From the NCBI RefSeq assembly GCF_020667835.1, contig NZ_JAFMPR010000003.1, positions 248,001-312,000 of the forward strand: DNA of 64,000 nt, given 5' to 3'. Made by a program: the position numbers and the translations under genes. Below the pieces are notes generated by a model. That model had not been told where the DNA came from. It made no database searches and saw only the letters and a program-made list of their open reading frames with translations. Shown here one piece after another: positions 1-64,000 of this stretch; positions within the stretch are counted from its first letter, which is position 1, and each line of letters opens with the position of its first letter. Source of the DNA: Roseibaca sp. Y0-43 (GTDB taxonomy: Bacteria > Pseudomonadota > Alphaproteobacteria > Rhodobacterales > Rhodobacteraceae).

Positions 1-1
1 C

Positions 2-775
2 CGCGCGTATTGCGCAGAAAAGCCCCCGAACCTGCGCGCCGAAGGTCTGCCCGTTGATATCAAGACGGGATCGCGCGCCTATGTGGTCGGGGCTTGCTCT
101 ATCCGGCCCGATGGCGGGCGCTATAGCCCTATCATGGGCGCGCTGGGCGTGGATGCCCTGCCACCCTTGCGCATGGCCCCAAGGCTGCCCAGCGCCGCGC
201 AAGAGCTTGTCCCGGTCGGGTTTCGACACATCCAGCTTGTGAAAGAGGCGGTCGCAATGGTCGAACATGTGGACAGCGCCGAAGAACTCGCGCGCAATCT
301 TGAGGCGGTCAGAGATGACCTTTGCCAAGAGGCCAGCACCATGCCCGTTAGTGAGGTGATAGCGATTGCCGGATGGGCTTGGCGGGCGCGTCTAGAGAAC
401 CGGATATTCAAAGGGCGTGACAGCGCCGTGTCCCTGCACCGCCTTGCACTGGACGCTCTGCGCAAATGGCATAACGAAGCTGACGCAATCGCGCTTTTCG
501 TGCTGCTACAGGACATGCACGGCCACAGCCCCGGCAAGCGGTTTGCGCTCGATTTCAAGGCTATTCGCGCGGCGGGGCTTTCTGGTCAGTCAATCCCGCG
601 CCTGCGTGCTGCCCGCCGAACCCTAGAGGCGGTCGGGCTGGTCAGGCTGGTAGGCAACCATCGGGCAGGGTCTAAGCACCAGACGTTCACTTTGGCGCAG
701 TTACGCACGACGGGCGGTGATGGGGAAGGCATTGTGAACATTGGCAAACCAAGCCCAAGAGGGCAGAATGATTAG
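2..775 (+). CDS. Primase-polymerase-like replication protein, C-terminal part (5' end outside window)
   Basis: The frame is open from the window edge, so the N-terminus is missing; 257 codons are visible. The first ~30 residues carry the end of a bifunctional primase/polymerase (prim-pol) domain: DIKTGSRAYVVGA followed by SIRPDGGRYSP, the family's lysine-containing strand and its Pro/Ser-x-x-x-dGg-Y turn. The remaining ~200 residues look alpha-helical, with a possible winged-helix segment near residues 175-225 (GLSGQSIPRLRAARRTLEAV). Such proteins occur in prophages, plasmids and integrative elements, where they prime replication. I infer that this is an element replication gene. An internal GTG at 83 could be mistaken for the start but would cut the domain. 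Confidence 0.6.
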   Translation, partial: RAYCAEKPPNLRAEGLPVDIKTGSRAYVVGACSIRPDGGRYSPIMGALGVDALPPLRMAPRLPSAAQELVPVGFRHIQLVKEAVAMVEHVDSAEELARNLEAVRDDLCQEASTMPVSEVIAIAGWAWRARLENRIFKGRDSAVSLHRLALDALRKWHNEADAIALFVLLQDMHGHSPGKRFALDFKAIRAAGLSGQSIPRLRAARRTLEAVGLVRLVGNHRAGSKHQTFTLAQLRTTGGDGEGIVNIGKPSPRGQND

Positions 776-836
776 CGCCCTATTTACCTTATGCCCTGCG
801 GCGTTCACCGCAAGTCACGAAAAAAAGGAACTCTTC

Positions 837-1268
837 ATGCGCTACCTTTTCGCCTGTCTTACAATTTGTGCTGGCCCCGCATTTGCTCAAGTTAATGATG
901 CGTCTATCGTCGCCCGTTGTGACGCCGAATGGGGCAACGACTTCCAAATGGTTGCGTTCTGCCGGGAACAACAGCGCACAGCAGGTAGTCGGTGGGTTGC
1001 AATTGTTGAGAGCGCTTCACTCGAAACACCCACAGCCAGCATTGTGGCGCGCTGCATGGGCGAATGGGGCGATGACTACCAGATGTTGGTCTTTTGCCAT
1101 GACCAACAGCAGACCGCGTTGCAAAGCCTAGAAAGCGAACCCGACGATGTGCCCGGCGAAGTGATGAACTCAATTTTGAGGCGGTGCACAGCCGATTGGG
1201 ATGACGACTACCAAATGCTTGTGTTCTGCCGTGACCAGCAAGTGACTGCATGGCGAAGCCTGCAATGA
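837..1268 (+). CDS. Secreted protein with three Cys-x13-Cys tandem repeats, unknown function
   Basis: This 143-residue protein starts at the ATG preceded by AAGGAA (825-830). The N-terminus is a signal peptide (hydrophobic residues 3-17, ending AFA before QVNDAS). The mature part holds three repeats at a period of 44-45 residues. Each has the pattern [IL]xxRC-x3-W-x-[DN]D-[FY]QM-x2-FC-x-[DE]QQ, with cysteines at 28/42, 73/87 and 117/131, always 14 apart. Even cysteine number and export suggest one disulfide per repeat. I do not recognise the family. It lies in the accessory segment next to tRNA-Ser, between a prim-pol-like gene and phage-type unknowns. An upstream in-frame start at 741 overlaps the previous gene and would bury the signal peptide, so it is rejected. 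Confidence 0.75.
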   Translation: MRYLFACLTICAGPAFAQVNDASIVARCDAEWGNDFQMVAFCREQQRTAGSRWVAIVESASLETPTASIVARCMGEWGDDYQMLVFCHDQQQTALQSLESEPDDVPGEVMNSILRRCTADWDDDYQMLVFCRDQQVTAWRSLQ

Positions 1269-1385
1269 CGCTTGGCACTCGAAGTGGCACGCTGCATGGG
1301 CGGGGGAAAGCAGGGGAAGGGTCTAAGATTACATATGACGCCTGAAATCGAACCTACAAAACCGATCCGAAAGGAACTGCCCGAT

Positions 1386-2009
1386 ATGGCAAACGACGAG
1401 CTCACAGACGATGCCCGACTAAATGAGGCAATCGACAAACTGCCCAAAGAGAAGCACGACAGGCTGGCCCAGATCGCCAAGGATATGCTGGCCCGCGATG
1501 TTGCGCCTTCCATGAAGCTGGAAATGAAAGATGACGTCTTGTCGATTGGTCTGGAAAGTGACGACCTAGCGACTGCCACGCTCTTGCAGATGGCAGACAT
1601 AGGCACGCGCGACCAAGACTTTCATGCGGGGCTTGTCGGGCAGATAGCTTGCCTAGGGTCGCACAAGCGCAATATCGACAGCGCAAATTCCAACTTTGTC
1701 ATGGCAGTTGTCCGGTCGATTGAGCCGCGCGATGAACTGGAGGCCATGCTTGCCACGCAGATGGGCGCTATTCATGCCGCGACCATGATGATGGCGCGCA
1801 AACTCAATCATGTGAACACTATCCCGCAACAGGACAGCGCCGAAAGAACGCTTAACAAGCTGGCCCGGACCTTCACCACGCAGATGGACGCCTTGAAGCG
1901 ATATAGGACAGGCGGGCAACAGAAAGTCACGGTCGAACACGTCACGGTCAATTCAGGCGGTCAGGCGATTGTGGGCGCGGTGCAGACGGGTGGAGGGGGG
2001 TGCAAGTGA
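1386..2009 (+). CDS. Conserved hypothetical protein, partner of the downstream Cys/His-Gly protein
   Basis: The 207-residue product is soluble, acidic and helical, with no signal peptide or membrane segment. The ATG at 1386 has AAGGAA at 1371-1376; an in-frame ATG at 1335 has no visible ribosome site. The last ~45 residues are recognisable from memory as a conserved tail in Rhodobacterales and rhizobial unknowns: a run like MDALKRYRTGGQQKVTVEHV, then a Gly/Val-rich end (GGQAIVGAV). Genes with this tail are usually followed by a small Cys-rich, HGxRGGAPxGxxNGxxxHG-type protein, as here, with a 4-base GTGA overlap. Function is unknown; a phage or integrative-element origin is inferred from context. 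Confidence 0.65.
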   Translation: MANDELTDDARLNEAIDKLPKEKHDRLAQIAKDMLARDVAPSMKLEMKDDVLSIGLESDDLATATLLQMADIGTRDQDFHAGLVGQIACLGSHKRNIDSANSNFVMAVVRSIEPRDELEAMLATQMGAIHAATMMMARKLNHVNTIPQQDSAERTLNKLARTFTTQMDALKRYRTGGQQKVTVEHVTVNSGGQAIVGAVQTGGGGCK

Positions 2010-2278
2010 AAACCCCCGACAACCCCAAGCACCCCGCCCAGCGCCTAGCAGATGCCCCGCGTTGCACCGCGACAGCCAAGAGCACGCGTTGCCGCTGCAA
2101 TGCCCCCGCCGTGAAGGGCTGGACGGTTTGCCGGATGCATGGCGCGCGCGGTGGTGCACCCTATGGCCCCGCCAATGGTCGGTGGCAGCATGGCGACAGA
2201 ACAAAGGCAAGCGACGACATGCGCCGCGCTATGGCCCAGCTTATGCGAAAGGCGCGCGAAACCGCCCAGAAAATCTAA
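2006..2278 (+). CDS. Small Cys/His-rich conserved hypothetical protein
   Basis: The product is 90 residues from a GTG start at 2006. GGAGGGG at 1992-1998 is well spaced for this GTG but not for the GTG at 2000. The GTG overlaps the previous stop (GTGA), so the two genes are probably translationally coupled. Residues ~20-50 carry C-x8-C-x-C-x11-C-x2-H, which could bind a metal. Next comes the glycine-rich signature HGARGGAPYGPANGRWQHG, typical of small proteins on prophages and integrative elements. The C-terminus is a basic amphipathic helix. No biochemical function is known to me. Confidence 0.7.
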   Translation: MKTPDNPKHPAQRLADAPRCTATAKSTRCRCNAPAVKGWTVCRMHGARGGAPYGPANGRWQHGDRTKASDDMRRAMAQLMRKARETAQKI

Positions 2279-2332
2279 ACCCTTTACTACGCCACCGATA
2301 CTGCGGAGAGATAGTTGCTTACGGAGAAAGAA

Positions 2333-2836
2333 ATGGATGAAGTTTCAGAGTGGTTGGCACAGCATCAACCGAATTGGGCTGAAGTGAGGCAGGAGCAGAA
2401 TCAAATCCTGTTTGGATTCGCGATGCTATGGCCCATTTTCGAGGCTCGGATTACCCAGAAAGACGGCAATCAAGCAGACCCAGAACGTATCAAGCGCGAA
2501 GTTGAGAAGCTTGAAAACTATGTTGCCCCAGCTGCAGTGAACGAAGCGTTCGACTACTATCGTGACCGCTATTTCAAAGGTGTTAATGCTCGTGCAAGGC
2601 GCGATGCGCTAAGTGGAGGGCGAAGGCTACCGGATGAAATCGGACAGGGGTTTAATGCCCCCAAGCCGAGTGATTCTCAAAGACTTCTAGCCGTTCTTCT
2701 GGTGATTAGTCGTCTTCGGAATAACTTCTTTCATGGGCAGAAAGCGCAATATGGCTATCAAGAGCAGAAAGAGAACTTCCAACACGCGAACAAAGTGCTG
2801 ATGGAGGTTTCGGTGCTATGGAATGGCAACCCATAG
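2333..2836 (+). CDS. HEPN-like protein (putative RNase fold)
   Basis: This 167-residue protein is predicted to be almost entirely helical. The start ATG has GGAG at 2323-2326. The key motif is R129-N-N-F-F-H134-G in SRLRNNFFHG, the R-x4-H signature of HEPN domains; the Asn after Arg and Gly after His fit the RNNxFHG subgroup. HEPN proteins are often metal-independent RNases in toxin-antitoxin, abortive-infection or CRISPR contexts. No MNT nucleotidyltransferase antitoxin lies beside it, so it would be a solo HEPN. Base composition is clearly more AT-rich than the housekeeping genes, which suggests transfer. Nuclease activity is inferred from the motif only. Confidence 0.55.
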   Translation: MDEVSEWLAQHQPNWAEVRQEQNQILFGFAMLWPIFEARITQKDGNQADPERIKREVEKLENYVAPAAVNEAFDYYRDRYFKGVNARARRDALSGGRRLPDEIGQGFNAPKPSDSQRLLAVLLVISRLRNNFFHGQKAQYGYQEQKENFQHANKVLMEVSVLWNGNP

Positions 2837-2921
2837 TCTCGCCAAGCGTTTTTTCTATGTGGGGCTTTATGTTGGGTGCAAGGCCAAAACGACAATTTTA
2901 TACAATTAAATCAATGGGTGA

Positions 2922-3011
2922 TGGCGGACAGTGAGGGATTCGAACCCTCGAGACGGTTCCCCGCCTACACACTTTCCAGGCGTGCGCCTTCGACCACTCG
3001 GCCAACTGTCC
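2922..3011 (-). tRNA. tRNA-Ser(GGA)
   Basis: On the minus strand a 7-bp acceptor stem (GGACAGT with ACTGTCC), D-arm, anticodon arm CACGC-CTGGAAA-GTGTG, a long variable arm typical of serine tRNA, and the T-arm GAGGGTTCGAATCCCTC are all present. The anticodon is GGA, reading UCC/UCU. Discriminator G (2925) is followed by encoded CCA (2922-2924). The accessory segment begins directly beyond its 3' end, the usual position of an integration site. Confidence 0.95.
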
Positions 3012-3062
3012 AGCGTGCGCGTCATAGCGCGGGCACCCCGAGGGCGCAAGCCACGTTTTGCC

Positions 3063-3893
3063 CTAGGGCAAAGCGGCGTGGCGGTTCACGTCCTTGTAAA
3101 GCAGATAGCGGAACGGCTCTGGGCCGCCAGCGTAGCAGGCCTGTGGGCAGAAGGCGCGCAGCCACATGAAATCACCCGCTTCCACCTCGACCCATTGCTG
3201 GTTCAGGTGGTAGACGCCCTTGCCCTGCAATACGTAAAGCCCGTGTTCCATGACATGGGTTTCGTCGAACGGGATGACCGCTCCGGGCATCAGGGTGACG
3301 ATGGTCACATGCATGTCATGGCGCAGGTCTGTCGGGTCCATGAAACGGGTGGTGGCCCAGCCGCCATCTGTGTCGGGCATGGGGTTGGGGGCGATGTCCT
3401 GCTCTTGCGCGAAGAAGGCATCGGGCGCGGGCAGGCCGTCGACCGCGATGTAGCGCTTGCGGATCCAGTGGAATACGGCGCCCTCTGTGGTGCGGATGGT
3501 CCAGCCCGCGCCCGCTGGCAGATAGGCGAAACCGCCCATGCCCAGACTGTGGGTGGTGCCGTCCAGCGTGATATCGACCGCGCCTTCGACCACGAAGATC
3601 GCGCCCTCGGCATTGGGGTCCGTCTCTGGCCGGTCGCTGCCGCCGCCCGCGCCCAACTCGACAATGTATTGCGAGAAGGTTTCGGCAAAACCGCTGAGCG
3701 GGCGGGCCAGAACCCAGAAGCGTGCATTGTCCCAAAATGGCAGGGCGCTGGTCACGATATCGGACAGCACCCCGCGCGGGATGACCGCGAAAGCTTCGGT
3801 GAACATGGCCCGGTCTGTCACAAGCTGCGATTGCGGGGGCAGGCCGCCCTTGGGCACGAAATACTTGCGGGCGGGGGTTTTGGGCTGGGTCAT
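3063..3893 (-). CDS. allE: (S)-ureidoglycine aminohydrolase (bicupin)
   Basis: The 276-residue length and bicupin layout match YlbA/AllE, which releases ammonia from (S)-ureidoglycine to give (S)-ureidoglycolate in allantoin degradation. The N-terminal cupin covers ~40-140 (GAIFVVEGAVDITLDG, YLPAGAGWTIR). The C-terminal cupin covers ~180-265 and contains the metal-site region HDMHVTIVTLMPGAVIPFDE then THVMEHGLYVLQGKGVYHLN. No other ureide genes flank it here, so the rest of the pathway must lie elsewhere. A palindrome TTTGCCC-TA-GGGCAAA overlaps the stop codon (3057-3072), without a T-run. Confidence 0.85.
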   Translation of the reverse strand: MTQPKTPARKYFVPKGGLPPQSQLVTDRAMFTEAFAVIPRGVLSDIVTSALPFWDNARFWVLARPLSGFAETFSQYIVELGAGGGSDRPETDPNAEGAIFVVEGAVDITLDGTTHSLGMGGFAYLPAGAGWTIRTTEGAVFHWIRKRYIAVDGLPAPDAFFAQEQDIAPNPMPDTDGGWATTRFMDPTDLRHDMHVTIVTLMPGAVIPFDETHVMEHGLYVLQGKGVYHLNQQWVEVEAGDFMWLRAFCPQACYAGGPEPFRYLLYKDVNRHAALP

Positions 3894-3992
3894 CGGCGGG
3901 CCATTATCTTGAGATGCCCCGCTACCCTAGCCCTGCCACGCCCCGCCGACTAGCGCGGAAAGCCGACAGGTGCTTTCGGCATTTCCGGGCAA

Positions 3993-5120
3993 TCAGCCAG
4001 CCGGGCGCAGGCGGAGCAGCTTGCCATCTTCGCCATCGGTCAGGACATAGATGAAGCCGTCCTCCGGCCCGACAGCCACATCGCGGATGCGCCAGTTCTG
4101 CCCGTCCAGCAGGCGGGCGACGGGGGTGAGTTCGCCGCCCTCCTCGTCGAACAGCGCAAGGTAGCGGTGCAAAAGGTTGCCGATCAGCAAATGGCCCTGC
4201 CAGTCCGAAAACGCATCGCCGTCATAGAACACCATCCCAGAGGGCGGGTTGTGGTTGTCGCGCCCGGCGGGCCAGTGAAAGGCCGGTGCCACGAATCCGT
4301 CACCGGGCTGGTGGGGCGGGGCGAATTCGTCGCCGCCGCGATAGGTGACGCCGAAGGACGCCAGCGGCCAGCCGTAATTGCCGCCGCGCTGGATGACATT
4401 CACCTCGTCGCCGCCCGCCTCGCCATGTTCGGCGACCCAGACCGCGCCGGTGTCCGGGTGAACCGTCATGCCCTGAATGTTGCGGTGGCCGTAGGACCAG
4501 ATCGCGGCAGCAGCGCCCGTTTGGCCCACAAAGGGGTTGTCGGCGGGGATTTCGCCGTCAAGCGTCAGGCGGATGACCGACCCGTTCTCGCTGCCAAGGT
4601 CTTGGGCAATGTGGTCAGGGCCGAAATTCTTGAAGCCCCGGTCGCCGAAGCCCGCGAAGACATGCCCGTCGGCAAAGGCAATGCGCGAGCCGAAATGCGC
4701 GCCGCTGTCAATGCCGGGGCTGACGGCGTGCAGCACCTCTAGGTCGCGCAGCGCCATCCCGTCCAGCCGCGCGCGGCCGAGATGGGTGGTCGTCCCGCCC
4801 TCTGCCGCGCCCGTCCATGTCATGTATAGCCAGCCGCTTTGGGCAAAATCGGGCGCGGCGGCAATGTCCAGAAGCCCGCCTTGGCCGCCAAAGACCACAT
4901 CGGGCGCGCCGGTCAGTTCAACCAGCCCGTCCGGGTGCCACAACAGCACATCGCCGCCGCGCAGGGTGAGTGCGATGCGGTCGGTGCCGGGCAGGAAATC
5001 GAAACCCCAAGGGCGATCAAGGTTCTCTTGCAGCATTTCTATCGTGTAATCCTGCGCGTTGGCGGGGGCGGCGAAGGCAAAGCTTGCTGCGACGAGCATC
5101 GGGTAAAGGTGGCGGTGCAT
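3993..5120 (-). CDS. PQQ-dependent sugar dehydrogenase, YliI/Asd-like, periplasmic
   Basis: This 375-residue protein starts at an ATG with AGGAGA eight bases upstream. Residues 1-23 form a signal peptide (LVAASFAFAAPANA). The rest is a glucose/sorbosone dehydrogenase-type beta-propeller: RPWGFDFLPG, GGQGGLLDIAAAPDF, SYGHRNIQGM (quinone-site region), EHGEAGGDEVN, GGNYGWP and RDNHNPPSG. The family oxidises aldoses in the periplasm using PQQ and passes electrons to an acceptor. It appears monocistronic and divergent from ffh. The exact sugar cannot be read from sequence. The open frame extends upstream, but only this start has a signal peptide and a ribosome site. Confidence 0.85.
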   Translation of the reverse strand: MHRHLYPMLVAASFAFAAPANAQDYTIEMLQENLDRPWGFDFLPGTDRIALTLRGGDVLLWHPDGLVELTGAPDVVFGGQGGLLDIAAAPDFAQSGWLYMTWTGAAEGGTTTHLGRARLDGMALRDLEVLHAVSPGIDSGAHFGSRIAFADGHVFAGFGDRGFKNFGPDHIAQDLGSENGSVIRLTLDGEIPADNPFVGQTGAAAAIWSYGHRNIQGMTVHPDTGAVWVAEHGEAGGDEVNVIQRGGNYGWPLASFGVTYRGGDEFAPPHQPGDGFVAPAFHWPAGRDNHNPPSGMVFYDGDAFSDWQGHLLIGNLLHRYLALFDEEGGELTPVARLLDGQNWRIRDVAVGPEDGFIYVLTDGEDGKLLRLRPAG

Positions 5121-5242
5121 GGCGTCTCCTTTCTGTTTAGGTTGAACAAAGCGCGATTGCGGGAAATTCAACTCACGATGCCGCGTGCACCCTGCTTTTC
5201 CTTGACTCCGGGCGCGCTTGTCCGTATCGCCCAACGAAATAC

Positions 5243-5316
5243 CCGGAAGCGATAGCCTTCCGGTCCTTTGGTGCAGCCAAGGATCGCCACCCACCAGCGC
5301 GTTGCGCCCGTGGGTG
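5243..5316 (+). promoter_or_regulatory. Structured leader upstream of ffh
   Basis: The 238-base gap before ffh contains three consecutive potential stem-loops. CCGGAAG (5243-5249) pairs perfectly with CTTCCGG (5257-5263). TCCTT with a bulge pairs with AAGGA around 5264-5283. CACCCAC (5288-5294) pairs perfectly with GTGGGTG (5310-5316), with an inner GCGC/GCGC. They end about 40 bases before the start codon. This could be a cis-regulatory RNA or a small RNA. The conserved SRP RNA apical sequence is not present, so it is not ffs. Confidence 0.4.
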
Positions 5317-5358
5317 CAAAACCGGTTTGAATGGCCCTTCGGGGCGGGAGTGATGCGC

Positions 5359-6828
5359 ATGTTCGAGAACCTGTCAGAACGGCTGTCCGGCGTCTTTGAC
5401 CGGCTGACGAAACAGGGTGCTCTGACCGAGGATGACGTTCGCGCGGCATTGCGCGAGGTCCGTGTCGCGCTGTTGGAAGCTGACGTGTCGCTGCCTGTGA
5501 CGCGCGATTTCATCAAGCGCGTGCAGAAAAAAGCCACGGGCGCGGCGGTCACGAAGTCGATCACGCCGGGCCAGCAGGTCGTCAAGATCGTGCATGACGA
5601 GCTGATCGCCATGCTGGAAGGCGACGAGGCTGCCGAGGCGCTGAAAATCGACAACCCGCCCGCGCCGGTGCTGATGGTGGGTTTGCAGGGGTCTGGTAAA
5701 ACGACCACCACCGCGAAGCTGGCCCGCCGTCTGAAAGACCGCGAAGGCAAACGCGTGCTGATGGCATCGCTCGACACCAACCGCCCGGCCGCGATGGAAC
5801 AGTTGGCGATCCTTGGCACCCAGATCGGGGTCGATACACTGCCCATCGTCAAGGGTCAGTCGGCGGTCGAGATTGCCAAACGCGCCAAGCAACAGGCCAC
5901 CTTGGGCGGCTATGACGTCTATCTGCTGGATACCGCGGGCCGCCTGCATATCGACGAAGTGTTGATGGACGAAGTGCTGGCTGTGCGCGATGCCGTCAGC
6001 CCGCGTGAAACGCTGCTGGTCGTCGATGGCCTGACCGGGCAGGACGCCGTGAATGTCGCCGCCGAATTCGACGGCAAGGTCGGCGTGTCGGGCGTGGTTC
6101 TGACGCGTATGGATGGCGACGGGCGCGGCGGCGCCGCGCTGTCGATGCGCGCCGTCACGGGCAAGCCCATCCGATTCGTGGGTCTGGGCGAAAAGACCGA
6201 TGCTCTGGAAGTATTCGACCCGAAGCGCGTTGCGGGCCGCATTCTGGGCATGGGCGACATTGTCGCGCTGGTCGAAAAGGCGCAGGAAGTGCTGGAGGTC
6301 GAACAGGCCGAACGCATGATGAAGCGCTTCCAGAAAGGTCTGTTCAACATGAACGACCTGAAGCTTCAGCTTGACCAGATGCTCAAGATGGGCGGTATGC
6401 AGGGTGTCATGGGCATGATGCCGGGCATGGGCAAGATGCAGAAACAGGTCGAGGCTGCGGGCTTTGACGACACAATGCTCAAGCGCCAGATCGCGCTTAT
6501 CAACTCGATGACCAAGAAGGAACGCGCGAACCCCGCGATCCTGCAAGCCAGCCGCAAGAAGCGCATCGCCGCCGGTGCCGGGCTGGAAGTGTCCGAGTTG
6601 AACAAGCTGCTGAAACAGCACCGCCAGATGGCCGACATGATGAAGACCATGGGCAAGAAGGGCATGTTGAAGCAGGCCATGTCCGGCATGTTCGGCAAGG
6701 GCAAAGGGGCCGATGCCATGCCAGACCCCGGCCAGCTTGACCCGAAACTGGTGCAGATGGCCGAACGCCAGATGATGGGCGGCGGCGCGCTGCCCGGTGG
6801 CCTGTCCGGCATGTTCAAGAAGAAATGA
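5359..6828 (+). CDS. ffh: Signal recognition particle protein Ffh (SRP54)
   Basis: Ffh is the GTPase that binds signal sequences and SRP RNA and delivers ribosomes to FtsY for co-translational export. The 489-residue product has the N domain (MFENLSERLSGVFDRL), G domain motifs G1 GLQGSGKTTTTAKLA (~112), G3 DTAGRLH and G4/G5 TRMDGDGRGGAALS, and a methionine-rich M domain (~300-440) ending GLSGMFKKK. The ATG at 5359 is chosen because the family begins MFENLSERL and GGAG lies eight bases before it; ATG 5353 is an alternative. It opens the ffh / chorismate mutase / rpsP gene order common in Rhodobacterales. Confidence 0.97.
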   Translation: MFENLSERLSGVFDRLTKQGALTEDDVRAALREVRVALLEADVSLPVTRDFIKRVQKKATGAAVTKSITPGQQVVKIVHDELIAMLEGDEAAEALKIDNPPAPVLMVGLQGSGKTTTTAKLARRLKDREGKRVLMASLDTNRPAAMEQLAILGTQIGVDTLPIVKGQSAVEIAKRAKQQATLGGYDVYLLDTAGRLHIDEVLMDEVLAVRDAVSPRETLLVVDGLTGQDAVNVAAEFDGKVGVSGVVLTRMDGDGRGGAALSMRAVTGKPIRFVGLGEKTDALEVFDPKRVAGRILGMGDIVALVEKAQEVLEVEQAERMMKRFQKGLFNMNDLKLQLDQMLKMGGMQGVMGMMPGMGKMQKQVEAAGFDDTMLKRQIALINSMTKKERANPAILQASRKKRIAAGAGLEVSELNKLLKQHRQMADMMKTMGKKGMLKQAMSGMFGKGKGADAMPDPGQLDPKLVQMAERQMMGGGALPGGLSGMFKKK

Positions 6829-6858
6829 CCCCCGGTCCCGCAAAGGAAAAGACCTGCC

Positions 6859-7155
6859 ATGAGCGATGAAAGCGCCCGCGCGGCCGAGTTACTGGCCGAC
6901 CACCGTGACAGCATTGACCGGCTGGATGCGATCCTTGTCTACACGCTGGGCGAGCGTTTCAAGCACACGCAGGCCGTGGGCCGCCTGAAAGCGCGGCACG
7001 ATCTTCCCCCGTCCGACCCCGCGCGCGAAGAGCGCCAGATCGAACGGCTGGAATGGTTGGCGAAAGAAGCCGACCTTGACCCGGAATTCGCCAAGAAATT
7101 CCTGAATTTCATCATCTCGGAAGTGATCCGTCACCACGAGAAGTTGCAACGCTAA
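6859..7155 (+). CDS. Chorismate mutase, AroQ class, monofunctional
   Basis: This 98-residue all-helical protein converts chorismate to prephenate for Phe/Tyr synthesis. Family residues are visible: RDSIDRLDAILVYTLGERF with the N-terminal arginine helix, then HTQAVGRLKARHDLPPSDPA with the Lys and Asp/Pro region, and a C-terminal helix FLNFIISEVIRHHEKL. It lacks a fused prephenate dehydratase or dehydrogenase. It lies 30 bases after ffh and 48 before rpsP, and is probably co-transcribed. AAAGGA precedes the ATG. Confidence 0.93.
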   Translation: MSDESARAAELLADHRDSIDRLDAILVYTLGERFKHTQAVGRLKARHDLPPSDPAREERQIERLEWLAKEADLDPEFAKKFLNFIISEVIRHHEKLQR

Positions 7156-7203
7156 CCCGATGGGCCGTGCGCCCGTCCTCGCCATTCTGAAGGAGAAACT
7201 GAC

Positions 7204-7563
7204 ATGGCAACGAAGATCCGTCTGGCCCGTGGTGGGTCCAAGAAACGCCCCCATTACGCGATTGTCGCGTCCGATTCGCGTATGCCGCGCGATGGCCGCT
7301 TCCTGGAAAAGCTGGGCACCTATAACCCGCTTCTGCCCAAGGACAGCGAAGACCGCGTGAAAATGGACATGGAGCGCGTGCAATACTGGCTGAGCCAGGG
7401 CGCACAGCCGACCGACCGTATCGCCCGTTTCCTTGAAGCGGCTGGCGTGCGCGAAAAGGCGACCCGCGCCAACATGAAGAAAGCCCAGCCCGGCAAGAAG
7501 GCGCAGGAACGTGCCAAGGAAAAGGCCGCCAAGGCCGAAGCCGGCAGCGAAGCCGCCGAATAA
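7204..7563 (+). CDS. rpsP: 30S ribosomal protein S16
   Basis: S16 is an assembly protein of the 30S body. The first ~80 residues match the family: [39 protein letters not shown] and [13 protein letters not shown]. The tail (~85-119) is a Lys/Ala/Glu-rich extension seen in alphaproteobacteria. It starts after GGAG at 7191-7194. In many genomes rimM and trmD follow directly; here a stem-loop and a glycosyltransferase gene intervene. Confidence 0.97.
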
Positions 7564-7574
7564 ACGACTGCGCA

Positions 7575-7599
7575 GGCGGGCGGTTTTACGCCGCCCGCC
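7575..7599 (+). terminator. Stem-loop after rpsP
   Basis: GGCGGGCGG (7575-7583) and CCGCCCGCC (7591-7599) form a perfect 9-bp GC stem with a 7-base loop, 12 bases after the rpsP stop. No T-run follows, so it may act as a processing or pausing structure rather than a strict terminator. It marks the boundary to the inserted glycosyltransferase. Confidence 0.5.
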
Positions 7600-7701
7600 G
7601 CCGCGCGCGCCGAGGGTCGCGGCATGGCCCGCGCTTTCGATCTGGCGGCATGACCCGTTCGGCGTTAGGCTTTCCCCAGCCGAAAACGACGGATTTGTGC
7701 G

Positions 7702-8931
7702 ATGCGGATCTTGATCGCCGGGGAAAACGCGTCGGCCCGCAAGGGTGGCGAAGCCATCCTGCCGCTGATCTATGCCGCCAAGATGCAGGCACGCGGCCAT
7801 GACATCGTGCTTGTCACCCATGCCCGTAACCGCACCGAGATCGAGGCCGATTTCCCCGCTCTCGCCCCGTTTACCCACTACATAGCCGATGCGCTATCGC
7901 ACCGCGTGCTATGGGCGCTGGGCGAGCGGTTTCCCGAAGCCTTGCGCGACCGCGCGTTCGGCAACATGATCGCGTTGCTGACGGCGTGGGACATGCGGCA
8001 AATCGTGCGGCGTCTGATCGCCCGTCAGTCTTTCGACCTTGTGCATCAGCCCATTCCCGTATCGCCCGCCACGCCCTCGCCGCTTTATGGCTTGGGGGTG
8101 CCGGTCGTGATCGGCCCGATGAATGGCGGCATGTCCTACCCGCCCGGTTTTGCCGCGCGCGAGGGGCGCGCGGCGCGGGCATTCCTGCGCCTTGGCCGAA
8201 TGACCGCGCGGCTGGCAAACCGGCTATGGCCCGGCAAGGCGCAGGCCGCGCGCTTGCTGATTGCCAATGACCGCACCCGGCGCGCCTTGCCAGTGACCCA
8301 TGCCAGCATTCTGACCATGCCGGAAAACGGTGTCGACCTCGCGATCTGGACAGCGCCGCCGCCCCATGCGGGGCCGGGGCTGCGCAAGGGGTTCCGGCTT
8401 GTCTTCATGGGGCGCCTGATCGGGCTGAAAGGGCTGGACCTGACCTTGCAGGCCATAGAGATCGCCCGTGCGCGCAAGCCGGGTTTGAACATCACGCTCG
8501 ACATTCTGGGCGATGGCCCCGAACGCGCCATGATCGAAGCCCGCGGCTTGCCCGGCGTGTATCTGCACGGTTTCCTGACTCAGGCAGAATGCGCCGCACG
8601 CCTGACCGGTGCCGATGCGTTGATCCTGAACTCTTTGCGCGAATGCGGCGGCGCGATCATTCTGGAAGCGATGGCGCTGGGCGTGCCGGTCATCGCGTCC
8701 GACTGGGGCGGGCCTGCGGATTATGTCACGCCAGAGACCGGCATCCTGGTGCCGCCCGCCCCCGCCGACAGCTTTGCCGACAGGCTGGCCGATGCGATCT
8801 TGCAGATGGCCGAGAACCCAGATGCCGCGCGACGCATGGGGCAGGCAGGCCTTGCCCGCGTGCGGGAAAAATTCGACTGGCAGCAGCGTATCTGCGACAT
8901 GGAAGAGATCTACCGATCCGTCGCGCGCTGA
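7702..8931 (+). CDS. Glycosyltransferase family 4 (GT-B fold)
   Basis: The 409-residue product has the two-domain GT-B layout. The N-terminal domain begins [20 protein letters not shown] and contains a [13 protein letters not shown] segment. The C-terminal donor-binding domain has [35 protein letters not shown], and the E-x7-E region [20 protein letters not shown] with [11 protein letters not shown]. It would transfer a sugar from a nucleotide sugar to a surface glycan or lipid; donor and acceptor cannot be read. It interrupts the usual rpsP-rimM neighbourhood and has a weak ribosome site. Confidence 0.85.
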
Positions 8932-8977
8932 CTTGCATTTCCGCGCGGAATTCGGGAAAGGCAAAGGCGCAAATGGC

Positions 8978-9526
8978 ATGGGGTCCATGATGGTAGAGCA
9001 GTCCGGTTCAAAGAAAGCAAAGCCCGACCGCGTATGTGTCGGGGCCGTCGCGGGTGCCTACGGCGTGCGCGGCGATGTGCGCCTCAAAAGCTTTTGCGCA
9101 GAGCCAGAGGCGATCGCGTCCTATGGACCGCTTTGGTCCGAAGACGGCACCCGCAGTTTCGACGTCACGCTCGGCCCGTCCGTGGCGCAAGGATTTGCCG
9201 CGCGGTTGAGCGGGATCACCACGCGCGAAGCGGCCGACGCGCTGCGCGGCCTGCGCCTGTTCGTGGATCGTGACCGGCTGCCGGGCCTGCCCGATGACGA
9301 ATTCTACCATGCCGACCTGATCGGCCTTCAGGTGTTCGACACGGGCGGCGCGCCCTTGGGCCGGGTGAAGGCCGTACTGAACCACGGTGCAAGCGACCTT
9401 TTGGAACTGGTCACGCCGGGGCAAAAGGGGGCGGTGCTGCTGCCATTCACCCGCGCCATCGTGCCGACGGTCGATCTGGCGGCGGGCCGTATAGTGGCCG
9501 ACCCGCCCGAGGGGCTGTTGGAATGA
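8978..9526 (+). CDS. rimM: Ribosome maturation factor RimM
   Basis: RimM assists 16S 3'-domain maturation and binds S19. The product (182 residues from ATG 8978) has the N-terminal beta-barrel ([20 protein letters not shown]) and the C-terminal PRC-barrel ([48 protein letters not shown]). AAAGG at 8963-8967 supports the ATG at 8978; ATGs at 8987 and 8990 are alternatives. Its stop overlaps the trmD start by four bases, so the pair is translationally coupled. Confidence 0.93.
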
Positions 9527-10332
9527 CCGAGACCCCCAAGCGCCGCGCTGCCGGGCGATTGTCGGCCACCCCGTCGCTTTCGCCGCGTGACATGACCCGC
9601 CCGCGCCCGCCTGCCCAAGTGTGGCAGGCGCGGATCATCACCCTCTTTCCAGAGGCGTTTCCCGGTGTGCTGGGTCTGTCGTTGACCGGCCGCGCGCTGA
9701 AAGAGGGGCGCTGGGGGCTAGAGACGATCGACCTGCGCCCCTTCGGCATCGGCAAACACCGTAACGTGGATGACACGCCCGCGGGGGGCGGTGCGGGCAT
9801 GGTGCTGCGCGCCGATGTGCTGGGCCGCGCGATTGACGCCGCGCAACGCGGTGTGCCCGCTGACCGGGCGGCATGGCCGCTTGTGTATCTGTCGCCGCGC
9901 GGGCGCCCGTTCACGCAAGCCATGGCGCGGGACTGGTCGCGCGGCAAGGGCGTGACCATGCTGTGTGGCCGCTTCGAGGGCGTGGACCAGCGGGTGCTGG
10001 ACCATTACGGGATAGAGGAAGTCAGCCTTGGCGATTTCGTGCTGACCGGGGGCGAATTGGCGGCGCAGACGATGATTGACGCCACGGTGCGGCTGTTGCC
10101 CGATGTTCTGGGCAATGCGGACTCGACCGAGGAAGAAAGCTTCAGCGCGGGGCTTCTGGAGCATCCGCAGTATACCCGCCCCGCCGAATGGATGGGCCTT
10201 GGTATTCCGTCCGTGCTGCTGTCGGGCAACCATGCCGAGATCGCGCGCTGGCGGCAAGAACAGGCCGAGGCCGCGACCCGCGCGCGCCGCCCGGATTTGT
10301 GGGCGGCGTGGACAGGCAGCAAGCCGGATTAG
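9523..10332 (+). CDS. trmD: tRNA (guanine(37)-N1)-methyltransferase TrmD
   Basis: TrmD methylates G37 of tRNAs reading CNN codons, preventing +1 frameshifts. The SPOUT trefoil knot is recognisable in [33 protein letters not shown] and [20 protein letters not shown]. Also present are the family's [17 protein letters not shown] and [13 protein letters not shown]. The first ~33 residues, before [15 protein letters not shown], are an extra low-complexity basic N-terminus. The ATG overlaps the rimM stop; a later internal start (for example M24) cannot be excluded. Confidence 0.95.
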
Positions 10333-10396
10333 GGGGCTTTGCCCCCGCCGCGGCTGCGCCGCGACTCCCCCAGGATATTTTTGCAAGGATGAAGGG
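10332..10396. repeat. Intergenic hairpin element with GGATATTTTTG tail (candidate dispersed repeat)
   Basis: Between convergent trmD and dnaE2 lies GGGGGC-TTT-GCCCCC (10332-10346), then a second GC hairpin (CGCGGC with GCCGCG), then CCCCCAGGATATTTTTGCAAG. I recall similar hairpin-plus-GGATATTTTT elements scattered between genes in Rhodobacteraceae. Only one copy is visible here. It may double as a bidirectional terminator. Confidence 0.45.
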
Positions 10397-10398
10397 GA

Positions 10399-13300
10399 TT
10401 AGTGGAAATCCCGGCTGGGAAACAGCTTGCGTGCCTGTTCGCGCGGGTGGCGCGCGCCGGACGCGCCGGGTGTCATGCTGGGCACGGGGCGGCGGGTTTC
10501 ATCCGCGCGGCCATCATTGGCGGGCAGTGGCGCGGGGCCACCAAGTTGGCCCAGCAGGGCCGAGATGTCGTCGATCTGTTCGGCGATGACGTGGATCACG
10601 GGCCCGTCGCGCTGCACCCGGCCCGTGACGCGCAGCAAGCGCCCGCCGATGACCGCGCGGCGGAAGCGGTCATACATGGTTTTCCACACCACGACATTGG
10701 CGCAGCCGGTTTCATCTTCGAGCGTCAGGAACACCACGCCCGAGGCCGTGCCGGGGCGCTGGCGGGTGATGACAAGCCCGGCGATGATGACGCGGCGGGT
10801 CGCCTGGGTCAGCTTGTCATGCGGCAGGGTTTTGGGCAGGCGCGGGCGCAGCAGTTCCAGCGGATGCGCGCGCAGCGACAGGCGCAGGGACAGGTAGTCT
10901 TCGACCACGGCCTCGCCCAGTGACATGTCGGGCAAGGTGACGGTGGGTTCCTGTTCGCCTTCGCCATCCGGCCCGAACAAGGGCAGGGGCGCGGGCGCGC
11001 GCAAGGCCCGCACCTGCCAAAGAGCTGTGCGGCGCGAGAGGCCGATGGTGGTGAAAGCGTCGCCCTCTGCCAGCCGTTCCAGCGTGTCGGGGGGCACGCC
11101 CGCGCGACGCCACAAGCTGTCTATGTCCGGGTAGCCATTGCTGCGCGCGGCCACGATCCAGTCGGCATCTTCCTGCCCCACGCCCTTGATCTGGCGAAAG
11201 CCAAGCCGCAAGGCCAGCGCGCCATCCGTGCGCATCTCCAGCGTGCAATCCCAGTCGGAATGGTTGATCGAGACGGGGCGGATTTCGACCCCGTGCTCGC
11301 GCGCGTCGCGCACCAGTTGGGCGGGCGCGTAGAACCCCATGGGCTGGCTGTTAAGCAGCGCGCAGGTGAAAACCGCCGGGTGGTGGCATTTCAGCCAAGC
11401 CGAGATATAGACCAGCCGCGCGAAGCTGGCGGCGTGGCTTTCGGGAAAGCCGTAGCTGCCGAAGCCCTCGATCTGGGCGAAACAGCGCGCGGCGAAGTCT
11501 GGGTCATAGCCGCGCGAGAGCATGCCGGTGATGAAGCGGTCCTGAAAGCCCCCGATCGTGCCCATGCGCTTGAAGGTGGCAAGCGCGCGGCGCAGGCGGT
11601 CGGCCTCGGCGGGCGTAAAGCCTGCCGCGACCACGGCGATCTGCATGGCCTGTTCCTGGAACAGCGGCACGCCGTAAGTGTGGCCCAGCACCTCCATCAT
11701 GGCGGGGCCAAGGTCTTCGACCGCTTCGCGGCCCTGACGGCGGTTGATGAACGGGTGCACCATGCCGCCCTGGATGGGGCCGGGGCGCACGATGGCGACC
11801 TCGCACACCAGATCGTAGAAGGCGCGCGGGCGCATCCGCGGCAGAAAGTTCAGCTGCGCGCGGCTTTCGACCTGAAAGACGCCAATCGCATCGGCCCGGC
11901 AGAGCATGTCATAGACCGCCGGGTCTTCGGGCGGGACCGTGGCCAGATCCAGCCGCTGGCCCCGGTGCTGTGCCAGCAGGTCGAAGGATTTGCGGATCGC
12001 GGTCAGCATTCCCAGCGCCAGCACATCGACCTTCAGCAGGCCCAGCGTGTCGATATCGTCCTTGTCCCATTCGATGATGGTGCGGTCTTCCATCGCCGCG
12101 TTTTCAATCGGGCACAGGTCATCGAGCCGCCCCTTGGTGATGACGAAGCCGCCCACATGCTGCGACAGGTGGCGGGGAAAGCCGATGATCTCGGAAATCA
12201 GCGCCAAGGCTTGCCCGATGCGGCGGTCGTCCGGGTCGAGCCCCGCTTCGCGCAGGCGGTCCGGCCCCGGCGGGCTGGCGGACCAGCCCCAAAGCTGGCC
12301 CGACAGGCGCCCGATGACATCGGCGCTCAGGCCCATGACCTTGCCCACCTCGCGGATGGCGGCGCGGGTGCGGAAATGGATGACGGTTGCCGTCAGCCCT
12401 GCGCGGTCGCGCCCGTAGCGGTCGTAAATCCACTGGATGACCTCTTCGCGGCGTTCATGTTCGAAATCCACGTCGATGTCGGGCGGCTCGCCGCGTTCTT
12501 TGGAAATGAACCGCTCGAAGATCAGCGTGATCGATTCGGGCGGCACTTCGGTCACGCCCAGCAGGTAGCACACGACCGAATTGGCGGCAGACCCGCGCCC
12601 TTGGCACAGGATGCCGCGCGAGCGGGCGAAATCGACAATGTCATGCACGGTCAGGAAATAGGGGGCGTAGTCCAGATCCGCGATCAGGCGCAGTTCCTTT
12701 TCCACGCGCTCGACAATCTTGGCCGGTGCGCCTGCCGGGTAGCGTTTGCGCAGCCCTTCGCCCGCCAAGCGTTCCAGCCGGGCTTGGGCGGGTTCGCCGT
12801 TCTGCGCCTCGTCTGGGTATTGGTAGCGCAGCGCGTCCAGCCCAAAGGCGCAGGCATCGGCAATCTGCACGGTGCGGCGCAGCGCGGCGGGGTGGGCGGT
12901 GAACATGCGCGCCATTTCCGCGCCGCTTTTCAGGCGGTGTTCGGCATGGGGCAGGCGGTGCTGGCCGATCGTGTCTATCGTCAGGCCCAGCCGCAGGCAG
13001 GTCAGCACATCGGCCAGCGGGCGGCGGGCGGCGGCGTGCATCAGCACATCGCCAAGCGCGACCATGGGCAGACCGGTGGTCTGCGCCCATGCGGCCATAT
13101 GCGCCAGCCGCGCCGGGTCGCGCCCGTCATAGCGTGGCGTAGCACCAAGATAGCATTGGCCGGGGAAGTGGCGCAGCATGGCGCGCAGGTCATCGGGCAA
13201 GGGTTTTTGCAACGGATCGGGCGGCAACGCGATCAGGATCATGCCGTGGCAGCCCGCGTAAAGGTCGGCGCGCGCAAGGTGGCACTGGCCCTTGGGCGCG

Positions 13301-13728
13301 CGGCGTTTGCCAAGGGTCAGAAGCCGGGTCAGCCGCGACCATGCGGGCAGGTCGGTGGGCAGGGCCAGCCATTCGGTTGCGCTGTCGGTCAGCACCAGCC
13401 GCGCGCCGGGGATCAGCCGGGGCAGGGGGTGGCCTGACAGGGCAAGCGGTGTCGCATCGGGCGCGGTGGTCTGGCGGCTGGACGGGTCGGTCTGGCGCTG
13501 GGCGCGCACACCCGCCGCTTGGGCCACGCCCTCGGCGCGCAGCCGCGCCAGTTCCTTCAGCGCGGCATGGGCGCGCACAACGCCCGCGACCGAATTGCGG
13601 TCGGTAATGGCAATGGCGTGCAACCCCAGCTCGGCGGCACGCGTGACCAGTTCTTCCGGGTGGGACGCGCCCCGCAGAAAGCTGAAATTCGTCGTCACGC
13701 AAAGCTCTGCATAGGCAGGGTCGGACAT
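10399..13728 (-). CDS. dnaE2: Error-prone DNA polymerase III alpha subunit, DnaE2
   Basis: This 1109-residue C-family polymerase does SOS mutagenic translesion synthesis. The PHP domain opens the protein ([36 protein letters not shown]). The catalytic region includes [15 protein letters not shown] and [16 protein letters not shown] with the catalytic aspartates, then [16 protein letters not shown]-terminal OB-fold is followed by the DnaE2-type ending [11 protein letters not shown]. The start is the ATG giving MSDPAYAEL; an upstream in-frame start lies before the LexA box. DnaE2 normally works with ImuA and ImuB, usually in the same operon, but neither is beside it here. Confidence 0.95.
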
Positions 13729-13744
13729 GGCGGGCCTTGGGTTT

Positions 13745-13759
13745 GTTCCTGTTTTGTTC
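13745..13759 (-). promoter_or_regulatory. LexA (SOS) box of dnaE2
   Basis: GTTC (13745-13748), seven bases, GTTC (13756-13759) is a perfect match to the alphaproteobacterial LexA operator GTTC-N7-GTTC; on the dnaE2 strand it reads GAAC-N7-GAAC. It ends 16 bases before the dnaE2 start codon, which predicts direct LexA repression and DNA-damage induction. Confidence 0.85.
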
Positions 13760-13811
13760 ATATATCTGTCCATGGTCCAGAGTCGAGTCCCCGCGCGCCC
13801 AAGCAAAGCCC

Positions 13812-13840
13812 TTGCGTTTCAGTGCGCATGGGCCTATATC
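13812..13840 (+). promoter_or_regulatory. Sigma70-type promoter of the rimP-nusA-infB operon
   Basis: TTGCGT (13812-13817) and TATATC (13835-13840) are separated by exactly 17 bases. Transcription would begin near 13847, about 87 bases before rimP, and run through the hairpin at 13887-13909. Confidence 0.55.
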
Positions 13841-13886
13841 CCCTTGCAACAGCGGCGCGTCGCAAGATGCTCCACCGGAAAATTCA

Positions 13887-13909
13887 ACGGGCCGCATGGC
13901 CCGTTTTTT
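13887..13909 (+). terminator. Intrinsic terminator / attenuator in the rimP leader
   Basis: ACGGGCC-GCAT-GGCCCGT forms a perfect 7-bp stem with a 4-base loop followed by a run of T (to 13909). It lies between the predicted promoter and rimP, only 25 bases before the start codon, so it would prematurely end most operon transcripts unless read through. An upstream CTTGC/GCAAG stem (13843-13866) precedes it. Confidence 0.65.
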
Positions 13910-13933
13910 GTTTTATGCGCCCTTGGAGGGGTG

Positions 13934-14527
13934 ATGACCGACCTGATCGCGAAAACCACGCTCGACCAGCGGCTGGCGGCCATCGTGGCCCCGGTGATCG
14001 AAGGGCTTGGGTTCGAACTGGTGCGCCTGCGGGTGATGTCCGGCAAGACCCGCACGCTTCAGATCATGGCCGACCGCCCCGATGGCGGCATAGAGGTCGA
14101 TGAACTGGCCGATATTTCCACCGCCGTGTCTGCCGTGCTCGATGTCGAAGACCCGCTGGAAGATGCCTATACGCTGGAAGTGTCCAGCCCCGGCATTGAC
14201 CGCCCATTGACCCGGCTGAAAGACTTCGATGCTTGGAACGGCTACGAGGCGCGGATCGAGACGACCGAACTGATCGACGGCCGCCGCCGCTTCAAGGGTG
14301 TGCTGGCCGGGGTCGAGGGTGACGAGGTGCTGATCGACTTGGAAGAGGGTGACGAGACCGTCACCATCGGCTTGCAATTCGACTGGTTGTCGGATGCCAA
14401 GCTGGTTCTGACCGATGACCTGATCGCGGAAATGCTGCGCGCTCGCAAAGCCAGCGGCGCCATCGACGAATCGAAATTTGACGAGATTGAAACCGACGCG
14501 CCCGATGCGGGCCTTGAGGAGAACTGA
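13934..14527 (+). CDS. rimP: Ribosome maturation factor RimP
   Basis: RimP supports 30S subunit maturation. The 197-residue product shows the alpha-beta N-terminal domain ([40 protein letters not shown]), the highly conserved [20 protein letters not shown], and the C-terminal SH3-like barrel. An acidic C-terminal tail follows (~170-197). GGAGG stands four bases before the ATG. It is the first gene of the rimP-nusA-ylxR-infB operon, with 3 bases to nusA. Confidence 0.95.
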
Positions 14528-14530
14528 GAC

Positions 14531-16150
14531 ATGGCCATCACATCCGCCAACCAGTTGGAACTGCTGCAAACCGCCGAAGCGGTGGCGCGCGAGAAGATGA
14601 TCGACCCCGAACTGGTGATCGAGGCGATGGAAGACAGCCTCGCCCGCGCGGCCAAGTCGCGTTACGGCGCGGATATGGACATCCGCGTCAAGATCGACCG
14701 CAAGACGGGTGTGGCGACCTTCACCCGCGTGCGCACCGTGGTCGAGGATGACCTGCTGGAAAACCACCATGCGGAACTGACCGTCAAGCAGGCCGCGCCC
14801 TATCTGGACGACCCCAAGGTGGGCGACGAGATCATCGACGAAGTGCCGCCGGTGGAGTTGGGCCGCATCGCCGCGCAATCCGCCAAGCAGGTGATCTTGC
14901 AGCGCGTGCGCGAAGCCGAGCGTGACCGTCAGTACGAAGAATTCAAGGATCGCGCGCATACCATCATCAACGGTGTCGTGAAGCGCGAGGAATACGGCAA
15001 CATCATCGTCGATGTGGGCGCGGGCGAAGCGATCCTGCGCCGCAACGAGAAGATCGGCCGCGAAAGCTACCGCAATGGCGACCGCATCCGCTGCTACGTT
15101 AAGGATGTGCGCCGCGAAGCGCGCGGGCCGCAGATCTTCCTGTCGCGTACCGCTCCGGAATTCATGGCCGAATTGTTCAAGATGGAAGTGCCGGAAATTT
15201 ACGATGGCATCATCGAGATAAAGGCCGTCGCCCGCGACCCCGGTTCGCGCGCCAAGATCGGCGTCATTTCCTACGATTCGGGCATCGACCCGGTCGGCGC
15301 TTGCGTCGGTATGCGCGGCAGCCGCGTGCAGGCGGTGGTGAACGAGCTTCAGGGCGAGAAGATCGACATCATCCCCTGGACCGAAGATCAGGCGACCTTC
15401 CTTGTGAACGCGCTGCAACCGGCAGAGGTCAGCAAGGTCGTGATCGACGACGAGGCCGGCAAGATCGAGGTTGTCGTGCCCGATGAGCAACTGTCGCTGG
15501 CAATTGGCCGTCGCGGTCAGAACGTGCGCCTTGCCAGCCAGTTGACGGGTCTGGACATCGACATCCTGACCGAATCGGACGAATCGGCACGCCGTCAGGC
15601 AGAGTTTGCCGCGCGCACCAAGCTGTTCATGGACGAGTTGGACATCGACGAGATGATGGCCCAGCTTCTGGTCGCGGAAGAATTCACCTCGCTGGAAGAG
15701 GTGGCCTATGTCGAGCTGGACGAACTGCTGGCCATTGACGGTTTCGACGAGGAAACCGCCGAAGAGCTGCAAACCCGCGCCCGCGAACGTCTGGAAGCGG
15801 TCGCCGCCGCCGCACTGGCCAATGCCCGCGAGTTGGGGGCAGAGGACAGCCTGATTGAATTCGACGGCCTGACACCCCAAATGGTGGAAGCATTGGCGAA
15901 AGACGGCATCAAGACGCTGGAAGATTTCGCCACCTGCGCCGACTGGGAACTGGCGGGCGGCTGGACCACCGTCAATGGCGAGCGCGTGAAGGATGAAGGG
16001 CTGCTGGAGCAGTTCGACATGAGCCTTGAAGAAGCGCAGACGCTTATCATGACCGCGCGCGTGCTGCTGGGCTGGGTCGACCCGACCGAGATGGAGGCCG
16101 AGGCCGACGAGACCGAGGAGGACGCCGAGGTCGAGGAAGAAACGCGCTAA
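14531..16150 (+). CDS. nusA: Transcription termination/antitermination factor NusA
   Basis: NusA binds RNA polymerase and nascent RNA, modulating pausing, termination and antitermination. The 539-residue product has the N-terminal polymerase-binding domain, an S1 domain (~135-200, [20 protein letters not shown]), and KH1/KH2 (~205-350: [35 protein letters not shown]). C-terminal helix-hairpin-helix repeats follow ([40 protein letters not shown]), as in alphaproteobacteria. An acidic tail ends the protein. Confidence 0.97.
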
Positions 16151-16162
16151 AGGTCTGGCACG

Positions 16163-16795
16163 ATGGCACGCGGCGGGCGCAAAGTTGAACGCGACGGGCC
16201 CGAGCGGCGCTGTATCGCCACGGGGCAAAGCCAGCCTGCGCGCGGGCTGATCCGCTTCGTGGTCGGGCCAGAGGGGCAGATCGTGCCCGATGTGGCGGGC
16301 AAACTGCCGGGTCGTGGCATCTGGGTCAGCGCCGATCGCGCGGCGCTGGACCTTGCGGTGAAGAAGAAGCTGTTCGCCCGCGCCGCGCGCCAGCCCGTCA
16401 CCGTGCCGGACGGCTTGGCCGATCTGGTCACAGGGCAGGTGTTGCGCCGGGTGTTGGACCTGATCTCGCTCGCGCGCAAAAGCGGGCAGGCGATCGCAGG
16501 GTATGAAAAGTGCCGCGAACTGGCCATGGCCGAAGAGATGGCGGTTCTGATCCAGGCGGCGGACGGTTCTGCCCGCGGCAAGACGAAACTGCGCCCGCCC
16601 GAGGGCGATGCGACCTATATAGACTGGCTGACCGCCCAAGAGCTGGGTTTGGCTTTCGGTCGTGAACATGTGATACATGCCGCGCTTCGTGCTGGCGGAT
16701 TGCAGCGACCTGTTGTAGAGGAAGCGGCAAGACTGGCAGGATTGCGCACAGATATCGGCGGATCTGCCGCCGGAGAGGACAAGACGGACGCATGA
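16163..16795 (+). CDS. RNA-binding protein: YlxR domain fused to L7Ae-like domain
   Basis: Residues ~8-85 match YlxR/DUF448 ([34 protein letters not shown]). Residues ~95-190 look like an L7Ae/L30e-type RNA-binding domain ([36 protein letters not shown]). This fusion between nusA and infB is the normal alphaproteobacterial form; it binds RNA but its exact role is unsettled. The TGA overlaps the infB ATG by four bases, so the two are coupled. Confidence 0.88.
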
Positions 16796-19293
16796 GCGAT
16801 ACAGACGGTAAAAAGACACTCGGACTGGGCGGACAGGGCGGTCAGGTGAAGCAAAGCTTCAGCCATGGGCGCACGAAATCCGTGGTGGTCGAGAAGAAGC
16901 GCAAGCGCGTTGTGGTTCCCAAGGCGGGGGCGCAGCCGGGCGCGGCCGCGGGCAAGCCTGCCGGTGCGCCGAAATCCGATCCGTCGCGCCGCCCCGCAGG
17001 GATCTCCGAGGCAGAGATGGAGCGCCGCCTGAAAGCACTCGCCGCCGCCAAGGCGCGCGAGGCTGAAGAGGCAGAAGCCCGCGCCGCCGAGGAAAAGGCC
17101 CGCGAGGAGGAACGCCAGCGCCGCCGCGAAGAGGCAGAGGCCCGTGAGCGCGAAGAGCGTGAGCGCGAAGCCGCCCTGCGCGCCAAGGAAGAAGAGGACG
17201 CCCGCGCCAAGGCCGAAGCCGAAGAGCGCAAGGCACGCAAGGCCGCCCCCGCGGCCGAGCAGACTGCACCGGCTGCCCCCGATGCGCCCTTGTCCGAGCG
17301 CTCGCGCCCGGCAGGGGCCGATGCGCGCAAGCCCGCGAAGCGCCAGGACGATGATCGCGGCGGTCGCCCGTCGAAGCCGCGCGAGGAAGGTGGCCGCCGG
17401 TCCGGCAAGCTGACCCTGAACGACGCCCTGACGGGCGGCGGCGGTCGCGAACGCTCGCTCGCCGCGATGAAGCGCAAGCAGGAACGTGCCCGCCAAAAGG
17501 CGATGGGTCAGACCCAGTCGCGCGAAAAGGTCGTGCGCGAGGTCCAATTGCCCGAAACCATCGTTGTGCAGGAACTTGCCAACCGCATGGCCGAGCGTGC
17601 CGCCGATGTGGTCAAGGCGCTGATGAAGATGGGTGTCATGGCCACCATGAACCAATCCATCGACGCCGATACCGCCGAGATCATCATCGAGGAATTCGGC
17701 CACAAGATGGTGCGCGTGTCGGATTCCGACGTGGAGCAGGTGATCGAACAGGTCGAGGATAACCCCGAAGACCTGAAGCCGCGCCCGCCGATCATCACGA
17801 TCATGGGCCATGTCGACCACGGCAAGACCTCGCTTCTGGACGCGATCCGCAAGACCAACGTGGTCTCTGGCGAAGCTGGCGGGATCACCCAGCATATCGG
17901 GGCCTATCAGGTCACGACCGAAAGCGGCGCGGTGCTCTCCTTCCTCGACACGCCGGGCCACGCGGCCTTTACCAGTATGCGCGCACGCGGTGCCAATGTG
18001 ACCGATATCGTCGTGCTGGTCGTTGCGGCGGACGATTCCGTCATGCCGCAGACGATCGAGGCGATCAATCACGCCCGCGCGGCCAAGGTGCCGATGATCG
18101 TTGCCATCAACAAATGTGACAAGCCCGCCGCCGACCCGAACAAGGTGCGCACCGAACTCTTGCAGCACGAAGTCGTGGTCGAGGCCATGTCGGGCGATGT
18201 GCAAGATGTCGAAGTGTCCGCCGTGACCGGCAAGGGGCTGGATCAACTGCTGGAAGCCATCGCCCTTCAGGCGGAAATCCTGGAACTGAAGGCCAATCCC
18301 GACCGCGCCGCCATGGGCGCCGTGATCGAGGCGCAGCTCGATGTGGGCCGTGGCCCGGTCGCGACCGTTCTGGTTCAGAACGGCACGCTGCGCCGGGGCG
18401 ATATTTTCGTCGTGGGCGAGCAGTGGGGCAAGGTTCGTGCCTTGATGAACGACCAGGGCCAGCGCGTGGATGAAGCCGGTCCCTCCGTGCCCGTAGAGGT
18501 GCTGGGCCTGAACGGCACGCCCGAAGCCGGGGACGTTCTGAACGTGGTCGAAACCGAAGCACAGGCCCGCGAGATCGCCGAATACCGCCAGCAAGCGGCC
18601 AAGGACAAACGCGCCGCTGCCGGGGCTGCCACCACGCTGGAGCAGCTGATGGCCAAGGCCAAGGAAGACAAGGACGTGGCCGAGCTGCCGGTTCTGGTCA
18701 AGGCCGACGTGCAAGGCTCTGCCGAAGCGATCGTTCAGGCGCTGGAAAAGATCGGCAACGACGAGGTGCGCGTGCGCGTGCTGCATTACGGTGTGGGTGC
18801 GATCACGGACACCGATGTGGGCTTGGCCGAAGCGTCGGGCGCACCGATCATCGGGTTCAACGTGCGGGCCAATGCCTCGGCCCGGAACTCCGCCAACCAG
18901 AAGGGCGTCGAGCTGCGCTATTACTCGATCATCTATGACCTGGTCGATGACATCAAAGCCGCTGCATCGGGCCTGCTATCCGCCGAAGTGCGCGAAAACT
19001 TCATCGGCTATGCCGAGATTCGCGAAGTCTTCAAGGTCACGGGCGTGGGCAAAGTGGCGGGTTGTCTTGTCACCGAAGGCGTTGCGCGTCGGTCGGCCGG
19101 CGTGCGCCTGCTGCGCGACAACGTCGTGATCCACGAGGGCACGCTGAAAACCCTCAAGCGCTTCAAGGACGAGGTCAAGGAAGTGCAGTCGGGTCAGGAA
19201 TGCGGTATGGCGTTCGAGAATTACGACGACATCCGCCCGAAAGACGTGATCGAGATTTTCGAACGCGAAGAGGTCGAGCGCACGCTGAGCTAA
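16792..19293 (+). CDS. infB: Translation initiation factor IF-2
   Basis: IF-2 is the GTPase that places initiator fMet-tRNA on the 30S subunit. The 833-residue protein has a long charged N-terminal region (~1-250) rich in Arg/Glu/Ala coiled coil, then the IF2-N segment. The GTPase domain (~330-500) carries [29 protein letters not shown] and [13 protein letters not shown]. The C-terminal domains include [20 protein letters not shown] and the fMet-tRNA-binding end. It is the last gene of the operon and is followed 21 bases later by a strong intrinsic terminator. Confidence 0.97.
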
Positions 19294-19314
19294 ACGTCGC
19301 AATCAAGGAAACGC

Positions 19315-19338
19315 AAAAGGCACCTTCGGGTGCCTTTT
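19315..19338 (+). terminator. Intrinsic terminator after infB
   Basis: AAAAGGCACC-TTCG-GGTGCCTTTT is a perfect 10-bp stem with a UUCG tetraloop and a terminal T-run, closing the rimP-infB operon. Confidence 0.9.
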
Positions 19339-19442
19339 CGAGTCTAAGGGGCAAGCCACGACGAAGACAGTGCAGCACCGGCCTGACATGGCCAACCCGC
19401 GATCCCGATTTTGCCCATCATGGGGCATTTATATGGGGAATA

Positions 19443-19518
<76 letters not shown>

Positions 19519-19574
19519 GACCTGTCGCGCGATTTAGCCGCTTTCGCCGGGCGGCGCAAGATCGCAGGCCGTGA

Positions 19575-20441
19575 TTATGCGCCCAGTAGTTCCGTCATCA
19601 ACGGGTTCGGGAAACGGCGCGCGCGGGTGATGGCCAGGAAGGTCTCGTCAATCCCGTCCAGTTGTTTCAACTCGACCAGCACGCCTTGGCGCAATTCGTC
19701 GCGCACGGCAATGGGCGGGATGACGGCGAACCCGGCATCAGCGCGCGCCAACAGGCGCAGCATGGCCATGTCATCGGCCTCTGCCGCGATATTCGGGGTG
19801 ATCCCAAGCTGGTCGATCAGCCCGTCGAACGCCGCGCGCAAGGCGGTCTCAGGCGTCGGCAGCACCAAGGGCGCGAAGGTCAGAAGCTCTGGCAGGGCCA
19901 TGGGCGCGCGGGCAGCGCGCAGCGGTGTCCCGATCAGGCTGACGGGCTGCGAGGCGATGCGCTGCACCCGCCATGGGCTGGCTGCGTCGCGGGCGGGGGC
20001 AAGGTTGGTCAGCACCACGTCATAGGCCATCGCGTCCAGACCCCGCAACAGGTCGCTCTGGTTGCCGGACCGCAGCACGACCTCGACATCCGCGCGCCCG
20101 ACGAGGGGTTCCAGAAACTGCATCTGGAAATTGCGCGACAGCGTGGCCAAAGCCCCCACCCGCAACGCACGCCGCACCTGCCCGCGTTCGCGCAACGTGG
20201 CCGACAGGTCTTCGGCGGTGCGAAAGATGGTTTCGGCATGTTCCAACGCGATGCGCCCGGCTTCGGTCAGCACCAACCCGCGCCCGCGACGCTCGAACAG
20301 GTCATGGCCCAGCGACGCTTCCAGCGCCTTTATCTGGGTCGAGAGCGCAGATTGCGACAGGTTCAGCCGTCCGGCGGCCCCGGTCAGGGTGCCCTCGGTC
20401 GCGACAGCGCGAAACAGGCGCAGATGGTGCAGGTTCAGCAT
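19575..20441 (-). CDS. LysR-family transcriptional regulator next to dabBA
   Basis: This 288-residue protein has an N-terminal winged helix-turn-helix (MLNLHHLRLFRAVATEGTLT, AAGRLNLSQSALSTQIKALE) and a periplasmic-binding-like effector domain (~90-280). It is divergent from dabB with 96 bases between starts, the classic arrangement for a LysR regulator and its target. It plausibly senses a carbon-status metabolite, as CbbR/CcmR relatives do; that is inference from the neighbour genes. The GC-rich gene ends 56 bases from tRNA-Val. Confidence 0.88.
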   Translation of the reverse strand: MLNLHHLRLFRAVATEGTLTGAAGRLNLSQSALSTQIKALEASLGHDLFERRGRGLVLTEAGRIALEHAETIFRTAEDLSATLRERGQVRRALRVGALATLSRNFQMQFLEPLVGRADVEVVLRSGNQSDLLRGLDAMAYDVVLTNLAPARDAASPWRVQRIASQPVSLIGTPLRAARAPMALPELLTFAPLVLPTPETALRAAFDGLIDQLGITPNIAAEADDMAMLRLLARADAGFAVIPPIAVRDELRQGVLVELKQLDGIDETFLAITRARRFPNPLMTELLGA

Positions 20442-20443
20442 AC

Positions 20444-20472
20444 TTTCACCAAATAGAACATTAACAGTGAAA
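20444..20472. promoter_or_regulatory. Inverted repeat in the LysR-dabB divergent region
   Basis: TTTCAC (20444-20449) and GTGAAA (20467-20472) are perfect 6-bp inverted arms separated by 17 bases, inside an AT-rich 96-base divergent promoter. The size and place suit a LysR-family binding site. No strong -35/-10 pair is obvious. Confidence 0.4.
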
Positions 20473-20537
20473 ATATGTAATTTTTTGAAAGTTTGGCAAG
20501 TGATACCTGCAATCCAACACTGTTTTGGAGGGACGCC

Positions 20538-22100
20538 ATGACCACCTTTTTGCCACTTGGCCATCTTGCCCCGCTGCTTGTTCTTGCCGCCGCTGTCCTT
20601 GGCTTCTTGCGTCCGGGTCGCCGTCCGGCGCTTGTGCCGCAACTGGCAGAGGCAGCAGCCCTTGGGGCGATGGCACTGGCCGCGCTGGGCGCGATCCAGC
20701 TTGTCATGGGCGGCGCGGTCGCAACCGGCAGCGCGGCGCTATCGTTGCGGCTGGATGCCGCCAGCGCGACCATGACGCTGCTTGTGGCTTTCGTCGGCTG
20801 GATCGTGGTGCGGTATTCCCGCAGCTACCTGGACGGCGAAGCGCGCGAGGGGCAGTTCCATGCGCTGATGCTGACCGCGCTCGCCGCCGTGCTGACGCTG
20901 GTGCAATCGGGCAGCCTGCCGGTTCTGATCGCGTCCTTCATCGCCATCGGTCTAGTGCTGCGGCAATTGCTGTTGTTCTACGCAGACCGGGCAGAGGCGC
21001 AGCGCGCCGCGACCAAGTTCAGCCTAGTCTGGGGCGCGGGCGACGCGGCGCTGGTTCTGGCGGCGCTGTTCCTGTGGCAGGCCTTCGGCACGCTGGACGT
21101 GGTGGCCTTGGGAGACGCGGCGCAATCGGGTCTGCCGGTGTCAGGCCATGTCGCCGTTGGGTTCCTTGTGCTGGCGGCGGCGCTGAAAACCGCGTCCTTC
21201 CCGCTTCATGGCTGGCTGACAGAGGTGATGGAAGCGCCGACCCCGGTCTCTGCCCTGCTGCACGCGGGCATCATCAATGCCGGTGGCTTCTTGCTGATCC
21301 GCAATGCCGAGGTGGTGCAGGCCAGCCCCGGCGCGCTTGCCGCGCTGGTCATGCTGGGTGGGCTGACCGCGCTATTCGGGGCCATGGTCATGCTGACGCA
21401 AAGCGCCGTCAAAACCGCGCTAGCGTGGTCCACCGTCAGCCAGATGGGGTTCATGCTGCTGCAATGCGGGCTGGGCCTGTGGGCGCTGGCGCTGCTGCAT
21501 ATCGTGGCGCATTCCATGTACAAGGCGCACGCCTTCCTTGCCTCTGGCGGGGCCGTGCGGGCAGTGGCGGGCGTGACCCGGCCCGGCCCGGTGGCCGTGC
21601 CCGGTCTGGGCGCGGTGGCGCGGGCCTTCTTGCTGGCGCTGGCCATTTACGCGGTGGTCGCCACCGGGTTCGGGCTGGCGATGGGAGCGAAATCGGCGCA
21701 GGCGCTGGCGCTGGGTGCGATCCTGATCTTCGGGGTGGCCTATCTGGTCGCACAGGGTCTGGCAGATGCCGCCCCGCGCGCGCTGACGCAGCGCACGGCT
21801 CTGGCCTCTCTGGCAGCTGCCATTGCCTATTTCGCGCTGCATGTGGCCGCAGGCGCGCTTTGGGGGCCGCACCTGCCCAAGCCGCCAGTGCCCGGCGCGC
21901 TGGAATGGGCGCTGATCGTGCTGGCGCTTGGCTCTTTCGGGCTGATCGCCTTTGCCCAAGCGCTGTTCCCACTTTGGGCGCATCACCCCTCGACCGCCGG
22001 GCTGCGGGTGCATCTGACCAATGGCCTGTATCTGAACGCCGTGCTCGACCGCCTGATCGGGGGCTTGCGCACAACCTATTCCACCGGGCGGAAGGCCTGA
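20538..22100 (+). CDS. dabB: DAB inorganic carbon transporter, membrane subunit DabB
   Basis: The 520-residue polytopic protein belongs to the complex I NuoL/Mrp antiporter family but stands apart from any nuo operon. Visible family segments are FPLHGWLTEVMEAPTPVSAL, LHAGIINAGGFLL and TQSAVKTALAWSTVSQMGFM, with the channel lysine/histidine positions. It is followed by a DUF2309 gene (dabA) 34 bases later. This pair is the DAB (DABs accumulate bicarbonate) system, in which DabB is thought to couple a cation or proton gradient to CO2 hydration by DabA. GGAGGG precedes the ATG. The confident call rests on the pairing. Confidence 0.88.
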   Translation: MTTFLPLGHLAPLLVLAAAVLGFLRPGRRPALVPQLAEAAALGAMALAALGAIQLVMGGAVATGSAALSLRLDAASATMTLLVAFVGWIVVRYSRSYLDGEAREGQFHALMLTALAAVLTLVQSGSLPVLIASFIAIGLVLRQLLLFYADRAEAQRAATKFSLVWGAGDAALVLAALFLWQAFGTLDVVALGDAAQSGLPVSGHVAVGFLVLAAALKTASFPLHGWLTEVMEAPTPVSALLHAGIINAGGFLLIRNAEVVQASPGALAALVMLGGLTALFGAMVMLTQSAVKTALAWSTVSQMGFMLLQCGLGLWALALLHIVAHSMYKAHAFLASGGAVRAVAGVTRPGPVAVPGLGAVARAFLLALAIYAVVATGFGLAMGAKSAQALALGAILIFGVAYLVAQGLADAAPRALTQRTALASLAAAIAYFALHVAAGALWGPHLPKPPVPGALEWALIVLALGSFGLIAFAQALFPLWAHHPSTAGLRVHLTNGLYLNAVLDRLIGGLRTTYSTGRKA

Positions 22101-22134
22101 GATCGTGACAGAGATAGAGACTGGGAGAGAGACG

Positions 22135-24513
22135 ATGTTCCATAAGCAAAGCCAGTTCAGCCCCGCCCATATCTCGGGCATTCTGAAAGCCGCCGAGGCT
22201 GCCGCCCGCGATATTCCGCCCGCTTTCCCGCTGGATGCCACCGTGGCCGTGAACCCCTTCCTTGGCCAGACGGGCGAGGATCTGGCAACCGCAAGCGCCC
22301 GGTTGGCGCGGGTGGCGGGTGTGCGGGTCACGCGCGAGCGGTCGGACTACGCCCGCGCCGTGGCCGACGGGGCGATCACGGACGATGATCTGGCCGAAGC
22401 CTTGGCCGCCTGCCCGCATGGCAACAAACCTGCCAGCCTGGAGGCGCTGAAAAGTCAGCTTGCCGCCGACAGCCCCGCCCCGCGCGCGCTGCCGACGGTC
22501 GCGCATCTGGCCGCGGCAGCCACGGGCACGGACTGGCCCGCGCTGATTGACCGGTGTTTCGGGCTGTGGGCGGCAGGCTATTTCGACCGGGGCCAAGCGC
22601 TCTGGACACCCGCGCCCGGCCATTCGGCCTTTGCCGGTTGGCGGGAATGGGCCACGCATGACCTGACCCCCGAAGTGGCCGGTCTGACCGGGTTCTGCGC
22701 CCATGTCGCCAGCGCGCCCGATACGCCCGAGCGCGCCATTCTGCGCGCTGCCGACCGGCTTGGTCTGGGCGAGGATGTGGCCGAGCAGGTTTTCCACCGG
22801 TTGCTGATGGATATCGGCGGCTGGTCGCAGCACGCGCGCTGGCTGTTGTGGAAGGCCGAACTGGCTGGGTCAAGCGATGCCACCATCACCGACCTGCTGG
22901 CTATCCGGCTGATCTGGGAAGAGGCGCTTTTGGACATCGCGCCGCAAGCCGCCAAGCCGTGGGCGCAGGCGCGGGCGGCGCACGCCGCACCCTTGGTGCC
23001 TAGCCCTGCGCAGGTGGTCGATGTCATCTTGCAAGAAGCGGCCGAGCGCGCGCATCAGCGCGGCCTGATCGCGGCCTTCGCGGGGGCAAGCGATGCAACT
23101 GGTCGTCCAGAGATGCAGGCGGCTTTCTGTATCGACGTGCGGTCCGAAGTGTTCCGCCGCGCGCTGGAAGCGCAGGATGGCGGTATTGAAACCATCGGCT
23201 TCGCGGGCTTCTTCGGCTTGCCCTTGGCGCACCGGCCCCATGGCACCGACCAGACGCAGATCCATCTGCCGGTTCTGCTGAACCCGGCCTTGACCACTTG
23301 CAGCCATGCCGCGCCAGAGGCAGAGGAAGAGGCCCGCATTTCCGCCCGTGCCGCCCGCGCTTGGGGGCGGTTCCGGCAGGCGGCCGTGTCGTCTTTCGCC
23401 TTCGTCGAATCCGCCGGGCCAATCTATGGCTGGAAACTGGTCAAGGGGGCGTTGGGGCTGGATGGCGTGAAGCCAGAGAAGTCGCCTGCGCCGCGTGTCG
23501 AGGGCGGTTTGAGCGCTGAGCAAAAGGCCGAGATCGGCGCGAAAGTGCTGACCGCGATGAGCATGACCAAGGGCCATGCCCCCTTGGTGCTGCTGCTGGG
23601 CCATGGCGCAAGCGTTACCAACAACCCGCATGAAAGCGCCTACCATTGCGGGGCGTGTGCCGGGCAGACGGGCGAAGTTTCATCGCGGATGCTGGCGATC
23701 TTGCTCAACGACCCCGAAACCCGCGCGGGCCTGCCGGCGCATGGCATTACCGTGGCTGATGATGTGCTGTTCGTGGCCGGTCTGCATGACACGACGACGG
23801 ACGACATCACGCTCTATGCCGACAGCCCCGCGCCCGCGCACAAGGACCGTCTGGCGCAAGCACGGCGCTGGCTGAAAGCGGCGGGCGCGCAAGCCCGCGC
23901 CGAGCGGGCGCTGCGCCTGCCCGGTGCGAAGGCGCAGACCATCACAGAGCGCGCCGCCAACTGGGCAGAGCTGCGGCCTGAATGGGGGCTTGCGGGCTGT
24001 GCGGCCTTTGTTGCCGCGCCACGCCCGGCCACTAAGGGCACCAACCTGCATGGCCGCGCCTTCCTGCACAATTACGACTGGCAGGACGACGCGGGCTTTG
24101 CCACGCTGGAGCTGATCCTGACCGCCCCGGTGGTCGTGGCAAGCTGGATCAGCCTGCAATATTACGGATCGAGCGTTGCGCCCCATGCCTTTGGCGGCGG
24201 CAACAAGCTGATCCACAACGTTGTGGGCGGCATTGGCGTGGTGCAGGGCAATGGCGGCGTGTTGCGCCCCGGTCTGCCATGGCAAAGCATCCATGACGGC
24301 GAAGGGCTGGCGCATGAGCCCTTGCGCCTGTCGGTCATGGTAGAGGCGCCGACGCAAGCGATTGCCGATATTCTGGCCAAGCACCCCGATGTGCAGGCAC
24401 TGTTCGACAATGGCTGGCTGCACCTGTTCGCACTGGAAGGGGGCAAGGTCGTGTCGCGCTACCGCCCCGGTCTGGTCTGGGAGGGCGCGCAAGTGCAGGC
24501 GAAAGCCGCCTGA
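22135..24513 (+). CDS. dabA: DAB inorganic carbon transporter, zinc subunit DabA (DUF2309/UPF0753)
   Basis: This 792-residue cytoplasmic-face protein is beta-carbonic-anhydrase-like and hydrates CO2 to bicarbonate vectorially when joined to DabB. The predicted zinc and active-site residues are all present: C332 and D334 in AAFCIDVRSEVFRR, H490 in LLLGHGASVTNNPHES and C505 in AYHCGACAG. The 15-residue His-Cys spacing matches the characterised enzyme. GGGAGAG precedes ATG 22135; an earlier GTG at 22105 is possible. A bidirectional terminator follows. No RuBisCO or carboxysome gene lies in the window, so the use of the bicarbonate is open. Confidence 0.9.
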   Translation: MFHKQSQFSPAHISGILKAAEAAARDIPPAFPLDATVAVNPFLGQTGEDLATASARLARVAGVRVTRERSDYARAVADGAITDDDLAEALAACPHGNKPASLEALKSQLAADSPAPRALPTVAHLAAAATGTDWPALIDRCFGLWAAGYFDRGQALWTPAPGHSAFAGWREWATHDLTPEVAGLTGFCAHVASAPDTPERAILRAADRLGLGEDVAEQVFHRLLMDIGGWSQHARWLLWKAELAGSSDATITDLLAIRLIWEEALLDIAPQAAKPWAQARAAHAAPLVPSPAQVVDVILQEAAERAHQRGLIAAFAGASDATGRPEMQAAFCIDVRSEVFRRALEAQDGGIETIGFAGFFGLPLAHRPHGTDQTQIHLPVLLNPALTTCSHAAPEAEEEARISARAARAWGRFRQAAVSSFAFVESAGPIYGWKLVKGALGLDGVKPEKSPAPRVEGGLSAEQKAEIGAKVLTAMSMTKGHAPLVLLLGHGASVTNNPHESAYHCGACAGQTGEVSSRMLAILLNDPETRAGLPAHGITVADDVLFVAGLHDTTTDDITLYADSPAPAHKDRLAQARRWLKAAGAQARAERALRLPGAKAQTITERAANWAELRPEWGLAGCAAFVAAPRPATKGTNLHGRAFLHNYDWQDDAGFATLELILTAPVVVASWISLQYYGSSVAPHAFGGGNKLIHNVVGGIGVVQGNGGVLRPGLPWQSIHDGEGLAHEPLRLSVMVEAPTQAIADILAKHPDVQALFDNGWLHLFALEGGKVVSRYRPGLVWEGAQVQAKAA

Positions 24514-24526
24514 CTGTCTGAGCACA

Positions 24527-24555
24527 CTGACACCGCCGAAAGCTGGCGGTGTCAG
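24527..24555. terminator. Bidirectional stem-loop between dabA and the SLAC1-like gene
   Basis: CTGACACCGCC (24527-24537) and GGCGGTGTCAG (24545-24555) form a perfect 11-bp stem with a 7-base loop, in the 60-base gap between convergent genes. Confidence 0.7.
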
Positions 24556-24573
24556 TTCATTCGCGAAACGTCC

Positions 24574-25548
24574 TTATTCTGCGATGCAGATTTCTTTGCG
24601 CAGGACCGCCAGCGTGGTCCGCGCCACAAGCCCGGTGATCGCGGTCAAAAGGACCACAAGCAACACGGTCCCGATGGTCTTGTGCGCGGCAGAGCCCGCC
24701 TCGCCCGCATAGGCGAAACTGGCCACCGTCAGCGCCGCGATCGGAAAGGACAAGGCCCACCATGACAGCGCGAAGGGAATGCGCCGGAACTTGGCAAGCT
24801 GGGTTATGACGACCGCGGCAAAGACATAGCCAAGGCTGAGCAGGATATGCCCGAAAGGGCCGACCTCTCCGGTCAGGTTCAACCATGCGACGAAGGCCAC
24901 CGCCGGGGGTGCGACAAGGATCATCAGGGTCGGCACCATCTTGCCCGGCATCGGGTCGTGAAACATCAGGCGTTGCGCGACAAGCGTCAGCAAGATGACC
25001 CAGAACATCAGCCCGCCCGAGAAGAACAGCCAAGAGATTTCGACATACCCAAGCCGCGCCCCGGCGATGGGAACGATCACGTTGCCGACCGCCGGGATGA
25101 ACCATGCCGGGGTCAGATGGCCCGTCTGGAAGCTGCGATGCCCGATCCAAGACCCGATGACCGCAAGCGCAAGCGTGCCTTGCAATGCGGTGCCGATGGA
25201 CCAGACCCAGAGGGCCGCCTGTGGGTGGTCGGCGCTGAGCGCCGTTGCCATCAGCAGAAGCGAAATCGACGCGGCCGGGAAAAACGCGATGCGGATCGGG
25301 TGGTGCCATTCATGCGCAACGCTTTCACCCGCGAAAAGCGCTTTCAGCAGGTAAAGGGCGGCGATGGTCAACAGGACTGTGCCAGAGACATAGAGCGCGA
25401 TTTCAGAGGAGCTGCCCGCCAAACCATAGGCCTTTTCCGCCGCGTGCAGCGCCAGCGTGGTGCCGAACAGGCCCATCGGAATCGCGAAGAACATGATCGG
25501 AAAATTGGCGAGGCGAGACTCGTCTGCGGGAAGCGTTTCGGTAGCCAC
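24574..25548 (-). CDS. SLAC1/TDT-family anion channel or transporter (TehA-like)
   Basis: This 324-residue, ten-helix membrane protein resembles the tellurite-resistance/dicarboxylate transporter (TDT) family, whose structural model TehA and plant SLAC1 conduct anions. Typical segments are FPIMFFAIPMGLFGTTLALH, HLTPAWFIPAVGNVIVPIAG and LGYVFAAVVITQLAKF. The GTG at 25548 is preferred, because AAAGGG stands eight bases upstream and the protein then begins VATETLPADES before the first helix. It follows dabA convergently and is near SulP, suggesting an anion or bicarbonate role; substrate is not determined. An FNR-like site lies about 100 bases upstream. Confidence 0.8.
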   Translation of the reverse strand: MATETLPADESRLANFPIMFFAIPMGLFGTTLALHAAEKAYGLAGSSSEIALYVSGTVLLTIAALYLLKALFAGESVAHEWHHPIRIAFFPAASISLLLMATALSADHPQAALWVWSIGTALQGTLALAVIGSWIGHRSFQTGHLTPAWFIPAVGNVIVPIAGARLGYVEISWLFFSGGLMFWVILLTLVAQRLMFHDPMPGKMVPTLMILVAPPAVAFVAWLNLTGEVGPFGHILLSLGYVFAAVVITQLAKFRRIPFALSWWALSFPIAALTVASFAYAGEAGSAAHKTIGTVLLVVLLTAITGLVARTTLAVLRKEICIAE

Positions 25549-25649
25549 GGCAAATACCCTTTCGGACCGACAAGAGAAGCTGCTCTGCGCCCGCCGGCAC
25601 ACCACGGCTGCGCAGAGGTCTTGTCTAGGCCCACGACTCCGGGTCCGGC

Positions 25650-25663
25650 ATGATCTGAATCAA
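25650..25663 (-). promoter_or_regulatory. FNR/FnrL-like box upstream of the SLAC1-like gene
   Basis: ATGAT-CTGA-ATCAA matches the FNR consensus TTGAT-N4-ATCAA at nine of ten positions. It is ~100 bases upstream of the predicted GTG start. FnrL controls low-oxygen genes in Rhodobacterales; regulation here is only inferred. Confidence 0.4.
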
Positions 25664-25721
25664 ACTGGTGGCAAAAATTCCAGTTAATCCGAGCGCCTGC
25701 GCTTGCTGGCCCGTCGCTGCA

Positions 25722-26576
25722 CTAGCGCATCAGGACGACCGGCACCTTGCAACTGCGCACCATCTCTGTGGTGCTGGACCCGATGACAAGGCTGCGGATG
25801 CGCGAATGGCCATAGGCGCCCATGACGACCATGCCAAAGCCCTCGGCCTCGACCAGTTTGCCAAGCTCGGTTTCCGGCTGGCCGGGGATCTGCCGGATTG
25901 CGGCATCAATCCCCGCCGCTTTCAGCAGCGCTTGCGCATCGGCCAGCCCCTTGCGCGCCTCTGGGCTGTCCGGCCCGACCGTCACGACGGTCACGGCCAG
26001 CCCCGCGAAAAGCGGGCTGCGCGCGATGTGATCGACCGCCTTCATGGCCGACCGCCCGCCATCATAGGCCACCAGCACTGATGCGATGGGCTGAAACGCG
26101 CGCGATGCCACGAAAACGGGCTTGCTTGCGGCCCGCACGATGCGTTCCAGGTTCGACCCCAGATGCGCCTTGGCGAAGTCTGCTGCCTCGCCGCGTTTGC
26201 CGATCAGGATGACGCGGGCCTCGGCTTCGATCTCGGCAATCGCCTCGACCACGTCGCCATGGCGCAGGCGCGTTGTGACACTGGCCGCACCGGCCTGTTC
26301 CACGATGGCGCGCGCATCGTCCAGAATGGCGCGGCCCCGGTGGTTCATCAGCTTGGCGCGCTGGGCGTCCAGGTCCGCCAACTCGTTCATCAGCGCGCTG
26401 CGTGCACCCAGCCGGATTGCCCCGGACAGGTCGCGACTCTCGGGCGCGTCGCGGCGGCCCAGAACGTGGATCAGTTCCACCGGCGCGCCGGTCGCCTTGG
26501 CGATCCATGCCGCATGGTGGCACACGCTTTCGGAATAGATGGACCCGTCCACCAGCGCGATGATCTTCTCTGACAT
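25722..26576 (-). CDS. Universal stress protein, tandem UspA domains
   Basis: The 284-residue protein contains two UspA domains. The first (~1-145) starts KIIALVDGSIYSESVCHHAA and ends near SKPVFVASR. The second (~150-284) has VLVAYDGGRSAMKAVDHIAR and the ATP-type loop VMGAYGHSRIRSLVIGSSTT. It is downstream of and 14 bases from the SulP gene, in the same operon. UspA-SulP pairs are common and suggest a regulatory or accessory role for the transporter. GAGGGGGG precedes the ATG. Confidence 0.88.
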   Translation of the reverse strand: MSEKIIALVDGSIYSESVCHHAAWIAKATGAPVELIHVLGRRDAPESRDLSGAIRLGARSALMNELADLDAQRAKLMNHRGRAILDDARAIVEQAGAASVTTRLRHGDVVEAIAEIEAEARVILIGKRGEAADFAKAHLGSNLERIVRAASKPVFVASRAFQPIASVLVAYDGGRSAMKAVDHIARSPLFAGLAVTVVTVGPDSPEARKGLADAQALLKAAGIDAAIRQIPGQPETELGKLVEAEGFGMVVMGAYGHSRIRSLVIGSSTTEMVRSCKVPVVLMR

Positions 26577-26590
26577 GGCTGTGCCCCCCC

Positions 26591-28081
26591 TCAATGCCCG
26601 CTCAGCGCATCCATCGCGCCCGGTTTGTCATGCATGGCCAGCTTGTCGACCAGCGTTTCGGTGGCTTGGTTCATGCCGACCACGTCCACCTCTGCCCCGT
26701 CGCGGCGGAATTTCAGGATGGCCATGTCCAGCGCCTGCACGGACGATATATCCCAGATATGCGCGCGGCTGACGTCGATCACCACGCGCTCGGGAGCATC
26801 GCGGAAGTCGAAGGCATTCATGAAATCCTCGACCGATCCGTAGAACAACTGCCCTTCCACATGATAGGTGCGTACCCGCCCATCGGCGCTGATGTCAGAT
26901 GTCACGCGGAACAGTTGCGCGATCTTGGCGGCAAAGAAGATGCCCGACAGCAGCACACCGACCAGCACACCGATGGCCAGGTTATGCGTGTAGATCACGG
27001 TCACAACCGTTGCCACCATCACGATGGAGGAAGACCGCGGATGCGTGCGCAAATTGGCGATGGAGGACCATGAAAACGTGCCAATGGACACCATAATCAT
27101 GATCGCCACCAGCGCGGGCATGGGAATGATGCTGACAAGATCGCCCAGCCCCACCACCAAGATCAGCAGGAACAACCCGGCCACGAAACACGAAAGCCGC
27201 CCGCGCCCGCCGGATTTGACGTTGATGATGGACTGCCCGATCATCGCACAGCCCGCCATGCCGCCGATGAACCCGGTCGCGGTATTGGCAATGCCTTGGC
27301 CGATGCATTCCTGATTGCGGTCCGACTTGGTGTCGGTCAGGTCATCGACAATGTTCTGGGTCATCAGGCTTTCCAGCAGGCCCACCACCGCCACCGCGAT
27401 GGAATAGGGCAGGATGATGAGCAGTGTTTCCAGCGTGAACGGAATGTCGGGGATCAGGAAGACCGGCAGCGTGTCGGGCAATTCGCCCATATCGCCCACC
27501 GTGCGCACGTCCAGCCCAAGCGCCACGGTCAGCGCGGTCAGGATGATGATCGTCACCAAGGGCGAGGGGATGGCCTTGGTCACGCGCGGGAACAGGTAGA
27601 TGATCGCAAGCCCAAAGGCGACCAGCGCGTAGGTCAGCCATGTCACATTGCGCGGGTCCAGTTCCGGCAGTTGCGCCATGAAGATCAGGATCGCCAGCGC
27701 GTTGACGAACCCCGTCATCACCGATTTCGAGACGTAGCGCATGACGAAGCCCAGCCGCAAAAGCCCCGCCCCGATTTGGATCAGCCCCGCCAGAACGGTC
27801 GCGGCCAGCAGGTATTGCAGCCCGTGCTCTTTCACCAGCGTGACCATCAGCACCGCCGTCGCCGCCGTTGCCGCCGAAATCATGCCCGGACGCCCGCCCG
27901 TGATCGCGACCAGAACGGCAATCGAGAAGCTGGCATACAGCCCTACCTTCGGGTCCACCCCCGCGATGATGGAAAAGGCGATCGCTTCGGGGATCAGCGC
28001 CAGTGCAACGACCAGCCCGGCCAGCAGGTCGCCCCGGATATTGCCAAACCATTGCGCGCGGTAAGTGTCGATGGAGATCAT
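26591..28081 (-). CDS. SulP-family anion transporter with STAS domain
   Basis: The 496-residue protein has the SulP membrane core (~15-370), opening [22 protein letters not shown]-type motif and including [20 protein letters not shown] and [24 protein letters not shown] domain closes the protein (~410-490, [10 protein letters not shown]-like region and [20 protein letters not shown]). SulP members carry sulfate, bicarbonate or dicarboxylates. With dabAB and an anion channel close by, bicarbonate is a reasonable guess but not shown. The ATG at 28081 is chosen because the family starts a few residues before W-x-x-N-x-R-x-D; no strong ribosome site is seen. Confidence 0.85.
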
Positions 28082-28307
28082 GTCGTCGGGGTCCGTTATG
28101 GGCAAAAGGCGCGGGGCATCGGGGGCCGCCGCGCTTCTGTCTGGTCCCGGCGCGTTGGTCGCCGGGTCAATCTGCGTTGCGCGCGGGCCTATCGGCTTCG
28201 GGCCGGAAGAGCAACCTGCCAGCCCTTGCAGACGGGCGGCAGATAGGTTTGTGTCGCCCCCGCGCAACGTGTAGGTTTTGCCCAAAGCGTGCGGCTACGG
28301 GGCCAAG

Positions 28308-28517
28308 ATGAAGCTTCTCGATGTAAAACACCCGTTTTTTCGCCCCAAGTGGCGCCGGGTGCTGGTGACGGCCCTCTGCCTGGGCTGGTCGGCGGTAGAA
28401 TTCGCCATTGGCAGCCCGATGTTCGGCGTGTTGTCTGGCGCGCTGGGCCTGTGGTGCCTGTATGCGCTGTTCTGGAAATTTGACCCGGCCGCATTCGGGG
28501 AACACGGGCAAGAGTGA
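28308..28517 (+). CDS. Small two-helix membrane protein (DUF3329-like)
   Basis: This 69-residue product starts KLLDVKHPFFRPKWRRVLVT, followed by a hydrophobic helix pair (~18-35 and ~40-57). The HPFFRPxWRR opening and CLGWSAVEFAIGSPMFGVL helix resemble small DUF3329-type proteins of Rhodobacterales. Function is unknown. It lies alone between the SulP operon and the converging sugar-alcohol operon, whose last stop is eight bases away. The preceding 226 bases (28082-28307) show no other gene. Confidence 0.65.
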   Translation: MKLLDVKHPFFRPKWRRVLVTALCLGWSAVEFAIGSPMFGVLSGALGLWCLYALFWKFDPAAFGEHGQE

Positions 28518-28525
28518 TCGGGGCG

Positions 28526-30607
28526 TCAGGGTTTGATCCACGCGAATCCGTCGCAAGGCGCATCCAGTAGCGCGGCAAGCTCTTCGTCCAGCTGCATCAG
28601 TGTGATCGACGCACCAACCATGTCGAGCGAGGTGCAGTAATGCCCCACAAGTGTCAGATGCGCGGTCGCCCCGCAGGCGGCCAAACGTTGCTGGACACGT
28701 CGGTTCAGCAGCAAAAGCTCTATCATCGGGGTGCCGCCAAGCGAATTGACCAACACCGCGACACGCTGGCCCGGCCCCAGCGCGGTGGCGGCGAAAAGCT
28801 GGTCGCATACCTCGTCGACAATGCGGTCGGCGGCGCGGTGCGGCTGGCGGGTGACGCCCGGCTCGCCATGCACACCGACGCCGAACTCCAGCTCTTGCTC
28901 GCCCAGCACGAAACTGGGGCGGCGCGTTTCCGGCATGGAGCACGGCTCTAGCGCGACGCCGATCGTGTGGCAGGCCGCATTGGCCTTGCGGGCCAGCCGC
29001 TCGACCTCTGGCAGGGGGTCCATGCGGGCACTGGCAGCCCCTGCGACCTTGAACACGAACACGTTGCCCGCCGTGCCGCGGCGCGCATCGCGATCCTCGA
29101 ACCCGCTCGAGGCCACGTCGTCGGTGGTCCGTACAGAGGCGACGCTGATCCCCTCGGCCCCGGCCAGTTCGGCTGCCATGTCGAAATTCATCACGTCGCC
29201 GGTATAGTTGCCGTAGATGTAGACCACGCCTGCGCCTTGGTCGGCAAAGCGGGTGCAGGTCAGGATGCGGTCGGGCGGTGGGCTGGCAAAGACATTGCCG
29301 ATGGCGACGGCATCGGCCAGACCTTGGCCCACGAAGCCCAGAAAGGACGGCTCGTGCCCCGCGCCGCCGCCGATGACCACGCCGACCTTGCCTGTCGGAC
29401 GGGGTGCCTGCGCGCCAATCGCGCGGACCGTGTCGTCTATCTGGCGGATATGGCCGGGATAGGCGGCAAGCGCGCCTTCCATCGCCTCGTTCACCACGTC
29501 GCGCGGGTCGTTCAGGAACTTCTTCACAAAGGTGCGCGCCGAAGGGGGCGTGGTCGCGTCGTCTGTGCTGCCCTCGGTATCGCGGCCAGCGGCGGCATAG
29601 CGCGACAAGCGCACGTCGAGCGCCCGCAGGATGCCGTCGGCGGCGTCCGAGTCGATGACCAGCGTGGTGACATAGCCACCGCGCAGCGCGGCGAGGATGG
29701 GCTGGATCTTGTCCACGCCGGCAGCTACCAGAATCCGGGTGGGCACGCGGCGCAGGTCATCCAGCGCCAGCCCGATAAAGCGGTCCGACAACGGCCCCGT
29801 GACCGGCGTGCCTTGAGCGTCGATGAATTGCCCCGCCAAAGAGCCGACCGCGGCCACGTAAAAATCATGCTGTTGCAGCGCATTGTCGAAAAAGCCGCTG
29901 CTGTGAATGGTGGAATTGGGCCGCAGTGACGACACGCCGAACACCACCCGATCCAGCCGCGACAGGTATTGAAGCTGTTCCGCGATCACCGCTTCTTGGA
30001 CAAGCATGTCACGCGCCTGTGCCGATGACACGATGGCGGGCGCGGAAATCGGCACCCGCCGCGCGCCGATATTGTCGGCAAGACGCGTCGCGCAGGATTC
30101 GGGCGAATAGGGGATCTTGGCGGTGGTTCCGCCGGTGGCCTGCACCACAGTCACATCGCGCAGCCCCTCCAACCGGGCCGCTTGCGCCATGGCCAGCATG
30201 GTGCGTCCCCATGTGATGGCTACGGTGTCGCCCGAATGCACCATTTGCGGCAACAGACCGGCGGCGGCATTTCCGACCTTTTCGATCAGCGTGCGCGCGC
30301 CACCTTGCGAGGGCACGACAAGGCAGCTTTCCAGCCCGAACTGGTCTTCCAGTGCCCGCGCAAGCGTCACCGACCGCATGTGATCGGTCGAGATCGAGAT
30401 ATTCACGATGCCGCGCGCCCGCGCGTCGGCAAGATAGGCATTCACGGTCGGGCGCGATGCCCCCATTTCCTCGGCGATTTCGCCTTGGGTCATGCCCTCT
30501 TGGTAATACAGCCAACTGGCCCAGAGCACCGGGTCGTCGCCGAAGCGGACCGGCGCGCGCGCGGGCGTCGGGTCGCGGGGGGAAAGGCGGCGCTTGGTTC
30601 CCGACAT
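28526..30607 (-). CDS. SorC-family regulator fused to a DhaK-type dihydroxyacetone/tetrulose kinase domain
   Basis: The 693-residue protein is a fusion. Residues ~20-330 form a SorC/DeoR-type sugar-responsive regulator: helix-turn-helix YYQEGMTQGEIAEEMGASRP TVN-type, then the effector domain with SGDTVAITWGRTM and VVFGVSSLRPNST. Residues ~360-693 are a complete DhaK domain with substrate-site motifs IGGGAGHEPSF (His), IYGNYTGDVMNF (Asp) and GVGVHGEPG (the His that binds the ketose carbonyl). All three are kept, so it could still bind or phosphorylate a ketose. It is last in the threitol-type operon and its ATG shares one base with the dhaL stop. Public annotation knows this fusion, but I know of no characterised function. 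Confidence 0.85.
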   Translation of the reverse strand: MSGTKRRLSPRDPTPARAPVRFGDDPVLWASWLYYQEGMTQGEIAEEMGASRPTVNAYLADARARGIVNISISTDHMRSVTLARALEDQFGLESCLVVPSQGGARTLIEKVGNAAAGLLPQMVHSGDTVAITWGRTMLAMAQAARLEGLRDVTVVQATGGTTAKIPYSPESCATRLADNIGARRVPISAPAIVSSAQARDMLVQEAVIAEQLQYLSRLDRVVFGVSSLRPNSTIHSSGFFDNALQQHDFYVAAVGSLAGQFIDAQGTPVTGPLSDRFIGLALDDLRRVPTRILVAAGVDKIQPILAALRGGYVTTLVIDSDAADGILRALDVRLSRYAAAGRDTEGSTDDATTPPSARTFVKKFLNDPRDVVNEAMEGALAAYPGHIRQIDDTVRAIGAQAPRPTGKVGVVIGGGAGHEPSFLGFVGQGLADAVAIGNVFASPPPDRILTCTRFADQGAGVVYIYGNYTGDVMNFDMAAELAGAEGISVASVRTTDDVASSGFEDRDARRGTAGNVFVFKVAGAASARMDPLPEVERLARKANAACHTIGVALEPCSMPETRRPSFVLGEQELEFGVGVHGEPGVTRQPHRAADRIVDEVCDQLFAATALGPGQRVAVLVNSLGGTPMIELLLLNRRVQQRLAACGATAHLTLVGHYCTSLDMVGASITLMQLDEELAALLDAPCDGFAWIKP

Positions 30608-31251
30608 CAGCCTGCCCGCTCTTCCAGCGTGGCGCATATCGCATCCACGATCAGCGCGGCGGACACCGCGCCGGGGTCCAGATGCCCGATGCTGCGCTCT
30701 TGCAGGCGCGCCGCGCGCCCGCGCGTGGACATCATCGCCGCGGTTTCGTCGCGCGCCGCATTTGCGGCCCCACGCGTCAGGCTGGCAAGGCGGGTCAGCG
30801 GCTGCTCGGCGCGGGCCGCGCGCTCGGCGGCCTGTGCGGCGGGCAGCCAAACATCCAGCATTGTCTTGTCGCCCGGCTGTGCCTTGCCGCGCTTGGCAAT
30901 GCCGCGCGCGAAGGCCGACAAGACCTGTCCGATCTCTGACAGGGAAAGGGGCTGTTCGCCGTCGAACAGCGTGGCCATCTCCAGAAAAGCAGAGGCATAG
31001 AGCGGGCCGACCGTGGCCCCCACTTCGGCCAGAAAGGCATGGGCCGCCTGCCGCAGCATATCGGCAGGCGCAGCATCAGGTTGTGCGCGGATCACTTTTT
31101 CAATGGCGGCAAAGCCATTCGCCATGGAAGTGCCGTGATCGCCATCGCCAATTTCGCCGTCCAGACGGCAAAGCGTTTGACGGTTTTCTTCCAGCCGGAC
31201 AGAGGCAAGGAAGAAGAAATCGGTGATGAAAGACGTGTCTATGCGGTCCAT
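30607..31251 (-). CDS. dhaL: DhaL-type kinase subunit (second copy)
   Basis: DhaL carries the ATP-binding domain of dihydroxyacetone-type kinases. The 214-residue product has the Mg/ADP-binding aspartates in LDGEIGDGDHGTSMANGFAA, plus VGPLYASAFLEMA and QPGDKTMLDVWLPAAQAA. The chosen ATG gives MDRIDTSF. Its stop shares one base with the ATG of the downstream SorC-DhaK fusion, so this DhaL probably partners the fused DhaK domain. No PTS-type DhaM is present, which points to ATP as phosphate donor. Confidence 0.88.
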   Translation of the reverse strand: MDRIDTSFITDFFFLASVRLEENRQTLCRLDGEIGDGDHGTSMANGFAAIEKVIRAQPDAAPADMLRQAAHAFLAEVGATVGPLYASAFLEMATLFDGEQPLSLSEIGQVLSAFARGIAKRGKAQPGDKTMLDVWLPAAQAAERAARAEQPLTRLASLTRGAANAARDETAAMMSTRGRAARLQERSIGHLDPGAVSAALIVDAICATLEERAG

Positions 31252-31282
31252 GGCCGATGGTTGCGGCTTTGGCGTGCAGGTT

Positions 31283-31927
31283 TCAAGCACTTTCCAGCCG
31301 TGACGCGATCCCTTTTGCAAACCCTGCCAGGATCAGCGCGCAGGAACTTGCCCCGGCATCAAGCACACCCCGAGAGCGGTCGCCCAACCGTGCCGAGCGG
31401 CCGATCTTGGCGACCATGTCGAGCGTGCTGTCGCGCCCCGCGTCGGCGGCCTTGCGCATGGCGGCAAGCGCGTCGGCGAAGCTGGCACCCGCGGCGGTCT
31501 GCTCTTCGAAGGTGGTGACAGCCGGGACCAGCGCATCCAGAAGCGTCTTGTCGCCCGGTTTGGCCGCGCCGATGTCCTGCACCCCGTCCAGACCGGCGCG
31601 CAACATGGCCCCAAAGCCTGACGCGTCGATCCGCTCGGCCGTGCCAAGGCTGTCGGCCATGTCGGAAAACATCATGCCGTAAAGCGGTCCCATCGACCCG
31701 CCGATTTCCGACATCAACACATCCGACAGGGTTTGCATGGCGTCGGTCAGCGTGCCTGCCGGGTCGATCCGGTCCGATGCGCGGCCAAAGCCCTTGGCCA
31801 TGTTGATGCCATGGTCGCCATCGCCGATCTTGCCGTCGATCTCTGACAACCACGCCTTGTTCTCGACGATGGTTGCCGCGATTTCCTGCACGATCCGCGC
31901 CGCGCCTGCATTGGCAATGCTGCTCAT
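31283..31927 (-). CDS. dhaL: DhaL-type kinase subunit (first copy)
   Basis: This is a 214-residue DhaL domain with IDGKIGDGDHGINMAKGFGR (metal-binding aspartates), GGSMGPLYGMMFSDMA, AAKPGDKTLLDALVPAV and the C-terminal GVLDAGASSCALIL segment. It sits 10 bases after the stand-alone dhaK, its likely partner. It is the same length as the second copy 31 bases downstream but clearly divergent in sequence, consistent with two kinases for different ketoses or enantiomers (for example D- and L-erythrulose). Confidence 0.9.
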   Translation of the reverse strand: MSSIANAGAARIVQEIAATIVENKAWLSEIDGKIGDGDHGINMAKGFGRASDRIDPAGTLTDAMQTLSDVLMSEIGGSMGPLYGMMFSDMADSLGTAERIDASGFGAMLRAGLDGVQDIGAAKPGDKTLLDALVPAVTTFEEQTAAGASFADALAAMRKAADAGRDSTLDMVAKIGRSARLGDRSRGVLDAGASSCALILAGFAKGIASRLESA

Positions 31928-31937
31928 GGGTGTCTCC

Positions 31938-32930
31938 TCAAAATCCGGGGCAGGTGCAGTCCAGATCCAGCGCGGCTTTCAACTGCTCGTCCAGCGCCAT
32001 CACCGTCAGCGTGGCCCCCACCATGTCCAGCGAGGTGAAGTAATTGCCGACATAGGGCCGCCAGACCTTCAGCCCGCGCGCTTCGATCTGGCGCTCCATC
32101 CGGTCATACAGCACGTATAGCTCGTTGATCGGCGTTGCCCCAAGGCCAGAGACAAGCACGGCGACCTCGGTTCCCTCGGGCAGGTCATGGTCATCGAGTA
32201 CGATCTTGACCATGTCATCGGCCACCTGATTGGCAGAGCCAAGGTCTTCGACCCGCGCGCCCGGTTCGCCGTGATGGCCGATGCCGACCTCCATCTTGCC
32301 CGGTTCGATCTGGAAATTCGGGTGCCCGACGGCGGGCAGGGTGCACGGGCCAAGGCCCACGCCGACCGAGCGGCAATTGTCGATGGCCTTTTGCGCGGCG
32401 GCGATCACGCCCGCCAGGTCCGCGCCTTGCGCCGCCGTGGCCGCGCCGACCTTCCACATGAAGATTTCGCCCGCCACGCCGCGCCGTTTTTCGCGCTCGT
32501 CCAAGGGGGCCGAGCAGACATCGTCATTGGCGACCACGGTTTCGACCGCGATCCCGTCCTTCGCAGCCATCTTGCGGGCCATTTTCACGTTCATGTTGTC
32601 GCCGGCGTAATTGCCATACAACACCGCCACGCCCGCCCCGCCATCGGCGGCGCGGATGGCATCGTGAAAGGTCTTGGCGGTCGGGGACGAGAACAGCTCG
32701 CCCACCGCGACCGCATCGCACATGTTGCGCCCGGTATAGCCAATGAAGGCCGGTTCATGCCCAGAACCGCCGCCGGTGACGATACCCACACGGCCCGGCG
32801 TGCCCGCCCAGTTGGACATCACAACCCGGTTGTTGTCGGGCGCAAGCTTGACCATATCGCGATGGGCGCGGACAAATCCGGCGACGGTTTCATCGACGAT
32901 GTCGTCGGGGTTATTGAAGAAGCGTTGCAT
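31938..32930 (-). CDS. dhaK: DhaK-type kinase subunit (dihydroxyacetone/erythrulose kinase)
   Basis: The 330-residue product has the full DhaK fold with TGGGSGHEPAFIGYTG (substrate His), LYGNYAGDNMNVKMA (Asp) and EVGIGHHGEPGARV (carbonyl-binding His). It starts MQRFFNNPDDIVDETV, the normal family opening. DhaK homologues in threitol/erythritol pathways phosphorylate erythrulose rather than dihydroxyacetone. The dehydrogenase gene just upstream and the eryH/eryI isomerases at 50-51 kb support a tetrulose substrate here, by inference. It is 11 bases after the SDR gene. Confidence 0.9.
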   Translation of the reverse strand: MQRFFNNPDDIVDETVAGFVRAHRDMVKLAPDNNRVVMSNWAGTPGRVGIVTGGGSGHEPAFIGYTGRNMCDAVAVGELFSSPTAKTFHDAIRAADGGAGVAVLYGNYAGDNMNVKMARKMAAKDGIAVETVVANDDVCSAPLDEREKRRGVAGEIFMWKVGAATAAQGADLAGVIAAAQKAIDNCRSVGVGLGPCTLPAVGHPNFQIEPGKMEVGIGHHGEPGARVEDLGSANQVADDMVKIVLDDHDLPEGTEVAVLVSGLGATPINELYVLYDRMERQIEARGLKVWRPYVGNYFTSLDMVGATLTVMALDEQLKAALDLDCTCPGF

Positions 32931-32941
32931 CTGTCTTGTCC

Positions 32942-33709
32942 TTATTTGACGGTAAATCCGCCATCCACGATCAGGTCGGCACCGTTAATCATGCCCGCGC
33001 CATCCGAGGCGAGGAAGACGGCGGCGGCCGCGATCTCGCAGGGTTCGGCGAAACGGCCAGTGGGTATTTGCGCTTTCATCGCGTCACCCTTTGGTCCGGC
33101 CCAGGCCGCTTTGCCCAGATCGGTCAGCACCACGGTCGGCGAGAGGGAGTTGACCGTAATCCCGTGCGGCCCCCATTCCAGCGCCAGCGTCTTGGTCAGG
33201 CCGATGACCGCGAATTTCGACGCACAATAGGCAACGTGTTGGTCGATGGCGACACTGCCCGCCTGCGAGGCGAGGTTGATGATCCGTCCGCCGCCTTGTG
33301 CGATCATCTCGCGCCCGATGGCTTGCGCCACGATGAAACTGCCGGTCAGGTTTATGTCGAGCGTGCGCTGCCATGCGGCCAGCGAAATCTCTTCGGCGGG
33401 TGCCAGATCCACGATACCGGCGCTGTTGACCAAGATGTCGATGCGCCCGAAAGCCTGCTTCACCTGCGCCACGGCATTCGCGACAGAGGCGGGGTCGGCG
33501 ACATTGCACTCCACGGCCAGCGCATCGGGCAGTTGCGCGGCCTTTTCGCTGGCAGCCGCTTGGTTAAGGTCCACCACCGCGACACGCACGCCCTTGGCCC
33601 CAAGGGCGTCGGCAATGGCCGCGCCGATGCCGGATGCCGCGCCAGTCACGAAGGCTGTCTTGCCGCGCAGCGGGAAATCGAAATCAACTGTTTCCGGGCC
33701 TTCAGACAT
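32942..33709 (-). CDS. dthD: SDR polyol dehydrogenase, D-threitol dehydrogenase-like
   Basis: This 255-residue classical SDR has the NAD-binding motif TGAASGIGAAIADALG, NSAG, catalytic Ser in NLASQAGSVAIDQHV and YCASK (Tyr/Lys). The segments QHVAYCASKFAVIGLTKTLA, SPTVVLTDLGKAAW and SDGAGMINGADLIVDGG resemble, from memory, the mycobacterial D-threitol dehydrogenase DthD. It would oxidise a C4 (or C5) polyol to a ketose for the adjacent DhaK/DhaL kinases. Its place between the ABC binding-protein gene and dhaK fits. The exact polyol is inferred; D-arabitol-type substrates are possible. Confidence 0.75.
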   Translation of the reverse strand: MSEGPETVDFDFPLRGKTAFVTGAASGIGAAIADALGAKGVRVAVVDLNQAAASEKAAQLPDALAVECNVADPASVANAVAQVKQAFGRIDILVNSAGIVDLAPAEEISLAAWQRTLDINLTGSFIVAQAIGREMIAQGGGRIINLASQAGSVAIDQHVAYCASKFAVIGLTKTLALEWGPHGITVNSLSPTVVLTDLGKAAWAGPKGDAMKAQIPTGRFAEPCEIAAAAVFLASDGAGMINGADLIVDGGFTVK

Positions 33710-33737
33710 GTCCCGCTCCTTTCAAATCTTGTTTTGT

Positions 33738-33773
33738 GGGCCGCCCGGATGCCCAGCGCATGGCGGGCGGCCC
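33738..33773 (-). promoter_or_regulatory. Intercistronic stem-loop after the binding-protein gene
   Basis: GGGCCGCCCG (33738-33747) and CGGGCGGCCC (33764-33773) are perfectly complementary, with an inner ATGC/GCAT pairing. It lies between the binding-protein stop and the SDR start and has no T-run on the operon strand. It fits a stabilising or processing hairpin that raises binding-protein mRNA over downstream genes. Confidence 0.5.
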
Positions 33774-33800
33774 TGTCGTGTCGGATCGGACAATGCCCGA

Positions 33801-34787
33801 TTACTGGCGCATTTCCAGCAGCGCGTCGACGTTTTCGGTGGTCACCGGGGTCCAGGGCACATTGTATTGTGCATCGGTGCCGCCGTTCCATGGCATGTCG
33901 GGATACTGCTCCCAGATGGCCGACATCGGTTCGTAATCGGGCATGACAGCCTTGATCGCCACGTCCAGCGCGCCCTGCGCCTGGGCAGAGCCGTCTTGCA
34001 GGATGGACGCCATGTCGCCGTTCTTGACGGCCATCAGCGCGTCGGTCACACCGTCGATCCCGGCGATCGCGAAGTCGTTGACGTTCAGACCGGCGCCGCG
34101 AATGGCCTCGATCGCACCGAGCGCCATTTCGTCATTCTGCCCGATCACGCCCTTGATGTTGTCGCCGTGGCGGGTCAGCCAGTTTTCCATCAGGGTTTGC
34201 GCTTCGGCGCGCGACCAGTTGGCGGTCTGCTGTTCCAGAACCGTCACATTGGGGCATTCGGCCAGTGCTTGCTGGTTGCCCTCAAGGCGCTCGATCTGGG
34301 CCGACTGGCCGATCGGGCCTTCGATGATGACCACGCCGCCTTCACAGCCGATCTGGTCCAGCACGTATTTCGCTTCCATGTAGCCCGATTGCACATCATT
34401 CGAGCCGACATAGGACAACAGCAGGTCGCTGTTCACCCGCGTATTCGACCCCACGACCGGAATGCCCGCGTCATGGGCGGCCTGCACCGCGGTCGCGCCG
34501 GCCTCGATGTCGATCGGCACGAAGATGATCGCGTCGAAGCCTTGGGTAATCATGGTTTCGAACTGTTCCTGCTGGACCAGCGCGTCATAGCGACCGTCGA
34601 ACACGGTCACTTCGACCACGCCGTCGACAACGGCGGGATGCTGTTCCAGCGCGGCCGCCCAGAGCTGCATGAATTCGGCGTTCAGCCCGTAGACGGCGGC
34701 GCCAATGCGCGGCACGTCTTGCGCGACAGCCGCAGTGCCGCCCATCAGGGCCGCGGCCAGTGTCATGGTCTTGAGAAGTTTCGTCAT
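33801..34787 (-). CDS. Sugar/polyol ABC transporter substrate-binding protein (ribose type), module 1
   Basis: The 328-residue product has a signal peptide (KLLKTMTLAAALMGGTAAVA, cleavage near AQD) and a periplasmic binding protein type 1 fold: VPRIGAAVYGLNAEFMQLWA, FDAIIFVPIDIEAGATAVQA, GQNDEMALGAIEAIRGAG and FAIAGIDGVTDALMAVKNGD. It delivers its ligand to the permease encoded just upstream in the same operon. The downstream genes suggest a C4 polyol such as threitol. GGGAGGA lies ~10 bases before the ATG. Confidence 0.88.
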   Translation of the reverse strand: MTKLLKTMTLAAALMGGTAAVAQDVPRIGAAVYGLNAEFMQLWAAALEQHPAVVDGVVEVTVFDGRYDALVQQEQFETMITQGFDAIIFVPIDIEAGATAVQAAHDAGIPVVGSNTRVNSDLLLSYVGSNDVQSGYMEAKYVLDQIGCEGGVVIIEGPIGQSAQIERLEGNQQALAECPNVTVLEQQTANWSRAEAQTLMENWLTRHGDNIKGVIGQNDEMALGAIEAIRGAGLNVNDFAIAGIDGVTDALMAVKNGDMASILQDGSAQAQGALDVAIKAVMPDYEPMSAIWEQYPDMPWNGGTDAQYNVPWTPVTTENVDALLEMRQ

Positions 34788-34886
34788 CGTGCGTGTCCTC
34801 CCTTGGATATGGCACATTTCATCTGGTCGCCTTCGCAGTTGAAACCGCTGCCGAAGGCGGGCAGATTCTGGTAAAGGGTTGTCCGG

Positions 34887-35879
34887 TCAGGCGTGTTTGT
34901 GCCGCGCCTGGTCCAGCATCACGGCTGCCACGATCAGCATCCCCTTGATGACCTGCTGGTAGTAGGATTCCACCCCCATCAGGTCCAACCCGTTATTCAC
35001 AACCGAAATCAGCAGCGCACCGATCAGCGTTCCCGTCACCCGGCCCACGCCGCCCGACAACGATGTGCCGCCGATGACCACCGCCGCAATCGCGTCCAGC
35101 TCATAGGCGATGCCCGCTTGCGGCAGCGCTGATCCGGTGCGCGCGGCCAGGATCATGCCGGCCAGCCCCGCCAGCGCCCCCGAGATGATGTAGACCGCCA
35201 TCCGCACCCGTTTCACATTGATGCCCGACACCCGCGCGGCGTGGGGGTTGCCGCCTGCCGCGTAGACATGGCGCCCGAAGCGGGTCGAGGTCAGCACAAC
35301 CAGCGCGACCACGAACACGGCGGCGAACAGCACGATGGGCATGGGAATGCCGAACAGGTCGCCCGTGCCGATATAGCGGTACTCATCGGTCAGCGACGGG
35401 ACCGGGCGGCCGCCCGTGTAAAGCAATGTCAGACCGCGCGCCGCCGACAACATGCCTAGCGTCGTCACGAAAGAGGGCACGTTGAAATACGCAACCAGAA
35501 CGCCATTCACCCAGCCCGCGACCATGCCCACCAGAATGCCCAGGCTGAGCGCGATGTAGAACGCATAGGGCGCTCCCGCGACCCCGGCGGTGGCAGAGGT
35601 GGTAGCCAATGACGCAGACACAACCCCCGCAAGTGCCACGACAGACCCGACCGACAGGTCGATCCCGCGTGTCAGGATCACGAAGGTCATGCCGATGGCG
35701 AGAATGCCGTTGATCGACGCCTGCCGCAGCACGTTGATGATATTGCGCTGGGTCAGGAAGAACTCATTGGCAAGCGCCAGCGCGGCGCAGACCAGCACCA
35801 GCGCGATCAGGATGCCATAGCGTTGCCCGTAATCGGCGGCGCGTGCCTTGAAATCCTGTGTGTCGGCGTTCGTGTTCAT
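34887..35879 (-). CDS. ABC transporter permease (RbsC-like), module 1
   Basis: This 330-residue inner-membrane protein has about ten helices and the ribose-type permease signatures ILAIGMTFVILTRGIDLSVG, FNVPSFVTTLGMLSAARGLT, GRHVYAAGGNPHAARVSGIN and AIAAVVIGGTSLSGGVGRVT. It forms the pore of the module-1 importer with the flanking ATPase and binding protein, 99 bases from the latter and 32 from the ATPase gene. Confidence 0.9.
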   Translation of the reverse strand: MNTNADTQDFKARAADYGQRYGILIALVLVCAALALANEFFLTQRNIINVLRQASINGILAIGMTFVILTRGIDLSVGSVVALAGVVSASLATTSATAGVAGAPYAFYIALSLGILVGMVAGWVNGVLVAYFNVPSFVTTLGMLSAARGLTLLYTGGRPVPSLTDEYRYIGTGDLFGIPMPIVLFAAVFVVALVVLTSTRFGRHVYAAGGNPHAARVSGINVKRVRMAVYIISGALAGLAGMILAARTGSALPQAGIAYELDAIAAVVIGGTSLSGGVGRVTGTLIGALLISVVNNGLDLMGVESYYQQVIKGMLIVAAVMLDQARHKHA

Positions 35880-35911
35880 GCCTTGCTGTCCTCTTGCTCG
35901 ATCTGCCCGGC

Positions 35912-37390
35912 TTATGCCGCCAGGTGCAGCAGTGAATTGGCCGAGAGCGCGTCGCGCCCCACTTCGCCGCTGATGCGGCCGTCGCGCAGCACGATGACCC
36001 GGTCGGCCATGCCCAGAACCTCGTCGGTTTCAGAGCTGATCATTATGACCGCGCCGCCCTTGGCCGCGAAATCCGACATCACGCGGTAGATCTCGCGCTT
36101 GGCGCCCACATCGACGCCGCGTGTCGGTTCGTCCAACAGCAGGATTCCCGGCTCTGTCAGGAACCATTTGCCCAGCACAACCTTTTGCTGGTTGCCGCCC
36201 GACAGGCCCGACACGACCAGCCGATCATTCGGGGTCTTGATGCCGAACGCCTCGATCATGCGTTGCGCGGCGCTCGCCTCTCGGGCGCGGTTCATGAAGC
36301 CCAGCTTCGACAACTCATCCAGCCGCGCCATGCAGATGTTGTCGCGCAAGTCGGCCATCAGGTTCAGGCCAGAGCCCTTGCGGTCCTCGGTCACGAAAGC
36401 CAGCCCATGCGCAATGGCGTCATTCGGGCTGGACAGGCTGACGCGCTTGCCGTTCAGCGTGATCTGGCCGCCCATATCGGGCGACAGGCCGAACAGGCGC
36501 TCGAAAATCTCGCTGCGGCCCGACCCCATCAGGCCATAGAGCGCAAGGATCTCACCACGGTGCAGGGTAAAGGAAATGTCCTTTACCCATGTTTCCGCGT
36601 TCAGGCCGTTGACCTGCAAGACCGGCTGGTCGGTGGGGGTGTTCGACTTGGCGAATTCTTCCGTCAGGGGGCGGCCCACGATCATCTCGATCAGGGCGTC
36701 GCGGGTGACATCGGCGATGGCCCCTTCGCCCACGAAGCGCCCGTCGCGGAACACGGTGTACTCATCGGCGATCTCGAATATCTCTGACAGGCGATGGCTG
36801 ACATAGATGATGCCCTTGCCCTGCTCTTTCAGGCGCTTGATCGCGGCGAACAGCTCGTCCGCCTGCGCTTCGCCCAAGGCAGAGGTCGGCTCGTCCATGA
36901 TGATGATTTCGGCGTTGTAGGACAGCGCCTTGGCAATCTCGACCAGCTGTAGCTCTGCGACGGTCAGGTCCATCATCAGGCTGCGCGCGGAAATGCTGAA
37001 ATGCAGACTGTCGAGCAATTCCTGCGCATCGGCATTCATGCGGGCGAAATCGACGCGACCGAAAAGGCCCGTGGGTTCGCGGCCAAGGAAGATATTCTCG
37101 GCCACGCTCATGGCGGGGACGGGGCTGAGTTCCTGCTCGATGATCGACACGCCCGCGGCCAGCGCATCGGACGGGCGGGTGAACTGCGCTTCCTTGCCCA
37201 GAACGCGAATTGACCCCGCGTCGCGCGACTGGATTCCCATCACGATGGTCAGGAAGGTCGACTTGCCAGCGCCATTGCCGCCACATAGCGCATGGACCGT
37301 GCCGGGGCGCAGGGTAAAGCGCCCGTCCGACAGGGCCGCAACCCCGCCGAAAGACTTGGTCAGCCCGCGCACCTCCAGAAGCGGCTGCAT
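35912..37390 (-). CDS. ABC transporter ATP-binding protein (RbsA-like), module 1
   Basis: The 492-residue protein has two fused ATPase domains, as in ribose-type importers. The first has Walker A GGNGAGKSTFLT, signature LTVAELQLVEIAKAL and Walker B IIIMDEPTSALGEAQ. The second has the degenerate P-loop GLMGSGRSEIFERLFG, signature LSGGNQQKVVLGKWF and Walker B ILLLDEPTRGVDVGAKREIY. It is the first gene of the long operon that ends with the SorC-DhaK fusion. Confidence 0.93.
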   Translation of the reverse strand: MQPLLEVRGLTKSFGGVAALSDGRFTLRPGTVHALCGGNGAGKSTFLTIVMGIQSRDAGSIRVLGKEAQFTRPSDALAAGVSIIEQELSPVPAMSVAENIFLGREPTGLFGRVDFARMNADAQELLDSLHFSISARSLMMDLTVAELQLVEIAKALSYNAEIIIMDEPTSALGEAQADELFAAIKRLKEQGKGIIYVSHRLSEIFEIADEYTVFRDGRFVGEGAIADVTRDALIEMIVGRPLTEEFAKSNTPTDQPVLQVNGLNAETWVKDISFTLHRGEILALYGLMGSGRSEIFERLFGLSPDMGGQITLNGKRVSLSSPNDAIAHGLAFVTEDRKGSGLNLMADLRDNICMARLDELSKLGFMNRAREASAAQRMIEAFGIKTPNDRLVVSGLSGGNQQKVVLGKWFLTEPGILLLDEPTRGVDVGAKREIYRVMSDFAAKGGAVIMISSETDEVLGMADRVIVLRDGRISGEVGRDALSANSLLHLAA

Positions 37391-37443
37391 GATGAGTTCC
37401 TCCCAGACCCGATCTTGGCCTTACGATGTGCCGCCGCCATATC

Positions 37444-37472
37444 AAATGTCAATAATAATTTAAAAAATGTCA
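37444..37472 (-). promoter_or_regulatory. Tandem AAATGTCA repeats upstream of the module-1 operon
   Basis: Two exact copies of AAATGTCA (37444-37451, 37465-37472) lie 21 bp apart, two helical turns, in an AT-rich stretch 54-82 bases upstream of the ATPase start. A weaker AAATGTAA lies at 37499-37506. They are candidate operators for the operon's SorC-type regulator. The gap 37391-37616 otherwise shows no gene. Confidence 0.45.
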
Positions 37473-37616
37473 CACATGCCAAATAAAACACTGTAATAAA
37501 ATGTAAAATTAAAATCCATAACTCTGGAGAACGTGAGCATTCACCCATCCAGACCGTCCACCCCGCCCGGTCTGGCCGGGCGCAAGCCGTGCGCGGCGGC
37601 AGTCTGTGCAATGGAA

Positions 37617-37642
37617 AAGGGCGCGCAAATCTGCGCGCCCTT
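37617..37642 (-). terminator. Intrinsic terminator after the module-2 binding-protein gene
   Basis: AAGGGCGCGCA (37617-37627) and TGCGCGCCCTT (37632-37642) form a perfect 11-bp stem with a 4-base loop; on the minus strand it is followed by TTCC. It lies 24 bases after the stop and separates the module-2 transporter operon from module 1. Confidence 0.75.
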
Positions 37643-37666
37643 GACCTGCCGACAGGGGAGAGAGGA

Positions 37667-38614
37667 TTAGTTCGACAGCGTGAACGGGGCGGTATACTGG
37701 TCCACGTTGTCAGGCGTAATCAGCAGGCAGTCGAACAGCTGCTTTTCTTCTGCGACCATCGGCTCGCCATTCTTGATGTAGTAATCCGCCTGGATCACGG
37801 CCTCGCGCGAGAAGACGGCGACCGGTTGCAGGACCGTATACGCCATTTCGCCCGCCTTGATCGCGTCGACCGCGTCGGGGCTGCCGTCGAAACCGCCGAT
37901 GATCGTGCCTTCCAGGCGGCCGGCTTCTTTCAGTGCGGCAATCGCGCCCAGCGCCATTTCGTCATTGCCAGAGATGACGGCGTCGATTTCGGGGTTCGCC
38001 TGCATGATCGACTGCATCCGGTTATAGCCTTGGGTGCGGTCCCAGTTCGCCACTTCCTCGGCGACCTTTTCCAGCCCCGGATACTGGCTGAGCACCGTGT
38101 TGTAGCCGTTAGAGCGGGTGGCCGCGTTGTTGTCCGACGGGTTGCCGAAGAATTCGACATACTTGGCTTCTTCGCCGACAATGCCCTGCCATGTCACGGC
38201 ACCCAGTGCCGCGCCTTGGGCGTTGTTCGACACCAGCTGGGCAATCGCGATCCCGGCTTCGTTGATCTCGGCATTCACAAGGAACACCGGAATGCCCGCC
38301 TCGGTCGCGCGGCGCACGACACCCACGGAGCCATCGGCATTGGCCGGGTCGAGGATGATCGCGGCGGCGCCATTCGTGATTGCCGCGTCGACAAGGTTCG
38401 ATTCGACATTCGTGTCGCCGCGATGGGCCGAGACATTTGCGGTATAGCCCAGCTCTTCGGCGGTCGCGCGGGCGACTTCGCCCTCGGTGAACCAATAGGG
38501 GTTGGCCGGGTCGTTGACGATGATGGAAATCAGCCCTTCGGCCCAGGCCGAGCTGGCCATCAGCGGCATCGAGACCGCAGCCGCGAGCAGCGCGCGTTTG
38601 GTAATCTTGAACAT
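37667..38614 (-). CDS. Sugar/polyol ABC transporter substrate-binding protein, module 2 (EryG-like)
   Basis: The 315-residue product has a signal peptide (ITKRALLAAAVSMPLMASSA, cleavage near AWA-E) and a ribose-type binding fold: LISIIVNDPANPYWFTEGEV, AAIILDPANADGSVG, ISGNDEMALGAIAALKEAG and IIGGFDGSPDAVDAIKAGEM. Its operon is divergent from eryABCD, which argues for erythritol as ligand, like EryG of the rhizobial EryEFG importer. The ligand is inferred. Confidence 0.88.
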   Translation of the reverse strand: MFKITKRALLAAAVSMPLMASSAWAEGLISIIVNDPANPYWFTEGEVARATAEELGYTANVSAHRGDTNVESNLVDAAITNGAAAIILDPANADGSVGVVRRATEAGIPVFLVNAEINEAGIAIAQLVSNNAQGAALGAVTWQGIVGEEAKYVEFFGNPSDNNAATRSNGYNTVLSQYPGLEKVAEEVANWDRTQGYNRMQSIMQANPEIDAVISGNDEMALGAIAALKEAGRLEGTIIGGFDGSPDAVDAIKAGEMAYTVLQPVAVFSREAVIQADYYIKNGEPMVAEEKQLFDCLLITPDNVDQYTAPFTLSN

Positions 38615-38703
38615 GGTTCTTCTCTCCCTTGGTGGTGTGCCGGAAACCGGCGGTTTCGCGCCGGGCCACCTTGGCCCGTGACGCCGCGAAGCTGGATCGG
38701 GGG

Positions 38704-39750
38704 TCAGAGCTTGAAGCCTTTTCCCCCGTATTGGATGGAGTTGAGCATGACGGCGAGCACGATCACCGCGCCGGTGAACACCGTTTGCCAGTAGGACGAT
38801 ACGCCGATGATGACCAAGCCCGCGCCCAGATAGACGATCACGAACGCGCCCAGAAGCGTGCCGCGAATGGTGCCGCGCCCGCCCATCAGCGATGCACCGC
38901 CAACCACAACCGCGGCGATGGCGGTCAGCTCATAGGTCGTGCCCGCCGTCGGCCCGGCAGAGGTCAGCTGCGAGCTGAGCACAAGCCCCGCGATGGCGGC
39001 GCAAATGCCCGACAGCACATAGACCCAGACCTGCACGCTGCGCACCGGAACGCCCGACAATTCGGCGGCGCGTGCATTGCCCCCGGTGGAATAGAGCCAG
39101 CGGCCAAACGGTGCGCGGGTCAGCAGCAGATGCGCGGCAAGCGCCGTGGCGGCCAGCACGAAAATGCTGATTGGCACGCCCCAAAGCCGGTTGAACCCCA
39201 GCCATTCAAAGCCGGTATTGCCAAGGCTCGGGTCGCCCGAAAGGCGGTTGAAGGTCAGCCCGTTGGTCATCAGAAGCGCCGCGCCGCGCGCCATGTACAG
39301 CGTGCCAAGCGTGGCCACGAAGGCGGGCACTTTCAAAAAGGCCACCAGAATACCGTTCACCGCGCCCACGAAAGCCCCCATCGCCAGCGCGCAGACCACC
39401 ACGGCCCAGACCGGCAGATACAGGATCACCCCCAGCGATTGCAGTTCTACCCCCTGCATCAGCCAGCCCGCGAAGACGCCGCAAAGCGCAAGGGTGGATC
39501 CGACCGACAGGTCGATCCCGCCCGACAGGATGACCAGCAGCATCCCGATGGCCAACAGCCCGAAGATCGCCACTTGCGAGGTCATGGTCAGTGCGTTCGA
39601 TGCCGTCAGGTAATTGGGCGACAGGAACGAGAAGATCGCGATGATCGCGATCAGCGCGAAGAAGGCCCGCCCTTCCAGCAGCAGGTGCAGCAGGTTCAGC
39701 CCTTGTTTTGGGGCGGCTTGGGCCGTCGCATCTGTGGTGCGGTCTGACAT
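38704..39750 (-). CDS. ABC transporter permease, module 2 (EryF-like)
   Basis: This 348-residue, ~10-helix permease has LLAIGMLLVILSGGIDLSVG, FLKVPAFVATLGTLYMARGA, GRWLYSTGGNARAAELSGVP and AIAAVVVGGASLMGGRGTIR. GAGGGAC precedes the ATG at 39750; an earlier ATG at 39765 is possible. It works with the ATPase encoded 22 bases upstream and the binding protein 89 bases downstream. Confidence 0.9.
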   Translation of the reverse strand: MSDRTTDATAQAAPKQGLNLLHLLLEGRAFFALIAIIAIFSFLSPNYLTASNALTMTSQVAIFGLLAIGMLLVILSGGIDLSVGSTLALCGVFAGWLMQGVELQSLGVILYLPVWAVVVCALAMGAFVGAVNGILVAFLKVPAFVATLGTLYMARGAALLMTNGLTFNRLSGDPSLGNTGFEWLGFNRLWGVPISIFVLAATALAAHLLLTRAPFGRWLYSTGGNARAAELSGVPVRSVQVWVYVLSGICAAIAGLVLSSQLTSAGPTAGTTYELTAIAAVVVGGASLMGGRGTIRGTLLGAFVIVYLGAGLVIIGVSSYWQTVFTGAVIVLAVMLNSIQYGGKGFKL

Positions 39751-39772
39751 GGTTTCGTCCCTCATGCGTCTG

Positions 39773-41323
39773 TCAGGCAACCAGGCTTTCGCCCGAGGCG
39801 GCCATGATCGCTTCCTTGGTGGCATCGGCGGTGAACTCGGCCGAAATCCGGCCCCGGCGCATGACGATCACACGATGCGCGATGGACAGGCATTCGCCCA
39901 CTTCGGACGTGGTATAGACCACCGCCATTCCCGCGCGCGCGTGGTCGGAAAGGATGCGGAACACCTCTGCCTTGGCGCCGATGTCAATGCCGCGTGACGG
40001 CTCGTCCAGCAGCATGACCGATGGCTTCGTGGCGATCATCTTGCCGATGACGACCTTTTGCTGGTTGCCGCCCGACAGCGACCCGATGGGCGCATCCGGG
40101 CCGTCGGTCTTGACCGTGACCTCCCGAATGGCGCGGTCGATGATCGCACGCTCGTCGGCGCTACGCGTGAACAATCCGCGTGTGAAATTCCCGATAGAGG
40201 CCAGCGACAGGTTGCGGCCCACGGTCATGGTTTGCACCAGCCCGTCGCGCTGCCGGTCCTCTGGCACCAGCACAAGCCCAGCCGCGATCCGCTGTGCAAT
40301 GCTCAGCTCGTCTATGTCGCGGCCATGTAGCAGGATTTGCCCCTCGGCGCGCGGCAAGCGCCCGGCGGCGCATTCCATCAACTCTGTGCGCCCCGCGCCC
40401 ATCAGGCCGTAGATGCAGACGATCTCTCCCGCCTTGACCGACAGGTCTATGCGGTTGACCGCCATGCCACCCGCCGCGCCGGGCACAGAAACGCCGCGCA
40501 ACTCCAGCGCGGGCGTGCCCATCGCGTAGCCGGTGGGCGGCTGGCCAAGGTCGAAATTCTCGCCCACCATGTTTCGCACGATCCATTCCAGGTCGATCTC
40601 GGCGCGCGGGGCATAGGCGGTCATCACACCGTCACGCAGCACGACAGCATGGTCGGTGATCGTCAGCGCTTCTTCCAGGTGGTGCGAGATATAGACGATC
40701 GACACGCCCCGCGCTTTCAGGTCGCGGATGACCTTGAACAGCACCTCGACCTCTGACGCGGATAGCGCCGATGTGGGTTCATCCATAATCAGAATGCGCG
40801 AATTGACCGACAGGGCGCGCGCGATCTCGACGATCTGCTGCTGGCCCAGCCGCAAATCCTCGACCGGGGTCAGCGGGTCGATGTCTTCTTCCAGCTCGCG
40901 CATCAGGGCGCGGGTCTGGCGCTCTTCCTCGGCGTAATCGACACCGCTTTTGCCCATGATCTCGCGGCCCAGAAAGATATTGTCGCGCACGTTCATATTC
41001 GGCGCGAGGCTAAGCTCTTGGTGGATGATCGAGATTCCGTTGCGCTGGGCGTCGACGGTCGACGACAACTCCAAAGGGCGTCCGTCGAGGATCAACTCGC
41101 CGCTGCTGGGGCGCTGCACACCCGACAGGATTTTCATCAGCGTGGATTTGCCTGCGCCGTTTTCGCCGAAGAGTGTTGTCACTTGCCCCCGGTGCACATC
41201 GAAATTCACGCCCTTCAGCGCGCGCACGGCCCCGAAATTCTTGGCGACATTGCGCGCGGCCAGCACCACTTCCGACGCATCGGGGCGGGCAGAGGGGGTT
41301 TCGTCATGCCGGGGCGTGGTCAT
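39773..41323 (-). CDS. ABC transporter ATP-binding protein, module 2 (EryE-like)
   Basis: The 516-residue tandem ATPase has Walker A GENGAGKSTLMKILSG, signature LRLGQQQIVEIARAL and Walker B ILIMDEPTSALSASEVE in domain 1. Domain 2 has GLMGAGRTELMECAAG, LSGGNQQKVVIGKMIA and VMLLDEPSRGIDIGAKAEVF. About 20 extra residues precede the first domain. Its ATG overlaps the DUF2291 stop by four bases, showing that DUF2291 belongs to the transporter operon. Confidence 0.93.
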   Translation of the reverse strand: MTTPRHDETPSARPDASEVVLAARNVAKNFGAVRALKGVNFDVHRGQVTTLFGENGAGKSTLMKILSGVQRPSSGELILDGRPLELSSTVDAQRNGISIIHQELSLAPNMNVRDNIFLGREIMGKSGVDYAEEERQTRALMRELEEDIDPLTPVEDLRLGQQQIVEIARALSVNSRILIMDEPTSALSASEVEVLFKVIRDLKARGVSIVYISHHLEEALTITDHAVVLRDGVMTAYAPRAEIDLEWIVRNMVGENFDLGQPPTGYAMGTPALELRGVSVPGAAGGMAVNRIDLSVKAGEIVCIYGLMGAGRTELMECAAGRLPRAEGQILLHGRDIDELSIAQRIAAGLVLVPEDRQRDGLVQTMTVGRNLSLASIGNFTRGLFTRSADERAIIDRAIREVTVKTDGPDAPIGSLSGGNQQKVVIGKMIATKPSVMLLDEPSRGIDIGAKAEVFRILSDHARAGMAVVYTTSEVGECLSIAHRVIVMRRGRISAEFTADATKEAIMAASGESLVA

Positions 41324-41976
41324 TGCCGCACCTCGAAGGCGACAGGAGTAATCAGCCAATTCTTGGGGTTTATCATGGTGAACGCGCCGGTCAGCGACAC
41401 GGTCGCACCGTTGAGCGCATCGCGATCCAGATCGTTCAGGGTTTCGGCGGACATGGCGCGATTAATGCCCGCGCCCGCATCCTGATATTCGATCTGGTTG
41501 GTGAAATCGCCAAAGGCAATGTCGCCCACCACATCGCGCAGTTCCGTTCCGTTGATGGCCGGGCCGGTCTGCACCCGGATGGTCATGCCGTCGGGCAAGC
41601 CATCGACCGCAACCGGAAAGATCCCCGAGCGCCCTTCGCCCAGAACCCCCGTCACGCTGACCGCAAGCACCGGGAAGGCGCCTGCCATCGTGCCATAGTC
41701 GGCAATCGCGGCGGCGCGATCCTCTGCCAGAGCGTTTGCCATTGTCGCGGCATCGGGGGCGCGGTCCAGAACGAACTCGCGAATGCGCGGAAATTCACGC
41801 TGGCCGAATTGATCGGGGTCGAAAGCCTGCTGGCGCAGATCGTTATCCGACCCGATGCGCACCACGGTGGTGTCCAGCGCCATTGCCCCCAGCAGCAGCA
41901 CCCCGGCTGCGCCCAGCACCAAGCCGCGACGCCCTAGCCGTGCCTTGCGAAACTGCGTTGCGCTGGTCGTTGCCAT
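41320..41976 (-). CDS. DUF2291 periplasmic/lipoprotein-type accessory protein
   Basis: The 218-residue product has one N-terminal membrane anchor (~19-36, GLVLGAAGVLLLGAMALDTT) and a periplasmic domain with FPRIREFVLDRAPDAATMAN and VAVDGLPDGMTIRVQTGPAI. DUF2291 genes are usually tied to ribose-type ABC importers, as here, where this is the first gene of the module-2 operon. The role is unknown; assembly or substrate handling in the periplasm is a guess. GGAGG precedes the ATG. Confidence 0.75.
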   Translation of the reverse strand: MATTSATQFRKARLGRRGLVLGAAGVLLLGAMALDTTVVRIGSDNDLRQQAFDPDQFGQREFPRIREFVLDRAPDAATMANALAEDRAAAIADYGTMAGAFPVLAVSVTGVLGEGRSGIFPVAVDGLPDGMTIRVQTGPAINGTELRDVVGDIAFGDFTNQIEYQDAGAGINRAMSAETLNDLDRDALNGATVSLTGAFTMINPKNWLITPVAFEVRQ

Positions 41977-42104
41977 CGCGATCCTCCCTCGCCCCGTCGA
42001 AGCCGGGGTTTGCCCTGTATCTTGCGCGACGCTCCCCGCTCCTCGATTCGGGTGTGCCGCCTGTGCTGCGCCCGCTTGGAGCGACAACTTGTCACGACCA
42101 TAGA

Positions 42105-42161
42105 TGAAAAAATTTGCTCTGTCTGCAAAAAATTTCACACGCTGCGAAAATCTGTGCTAGA
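42105..42161 (+). promoter_or_regulatory. Three phased A-tract repeats in the eryA/transporter divergent region
   Basis: TGAAAAAATTT, TGCAAAAAATTT and TGCGAAAATCT start at 42105, 42124 and 42143, an exact 19-bp pitch. They lie between the DUF2291 start (41976) and eryA (42255), the only strongly AT-rich stretch of the gap. This arrangement suits a multimeric regulator, most likely EryD (SorC family). No clear -35/-10 pair could be fixed. Confidence 0.5.
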
Positions 42162-42217
42162 ACGTAACTCCCGCGGGTTTGACGCGGGCTGGAGGACTGC
42201 AAGAGGGGCATGGCAAG

Positions 42218-42262
42218 ATGACGGGCCACCACGACACCGCACGGAACTTGTGCCATGGCTGA
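42218..42262 (+). CDS. Possible 14-residue leader peptide overlapping eryA start
   Basis: An ATG after AAGAGGGG opens a 14-codon frame (MTGHHDTARNLCHG) whose stop at 42260-42262 overlaps the first codons of eryA. A 3-codon frame (ATG at 42210) precedes it. eryA itself has only GGAA as a ribosome site, so coupling through this leader is possible. It could equally be chance. Confidence 0.25.
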   Translation: MTGHHDTARNLCHG

Positions 42263-43820
42263 CCCGCAAGACATCATCATCGGGGTTGATGCGGGGACAT
42301 CGGTGCTCAAGGCCGTGGCCTTTACGCTGTCGGGCGCGCAGATCGCCGTGTCTTCGGTGCGCAACAGCTACAAGACCGGGGCCGATGGCCGTGCGACACA
42401 GGACATGACCCGCACATGGGCCGATTGCGCCGCCGCCCTGCGCGGGCTGGCGGACCATGTGCCGAATCTTGCCGCGCGCACCGCCGCGATTGCGCTGACG
42501 GGGCAGGGCGATGGCACATGGCTGGTCGGGGCCGCCAACGCGCCAGTGGGCGACGCGTGGTTGTGGCTGGATGCCCGCGCCGCGCCCACGGTTCGCAAAC
42601 TTGCGCGTGGAGAGGCTGAGCGCGCACGCTTCAGCGCAACGGGAACCGGGCTGAACACCTGTCAGCAGGGCAGCCAGTTGGCCCATATGCAAGCGACCGC
42701 GCCAGAGCTGTTGGCACAGGCAGAGGTCGCGCTGCATTGCAAGGATTGGCTGTATCTGAACCTGACCGGCATTCGCGCCACCGACCCGTCCGAAGCCAGT
42801 TTCACCTTCGGTAATTTCCGCACCCGGCGCTATGACGACACGGTGCTGGACGCGCTTGGACTGACCGCTCGGCGCGCGCTTTTGCCGGACATCGTCGATG
42901 GCACGCAGCTGACGCACCCGCTGACCGAAGCCGCCGCGCAGGCGACGGGGTTGCGCGCGGGCACGCCCGTGTCGCTTGGCTATGTCGACATGGTCATGAC
43001 CGCGCTGGGCGCGGGCGTGCATACCGGCGATGCCGGTGCCGCCTGTTCCACCATCGGGTCCACCGGGGTGCATATGCGCGCCGTCGCCGCGCAGGATGTG
43101 CATCTGAACGCCGAGGGCACGGGCTATGTGATCTGCCTGCCGGTTCCGGGGCTTGTGACACAGGTGCAGACCAATATGGCGGCCACGCTCAATATCGACT
43201 GGGTGTTGGGTTTGGCGCAGGACGTGGTCGCGCAACTGGGTGTGGCGACCGACCATGCCGCGCTGGTCGCCCGCATCGACGACTGGCTGGCGCAAAGCCG
43301 GGCCGGGGCGGTGGTCTATCATCCCTATATCTCTGATGCGGGGGAACGCGGCCCCTTTGTCGATGCCGACGCCCGCGCCAGCCTGATCGGGCTAAGCGCC
43401 GGGCATCGGTATCCCGATCTTGTGCGCGCCGTGATCGAAGGGTTGGCCATGGCCGCGCGGGATTGCTACGCCGCCATGGGGCAGATGCCGCGCGAGTTGC
43501 GCCTGACGGGCGGCGCCGCGCGCTCTGCCGCGCTGCGCGGGGTTCTGGCGGCGGCCCTGAACACGCCCGTGCGGGTCAGCGACCGGGCCGAGGCGGGGGC
43601 TGCGGGTTGTGCGATGATGGCCGCTGTCGCCATCGGGGTCTATCCGGGTATGGACGCCTGCATCGCGGAATGGACGACCCCGCTTCTGGGTGCGCCCGAC
43701 CTGCCCGCCCCCGAACTTGTTGGAACCTATGACGCGCTCTTTGCGTCCTATTGCGCGTCGCGCCAAGCCTTGCAGCCCGTCTGGGCGCAAATGGCCACGG
43801 CGCGCGCAACTGAAAGGTAG
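42255..43820 (+). CDS. eryA: Erythritol kinase (FGGY family)
   Basis: EryA phosphorylates erythritol in the first step of the Brucella/rhizobial erythritol pathway. The 521-residue product has the FGGY layout: N-terminal phosphate loop GVDAGTSVLKAVAFTLSG, substrate region TGQGDGTWLVGAANAPVGDA and WLWLDARAAPTV. The C-terminal domain has LSAGHRYPDLVRAVIEGLAM and RLTGGAARSAALRGVLAAAL. The fit to EryA, including LNTCQQGSQLAHM and CKDWLYLNLTGIRATDPSEA, is specific rather than generic. It opens eryABCD, six bases before eryB. Confidence 0.92.
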   Translation: MADPQDIIIGVDAGTSVLKAVAFTLSGAQIAVSSVRNSYKTGADGRATQDMTRTWADCAAALRGLADHVPNLAARTAAIALTGQGDGTWLVGAANAPVGDAWLWLDARAAPTVRKLARGEAERARFSATGTGLNTCQQGSQLAHMQATAPELLAQAEVALHCKDWLYLNLTGIRATDPSEASFTFGNFRTRRYDDTVLDALGLTARRALLPDIVDGTQLTHPLTEAAAQATGLRAGTPVSLGYVDMVMTALGAGVHTGDAGAACSTIGSTGVHMRAVAAQDVHLNAEGTGYVICLPVPGLVTQVQTNMAATLNIDWVLGLAQDVVAQLGVATDHAALVARIDDWLAQSRAGAVVYHPYISDAGERGPFVDADARASLIGLSAGHRYPDLVRAVIEGLAMAARDCYAAMGQMPRELRLTGGAARSAALRGVLAAALNTPVRVSDRAEAGAAGCAMMAAVAIGVYPGMDACIAEWTTPLLGAPDLPAPELVGTYDALFASYCASRQALQPVWAQMATARATER

Positions 43821-43825
43821 TTGCC

Positions 43826-45334
43826 ATGACATATACACGCGATGTCGATCTGTTCGTGATCGGGGGCGGAATAAACGGGGCCGGAATTGCCCGCGACGCG
43901 GCAGGCCGTGGCCTGAGCGTGGTTCTGTGCGAGAAGGACGATCTGGCCGAAGGCACCTCGTCGCGGTCGGGCAAGCTGGTGCATGGCGGCTTGCGCTACC
44001 TTGAATATTACGAATTCCGGCTGGTGCGCGAGGCACTGATCGAGCGCGAGGTCTTGATGAACGCGGCCCCGCATATCATCTGGCCCATGCGCTTCGTATT
44101 GCCGCACAGCCCCGCCGACCGCCCCGCCTGGTTGGTGCGGTTGGGCCTGTTCCTGTATGACAATCTTGGCGGCCGCAAGAAACTGCCCGGCACCCGCGTT
44201 CTGGACCTGCGCCGCGATCCGGAGGGCGCCGCGATCAAGGACAAATACACCAAGGGGTTTGAATATTCCGACTGTTGGGTCGATGACGCGCGGCTTGTGG
44301 TGCTGAACGCGATCGACGCGGCAGAGCGCGGGGCAGAGGTGTTGACCCGCACCCCCGCCATTGCCGCGCGGCGCGAGAATGGCGCGTGGCTCGTCACCAC
44401 CCGCAACAGCCTGACCGGCGAGACGCGCGAGTATCGCGCGCGGATGATTATCAACGCCGCCGGGCCTTGGGTGACGGATGTGCTGACCCGCGTCGCCGGG
44501 TCGAACAGTGCACGCAATGTCCGCCTTGTGAAAGGCAGCCATATCGTCGTGCCCAAGTTCTGGAAGGGTGAGAATGCCTATCTGGTGCAGAACCATGACA
44601 AGCGGGTCATCTTCATCAACCCCTATGAGCGCGACAAGGCGCTGATCGGCACAACCGACATCCCTTACGAAGGACGCGCCGAGGATGTCGCGGTGGATGA
44701 AAGCGAGATCCAGTATCTGCTGGATGCCGTGAACCTTTACTTCAAGGAAGAACTGACCCGCGCCGATGTGGAAAGCAGCTTCTCGGGCGTGCGGCCCTTG
44801 TTCGACGACGGCAAGGGCAACCCGTCTGCGGTCACGCGCGACTACGTCTTTGACGTGGACGAAACCGGCGGCGCGCCCATGCTGAACATCTTCGGCGGCA
44901 AGATCACCACGTATCGCGAATTGGCAGAGCGCGGGATGCACAAGGTCAAACGCTTCTTCCCCAAGATGGGGGGTGACTGGACCGCGACAGCGCCCATGCC
45001 CGGCGGCGATATGCCCAAGGCGGATTACGAAGCGTTCCGCGGCTGGATGAAGGCCACCTATCCGTGGATGCCGCGCAGCCTGCGGCGGCATTATGGCCGC
45101 CTCTATGGCACCCGTATTGCCATGATCGTGGGCGATGCAACATCTGTCGCGGGGCTGGGGCGGCATTTTGGCGGCGATTTGTACGAGGCAGAGGTCAGCT
45201 ACCTGATGCGGCATGAATGGGCACAGACGCCCGAAGACATCCTTTGGCGGCGCACCAAGCACCGGCTGCATCTGTCCGAGGACGAGCAAGCCGCTTTCGC
45301 CGAATGGCTCACCGCCCATGCAGAGGCCGCCTGA
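43826..45334 (+). CDS. eryB: Erythritol-phosphate dehydrogenase EryB (GlpD-like, FAD)
   Basis: This 502-residue FAD enzyme of the GlpD family oxidises erythritol phosphate to a tetrulose phosphate, feeding electrons to quinones. FAD motif: LFVIGGGINGAGIARDAAGR; family segments KLVHGGLRYLEYYEFRLVRE, AAGPWVTDVL, GTTDIPYEG and NIFGGKITTYRELAERGMHK. Context between eryA and eryC, with a one-base overlap to eryC, distinguishes it from glycerol-3-phosphate dehydrogenase. It probably works at the membrane face. Confidence 0.92.
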   Translation: MTYTRDVDLFVIGGGINGAGIARDAAGRGLSVVLCEKDDLAEGTSSRSGKLVHGGLRYLEYYEFRLVREALIEREVLMNAAPHIIWPMRFVLPHSPADRPAWLVRLGLFLYDNLGGRKKLPGTRVLDLRRDPEGAAIKDKYTKGFEYSDCWVDDARLVVLNAIDAAERGAEVLTRTPAIAARRENGAWLVTTRNSLTGETREYRARMIINAAGPWVTDVLTRVAGSNSARNVRLVKGSHIVVPKFWKGENAYLVQNHDKRVIFINPYERDKALIGTTDIPYEGRAEDVAVDESEIQYLLDAVNLYFKEELTRADVESSFSGVRPLFDDGKGNPSAVTRDYVFDVDETGGAPMLNIFGGKITTYRELAERGMHKVKRFFPKMGGDWTATAPMPGGDMPKADYEAFRGWMKATYPWMPRSLRRHYGRLYGTRIAMIVGDATSVAGLGRHFGGDLYEAEVSYLMRHEWAQTPEDILWRRTKHRLHLSEDEQAAFAEWLTAHAEAA

Positions 45335-46266
45335 TGCCGCTGACACTGTCGCTGAACACCAACCCGCTGGTCAACCGTTTTGCTGAACCCGACGACCTGA
45401 TCGACGCTATCACCCGCGACATCGGCATTCGCGACATCCAGCTGACGCATGAGTTCATCAACCCAAGCTGGCCCGCGCCGGTCATTCGCCGCCTGACGCG
45501 CGACATGGGCCGCGCGCTGGCACGCAGCGGCGGGCGGGTCACGTCGGGCATGACCGGACCCTATGGGCGGCTGAACCATTTCGGCCACCCCGATGCGGAT
45601 GTGCGGCGCTATTATATCGACTGGTTCAAGACCTTTGCCGATATCATCGGCGAACTGGGCGGCACGTCCGTGGGCACGCAATTCGCCATTCTGACCTATC
45701 GCGATTACGACGACCCGGCCCGGCGCGAGGCGTTGACCCAGACAGCGATCGACGCCTGGGCAGAGGTGGCGGAACACGCCAAGGCCGCCGGTCTGGAATA
45801 TGTGTTCTGGGAACCGATGAGCATAGGCCGTGAATTCGGCGAAACCATCGCGGCCAGCATGGCGCTGCAAGATCGGCTGACGGCGGCAGATATGGCCGTG
45901 CCGATGTGGATGATGGCCGATATCGACCATGGCGATGTGACCTCGCCCAACCCCGATGACACGGACCCCTATGCCTGGGCACGGGCCGTGCCGCGCGTGT
46001 CGCCTATCATCCATATCAAGCAATCCATGATGGACAAATCCGGCCACCGGCCCTTCACCGCGGACTACAACGCCAAGGGCGCGATCCAGCCGGCCCCGCT
46101 GCTGGCGGCTTTTGCCGAAGGCGGTGCGCGCGACAACGAAATTTGCCTGGAGCTGTCCTTCAAGGAACGCGAACCGAATGACCGGCAGGTCATCGCGCAG
46201 ATTGCCGAGAGCGTTGCCTTCTGGGCCCCGCATATCGACACGGGCGCGGCGGACCTGACGGTATGA
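45334..46266 (+). CDS. eryC: EryC, tetrulose-phosphate isomerase/racemase (xylose-isomerase-like TIM barrel)
   Basis: EryC is one of the isomerases that convert the tetrulose phosphate made by EryB towards D-erythrose 4-phosphate. The 310-residue product is an AP-endonuclease-2/xylose-isomerase-like TIM barrel with LSLNTNPLVNRFAEPDDLID, IRDIQLTHEFINPSWPAP, LEYVFWEPMSIGREFGETI (metal Glu), MWMMADIDHGD and PIIHIKQSMMDKSGH. It was once annotated as a dehydrogenase. Its ATG shares one base with the eryB stop. Confidence 0.9.
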   Translation: MPLTLSLNTNPLVNRFAEPDDLIDAITRDIGIRDIQLTHEFINPSWPAPVIRRLTRDMGRALARSGGRVTSGMTGPYGRLNHFGHPDADVRRYYIDWFKTFADIIGELGGTSVGTQFAILTYRDYDDPARREALTQTAIDAWAEVAEHAKAAGLEYVFWEPMSIGREFGETIAASMALQDRLTAADMAVPMWMMADIDHGDVTSPNPDDTDPYAWARAVPRVSPIIHIKQSMMDKSGHRPFTADYNAKGAIQPAPLLAAFAEGGARDNEICLELSFKEREPNDRQVIAQIAESVAFWAPHIDTGAADLTV

Positions 46267-46339
46267 GCTGCGACGCCGCCGCGCTTGCCAAGGCGGTCGG
46301 GCTTGGGGCATTGCCAAAGGGGTTGTTTGCAAAAGGGTC

Positions 46340-47302
46340 ATGCCGATGAAGGATTGGAGCGCCAGCGAGATCGAGCATTCGCTCGCCATTCGGGCGGCAT
46401 GGCTGCATTACGTTGGCGGATTGCGGCAGGCCGAGGTTGCGAAGCGGCTGGGCGTGCCCTCGGTCAAGGCGCACAGGCTGATCCAGAAGGCCGTGGCCGA
46501 AGGGGCGGTCAAGGTCAGCATCGAAGGCGACATGGTCGAATGCGTGGAGCTGGAAGCGGCGCTGTGCGAACGCTTCGGGCTTGCAACCTGCGAAGTCGCC
46601 CCCTGCCTGGAAGAAGACGGCCTGCCGCTGCGCGCGCTGGGCGCGGCCGGCGCGTCGTGGTTGCGCCGCTGCCTGGAGCAGGGCGAAGACACCACCATCG
46701 GCATCAGCCATGGTCGCACCCTGACCGCCGCCGTGCGCAGCCTGTCGCATCTGTCCTTGCCGGACCTGCGCTTCGTGTCGCTGCTGGGCGGCCTGACCCG
46801 CAATTTCGCCGCCAACCCGCATGATGTGATGCACCTGCTGGCCGAAAAGACCGGCGCGCAGGCCTATGTCATGCCGGTCCCCTTCTTTGCCAACTCGGTC
46901 GAGGATCGCGCCGTTTTGCTGGCGCAGCGCGGGATCGCCGATGTGCTGACCATGGCGGAAAACGCCTCTCTCAAGCTAGTCGGCATTGGTACCGTGTCAT
47001 TCGAGGCGCAACTGGTCGTCTCTGGCCTGATCCAGAAATCCGAGATCGAGGCGATCTCTGCCGATGGCGGCTTGGGCGAAATGCTGGGTCACTTCTTCGA
47101 CGCGTCGGGCCATATCATCGACACGGCCCTGACGAAACGCACCATCGCCGCCTCGCTCGGGTCCGGGCCGGGGGCGGGCGGGCGTATCGTGGCGCTGGCG
47201 GGCGGCCCTCACAAGGTGGCCGCCATCAGCGCGGTGCTCAACAGTGGCAGGCTGCACGGCCTGATTACCGACGAAAACACCGCGCGCGCGTTGCTGGCCT
47301 AG
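46340..47302 (+). CDS. eryD: EryD, SorC-family regulator of erythritol genes
   Basis: The 320-residue protein has a helix-turn-helix (YVGGLRQAEVAKRLGVPSVK) and a SorC sugar-phosphate-sensing domain (IGISHGRTLTAAVRSLSHL, LRFVSLLGGLTRNFAANPHD, LVGIGTVSFEAQLVVSGLI, RIVALAGGPHKVAAISAVL). In Brucella EryD represses the ery operon and is relieved by erythritol. Its likely site is the phased repeat set at 42105-42161. AAAGGG precedes the ATG, and the end overlaps the convergent aldolase gene by four bases. Confidence 0.9.
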   Translation: MPMKDWSASEIEHSLAIRAAWLHYVGGLRQAEVAKRLGVPSVKAHRLIQKAVAEGAVKVSIEGDMVECVELEAALCERFGLATCEVAPCLEEDGLPLRALGAAGASWLRRCLEQGEDTTIGISHGRTLTAAVRSLSHLSLPDLRFVSLLGGLTRNFAANPHDVMHLLAEKTGAQAYVMPVPFFANSVEDRAVLLAQRGIADVLTMAENASLKLVGIGTVSFEAQLVVSGLIQKSEIEAISADGGLGEMLGHFFDASGHIIDTALTKRTIAASLGSGPGAGGRIVALAGGPHKVAAISAVLNSGRLHGLITDENTARALLA

Positions 47303-48333
47303 TAGGACTTGGCCATAACCGCCAAGGATTTGGCGCGGATCTTCTCGGCCTGTCCTGCGGTGCCGAAAGCGTCGAACTTGATGATGCACTGCGCCGTCAT
47401 CGCATCCATCGCGGGCTTCAGATACTTGCGCGGGTCGAATTCCTCGGGCTTCGAGGTGAACACTTCGCGGATCGCGGCGGTCGCGGCCATGCGCAGGTCG
47501 GTGTCGATATTCACCTTGCGCACGCCATGGCGGATGCCGCGCTGAATCTCTTCCAGCGGCACGCCCCATGTGGGCTTCATCTGGCCACCATGGGCGTTGA
47601 TTTTCTCGCGCAGGTCTTCGGGCACAGAGGACGATCCGTGCATCACCAGATGGGTGTTGGGCAGACGCTTGTTGATCGCCTCGATCACGTCCATGGCCAG
47701 CACGTCGCCATCGGGTTCGCGGGTGAACTTATACGCGCCGTGGCTGGTGCCCATGGCAACCGCCAGCGCATCGACGCCGGTTTCGGCCACGAAGCGCTCT
47801 GCTTCTTCGGGGTCGGTCAGAAGCTGGTCATGGCTCAGCTTCTCGGTCGCGCCATGGCCGTCTTCCTGATCGCCCATGCCGGTTTCCAGCGACCCCAGGA
47901 CGCCCAGCTCGCCCTCGACCGAAACACCGGCCGCATGGGCCATCTGCACCACGGCGCGGGTAATGCCGACGTTATAGGCGTAATCGGCGGGGGTGGTGCC
48001 ATCCTCCATCAAAGAGCCGTCCATCATGACCGATGTGAACCCGTGCTGGATCGCGGTCACGCAGGTGCCCAGATTGTTGCCATGGTCCAGATGCATACAG
48101 ACGGGGATGTGCGGATAAATCTCGACCAGCGCGTCGATCAGCTTGGCCAGAACCGTGTCATTGGCATAAGCCCGCGCGCCCCGGCTGGCTTGCAAGATCA
48201 CGGGAGAGCCGGTCTTGTCGGCGGCGGCCATGATCGCCAGCCCCTGCTCCATGTTCGACATGTTGAATGCGGGCACGCCATAGCCGTTTTCGGCGGCGTG
48301 ATCGAGAAGTTGGCGCAGGGTGATGCGGGCCAT
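47299..48333 (-). CDS. fba: Class II fructose-bisphosphate aldolase, Calvin-cycle subtype
   Basis: This 344-residue zinc aldolase joins or splits fructose 1,6-bisphosphate and, in this subtype, often sedoheptulose 1,7-bisphosphate. Family residues include VPAFNMSNMEQGLAIMAAAD, CMHLDHGNNLGTCVTAIQHG (Zn His and Asp), GVSVEGELGVLG, HLVMHGSSSVPEDLREKINA and GVRKVNIDTDLRMAATAAIR. It is two bases after the FBPase gene in one operon. Placed opposite eryR-eryH-eryI, it could use D-erythrose 4-phosphate plus dihydroxyacetone phosphate. Confidence 0.92.
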   Translation of the reverse strand: MARITLRQLLDHAAENGYGVPAFNMSNMEQGLAIMAAADKTGSPVILQASRGARAYANDTVLAKLIDALVEIYPHIPVCMHLDHGNNLGTCVTAIQHGFTSVMMDGSLMEDGTTPADYAYNVGITRAVVQMAHAAGVSVEGELGVLGSLETGMGDQEDGHGATEKLSHDQLLTDPEEAERFVAETGVDALAVAMGTSHGAYKFTREPDGDVLAMDVIEAINKRLPNTHLVMHGSSSVPEDLREKINAHGGQMKPTWGVPLEEIQRGIRHGVRKVNIDTDLRMAATAAIREVFTSKPEEFDPRKYLKPAMDAMTAQCIIKFDAFGTAGQAEKIRAKSLAVMAKSY

Positions 48334-48335
48334 TG

Positions 48336-49334
48336 TCAGAACTCCGGTGTTTGGGAAAGATAATCGGAAACGGTCGCCACCTCGGACGCGGCACCGAAGA
48401 CCAACGGCACACGGGCGTGGTTGTCCTGTGGCGTAAGGTCCAGAATAGGGTTTTGACCATCGGTTGCGGCCCCGCCTGCCTGTTCCATGAGGTAGGCGAT
48501 GGGAAAGGCCTCGTAGGGCAGGCGCAGAAAGCCGTCCTTGTAGCCCGCGCGCGCGTCGGCGGGATACATGAACATGCCGCCACGGCGCAAAATGCGGTGC
48601 AAATCGCCCACGGCAGCGGCAATCCAGCGCATGTTGAAATTGCGCCCGCGGGGGCCGTCCTCCCCGGCCAGCAGGTCGGCGACATAGTGTTGCAGCCCCG
48701 GCACCCAATGCCGCTGGTTCGACGCGTTATAGGCAATCGTGCTGGCGGTGTCCTTGACTCGCACATCCGGCGCATCGACATGGAACTGGCCGCCGACAGG
48801 GTCCAGCGTGGCGATATGCACGCCCGCCCCCGTAGAAAAGCCGAAATCCACCGAATGGCCAAAGCTGACATAGGCGGCGGCGATCATTTCCCGGCCCTTG
48901 CGCCGGAAATGGCCCTGCGCCGGGAAGATCGCGAATAGCGCACCCAGCGGCGCGCCGATGCCGATGCTCCCAGACCCGTCAATCGGGTCCATCGCGACAT
49001 CGAACCGCCCGGTCGGGGTCAGCGCGATGATGTCCTGCGCTTCCTCCGACAGAACGGTGGCGACCGACTGGCCTTGCAGCACGGTCAGCATGTGGTGATG
49101 TGCGCCCATGTCCAGCGCCTTTTGCGTGTCACCGGACTGGTTCGTGCCCACGACCGCGTTAGGGTTGCCGGTCAACCGCCCTTGGGCAAGCCGCCCGGCC
49201 AGCGCCTTGCTGCCCTCGGCCAGTGCCACCAGCAGCGCGCGCAAATCCGCATCGCCGCAATGCTGCTGCAAGAAGGCTGCCAGCGTCGGTGCGGTGATCG
49301 GTTCGTCGGTCGGCAGATGCAGGGGGTGCGTCAT
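48336..49334 (-). CDS. fbp: Class I fructose-1,6-bisphosphatase
   Basis: The 332-residue product has the class I FBPase metal/substrate motif DVAMDPIDGSGSIGIGAPLG and the catalytic Glu region TVLSEEAQDIIALTPTGRFD. Also present are RRGGMFMYPADARAGYKDGF and LPYEAFPIAYLMEQAGGAA. It removes the 1-phosphate of fructose 1,6-bisphosphate and possibly sedoheptulose 1,7-bisphosphate. It forms an operon with the class II aldolase and is divergent from eryR. The ATG at 49334 is preferred over a TTG six bases upstream. Confidence 0.92.
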   Translation of the reverse strand: MTHPLHLPTDEPITAPTLAAFLQQHCGDADLRALLVALAEGSKALAGRLAQGRLTGNPNAVVGTNQSGDTQKALDMGAHHHMLTVLQGQSVATVLSEEAQDIIALTPTGRFDVAMDPIDGSGSIGIGAPLGALFAIFPAQGHFRRKGREMIAAAYVSFGHSVDFGFSTGAGVHIATLDPVGGQFHVDAPDVRVKDTASTIAYNASNQRHWVPGLQHYVADLLAGEDGPRGRNFNMRWIAAAVGDLHRILRRGGMFMYPADARAGYKDGFLRLPYEAFPIAYLMEQAGGAATDGQNPILDLTPQDNHARVPLVFGAASEVATVSDYLSQTPEF

Positions 49335-49376
49335 CGTCAAATCCCAATTTCGCCCGCTTATACAGTTGCCCCTTGA

Positions 49377-49405
49377 AAATCACAATCATAAATCACAAAA
49401 TCACA
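49377..49405. promoter_or_regulatory. Triple AAATCACA repeat in the fbp/eryR divergent region
   Basis: Three AAATCACA copies start at 49377, 49390 and 49398 in the 124-base divergent gap. Just downstream are two ATGTTA words (49421-49426 and 49433-49438). They are operator candidates for the DeoR-type regulator encoded next to them. Confidence 0.45.
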
Positions 49406-49458
49406 TCATTGACGATACTCATGTTATAAGGCATGTTAGCGCTAATCAGAGGGCACCC

Positions 49459-50238
49459 ATGAAGCGCGACGAAAGACAGCAAGAGATCATGGACCTGCTG
49501 GTCGCACAGGGAGAGGTCGAGCTGGACGCCTTGGCCGAGCGCTTCGCCGTGTCGCGCATGACCATTCACCGCGATCTGGACGAGCTTGAAAGCGCGGGCG
49601 TGCTGCGCAAGATCCGGGGCGGGGCCACCATTCGCAGCGGCACCCAGTTCGAAAGCGATTTCCGCATTCGCGAACGTCAGGACGCGCCGGCAAAAGCTGC
49701 CATGGCCGCCGCCGCGCTGCGTTTGGTAGAGCCGGGGATGAGCGTTCTGGTCAATGACGGGTCCATGGCCGCCACGCTGGCCGATGCGCTTGTTGCACGT
49801 CGCCCGCTGACCATCATCACCAACAATGCAGCCGTGCTGGAGCGGTTGCGCGGCGAAGCCGGGATCACCCTGATCGCGCTGGGCGGCGTGTATTCGGCCA
49901 AGTTCAACGCCTATCTGGGCAAGATCACCGAAGATACTCTTGCCCAGCTCCATGCCGACATCGCCTTCATCTCGACCCCCGCCCTTGCCGGGCTGGAGGT
50001 GTTTCACATGGATGACGCGGTCGTGCGGGCCAAGCGCGCCATGATGGATGCAAGCGCAATGCGTTGCCTACTGGTCAACCATACCCGCTTCGGCCATGCC
50101 GCCCTTCACCGGCTGGCGGCACTGGCAGAGTTCGACCACATCATCACCGATACCGCGCCCGATGCGCAGGCGCGCGCCGCGCTTGCGCGCGCGGGCCTGA
50201 CCCTGACCCTTGCAGACAGATTGGACCCCGACACATGA
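49459..50238 (+). CDS. eryR: DeoR-family regulator EryR
   Basis: This 259-residue repressor has the DeoR helix-turn-helix (RQQEIMDLLVAQGEVELDAL, FAVSRMTIHRDLDELES) and the sugar-phosphate-binding domain (SVLVNDGSMAATLADALVAR, NNAAVLERLRGE, ALGGVYSAKFNAYLGKI). In rhizobia a DeoR regulator, EryR, precedes tpiB and rpiB in exactly this order. The stop overlaps the eryH start (ATGA), so expression is coupled. It may also control the divergent fbp-fba operon. Confidence 0.85.
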   Translation: MKRDERQQEIMDLLVAQGEVELDALAERFAVSRMTIHRDLDELESAGVLRKIRGGATIRSGTQFESDFRIRERQDAPAKAAMAAAALRLVEPGMSVLVNDGSMAATLADALVARRPLTIITNNAAVLERLRGEAGITLIALGGVYSAKFNAYLGKITEDTLAQLHADIAFISTPALAGLEVFHMDDAVVRAKRAMMDASAMRCLLVNHTRFGHAALHRLAALAEFDHIITDTAPDAQARAALARAGLTLTLADRLDPDT

Positions 50239-51002
50239 GCGACGCAGGATTCTGGATCGGCACAAGCTGGAAAATGAACAAGACCCTGCCGCAGGCGATG
50301 GACTTCGCCACGCGGCTGGCCAATGCCGATGCCGCGCGCGACGCGCGCGTGCAGCGCTTCGTGATCCCGCCCTTCACGGCGGTGCGGCAGGTGAAAGCGG
50401 CTTTGGCTGATACGTCTGTCAAGGTTGGCGCGCAGAACATGCACTGGGCCGATGCCGGTGCCTGGACAGGAGAGGTCTCTGCCCCGATGCTGGTTGATTG
50501 CGGGCTGGACATGGTCGAGTTGGGCCATTCCGAACGCCGCGCGCATTTCGGCGAAACCGATGAGACCGTGGGCCTGAAGGTGGAAAGCGCCGTGCGCCAT
50601 GGGCTGACCCCGCTGATCTGCCTGGGCGAGACATTGGCCGAACGCGACGCAGGCCGCGCCGCCGAGGTGCTGGCACGCCAGACCCGCTTGGCGCTGGCCA
50701 AACTGTCCGATGCCCAGAAAGCCGCGCCGGTTCTGTTTGCCTACGAACCCGTCTGGGCCATCGGCGAGGGCGGTATATCCGCCACATCCGATTATGCCGA
50801 TGCTCGCCAGGCTGAGATCATAGCCGTCGCAGAAAGCGTCTTGGGGCGGCGTGTGCCCTGCCTCTATGGCGGTTCCGTCAACCCCGAGAATTGTGCCGAA
50901 CTGATCGCCTGCCCGCATGTGGACGGCTTGTTCATCGGGCGTTCTGCTTGGGATGTGGACGGCTATCTGGACATTCTTGGCCGCGTTTCGGCGGCCATCT
51001 GA
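50235..51002 (+). CDS. eryH: EryH (TpiB), TPI-like tetrulose-phosphate isomerase
   Basis: The 255-residue TIM barrel has triosephosphate isomerase motifs: [20 protein letters not shown] (catalytic Lys), [15 protein letters not shown] (catalytic His), [12 protein letters not shown] (catalytic Glu) and [15 protein letters not shown]. Its neighbours mark it as the erythritol-pathway paralogue EryH, which acts on a tetrulose phosphate, rather than the glycolytic enzyme. Followed by eryI after 22 bases with a strong AAGGAG site. Confidence 0.88.
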
Positions 51003-51024
51003 CCCTTTGAAAGGAGTGACACTC

Positions 51025-51480
51025 ATGAAACTTGCCATCGCAGGCGACAGCGCCGGAGAAGGTCTGGCCAAAGTTCTCGTCGACTACCTGAAAGACAAAC
51101 ACGAGGTTTCAGACCTGTCGCGCACCGCTGACGGGCCGGATGATTTTTATGCCAACCTGTCCGACCGCGTGTGCAGCGCGGTGTTGCGCGGGGAATATGA
51201 CCGCGCGATCCTTGTTTGCGGCACGGGCATTGGCGTGGCGCTGTCGGCCAACAAGGTGCCCGGCATTCGGGCCGCGCAATGCCATGACACATATTCGGCA
51301 GAACGCGCTGCGCTGTCGAACAACGCGCAGGTCATCACCATGGGCGCGCGCGTGATCGGCACGGAACTGGCCAAGGCGATTGCCGATGCCTACTTGGCCC
51401 AGAGTTTCGACCCCGAGGGCCGCTCTGCCGGGAATGTGCAGGCCATTGACCGGGTCGACGCGAAATATCGCAGCGCCTGA
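51025..51480 (+). CDS. eryI: EryI (RpiB), RpiB-like isomerase giving D-erythrose 4-phosphate
   Basis: This 151-residue RpiB/LacAB-type isomerase has [40 protein letters not shown] (catalytic Cys) and [20 protein letters not shown]. The last isomerisation of the erythritol pathway, to D-erythrose 4-phosphate, is assigned to EryI. It ends the eryR-eryH-eryI operon, 19 bases from the converging dehydrogenase gene. Confidence 0.9.
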
Positions 51481-51499
51481 GTGCGTTCCTGCGGTTCTG

Positions 51500-53146
51500 T
51501 CACACGCGGTTGCGGTGGCGGGTCCGCAACAGCGCGCGCGTGTCGTCCAGCTCTTGGCTGCGGCGCGCGCTGTCCCAGCCCAGATGTGTCGCCGCCAGAT
51601 CGGCGAGGGCTTGCAACCCCGCTTCCGTGATCTGGCCGGTAATCGCCAGCGAAGTGCGACGCAGCACCATGTCTTGCAGGTGCACGACATGTTCGTGGGT
51701 CAGGATATGTCGTATCTCTTGCACCGAATGATCGGGCGCGTCTGGCAGGGGCGTGGGGGCTGACCCTTCGGCCCGCAAGATTTCGGCGGCCACGCTGCCA
51801 TAGCGCCCCAGCAGCAAGCCCGCGCGCAGGGGCGTGCAGCCGGTGGCCTCTGCCATTTGGGCAGCCCATGCCGCGCGGTCGTCGGGATAGTCGCGCCCAC
51901 CGCCGATAGGCAGGGTGTCTGTCCCGGTCCGGCGCGGCCTGCCCAATCGCGCAAGGACCGTATCGGCCACCTCTTCGGCGAAGCCGCGAAAGGTGGTCCA
52001 TTTGCCCCCGACCATGGACAGGATCGCAAAGGGGCGGGTGTCATCCGCAGGCAATTCCGGCGTGGAATGATCGCGGCTGATAAGCCCCGCCGCCGTGCCC
52101 TCCGACACGGGCAGGGGCCGGATGCCGCTATAGACATGCACGATCTGATCTTCGCCGAAGCTTAGGGCCGGAAACAGTCCGCGCAGTGCCGTCAGGAAAT
52201 AGCCGACCTCATCTTCGTCGCAGGCAACGGTATCGGGGTTGTCGGCCCGAATGTCGGTAGAGCCGACAAGCACCCGTCCCAGATGCGGAAAGGCAAGGCA
52301 AATGCGCCCGTCATCGGCCTCGAAATAGACCATCTTGCCGCCAAGCGCGCGCAAAAGGTCGGGGTGGTCCAGCAGGATATGCGACCCCTTTGTGCCGCCG
52401 ATGAAGCGCGAGGGCGCGCCCAGTCTGCCATTGACCAGGTCGATCCAAGGCCCGGCGGCGTTCACCACAAGGCGTGGCGCCAGCCACTGCTCTGCGCCAT
52501 CCGGCCCGCGCAGCCCGACACGCCCCGCATCCGCGCCCAGAAGCGCCGTGTGGTTCATCGCGGTCGCCTGTGGGCCTGCGCGCAGCCCGTCCTGCACCAG
52601 TTCCAGCACCAGCCGTTCAGGATAGGTGACATGCGCGTCGTAATACTGGCCGGCGGCGCGAATGGCGGGGGTCAGCGCCGGGATCTCGCGCAGCGCGCGC
52701 CGCCTGTGCCACATCTGGTGGCGGGGCATGACGCGGGCGCGGGCACCGTAGAAATCATACATCATCAGCCCCGCCCAGATCAGCGCAGCGCCCCGGCTGC
52801 GCGGGGCAGTGGTGGACCCCATCAATGTGCGCAGCGCGGCCCCTATTCCCTTGGCCCTGGACATGATCGGAATGACGGTCGGCAGCGGGCTGACCAGATG
52901 CGGCGCGTTACGCAAAAGCAGGTTCCGCTCGTAGGTCGATTGCGCGACAAGGCGTAATTCGCCGGTTTCGAGGTATTTCAACCCGCCATGGATCAACCGC
53001 GACGGTGCGGCCGAGCTGCCGCCGCCATAATCGCCCTTGTCGGCCAGCACGACCGACACCCCCTGAAGCGCCAGATCCCGGAACAGGCCCGCCCCGTTCA
53101 CCCCGGCCCCGAGGATCAGAACATCGCAACGCTCGGGCAGGGTCAT
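51500..53146 (-). CDS. FAD-dependent polyol-phosphate/glycerol-3-phosphate dehydrogenase (GlpD family), second module
   Basis: The 548-residue product has the FAD motif LILGAGVNGAGLFRDLALQG, SRLIHGGLKYLETGELRLVA, NAAGPWIDLVNG, VGSTDIRADNPDT, VYSGIRPLPVSEG and SMVGGKWTTFRGFAEEVAD. A long C-terminal domain has the GlpD-type ending (LTHEHVVHLQDMVLRRTSLA). It diverges strongly from EryB. Its ATG overlaps the DeoR stop, and a polyol-type FGGY kinase heads the operon, so the likely substrate is the kinase product rather than simple glycerol 3-phosphate. Confidence 0.82.
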   Translation of the reverse strand: MTLPERCDVLILGAGVNGAGLFRDLALQGVSVVLADKGDYGGGSSAAPSRLIHGGLKYLETGELRLVAQSTYERNLLLRNAPHLVSPLPTVIPIMSRAKGIGAALRTLMGSTTAPRSRGAALIWAGLMMYDFYGARARVMPRHQMWHRRRALREIPALTPAIRAAGQYYDAHVTYPERLVLELVQDGLRAGPQATAMNHTALLGADAGRVGLRGPDGAEQWLAPRLVVNAAGPWIDLVNGRLGAPSRFIGGTKGSHILLDHPDLLRALGGKMVYFEADDGRICLAFPHLGRVLVGSTDIRADNPDTVACDEDEVGYFLTALRGLFPALSFGEDQIVHVYSGIRPLPVSEGTAAGLISRDHSTPELPADDTRPFAILSMVGGKWTTFRGFAEEVADTVLARLGRPRRTGTDTLPIGGGRDYPDDRAAWAAQMAEATGCTPLRAGLLLGRYGSVAAEILRAEGSAPTPLPDAPDHSVQEIRHILTHEHVVHLQDMVLRRTSLAITGQITEAGLQALADLAATHLGWDSARRSQELDDTRALLRTRHRNRV

Positions 53147-53907
53147 GACAGGTCCACAAGGTTCAGGGGCACGCCTGCATCGCGCAATGCGCGTGCCTGC
53201 GACGCGGGCAGCCCGGTATCGGTATAGACGGCGTCGAACGCATCCAGCCGGGCCAGCTTGTTCAGTGCGATCCGCCCGAATTTGCCGGACCCCAGCACCA
53301 GCACCCGCCGTTCTGCCGCGGCCAGCATGGCCGCCTTGGCCCGTGTGACCTGCGCGTCTTGCACAAGCGCCACGCCATCGGCCACGCCAGAGGCCGAGAC
53401 CAGCGCCAGATTGACCCGGATACGCCCCAGCGCCGCCTCGCAATCCGGGCCGATAAAGGCGTTATAGGTCGGGGCATAGTTGCCGCCGATGGCGATCAGC
53501 GCAATCTCGTCGCGATGTGCCAGTTCTTGCATCAGCCCAAGGCTGTTGGTCGCGACCGTCAGGGGGGCGGCATCGGCGATCATGGGGGCCAGCGCCGCCA
53601 CGGTGGTCGAATCGTCCAGCAGGACTGCTTGGCCCGGCGTGACTTCGGCCATCGCCGCATGGGCCAGTGCGGCCTTGGTCGCCATGTCGGCCTGACTGCG
53701 ATAGGCATACAGGCTTTCATAGACGCTAGAGGGTTGCGCCGTGACCGCGCCGTGCAATTTGCGCAAGACGCCTTGCTGCGCCAGTTTGTCGATGTCGCGA
53801 TGGATGGTCATGCGCGACACGCCGAAATGTTCGGCCAAGGCGTCTAGCCGGGCTTCGCCCTGCATGCGCACATATTCGGCAATCGCGGTCAGCCGATCGG
53901 GGGTCAT
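53143..53907 (-). CDS. DeoR-family transcriptional regulator, second polyol module
   Basis: The 254-residue protein has a DeoR helix-turn-helix (ARLDALAEHFGVSRMTIHRD, LAQQGVLRKLHGAVTAQPSS) and the ligand domain (GQAVLLDDSTTVAALAPMIA, IAIGGNYAPTYNAFIGPDCE, VLGSGKFGRIALNKLARLDA). It lies between kinase and dehydrogenase genes with 4-base overlaps on both sides, so the three are one tightly coupled operon. It probably senses the phosphorylated polyol or ketose; a palindromic site stands upstream of the operon. Confidence 0.88.
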   Translation of the reverse strand: MTPDRLTAIAEYVRMQGEARLDALAEHFGVSRMTIHRDIDKLAQQGVLRKLHGAVTAQPSSVYESLYAYRSQADMATKAALAHAAMAEVTPGQAVLLDDSTTVAALAPMIADAAPLTVATNSLGLMQELAHRDEIALIAIGGNYAPTYNAFIGPDCEAALGRIRVNLALVSASGVADGVALVQDAQVTRAKAAMLAAAERRVLVLGSGKFGRIALNKLARLDAFDAVYTDTGLPASQARALRDAGVPLNLVDLS

Positions 53908-55412
53908 GGGCGTTCCTCTTCTTCCAGCCGTGCCCAGACCGGGGCCAGGGCATCGGCCATGTCGCAATGCAGCCGGTAGCGCCGGGCAAGGTGAGGGGCG
54001 CGTTCGGGGTCGGGTTGGTAGTGGCGGCGCAGGGTGTTCAGGTCTCTGGGGTCCGCGGTCGGGCTGTCGAACAGGCCAACACCCGCGCCCGCGCACAGGG
54101 CCGCGCCCCATGCGGCGGGTTCTTCGGTATCGGTCACGATCAGGGCTTGGCCCAGCGCATCCGCAAAGAGCTGCGCATAGGACGGGTTGCGAGAGATCCC
54201 GCCGGTCAGGTGCAGCGTGCCCGTCGTGAACCTGTCGCGCAGCGCATCGACATGGACCCGGTGGTTGAAGGCGATGCCTTCCATCAAGGCGCGCAGCATA
54301 TCGCCCCGGTCGCTCCAGCCGCGCAGCCCCAGAAACCCGGCACTTGGCCCCGGCCCGTAAGGAGAACCGAAAAGATAGGGGTGGAACATCACCCCCGAAC
54401 GGCGGTCGCGCGCGGCGTCCAGCTCTTGTGCCAGCTTGGCGTGCAGCCCGTCGCCCAGCCCGGCGCGTTCCTGCGCGCAAAGCCGGTCCATGAACCAGTC
54501 GTAATTCGTGGCCGAGGCGGGCGAGATTGCCATGTTGTTCCATTCGCCCTTGCGCAACCCGTTGCGGCAAAACCAGTGCCGGTCGCAGCGCGGGGCATCG
54601 GACACGGTTTCGTTGATGGAATAGGTGCCCGCCACCATCGTCGCATGACCCAGACCGTAGCCGCCCACGCCTAGTGCCGAAGCCGTCACGTCATGAAGCC
54701 CCGCCACCACGGGCACACCGGCAGGCAGGCCGCAGACAAGCGCGGCCTGCTCTGTCAGCTGTCCGACGATCTGGTCGGGCAGGTCAATCGCAGGCAGCGC
54801 CGGGCGCAAGGCCGCAAGGCCGTAGGCATCCAGAATGTCGGGCGCGTAGTCTTGCGTCTGCACATCGGTAAAGGACGTGCTGGCCTCTGTCAGGTCGGTG
54901 CCGATGGTGCCGGTCAGGCAAAAGCGCAGCCAGTCCTTGCAGGCCAGCACATGCCCGATCGCGGCGAAGCGTTCGGGCTGGTGCCGGGCGATCCACGCCA
55001 GAAGCGCCGAAGGGGCAGAGGCGTGCGGCGTCTGTCCGCTGCGTTGCAGGGCCTTGCCAAAAAGCTCCGTGCGCCCCCACTCGGCCACAAGATCGCCGGC
55101 GCGGCTGTCCAGCGACAGGATGCCGGGGCCAAGCGGCCGCCCGTCACGGTCCAGCAGGTACAGCCCGTCGCCATGTGCCGTGGCCCCTATGGCGGCGACC
55201 TGTGCGGATCGTGGCAGTTGCGCGGCAATCTCTGCCACCGCCTGGCAGGTGGCGCTCCAGAGGGCCGTCATGTCGCGTTCGACGAATTTCGGCTGTGGTA
55301 TGAGTTGCGGAACCCTGCGCCGGGCCACGGCCAAGGGGGTTCCGCTCGTGTCGAACAAGACCGCCTTGGTGACGGTCAGCCCGACATCTATGCCGACCAA
55401 CAGAGGGGTCAT
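53904..55412 (-). CDS. FGGY-family carbohydrate/polyol kinase, second module
   Basis: This 502-residue FGGY kinase has VGIDVGLTVTKAVLFDTSGT, AIGATAHGDGLYLLDRDGRP, SLDSRAG, GLHDVTASALGVGG, MFHPYLFGSPYGPGPSAGFL and LHLTGGISRNPSYAQLFADA. General likeness is to LyxK/xylulokinase-like members rather than EryA. With the following GlpD-like enzyme it repeats the kinase-then-dehydrogenase logic of EryA/EryB, so a polyol such as another tetritol or pentitol is plausible. The substrate cannot be read from sequence. Confidence 0.82.
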   Translation of the reverse strand: MTPLLVGIDVGLTVTKAVLFDTSGTPLAVARRRVPQLIPQPKFVERDMTALWSATCQAVAEIAAQLPRSAQVAAIGATAHGDGLYLLDRDGRPLGPGILSLDSRAGDLVAEWGRTELFGKALQRSGQTPHASAPSALLAWIARHQPERFAAIGHVLACKDWLRFCLTGTIGTDLTEASTSFTDVQTQDYAPDILDAYGLAALRPALPAIDLPDQIVGQLTEQAALVCGLPAGVPVVAGLHDVTASALGVGGYGLGHATMVAGTYSINETVSDAPRCDRHWFCRNGLRKGEWNNMAISPASATNYDWFMDRLCAQERAGLGDGLHAKLAQELDAARDRRSGVMFHPYLFGSPYGPGPSAGFLGLRGWSDRGDMLRALMEGIAFNHRVHVDALRDRFTTGTLHLTGGISRNPSYAQLFADALGQALIVTDTEEPAAWGAALCAGAGVGLFDSPTADPRDLNTLRRHYQPDPERAPHLARRYRLHCDMADALAPVWARLEEEERP

Positions 55413-55441
55413 GGCGGTTTGCTCCAAGCTCTGCCTGCTTT

Positions 55442-55453
55442 GTAACATGTTAC
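55442..55453. promoter_or_regulatory. Palindrome GTAACATGTTAC upstream of the FGGY kinase operon
   Basis: A perfect 12-bp palindrome lies 30 bases upstream of the kinase start, beside AT-rich sequence that could hold the promoter. It shares the ATGTTA word found twice upstream of eryR, the other DeoR-type gene, which supports a DeoR operator role. Confidence 0.5.
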
Positions 55454-55639
55454 GATGATAAATTCACATAAATAAAGGGGCATAATCTGCGATTTAATAC
55501 CTGAGCCATGCCACACCGCCCGCGAAACAATTCTGAGCGCGCCCGTTGAACAGGGCACGGCCCCTTCCCACTTCTGCGATAGGCTCGCGCGCTGGCCATT
55601 TTGACCTGACAGGGCAGACCATGCGACACTGGACAGGTG

Positions 55640-55942
55640 ATGAGTGTAAAGAACCGCAAGCGGATAGAGCGCCAACTGGATGCCATGACGCAGGATGTGC
55701 CGCTTCTGTGGCGGCTGCGCGGGGCATATCGTGACCGCAAGGGCGTGCTGTGGCGTGCGCCACTGGGCCTGATGCTGGTGGCTGGCGGCTTCTTGGCGGT
55801 CTTGCCGGTCTTTGGCCTGTGGATGATCCCCTTGGGTCTTGTCCTGCTGGCTGTCGATCTGCCGCCCCTGCGGCCCATCGTTGGCGCCGCGTTGATCCGC
55901 TTGCGCCGGAAATGGGCGCTGTGGCGGCGCGAAAAGCGTTAA
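55640..55942 (+). CDS. Small membrane protein, unknown function
   Basis: The 100-residue protein has a charged N-terminus (SVKNRKRIERQLDAMTQDVP), a hydrophobic segment (~42-72, LGLMLVAGGFLAVLPVFGLW MI-type) probably making two short helices, and a basic C-terminus (LIRLRRKWALWRREKR). It looks like a conserved Rhodobacterales inner-membrane protein. A GTG three bases upstream is an alternative start. The antiporter gene follows after 21 bases and may be co-transcribed. Confidence 0.6.
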   Translation: MSVKNRKRIERQLDAMTQDVPLLWRLRGAYRDRKGVLWRAPLGLMLVAGGFLAVLPVFGLWMIPLGLVLLAVDLPPLRPIVGAALIRLRRKWALWRREKR

Positions 55943-55963
55943 CCCTTAACGAAAGATCCCGAC

Positions 55964-56878
55964 TTGGATTGGTTGTTTCTTGCTGCGGGCCTGTTGGGCC
56001 TTTTCCTTGGTGGCGAGGCGCTGGTGCGCGGCGCGGTCGCGGTGGCGCATCGTTTCGCCATGCCGCCCCTGCTGATCGGGCTGACCGTGGTGGGCTTTGG
56101 CACCTCGACCCCGGAATTGCTGGTGTCGGTTCAGGCCGCTTTGGGCGGTGTGCCCGATATCGCCATCGGCAATGTGGTGGGTTCTAATATCGGGAATATC
56201 CTGCTGATCGTGGGTGTGACGGCCCTGATCTGGCCCGTCACGGTCGCCGCGCGCAGCCTGCGGCGCGATCTGGCGGTGATGCTGCTGGCCGCGCTCGCGC
56301 TGGTGCCCTTGTTCTGGCTGGGGCAGATCGGGCGTGTTGCGGGGCTGGGGCTGGTGCTGGGCCTGCTGGCCTATCTGGTCTGGTCTTATCTGGACCCGCA
56401 GGGCGATGCGCCTGCATCCGACGCGCCCGTGCAACCGCTCTGGCAATCGCTCGGCTGGCTGGTCGCGGGTTTGATAGGGCTGATGCTGGGCGCGCGGCTG
56501 TTGGTGGATGGCGCGGTCAATATCGCGCAGGCGCTGGGCCTGTCAGAGGCGTTCATCGGCCTGACCATCGTGGCCGTGGGCACGTCGCTGCCAGAACTTG
56601 CGACCTCGCTCATGGCGGCCTTGCGCAAGCAATCGGCGATAGCGATCGGGAATATCGTCGGCTCCAACATCTTCAACGTGCTGGGCATTCTGGGCGCGAC
56701 GGCCATGATCGCGCCGATCCCGGTGGCGGGGCGTTTCCTGACCGTGGATTTGCCAGTGATGATCGGCGTCTCGGCCCTATTGGCCGGGTTACTGCTGGCG
56801 CGTTCCAGCGTTGGCCGTCAAAGTGGCGCGGCGCTGCTTTTGGGCTACGCGGCCTATATCTGGGCCGCGCAGGGTTAG
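55964..56878 (+). CDS. Calcium/sodium antiporter (CaCA family, YrbG-like)
   Basis: The 304-residue protein has two inverted repeats of the CaCA alpha motif: TVVGFGTSTPELLVSVQAAL with GNVVGSNIGNILLIVGV in the first half, and TIVAVGTSLPELATSLMAAL with GNIVGSNIFNVLGILGA in the second. About ten membrane helices are predicted. It exchanges Na+ or H+ for Ca2+. The only usable start is TTG at 55964, since the frame is closed just upstream and no ATG precedes the first helix. Confidence 0.9.
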   Translation: MDWLFLAAGLLGLFLGGEALVRGAVAVAHRFAMPPLLIGLTVVGFGTSTPELLVSVQAALGGVPDIAIGNVVGSNIGNILLIVGVTALIWPVTVAARSLRRDLAVMLLAALALVPLFWLGQIGRVAGLGLVLGLLAYLVWSYLDPQGDAPASDAPVQPLWQSLGWLVAGLIGLMLGARLLVDGAVNIAQALGLSEAFIGLTIVAVGTSLPELATSLMAALRKQSAIAIGNIVGSNIFNVLGILGATAMIAPIPVAGRFLTVDLPVMIGVSALLAGLLLARSSVGRQSGAALLLGYAAYIWAAQG

Positions 56879-56881
56879 CGA

Positions 56882-57319
56882 CTAAACCAGCAGATGCGCC
56901 ATCTGGCGCAGCGCCAGTTCATAACCATGCGTGCCAAAGCCCGCCATCACCGCATCGGCCCGCTGGCTGACATAGGAATGGTGGCGGAACGCCTCGCGCT
57001 TGTGGACCTGGCTGATATGCAGCTCGATCACAGGGCCATCGAAGGCGTTCAGCGCGTCCAGAATGGCGACAGAGGTATGCGTCAACGCGGCGGGGTTGAT
57101 GATGATCCCCGCGGCCGTCCCGCGCGCCTCTTGCACCCAATCGACGATCTGGCCCTCGTGGTTTGATTGCAGGAACCGCAGCTTCAGCACCAACTCTGCA
57201 CCAAGTGCGGCGCAGGCCTGCTCTACATCGGCTAGGGTGGTATGGCCGTAGACCTCTGGCTCTCGCTGGCCGAGCAGGTTCAGGTTGGGGCCGTTCAGAA
57301 TGTAGATCAGGCGGGCCAT
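56882..57319 (-). CDS. aroQ: 3-dehydroquinate dehydratase, type II
   Basis: This 145-residue dodecameric shikimate-pathway enzyme turns 3-dehydroquinate into 3-dehydroshikimate. Motifs: [18 protein letters not shown] (Asn, Arg and catalytic Tyr), [37 protein letters not shown] and [20 protein letters not shown] (catalytic His). The start at 57319 gives [12 protein letters not shown], the family opening; in-frame upstream codons are not conserved. Confidence 0.95.
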
Positions 57320-57447
57320 GGCGCGCGTCCTTTGTGCTGTCTTGTCCCGTTCTAGCCGCAACTTGGCACGCGCGCCAAGGGAAAGGCGCTTTGAAGTGGT
57401 CGCATGTCTTTTGCGCAAAACCGGGGGCCACTTTTGCGCGACATGCT

Positions 57448-58611
57448 CTACTCCGCCAGAGCGCGCATGACCGCGATCAGGTCGGATTTCCCTTCGAACC
57501 CGATGCCGGGCAGCTCTGGCATGGTGATATAGCCATCCTCGACCCGCACCCCGTCAGGAAAGCCGCCATAGGGTTGGAACAGGTCGGGGTAGCTTTCATT
57601 GCCGCCAAGGCCCAAGCCTGCCGCAATGTTCAGCGACATCTGGTGCCCGCCATGCGGAATGCAGCGACGGCGCGACCAGCCCAACTGGTCCAACACATCG
57701 AGCGTGCGCAGATATTCCACCAAGCCATAGGACAGCGCGCAGTCGAATTGCAGCCAATCGCGGTCGGGGCGCATCCCGCCATAACGCAACAGGTTGCGCG
57801 CATCCTGATGCGAGAACAGGTTTTCGCCCGTGGCCATGGGGCCGGGGTAGAATTCGGACATGGCAGCCTGAAGCTGGAAATCCAGCGGGTCGCCGATTTC
57901 CTCATACCAGAACAGCGGATATTCCCGCAGCATCTTGGCATAGGCGATGGCGGTTTCCAGATCGAAGCGGCCATTGGCATCGACCGCCAGTTGGGCTTGC
58001 GACCCGATCTCATCCAGAACGGCCTCTATCCGGCGCTGGTCTTCGGCCAAGGGCGCGCCGCCGATCTTCATCTTCACGACCGTATAGCCCCGGTCCAGAT
58101 AGCTGCGCATCTCGGCGCGCAACTGGGTGTCATCCTTGCCGGGGTAGTAATAGCCGCCTGCCGCATAGACAAAAACGCGCGGGTCGGCCTGCGCGCCATA
58201 TTCCTCTGCCAACAGGCGAAACAGCGGTTTGCCTGCGATCTTGGCAACAGCGTCCCATACCGCCATGTCGATGGTGCCGACCGCGACCGACCGCTCGCCA
58301 TGGCCGCCCGGTTTTTCATTGGCCATCATCGCGGCCCAGATGCGATGAGGGTCCAGATTGTCGCCCGCGTCATTTACCAGCGATGCCGGGTCGGCCTGCA
58401 ACACCCGGTCGCGGAACCGTTCACGGATCAGCCCACCTTGGCCATAGCGCCCGTTAGAGTTGAAGCCATAGCCCACGACCCGCCGCCCGTCGCGCACTTG
58501 GTCGGTGACGACCGCGACAAGACTGGCGGTCATTTTGCTGAAGTCGATATAGGCGTTGCGGATGGGCGATGCGATGGGTTTTGTTACCTCGCAGATATCC
58601 AGAATACGCAT
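57448..58611 (-). CDS. tarD: D(-)-tartrate dehydratase (enolase superfamily)
   Basis: The 387-residue enzyme belongs to the mandelate-racemase/enolase superfamily. Specific likeness to the bradyrhizobial D-tartrate dehydratase is seen in [20 protein letters not shown] and [20 protein letters not shown]. The catalytic lysine lies in VVKMKIGG, metal ligands in [24 protein letters not shown] and [14 protein letters not shown], and the catalytic histidine in [11 protein letters not shown]. It would give oxaloacetate from D-tartrate. It stands alone, divergent from dinB, with no tartrate transporter beside it. Confidence 0.85.
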
Positions 58612-58714
58612 ATGTGGCCTCCCGTTTTGCGGGCACACTAGAAGCCGCGCGGGCAATGGTCCAGAGCGTGCGATGCCCCTCGCCACTTGCGCGCGCAGCC
58701 GCTATTCTGCGCCT

Positions 58715-59968
58715 ATGCCCGCCCTCTGCCGCGACTGTCTGACCCAATTTCCTGCTGGGCCGCGCTGCCCGGCCTGTCACAGCCGCCGCGTTGTGGCCGA
58801 TGCAGAGCTATACGATCTGTCCATCGCGCATATGGATTGCGACGCGTTCTATGCCAGCGTCGAAAAGCGCGACAACCCGGCCCTGCGCGACAAGCCCGTC
58901 ATCGTCGGCGGCGGGCAGCGGGGTGTTGTCACAACCGCGTGCTACATCGCGCGCATTCATGGCGTGCGCTCTGCCATGCCCATGTTCAAGGCGTTGCAGC
59001 TTTGCCCAGAAGCGGTGGTCGTAAAGCCCCGGTTCGAAGCCTACGCCGCCGCCTCGCGCGAGATAAGGTCGATGATGGAAGACCTGACGCCCGCCATCGA
59101 ACCCCTGTCGCTGGACGAGGCGTTTCTGGATCTGTCGGGCACCGCAACCCTGCACCATGCCCCGCCTGCCGTGATGCTGGCAGGGCTGGTGCGCCGGATG
59201 GAACAGGAGTTGCGCCTGTCGGGGTCCATCGGGCTGTCGCATAACAAGTTTCTGGCCAAGATCGCGTCCGATCTGGACAAGCCGCGTGGGTTCTCGGTGA
59301 TCGCCAAGGCCCAGACCGAAGCCTTCCTGCGCGGCAAACCCGTGGGCATTATCTGGGGCGTGGGGGCCGCGACGCGCGCGCAGTTGGAGCGCGCGGGGAT
59401 CAGCACGATTGACGATCTGCTGCGCTGGGACCGCGCCGATCTGGTTGCGCGCTTCGGATCGATGGGGTTGCGCCTGTATGAGCTTGCGCGTGGGCAGGAT
59501 GCGCGCCGCGTCAGCCCTGATCGTGCGGTGAAATCCATCTCAAAGGAAACCACCTTCGGCAGTGACATCTCTGACCCCGACCTGCTGGAGGGGCATTTGT
59601 GGCGGCTGGTAGAGCAGGTGTCCAGCCGCGCCAAGGCGCGCGGGCTGGCGGGTCGTGTCGTGACCGTGAAGCTGAAGCGCGCCGACCACCGCAGCCTGAC
59701 GCGCCGTCACGCGCTGGATGGGCCGACGGCGCTGGCCGATACGATCTGGCGCACCGCGCGGCCCTTGTTGGCGGGCGCGCTGGGGCAGGGGCCGTTTCGG
59801 CTGATCGGGGTCGGCATTTCCGAGCTGGTCGCAGATGACGGCACAGGGTTCGCGCTGGACTTGTTGGACCAAGGGGCTGCAAAACGCGCCAAGGCAGAGC
59901 GCACGATAGACAGCTTGCGCGACCGTTTCGGGCCGGATGCCGTGATAAAGGGGCGAAGTTTGCGATGA
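58715..59968 (+). CDS. dinB: DNA polymerase IV (DinB) with N-terminal zinc ribbon
   Basis: This 417-residue Y-family polymerase does translesion synthesis. An N-terminal zinc ribbon (CRDCLTQFPAGPRCPACHS, two Cys pairs) precedes the catalytic core. The core carries AHMDCDAFYASVEKRDN (metal Asp), SLDEAFLDLSG (catalytic Asp/Glu), GLSHNKFLAKIASDLDKPRG and the C-terminal little-finger domain. No GTTC-N7-GTTC box is seen upstream, unlike dnaE2. Its stop overlaps the start of an epimerase gene by four bases. Confidence 0.92.
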   Translation: MPALCRDCLTQFPAGPRCPACHSRRVVADAELYDLSIAHMDCDAFYASVEKRDNPALRDKPVIVGGGQRGVVTTACYIARIHGVRSAMPMFKALQLCPEAVVVKPRFEAYAAASREIRSMMEDLTPAIEPLSLDEAFLDLSGTATLHHAPPAVMLAGLVRRMEQELRLSGSIGLSHNKFLAKIASDLDKPRGFSVIAKAQTEAFLRGKPVGIIWGVGAATRAQLERAGISTIDDLLRWDRADLVARFGSMGLRLYELARGQDARRVSPDRAVKSISKETTFGSDISDPDLLEGHLWRLVEQVSSRAKARGLAGRVVTVKLKRADHRSLTRRHALDGPTALADTIWRTARPLLAGALGQGPFRLIGVGISELVADDGTGFALDLLDQGAAKRAKAERTIDSLRDRFGPDAVIKGRSLR

Positions 59969-60795
59969 CACGCGTTTTGGTCATGGGCGCGAGTGGGCGC
60001 ATCGGTGCCTATCTGCGCCAGTTCTGGCACGGTCTGCCGCTGGAACCCGTCTGGCAGTTTCGCAGCAATGCCCCGGATGGCGCGCTTCTCTGGAACCCGC
60101 TTGCGGAGCCGGTGCCCGATTGCGCCCGTGTCGATGCGGTTCTGTGCCTTGCGGGTGTGACCTCTGGCCCCGATCTGGGTCTGAATACCGATCTGGCCTT
60201 GGCCGGGCTGGATGCCGCGCGCAGGCTTGGGGCCGGGCGGGTGCTGCTGGCATCAAGCGTCGCGGTCTATGGCGCGGACCCCGGCCCCCATCCAGAGGAT
60301 GGCCCCTGCACCCCGGCCAATGACTATGGCCGCGCGAAGCTGGCGATGGAGCAGGCGGCGCGTGGGCAGGCCGATATGCTGGAGCTTTGCTGCCTGCGGA
60401 TAGGCAATGTCGCGGGCGCCGATGCGCTTTTGGGCGGGTTGCAGCCCGGTCGCCGCCCAGTGCTGCACCGCTTTGCGGACGGCCAAGCGCCGCGCCGTGC
60501 CTATATCGGGCCACGCGCTTTGGCGCATGTCTTGGCGCAATTGGCCTGCCATGATGGGCCCTTGCCTCCGGCCCTGAACATCGCTCAACCGGGGCTGGTT
60601 GGCATGGATTCGCTGCTGCGCGCTGCCGGGCAGGCGTGGGATTGGGCCGATGCGCCCGCCCATGCCTTGCCCGAATTGCGCCTGTCCCTTGACCGACAGC
60701 AAGCGCTTTGCCCGTTGCCCGCTGTCGCGCCAGACGCCTTGGTAGCCGAGTGGCGCTTGACATGGGCGGCGGCAGCGCCGACAGACCCGGCATGA
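59965..60795 (+). CDS. NAD-dependent epimerase/dehydratase family protein
   Basis: The 276-residue short-chain-type protein has an NAD-binding opening VLVMGASGRIGAYLRQFW, LASSVAVYGADPGPHPEDGP, and the YxxxK pair in NDYGRAKLAMEQAARG. It resembles nucleotide-sugar epimerases/dehydratases of glycan synthesis. It is coupled by 4-base overlaps to dinB upstream and to a sugar transferase downstream, so a polysaccharide role is likely; the substrate is unknown. Confidence 0.8.
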   Translation: MTRVLVMGASGRIGAYLRQFWHGLPLEPVWQFRSNAPDGALLWNPLAEPVPDCARVDAVLCLAGVTSGPDLGLNTDLALAGLDAARRLGAGRVLLASSVAVYGADPGPHPEDGPCTPANDYGRAKLAMEQAARGQADMLELCCLRIGNVAGADALLGGLQPGRRPVLHRFADGQAPRRAYIGPRALAHVLAQLACHDGPLPPALNIAQPGLVGMDSLLRAAGQAWDWADAPAHALPELRLSLDRQQALCPLPAVAPDALVAEWRLTWAAAAPTDPA

Positions 60796-61448
60796 CCCTG
60801 ACCAAACGCCTGTTCGATATCGGTTTCACGATCTTTTTGGCCCCGCCCGCGCTTGCGGTGTTCGCGGTCATTTTCGTTCTGCTGTGGCTGCGCGAGGGCT
60901 GGCCCGTGTTCTACGGGTCGGAACGAATGCACGCGCCGGGCAAAGGGTTCACGCTGTGGAAATTTCGCACCATGCGCAACGTGGCCACGGATTCGGGCGT
61001 GTCGGGGGGCGATAAATCGGACCGCATCACGCCCTTCGGCCGCAAGCTGCGGCGCCTACGGATGGATGAGTTGCCGCAATTTCTGAACATCCTGCGCGGC
61101 GATATCAGTTTTGTCGGCCCGCGCCCGCCGCTGCGCCAATATGTCGAGCGGTTTCCCGAGCTTTACGCGCGCGTGCTGCGGTCGCGGCCGGGGGTGACGG
61201 GGCTGGCGTCATTGGTGTTCGCGCGCCACGAAGAAATGCTTTTGCGCAACTGCGCCACGCCAGAGGAAACGGATGCGGTCTATGCCCGTCGCTGTGTGCC
61301 GCGCAAGGCGCGCATTGACCTGCTGTATCAAAAGCACGCAAGCCTTGGGCTGGACCTGTTGCTGATCGCGCTTACGGTTGCGCGCGCTGCGGGAAAGCTG
61401 CGCGGTCGGCGCTTGCCGCGCCGCCGCCCCGCCCATTGGCGCGCCTAG
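60792..61448 (+). CDS. Undecaprenyl-phosphate sugar transferase (bacterial sugar transferase family)
   Basis: The 218-residue protein has one N-terminal membrane helix (~9-33) and the catalytic domain of initiating sugar-phosphate transferases: VFYGSERMHAPGKGFTLWKF, RKLRRLRMDELPQFLNILRG, DISFVGPRPPLRQYVERFPE and RPGVTGLASL. It would load the first sugar phosphate onto undecaprenyl phosphate for O-antigen or exopolysaccharide. The end overlaps the convergent galE by four bases. Confidence 0.9.
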   Translation: MTLTKRLFDIGFTIFLAPPALAVFAVIFVLLWLREGWPVFYGSERMHAPGKGFTLWKFRTMRNVATDSGVSGGDKSDRITPFGRKLRRLRMDELPQFLNILRGDISFVGPRPPLRQYVERFPELYARVLRSRPGVTGLASLVFARHEEMLLRNCATPEETDAVYARRCVPRKARIDLLYQKHASLGLDLLLIALTVARAAGKLRGRRLPRRRPAHWRA

Positions 61449-62446
61449 CCCGAATAGCCGCCGGTTTGATACCAGCGCCAAGCGTCTTCGATCATCAGCT
61501 TCAGCGAAGAGCGTTCCTGCTGCCAGCCCAACTCCTCGACCGCGCGGCGGCTGCCCGACACAAGCGCGGTCGCATCGCCCGCGCGGCGTGGGCCGAAGCT
61601 GTGGGGCACGCGGTGCCCGGTGCCCGCGCGGCATTGCGCGATTACCTCGGCCACGGAAAAGCCGACCCCGGTGCCCAGGTTGAACACGCGGCTGCCGCGC
61701 CCAGCGAGCAGCCATTCCAGCCCCAGAACATGCGCGCGGACAAGATCCATGACATGCACGTAATCGCGGATGCAGGTGCCGTCATGCGTGGGGTAGTCTT
61801 TGCCGTAGATGACAAGCGCCTCGCGCGCGCCTGCGACGGCCTCTATCATGACGGGAATAAGATGTGTCTCCGGCTGGTGCCACTCGCCGACCTCTGCCTC
61901 TGGGTCGGCACCGGCCACGTTGAAATACCGGAAAATGACCGAGTTCAGCCCATGGCTGATCCCGAAATCGCGCAAGATGCCTTCGACCGCCAGTTTCGAC
62001 GCCCCATAGGCGTTGAGCGGGCGTTGCGCGCTGTCCTCATCCAGCACGACACCGTCCTGATCGCCATAGGTCGCACAGGTGGACGAAAACACCATGTTGG
62101 TGCAGCCCGCGTCCAACATTGCCTCGACCAGATTCAACGACCCGCTGACATTGTTGCGCCAGTACAGGCCGGGGTCGCGCGTTGCCTCGCCCACTTGGCT
62201 GAGCGCCGCGAAATGCATGACCGCGCAGGGTTTGTATTCGGCGAATGCCGCATCAAGCGCGGCGCGGTCTAGCAGATCGGCCTGCACCAGTGGCCCGAAT
62301 TTCACCGCCTGCGCCCACCCCGTGCGCAGGCTGTCATAGACGACCGGGGTATAGCCCCCGCGAGCAAGCAATTTGCAGGCATGAGAGCCGATATACCCTG
62401 CGCCGCCCGTGACAAGGACGACCTTGTTCTCTGGATTGTCCGACAT
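61445..62446 (-). CDS. galE: UDP-glucose 4-epimerase
   Basis: This 333-residue SDR-type epimerase interconverts UDP-glucose and UDP-galactose. It has the NAD motif VLVTGGAGYIGSHACKLLAR, the Ser in SSTCATYGDQDG, the catalytic YGASK, and the galE-type RYFNVAGADPEAEVGEWHQP and THDGTCIRDYVHVMDLVRAH. It is 21 bases downstream of galU in the same operon, giving a precursor pathway for surface polysaccharide. Confidence 0.93.
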   Translation of the reverse strand: MSDNPENKVVLVTGGAGYIGSHACKLLARGGYTPVVYDSLRTGWAQAVKFGPLVQADLLDRAALDAAFAEYKPCAVMHFAALSQVGEATRDPGLYWRNNVSGSLNLVEAMLDAGCTNMVFSSTCATYGDQDGVVLDEDSAQRPLNAYGASKLAVEGILRDFGISHGLNSVIFRYFNVAGADPEAEVGEWHQPETHLIPVMIEAVAGAREALVIYGKDYPTHDGTCIRDYVHVMDLVRAHVLGLEWLLAGRGSRVFNLGTGVGFSVAEVIAQCRAGTGHRVPHSFGPRRAGDATALVSGSRRAVEELGWQQERSSLKLMIEDAWRWYQTGGYSG

Positions 62447-62467
62447 CCTGACCGCCCCGGTGTCCGT

Positions 62468-63352
62468 TTATCCGGACGCCTTTTCCATCCGGTCACGGAT
62501 CAGGGCCATGAACGGTTCGCGATATTCCGGGTCGGCCAGGGCCACATCGACGATGGCGGTCAGATACCCGAACTTGTCGCCGCAATCATAGCGTTGCGAG
62601 GGGTTCTTGATGGCAGAGACCTTGCCCTCTTGCGCCAGTTGGTCGATCGCGTCGGCAAGCTGAATTTCGCCGCCCGCGCCCGGTTTCAGATCGCGCAGAA
62701 CGGCAAAGATCTCGGGCGAGAACACGTAGCGCCCGAATGACGCAAGGTTGGACGGGGCGTCTTCGCGCGCGGGTTTCTCGACAATGCGCTCGACGGGCAT
62801 CAGCCCGTTTTCATCTGCCGCGCCGGTTTTCAGAATGCCATATTTCGACACATCGGCATAATCGACTTCGGACACCGACAGCGTCGTTTGCGGTTTTGCC
62901 TGATAGGCGTTGACAAGTGCTTGGGTGGGCAGCGTTTCGCCATGCATCAGATCGTCGGCCAGCAGGACGACGAAGGGATTTTCGCCCACCGCAGGTGCCG
63001 CGCAGAGCACGGCATGACCCAAACCAAGGGGTTCGGGCTGGCGCACGAAAATGCAGGACACGCCTTCGGGCACGATGTTGCGCACCATGTCCCGAATGTC
63101 ATGTTTTCCCTTGGCGACAAGCTGGGCTTCCAGCTCCAGGTTCGCATCGAAATGGTCGCCCACCGCGCGTTTGTTCCGGCCGGTCACGAATACCAGTTCC
63201 GTAATGCCCGCCGCGATCGCTTCTTCCACGGCGTATTGCACGATCGGCTTGTCGATGATCGGCAAAAGCTCTTTCGGCATGGCCTTGGTGGCGGGAAGGA
63301 AACGCGTTCCGAGACCGGCGACAGGAAAGACCGCCTTCGTGATTTTGGGCAT
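62468..63352 (-). CDS. galU: UTP--glucose-1-phosphate uridylyltransferase
   Basis: The 294-residue nucleotidyltransferase makes UDP-glucose. The signature FPVAGLGTRFLPATKAMPKE opens the protein, followed by IDKPIVQYAVEEAIAAG, FVRQPEPLGLGHAVLCA, VLLADDLMHGE and IVEKPAREDAPSNLASFGRY. First gene of the galU-galE operon; divergent from a membrane nucleotide-sugar enzyme gene. Confidence 0.95.
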   Translation of the reverse strand: MPKITKAVFPVAGLGTRFLPATKAMPKELLPIIDKPIVQYAVEEAIAAGITELVFVTGRNKRAVGDHFDANLELEAQLVAKGKHDIRDMVRNIVPEGVSCIFVRQPEPLGLGHAVLCAAPAVGENPFVVLLADDLMHGETLPTQALVNAYQAKPQTTLSVSEVDYADVSKYGILKTGAADENGLMPVERIVEKPAREDAPSNLASFGRYVFSPEIFAVLRDLKPGAGGEIQLADAIDQLAQEGKVSAIKNPSQRYDCGDKFGYLTAIVDVALADPEYREPFMALIRDRMEKASG

Positions 63353-63526
63353 AATTCTTCCTAAAAGTTGTATTTGCAGCCTGCAAGGTCACTACACGCT
63401 TCGGCTACGGCGCCGCAAGGCTAAAGCCCGATGTATTGAGCGGATCACCGCCTGCAAATCGCGGTATGGCTTTGCACAATGCGCCCGGAAGCCTAGGATG
63501 CCCGCAAGCGTTTGCCCAATGTTTGT

Positions 63527-63554
63527 GCATTTTGTGTGCCAAATTGGCATTTTG
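63527..63554. promoter_or_regulatory. Repeat/palindrome cluster in the 302-base galU divergent region
   Basis: The gap 63353-63654 has no convincing gene. It holds GCATTTTG twice (63527-63534, 63547-63554; 20 bp apart) around the near-palindrome TGCCAA-A-TTGGCA (63537-63549). This is a candidate operator controlling the divergent galU-galE and polysaccharide genes. No clear promoter hexamers could be fixed. Confidence 0.35.
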
Positions 63555-63654
63555 CAGTGCTAGATGGATTGTGTAACACAAGGCCTTGGTGTTTACGCAG
63601 CCATGAATACGCGACAGGTCGCCCGCCTCATCGGTAGCCCAGAGGTCACGCAAG

Positions 63655-64000
63655 ATGTTCTTCGAGCCATTCTTCGCCAAGAATGAACGACTGTTCCGAC
63701 TGGCTGTCGCTTTGCGGGACATGCGGCGCGACTACAAGCAAATCCTGTTGTTGCTGATCGACGTGACCGTGGTGCTGATCGCTTTCGGCGTCCTTCTGGT
63801 GCTGGACCCGTCGATGTCTGCCCTTTGGGTCGCGTCATTCGAGCAGGTCGGTACGCTCGTGATCTTGCTATGCACCGCGACGGTTGGCTCGGGTCTGTTG
63901 GGCTTGCCGAAGGTTCAGCTGAAATCCTACGAGGCGCGCGGCATGGGGCGCAGCGCCATACTGGGCGCGATCCTCGGGGTCGCCGCTTTCCTGACTGATT
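63655..64000 (+). CDS. Membrane nucleotide-sugar epimerase/dehydratase (FlaA1/CapD-like), N-terminal part
   Basis: The open frame from ATG 63655 runs off the window; 115 codons are visible. AGAGG lies nine bases upstream. After a basic start (MFFEPFFAKNERLFRLAVAL) come membrane helices (ILLLLIDVTVVLIAFGVLLV and LGAILGVAAFL) with the loop LPKVQLKSYEARGMGRSA. These fit the membrane region of CapD/FlaA1-type polysaccharide proteins, whose catalytic domain would lie beyond the edge. Assigned by likeness and context. Confidence 0.6.
   Translation, partial: MFFEPFFAKNERLFRLAVALRDMRRDYKQILLLLIDVTVVLIAFGVLLVLDPSMSALWVASFEQVGTLVILLCTATVGSGLLGLPKVQLKSYEARGMGRSAILGAILGVAAFLTD

Follow-up and report, generated by a model that had tools for sequence, protein, structure and literature searches.

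The window analysed here, a stretch of 64,000 nucleotides from Roseibaca sp. Y0-43, contains an operon of three genes, for which the names kin2, deoR2 and gpd2 were coined in this analysis (Table 1). Open reading frames and Pfam matches agreed on its composition, in keeping with the original prediction of a kinase, a regulator and an FAD dehydrogenase joined by two 4-base overlaps. Indeed, kin2 belongs to the FGGY carbohydrate kinase family (FGGY_N, 184.2 bits against a cut-off of 28.8; FGGY_C, 78 against 27) and gpd2 to the GlpD-type FAD dehydrogenase superfamily (DAO, 143.4 against 27.9; DAO_C, 74 against 31.4), and deoR2 matched both DeoRC (128 against 31.8) and HTH_DeoR (57 against 21). 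The palindrome upstream of kin2 represents a candidate operator, with a mean of 0.01 expected by shuffling for its gapped form, and an inverted TGTTACA/TGTAACA pair was found just upstream of the kinase gene in a related locus (L083). The promoter scan returned 0 promoters, and the terminator scan 2 terminators, a count not above that of the shuffles.

Table 1. Features of the kin2/gpd2 operon and its surroundings (positions within the window).
Feature	Position	Strand	Remarks
kin2 (FGGY polyol kinase)	53904..55412	minus	502 aa; operon's first gene
deoR2 (DeoR-family regulator)	53143..53907	minus	254 aa; 4-base overlaps with kin2 (53904-53907) and gpd2 (53143-53146)
gpd2 (GlpD-like FAD polyol-phosphate dehydrogenase)	51500..53146	minus	548 aa
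Candidate operator, perfect 12-base palindrome	55442..55453		29 bp upstream of kin2 start
RpiB / DerI-type D-erythrulose-4-phosphate isomerase	51025..51480	plus	NF051858, 256.8 bits (cut-off 240)
TpiB, predicted LerI/EryH-type L-erythrulose-1-phosphate isomerase	50274..51002	plus	NF000722, 418.7 bits (cut-off 293)
EryR-type DeoR regulator	49459..50238	plus	40-41% identical to deoR2
Class II aldolase gene	47299..48333		within the window's locus
EryA, EryB, EryC, EryD (erythritol pathway and its regulator)	42255..47302	plus	
Erythritol-type ABC transporter operon	37667..41919	minus	binding protein, permease, ATPase, 199-aa protein
Second tetritol-type module	28526..37390	minus	ABC transporter, GolD/DthD-family SDR, DhaK, two DhaL, SorC-DhaK fusion

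Among the surrounding genes, TpiB, which we take to be the LerI/EryH counterpart, was recognised by a triose-phosphate isomerase model (NF000722), and together with RpiB it is predicted to supply downstream steps common with the kin2/gpd2 route. EryC is needed for erythritol whatever the product of kin2 and gpd2. In the second module, the GolD/DthD-family SDR scored 373.9 bits with NF005309 (cut-off 286) and DhaK/DhaL models were also matched; the best PDB sequence match of its binding protein was 4rsm (MSMEG_3599), whose ligand is presumably D-threitol. This DthD/DhaK-type operon may cover D-threitol, and could itself serve L-threitol.

The expectation that both enzymes would be far from EryA and EryB was borne out. 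The identity of kin2 with the window's EryA was 29.6%, too low for membership of that family, and kin2 formed a separate clade in a tree that warns of long branches. Likewise, gpd2 falls outside the EryB family, being 29.7% identical to the window's EryB, which shares 53.6% with the genome's GlpD. Of the 96 columns at least 95% conserved in both the kin2 and EryA clades, 47 differed between them, in a comparison from which the first 125 residues dropped out because some rows were cut short. A G-D-G motif and CKDW are common to kin2 and EryA and lacking from the genome's GlpK and XylB and from 14 sister-clade kinases, the G-D-G motif also occurring in the more distant L078 kinase; despite these common motifs, the pockets of kin2 and EryA differ at other positions. 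Asp241, which we take to be the catalytic Asp, was kept in 80/80 aligned kin2 rows. The FGGY fold was confirmed in a predicted structure (mean pLDDT 77.8), a model by which substrates are not distinguishable; its likeness to glycerol kinases (Z of roughly 38-41 across about 470 residues) was tied with that to gluconate and xylulose kinases. Regarding gpd2, Y58, R343 and K382 match Y55, R317 and K354 of E. coli GlpD, and the R54 position is occupied by K57, all four GlpD residues presumably having functional roles. At 77 of the 165 columns conserved in both clades gpd2 and EryB differ; of these, GlpD has the EryB residue at 54, the gpd2 residue at 3 and neither at 20. Given its many differences from EryB and GlpD, gpd2 does not necessarily share the stereochemical preference of GlpD.

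A steady association with erythritol genes was found in related genomes. The 80 loci examined were the best 80 of 329 relatives found, and all counts out of 80 refer to these. kin2 and gpd2 occurred together in 80/80, in 79 according to the gene caller and in L155 according to tblastn and coordinates, the L155 kinase being in one piece by tblastn and overlooked by the gene caller only; this linkage rules out a local oddity. Both the window map and the 75/80 relatives with erythritol genes no more than 10 kb from the pair place kin2/gpd2 in the EryEFG-type erythritol locus. The 10-kb flanks contained EryA in 71/80, EryB in 71/80, EryC in 67/80 and the transporter in 73/80. In 70/80 the pair immediately followed the erythritol-type ABC transporter, with the binding-protein gene on the same strand and at most 2 genes upstream of kin2. 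The window's own pair is not directly behind the transporter. A DeoR gene separated the two enzyme genes in 25/80. In these flanks, which end near EryC, TpiB was seen in no more than 5/80 and RpiB in 4/80, so that we infer the sharing of these isomerases from the type of locus.

Co-occurrence at the genome level points in the same direction. EryC was detected elsewhere in the genome in 6/6 cases, comprising the five loci without nearby ery genes and L123, and it was present in all 13 pair-carrying genomes in which it was searched. In the family sample, kin2 was present in 7/198 genomes (the window's and six at 56-66% identity) and EryC in 11/198, and all seven kin2 genomes fell within the eleven EryC genomes (Fisher p 1.6e-10, relatedness ignored). 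The remaining 4/11 have EryC without kin2, two of them (G039 and G042) carrying the transporter and EryA-D; in the window's only sampled congener (G179), kin2, gpd2 and EryC were not found at the thresholds used, and both observations argue against neat vertical inheritance. Moreover, genome G050 has a gpd2 relative (57-58%) adjoined by genes of other kinds, and neither kin2 nor EryC was found in it at E 1e-60, which speaks against a strict tie between gpd2 and ery genes. A class-wide sample of 385 genomes yielded 9 matches at E 1e-100. An ortholog-level score (916 bits) was reached in the window's own genome only, and the remaining 8 matches lay at about 407-446 bits; in the genus of Brucella tritici, the kin2 kinase alone was found near full length in 31/35 genomes searched. 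Orthologous kin2/gpd2 pairs recur in many genera, a recurrence that exceeds chance, and pairs of this type are kept at similar places by many soil and water bacteria.

Neighbourhood and co-occurrence thus give good support to a separate polyol kinase and polyol-phosphate dehydrogenase that lean on the erythritol genes. Linkage to these genes suggests that the substrate shares the erythritol transporter and isomerases and is therefore another tetritol. That some polyol feeding the ery isomerases is the substrate appears probable, and a tetritol other than erythritol is, on balance, slightly favoured. The original prediction of a tetritol or pentitol is accordingly retained as regards a separate pair leaning on the ery genes, but shifted towards a tetritol. 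As a tentative proposal, the operon may represent a kinase-first entry route for a non-erythritol tetritol, with L-threitol as the leading, if still uncertain, candidate on stereochemical grounds. Among the four tetritol 4-phosphates, only L-erythritol 4-phosphate and L-threitol 4-phosphate have the geometry of sn-glycerol 3-phosphate at the oxidised carbon, and according to the stereochemical analysis oxidation of the latter at that carbon gives L-erythrulose 1-phosphate. L-Threitol is favoured because this product of a GlpD-like oxidation enters below EryC; the available part of PMC10733421 describes its conversion to erythrose 4-phosphate by LerI and then DerI.

As to the operon's substrate, individual reactions and regulation, we infer the following. 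The tetritol would enter via the erythritol-type ABC transporter, and kin2 would use ATP to phosphorylate a terminal hydroxyl, yielding L-threitol 4-phosphate. In the manner of GlpD, the FAD enzyme gpd2 would oxidise the carbon beside the phosphate; L-erythrulose 1-phosphate would result, and the quinone pool would receive the electrons. TpiB could then form D-erythrulose 4-phosphate, and RpiB D-erythrose 4-phosphate, which would feed the pentose phosphate pathway, with deoR2 repressing the operon until an intermediate appears.

L-Erythrulose 1-phosphate needs no EryC, yet EryC is steadily present alongside the pair, so that on this point D-threitol fits at least as well. Here, a D-threitol kinase and a D-threitol 4-phosphate dehydrogenase with the same transporter linkage would yield D-erythrulose 1-phosphate, the product of EryB, for EryC, TpiB and RpiB. 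This alternative is nevertheless unlikely, since the oxidised carbon would need a geometry opposite to that of the GlpD and EryB substrates, and the window's DthD-family SDR with DhaK-type kinases may already provide a D-threitol route.

A pentitol (ribitol, xylitol or arabitol), converted to its 1-phosphate and then to a ketose 1-phosphate for aldolase cleavage, is an equally improbable substrate. The class II aldolase gene of the window's locus has a relative adjoining gpd2 in 11/80 loci, although no such gene lies within 10 kb in 68/80, and sister operons combine a GlpD-like enzyme, an FGGY kinase and a DhnA aldolase. According to the available part of PMC3599248, adonitol and L-arabitol are also used by way of the ery locus in Sinorhizobium meliloti, and pentitol genes accompany the EryEFG transporter in Mesorhizobium ciceri, but that transporter type otherwise occurs in loci without pentitol genes.

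Still less likely is a second erythritol enzyme set, either a high-affinity pair or one phosphorylating the other end and skipping EryC. In the available part of PMC10190533, eryA,B,C,H,I suffice for growth of E. coli on erythritol, so that kin2 and gpd2 are not needed for it. Although transporter and locus are common with the erythritol genes, most of these loci already contain EryA and EryB, the kinase clades differ at about half of the conserved columns compared above, and the other-end route needs a geometry opposite to GlpD.

A branched tetritol (apiitol or 2-C-methyl-erythritol) is very improbable. The best PDB sequence matches of the erythritol-type binding protein were 5ibq, whose ligand we take to be apiose, and 4ry0 (R. 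etli RHE_PF00037), and the D-apionate lactonase ApnL (L135, 1044.8 bits against a cut-off of 750) or a relative lies near gpd2 in 7/80 loci. However, these seven (L112, L131, L135, L137, L141, L142 and L162) are all from Rhizobiales, no ApnL-type gene was found within 10 kb in any Rhodobacterales locus examined, and a branched ketose phosphate would presumably not fit the TpiB and RpiB steps.

Finally, a glycerol kinase/glycerol-3-phosphate dehydrogenase operon, which would share the protein families and a GlpR-like regulator family, can be rejected as extremely improbable, given that GlpK (C54, 678.9 bits against 590.35) and GlpD (C44, 763.4 against 360) elsewhere in the genome pass cut-offs that kin2 (TIGR01311, 118.3) and gpd2 (NF008899, 240.9) miss, and that R83, E84 and W103 of E. 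coli GlpK, presumably glycerol-pocket residues, are kept in the genome's GlpK and replaced by G, D and S in kin2. XylB also lies elsewhere, above its curated cut-off, and kin2 reached 212 bits with the xylulokinase model (TIGR01312, cut-off 380.25); glycerol and xylulose are thus unlikely substrates, and a glycerol or ketose kinase, the outcome named as contrary to the original prediction, is disfavoured.

It is possible, if rather doubtful, that the locus forms a complete tetritol island, with three entry modules of different construction converging on the same two isomerases: EryA/EryB/EryC for erythritol, kin2/gpd2 for L-threitol and the dehydrogenase-first DthD/DhaK operon for D-threitol. 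We know of no earlier kinase-first threitol route, and kin2/gpd2 would be the first were this island reading true; the pair would then be carried unrecognised across Rhizobiales and Rhodobacterales in erythritol loci, which are much studied owing to Brucella and rhizobia. Assigning kin2/gpd2 would explain which further substrates may be eaten through the same transporter. It would also provide synthetic biology with a kinase-first module for L-threitol (or D-threitol) that leads to erythrose 4-phosphate, and would help to avoid misnaming kin2 as a glycerol kinase or xylulose kinase and gpd2 as a glycerol-3-phosphate dehydrogenase. In the literature searched, neither a "threitol kinase" nor a description of the pair behind the transporter was found, an older mention of such a kinase, for instance in the original work on R. 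leguminosarum and M. smegmatis, being possible; the available parts of PMC3245297 show no threitol kinase, and those of the literature on the genes around B. abortus BAB2_0379 yielded nothing on the pair.

Several known systems resemble the proposed route. The nearest relatives outside the clade are sister FGGY kinase and GlpD-like operons of other Rhodobacteraceae (e.g., L059, L062, L063), with kinases 33-41% and dehydrogenases 39-48% identical in the family sample. No ery isomerase genes were seen in their 20 kb; instead, aldolase, GMC oxidoreductase and aldo-keto reductase genes are present (named from L062 only), and the kinases display HGNG in 10/14 rows and HGDG in none. Since these operons carry a DhnA-type aldolase, their kinases probably act on other substrates. 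The GlpK/GlpD glycerol pathway is alike in fold, family and reaction logic, whereas kin2/gpd2 remain below its curated cut-offs in a genome with its own GlpK and GlpD. EryA/EryB of Brucella and Rhizobium likewise combine an FGGY kinase and a GlpD-type FAD dehydrogenase in series, in the same locus and with the same predicted downstream isomerases, but kin2/gpd2 are only about 30% identical to them, with a separate kinase clade, different conserved residues and their own DeoR regulator. The EltD-LerK-LerI-DerI route for L-threitol/erythritol in E. coli, derived from Mycolicibacterium smegmatis work (PMC10733421, available part), is predicted to have L-erythrulose 1-phosphate, D-erythrulose 4-phosphate and LerI/DerI-type isomerases in common with that proposed here; there, however, the dehydrogenase acts first and the kinase second, whereas in kin2/gpd2 the kinase would precede the FAD enzyme.

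The genes kin2 (FGGY polyol kinase), deoR2 (DeoR-family regulator) and gpd2 (GlpD-like FAD dehydrogenase) lie in this order on the minus strand and, in agreement with the original prediction that they overlap by four bases each, two 4-base overlaps were found among the open frames. At the Pfam level, the family assignment of the three products is firm. No curated NCBIfam equivalog fitted kin2 or gpd2: kin2 reached 212 bits against the XylB model (cut-off 380) and 118 bits against GlpK (cut-off 590), and gpd2 reached 241 bits against the glycerol-3-phosphate dehydrogenase model (cut-off 360). The operon converges on eryR-tpiB-rpiB, with 19 bases separating the ends of rpiB (51480) and gpd2 (51500). 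The perfect palindrome GTAACATGTTAC upstream of kin2, which has no second copy in the window, is a possible DeoR operator.

Coordinates of the features discussed, as positions in the window
Feature	Position	Strand	Remark
kin2, kinase	53904-55412	minus	502 aa
deoR2, DeoR-family regulator	53143-53907	minus	254 aa
gpd2, FAD dehydrogenase	51500-53146	minus	548 aa
Palindrome	55442-55453		upstream of kin2
ABC transporter operon	37667-41919		erythritol locus
199-aa protein	41320-41919	minus	first in erythritol ABC operon
EryA, EryB, EryC, EryD	42255-47302		erythritol locus
Class II aldolase and GlpX-like gene	47299-49334		read from sequence, without profile scan
EryR, TpiB, RpiB	49459-51480		erythritol locus
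Third-module operon	28526-37390	minus	directly beyond erythritol transporter
SorC-DhaK fusion	28526-30607	minus	one frame

A full erythritol locus is present in the window, and its RpiB scored above the cut-off of the D-erythrulose-4-phosphate isomerase model. The predicted distance of both operon enzymes from EryA and EryB was confirmed, since kin2 is 29.6% identical to EryA and gpd2 29.7% to EryB, against 53.6% between EryB and the GlpD of the same genome. This genome also encodes glycerol kinase (C54), glycerol-3-phosphate dehydrogenase (C44) and xylulokinase (C22), each exceeding its curated cut-off.

Among 198 genomes of the family, the kinase search (E 1e-60) gave matches in 19. Besides the window itself, these are six orthologs (56-66% identical) and twelve genomes with matches at 33-41%. 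The dehydrogenase search gave matches in 24/198: in addition to the window, seven genomes at 57-66%, one more than for the kinase because of G050, and sixteen more remote ones. In all six relatives carrying both orthologs (6/6), the pair lies within an erythritol locus. EryC was found in 11/198 family genomes, including all seven kinase-bearing ones (7/7), a co-occurrence with a Fisher p of 1.6e-10 when relatedness is ignored. Scanning species genomes yielded 329 relatives, the best 80 of which were retained for locus counts; they include Natronohydrobacter, Pseudogemmobacter, Paracoccus, Tabrizicola, Gemmobacter, Mesorhizobium, Labrys, Rhizobium, Shinella, Aureimonas and Brucella/Ochrobactrum, among others. 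Within these best 80, the kinase and dehydrogenase genes adjoin in 54 loci and enclose a DeoR gene, as in the window, in 25; in the remaining locus, where gene calling missed the kinase, tblastn recovered it in one piece, 84 bases away from where the dehydrogenase matched. The pair has erythritol genes within 10 kb in 75/80, and the genomes of the five other loci and of L123 carry EryC at another place (6/6). Since in 70/80 the gene for the transporter's binding protein precedes the kinase by no more than two genes and in the same orientation, the layout of the window (kin2 operon separate from the transporter, its end facing that of rpiB), also seen in L083, is a minority form. TpiB and RpiB were detected in 5/80 and 4/80 flanks, many of which stop near EryC. 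The 199-aa protein, without NCBIfam match, has a relative in 73/80 loci, a count equal to that of the transporter ATPase. In the genus of Brucella tritici (L138), a near full-length kinase match (E below 1e-250) was obtained in 31/35 genomes, many reading through one stop that is probably the gene's own end; three of the 35 gave no kinase match at this E value, and in one the kinase is in two pieces. In the latter (G598, contig C2, about 194233-195554), the match is split over two frames and the copy looks broken.

The steadily shared transporter and EryC-type locus argue for a substrate yielding erythrulose phosphate as its phosphorylated keto product, and we propose a kinase-first entry route for a tetritol other than erythritol, with L-threitol favoured over alternatives such as D-threitol or a pentitol. 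HGDG and SLD are invariant in the kinase orthologs (78/78 rows with letters there), as is H-D-V around Asp241 (80/80 rows); the EryA counterparts are QGDG, WLD and V-D-M. G-D-G and CKDW occur in both kin2 and EryA and are missing from the GlpK and XylB of the same genome. Fourteen kinases of the sister clade, the nearest relatives outside that of the pair, have HGNG (10), FGNG (two) or GAG (two) and CKDW in none (0/14); in the kinase of L078, which is more distantly related, the motif reads QGDG. The shared G-D would be compatible with a tetritol substrate, although it is no proof.

GlpD-type enzymes oxidise the carbon beside the phosphate. The stereochemistry, once worked out, gives L-erythritol 4-phosphate and L-threitol 4-phosphate the sn-glycerol-3-phosphate geometry at the oxidised carbon, and D-erythritol 4-phosphate and D-threitol 4-phosphate the opposite one. 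L-threitol 4-phosphate would be oxidised to L-erythrulose 1-phosphate, which LerI, whose counterpart we take to be TpiB, and DerI would convert into D-erythrose 4-phosphate. Passages of PMC10733421 describe this LerI/DerI conversion as used in E. coli, and EryC as D-erythrulose-1-phosphate 3-epimerase. Since L-erythrulose 1-phosphate goes to LerI/DerI, the L-threitol route would need two new enzymes and no EryC, whereas the D-threitol route would imply the opposite geometry and require EryC. The preference for L-threitol assumes that gpd2 retains the stereochemical preference of GlpD, which its divergence makes uncertain. Of 165 columns conserved in both the gpd2 and EryB clades, 77 differ; GlpD agrees with EryB in 54 of these and with gpd2 in 3, and matches neither enzyme in the other 20. 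Counterparts of GlpD Y55, R317 and K354 are kept in gpd2 and R54 is replaced by Lys, the roles of these four residues being assumed here.

Several observations run against the readings given here. EryC is present in every pair carrier in which it was sought, a constancy that does not favour an EryC-free route, and an aldolase gene adjoins gpd2 in 11 of the best 80 loci. The only sampled congener lacks both the pair and EryC, four EryC-bearing family genomes (two with the transporter) lack the kinase, G050 carries a relative of gpd2 but no EryC, and the class-wide genome sample gave no additional clear kinase ortholog.

The third-module operon encodes an ABC transporter, an SDR that scores above the GolD/DthD family cut-off, DhaK, two DhaL proteins and a SorC-DhaK fusion. 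By sequence, the best solved relative of its binding protein is 4rsm, MSMEG_3599 of M. smegmatis, whose ligand we take to be D-threitol. In L083 this operon is the direct upstream neighbour of the kinase operon and shares its strand, the gene right after gpd2 in L054 is of the DhaK family, and L120 and L153 have relatives of the fusion's DhaK half near the pair; most of the best 80 loci have no module of this type within their flanks. The three modules may serve erythritol, L-threitol and D-threitol in Roseibaca sp. Y0-43, an assignment that is a proposal because the SDR family, as the name GolD indicates, also includes galactitol dehydrogenases. The fusion, with an 87% relative in L083, combines a SorC-type regulator (residues about 30-330) and a DhaK1-type kinase domain (361-691); a substrate-sensing regulator-kinase fusion, if it is one, would be unusual.

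Eight Rhodobacteraceae operons (L059, L060, L061, L062, L063, L066, L067, L070) contain a sister FGGY kinase and a sister GlpD-like enzyme and add, variably, a DhnA-type aldolase, a YdjG-like aldo-keto reductase, a Zn-alcohol dehydrogenase and a GMC oxidoreductase, families named from L062 and assigned to the other loci by clustering. The D-apionate lactonase ApnL adjoins the pair in L135 (13398-15224, minus strand), with relatives near it in L112, L131, L137, L141, L142 and L162, and some of these loci carry a second ery-like transporter.

A kinase with a GlpD-type dehydrogenase is already known from the erythritol locus, and the new pair is of this kind, with a specificity that is probably different. 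No column of the section 9 table in PMC3599248 covers a pair of the kin2/gpd2 kind, and the word "kinase" appears once in that paper. Such a pair is not among the ten ery genes cloned from Ochrobactrum, as far as the passages of PMC10190533 tell, and no description of it was found in the titles, abstract openings and passages that searches of open-access literature brought up. The related loci contain two DeoR lineages: genes between kinase and dehydrogenase (25) are 50-71% identical to deoR2, and those elsewhere (63), mostly between transporter and kinase, 36-44%. According to excerpts of PMC3522698, BAB2_0378, which comes fourth in the transporter cluster of Brucella abortus, encodes an erythritol-induced DeoR regulator; it occupies the same position as the upstream DeoR gene of the related loci.
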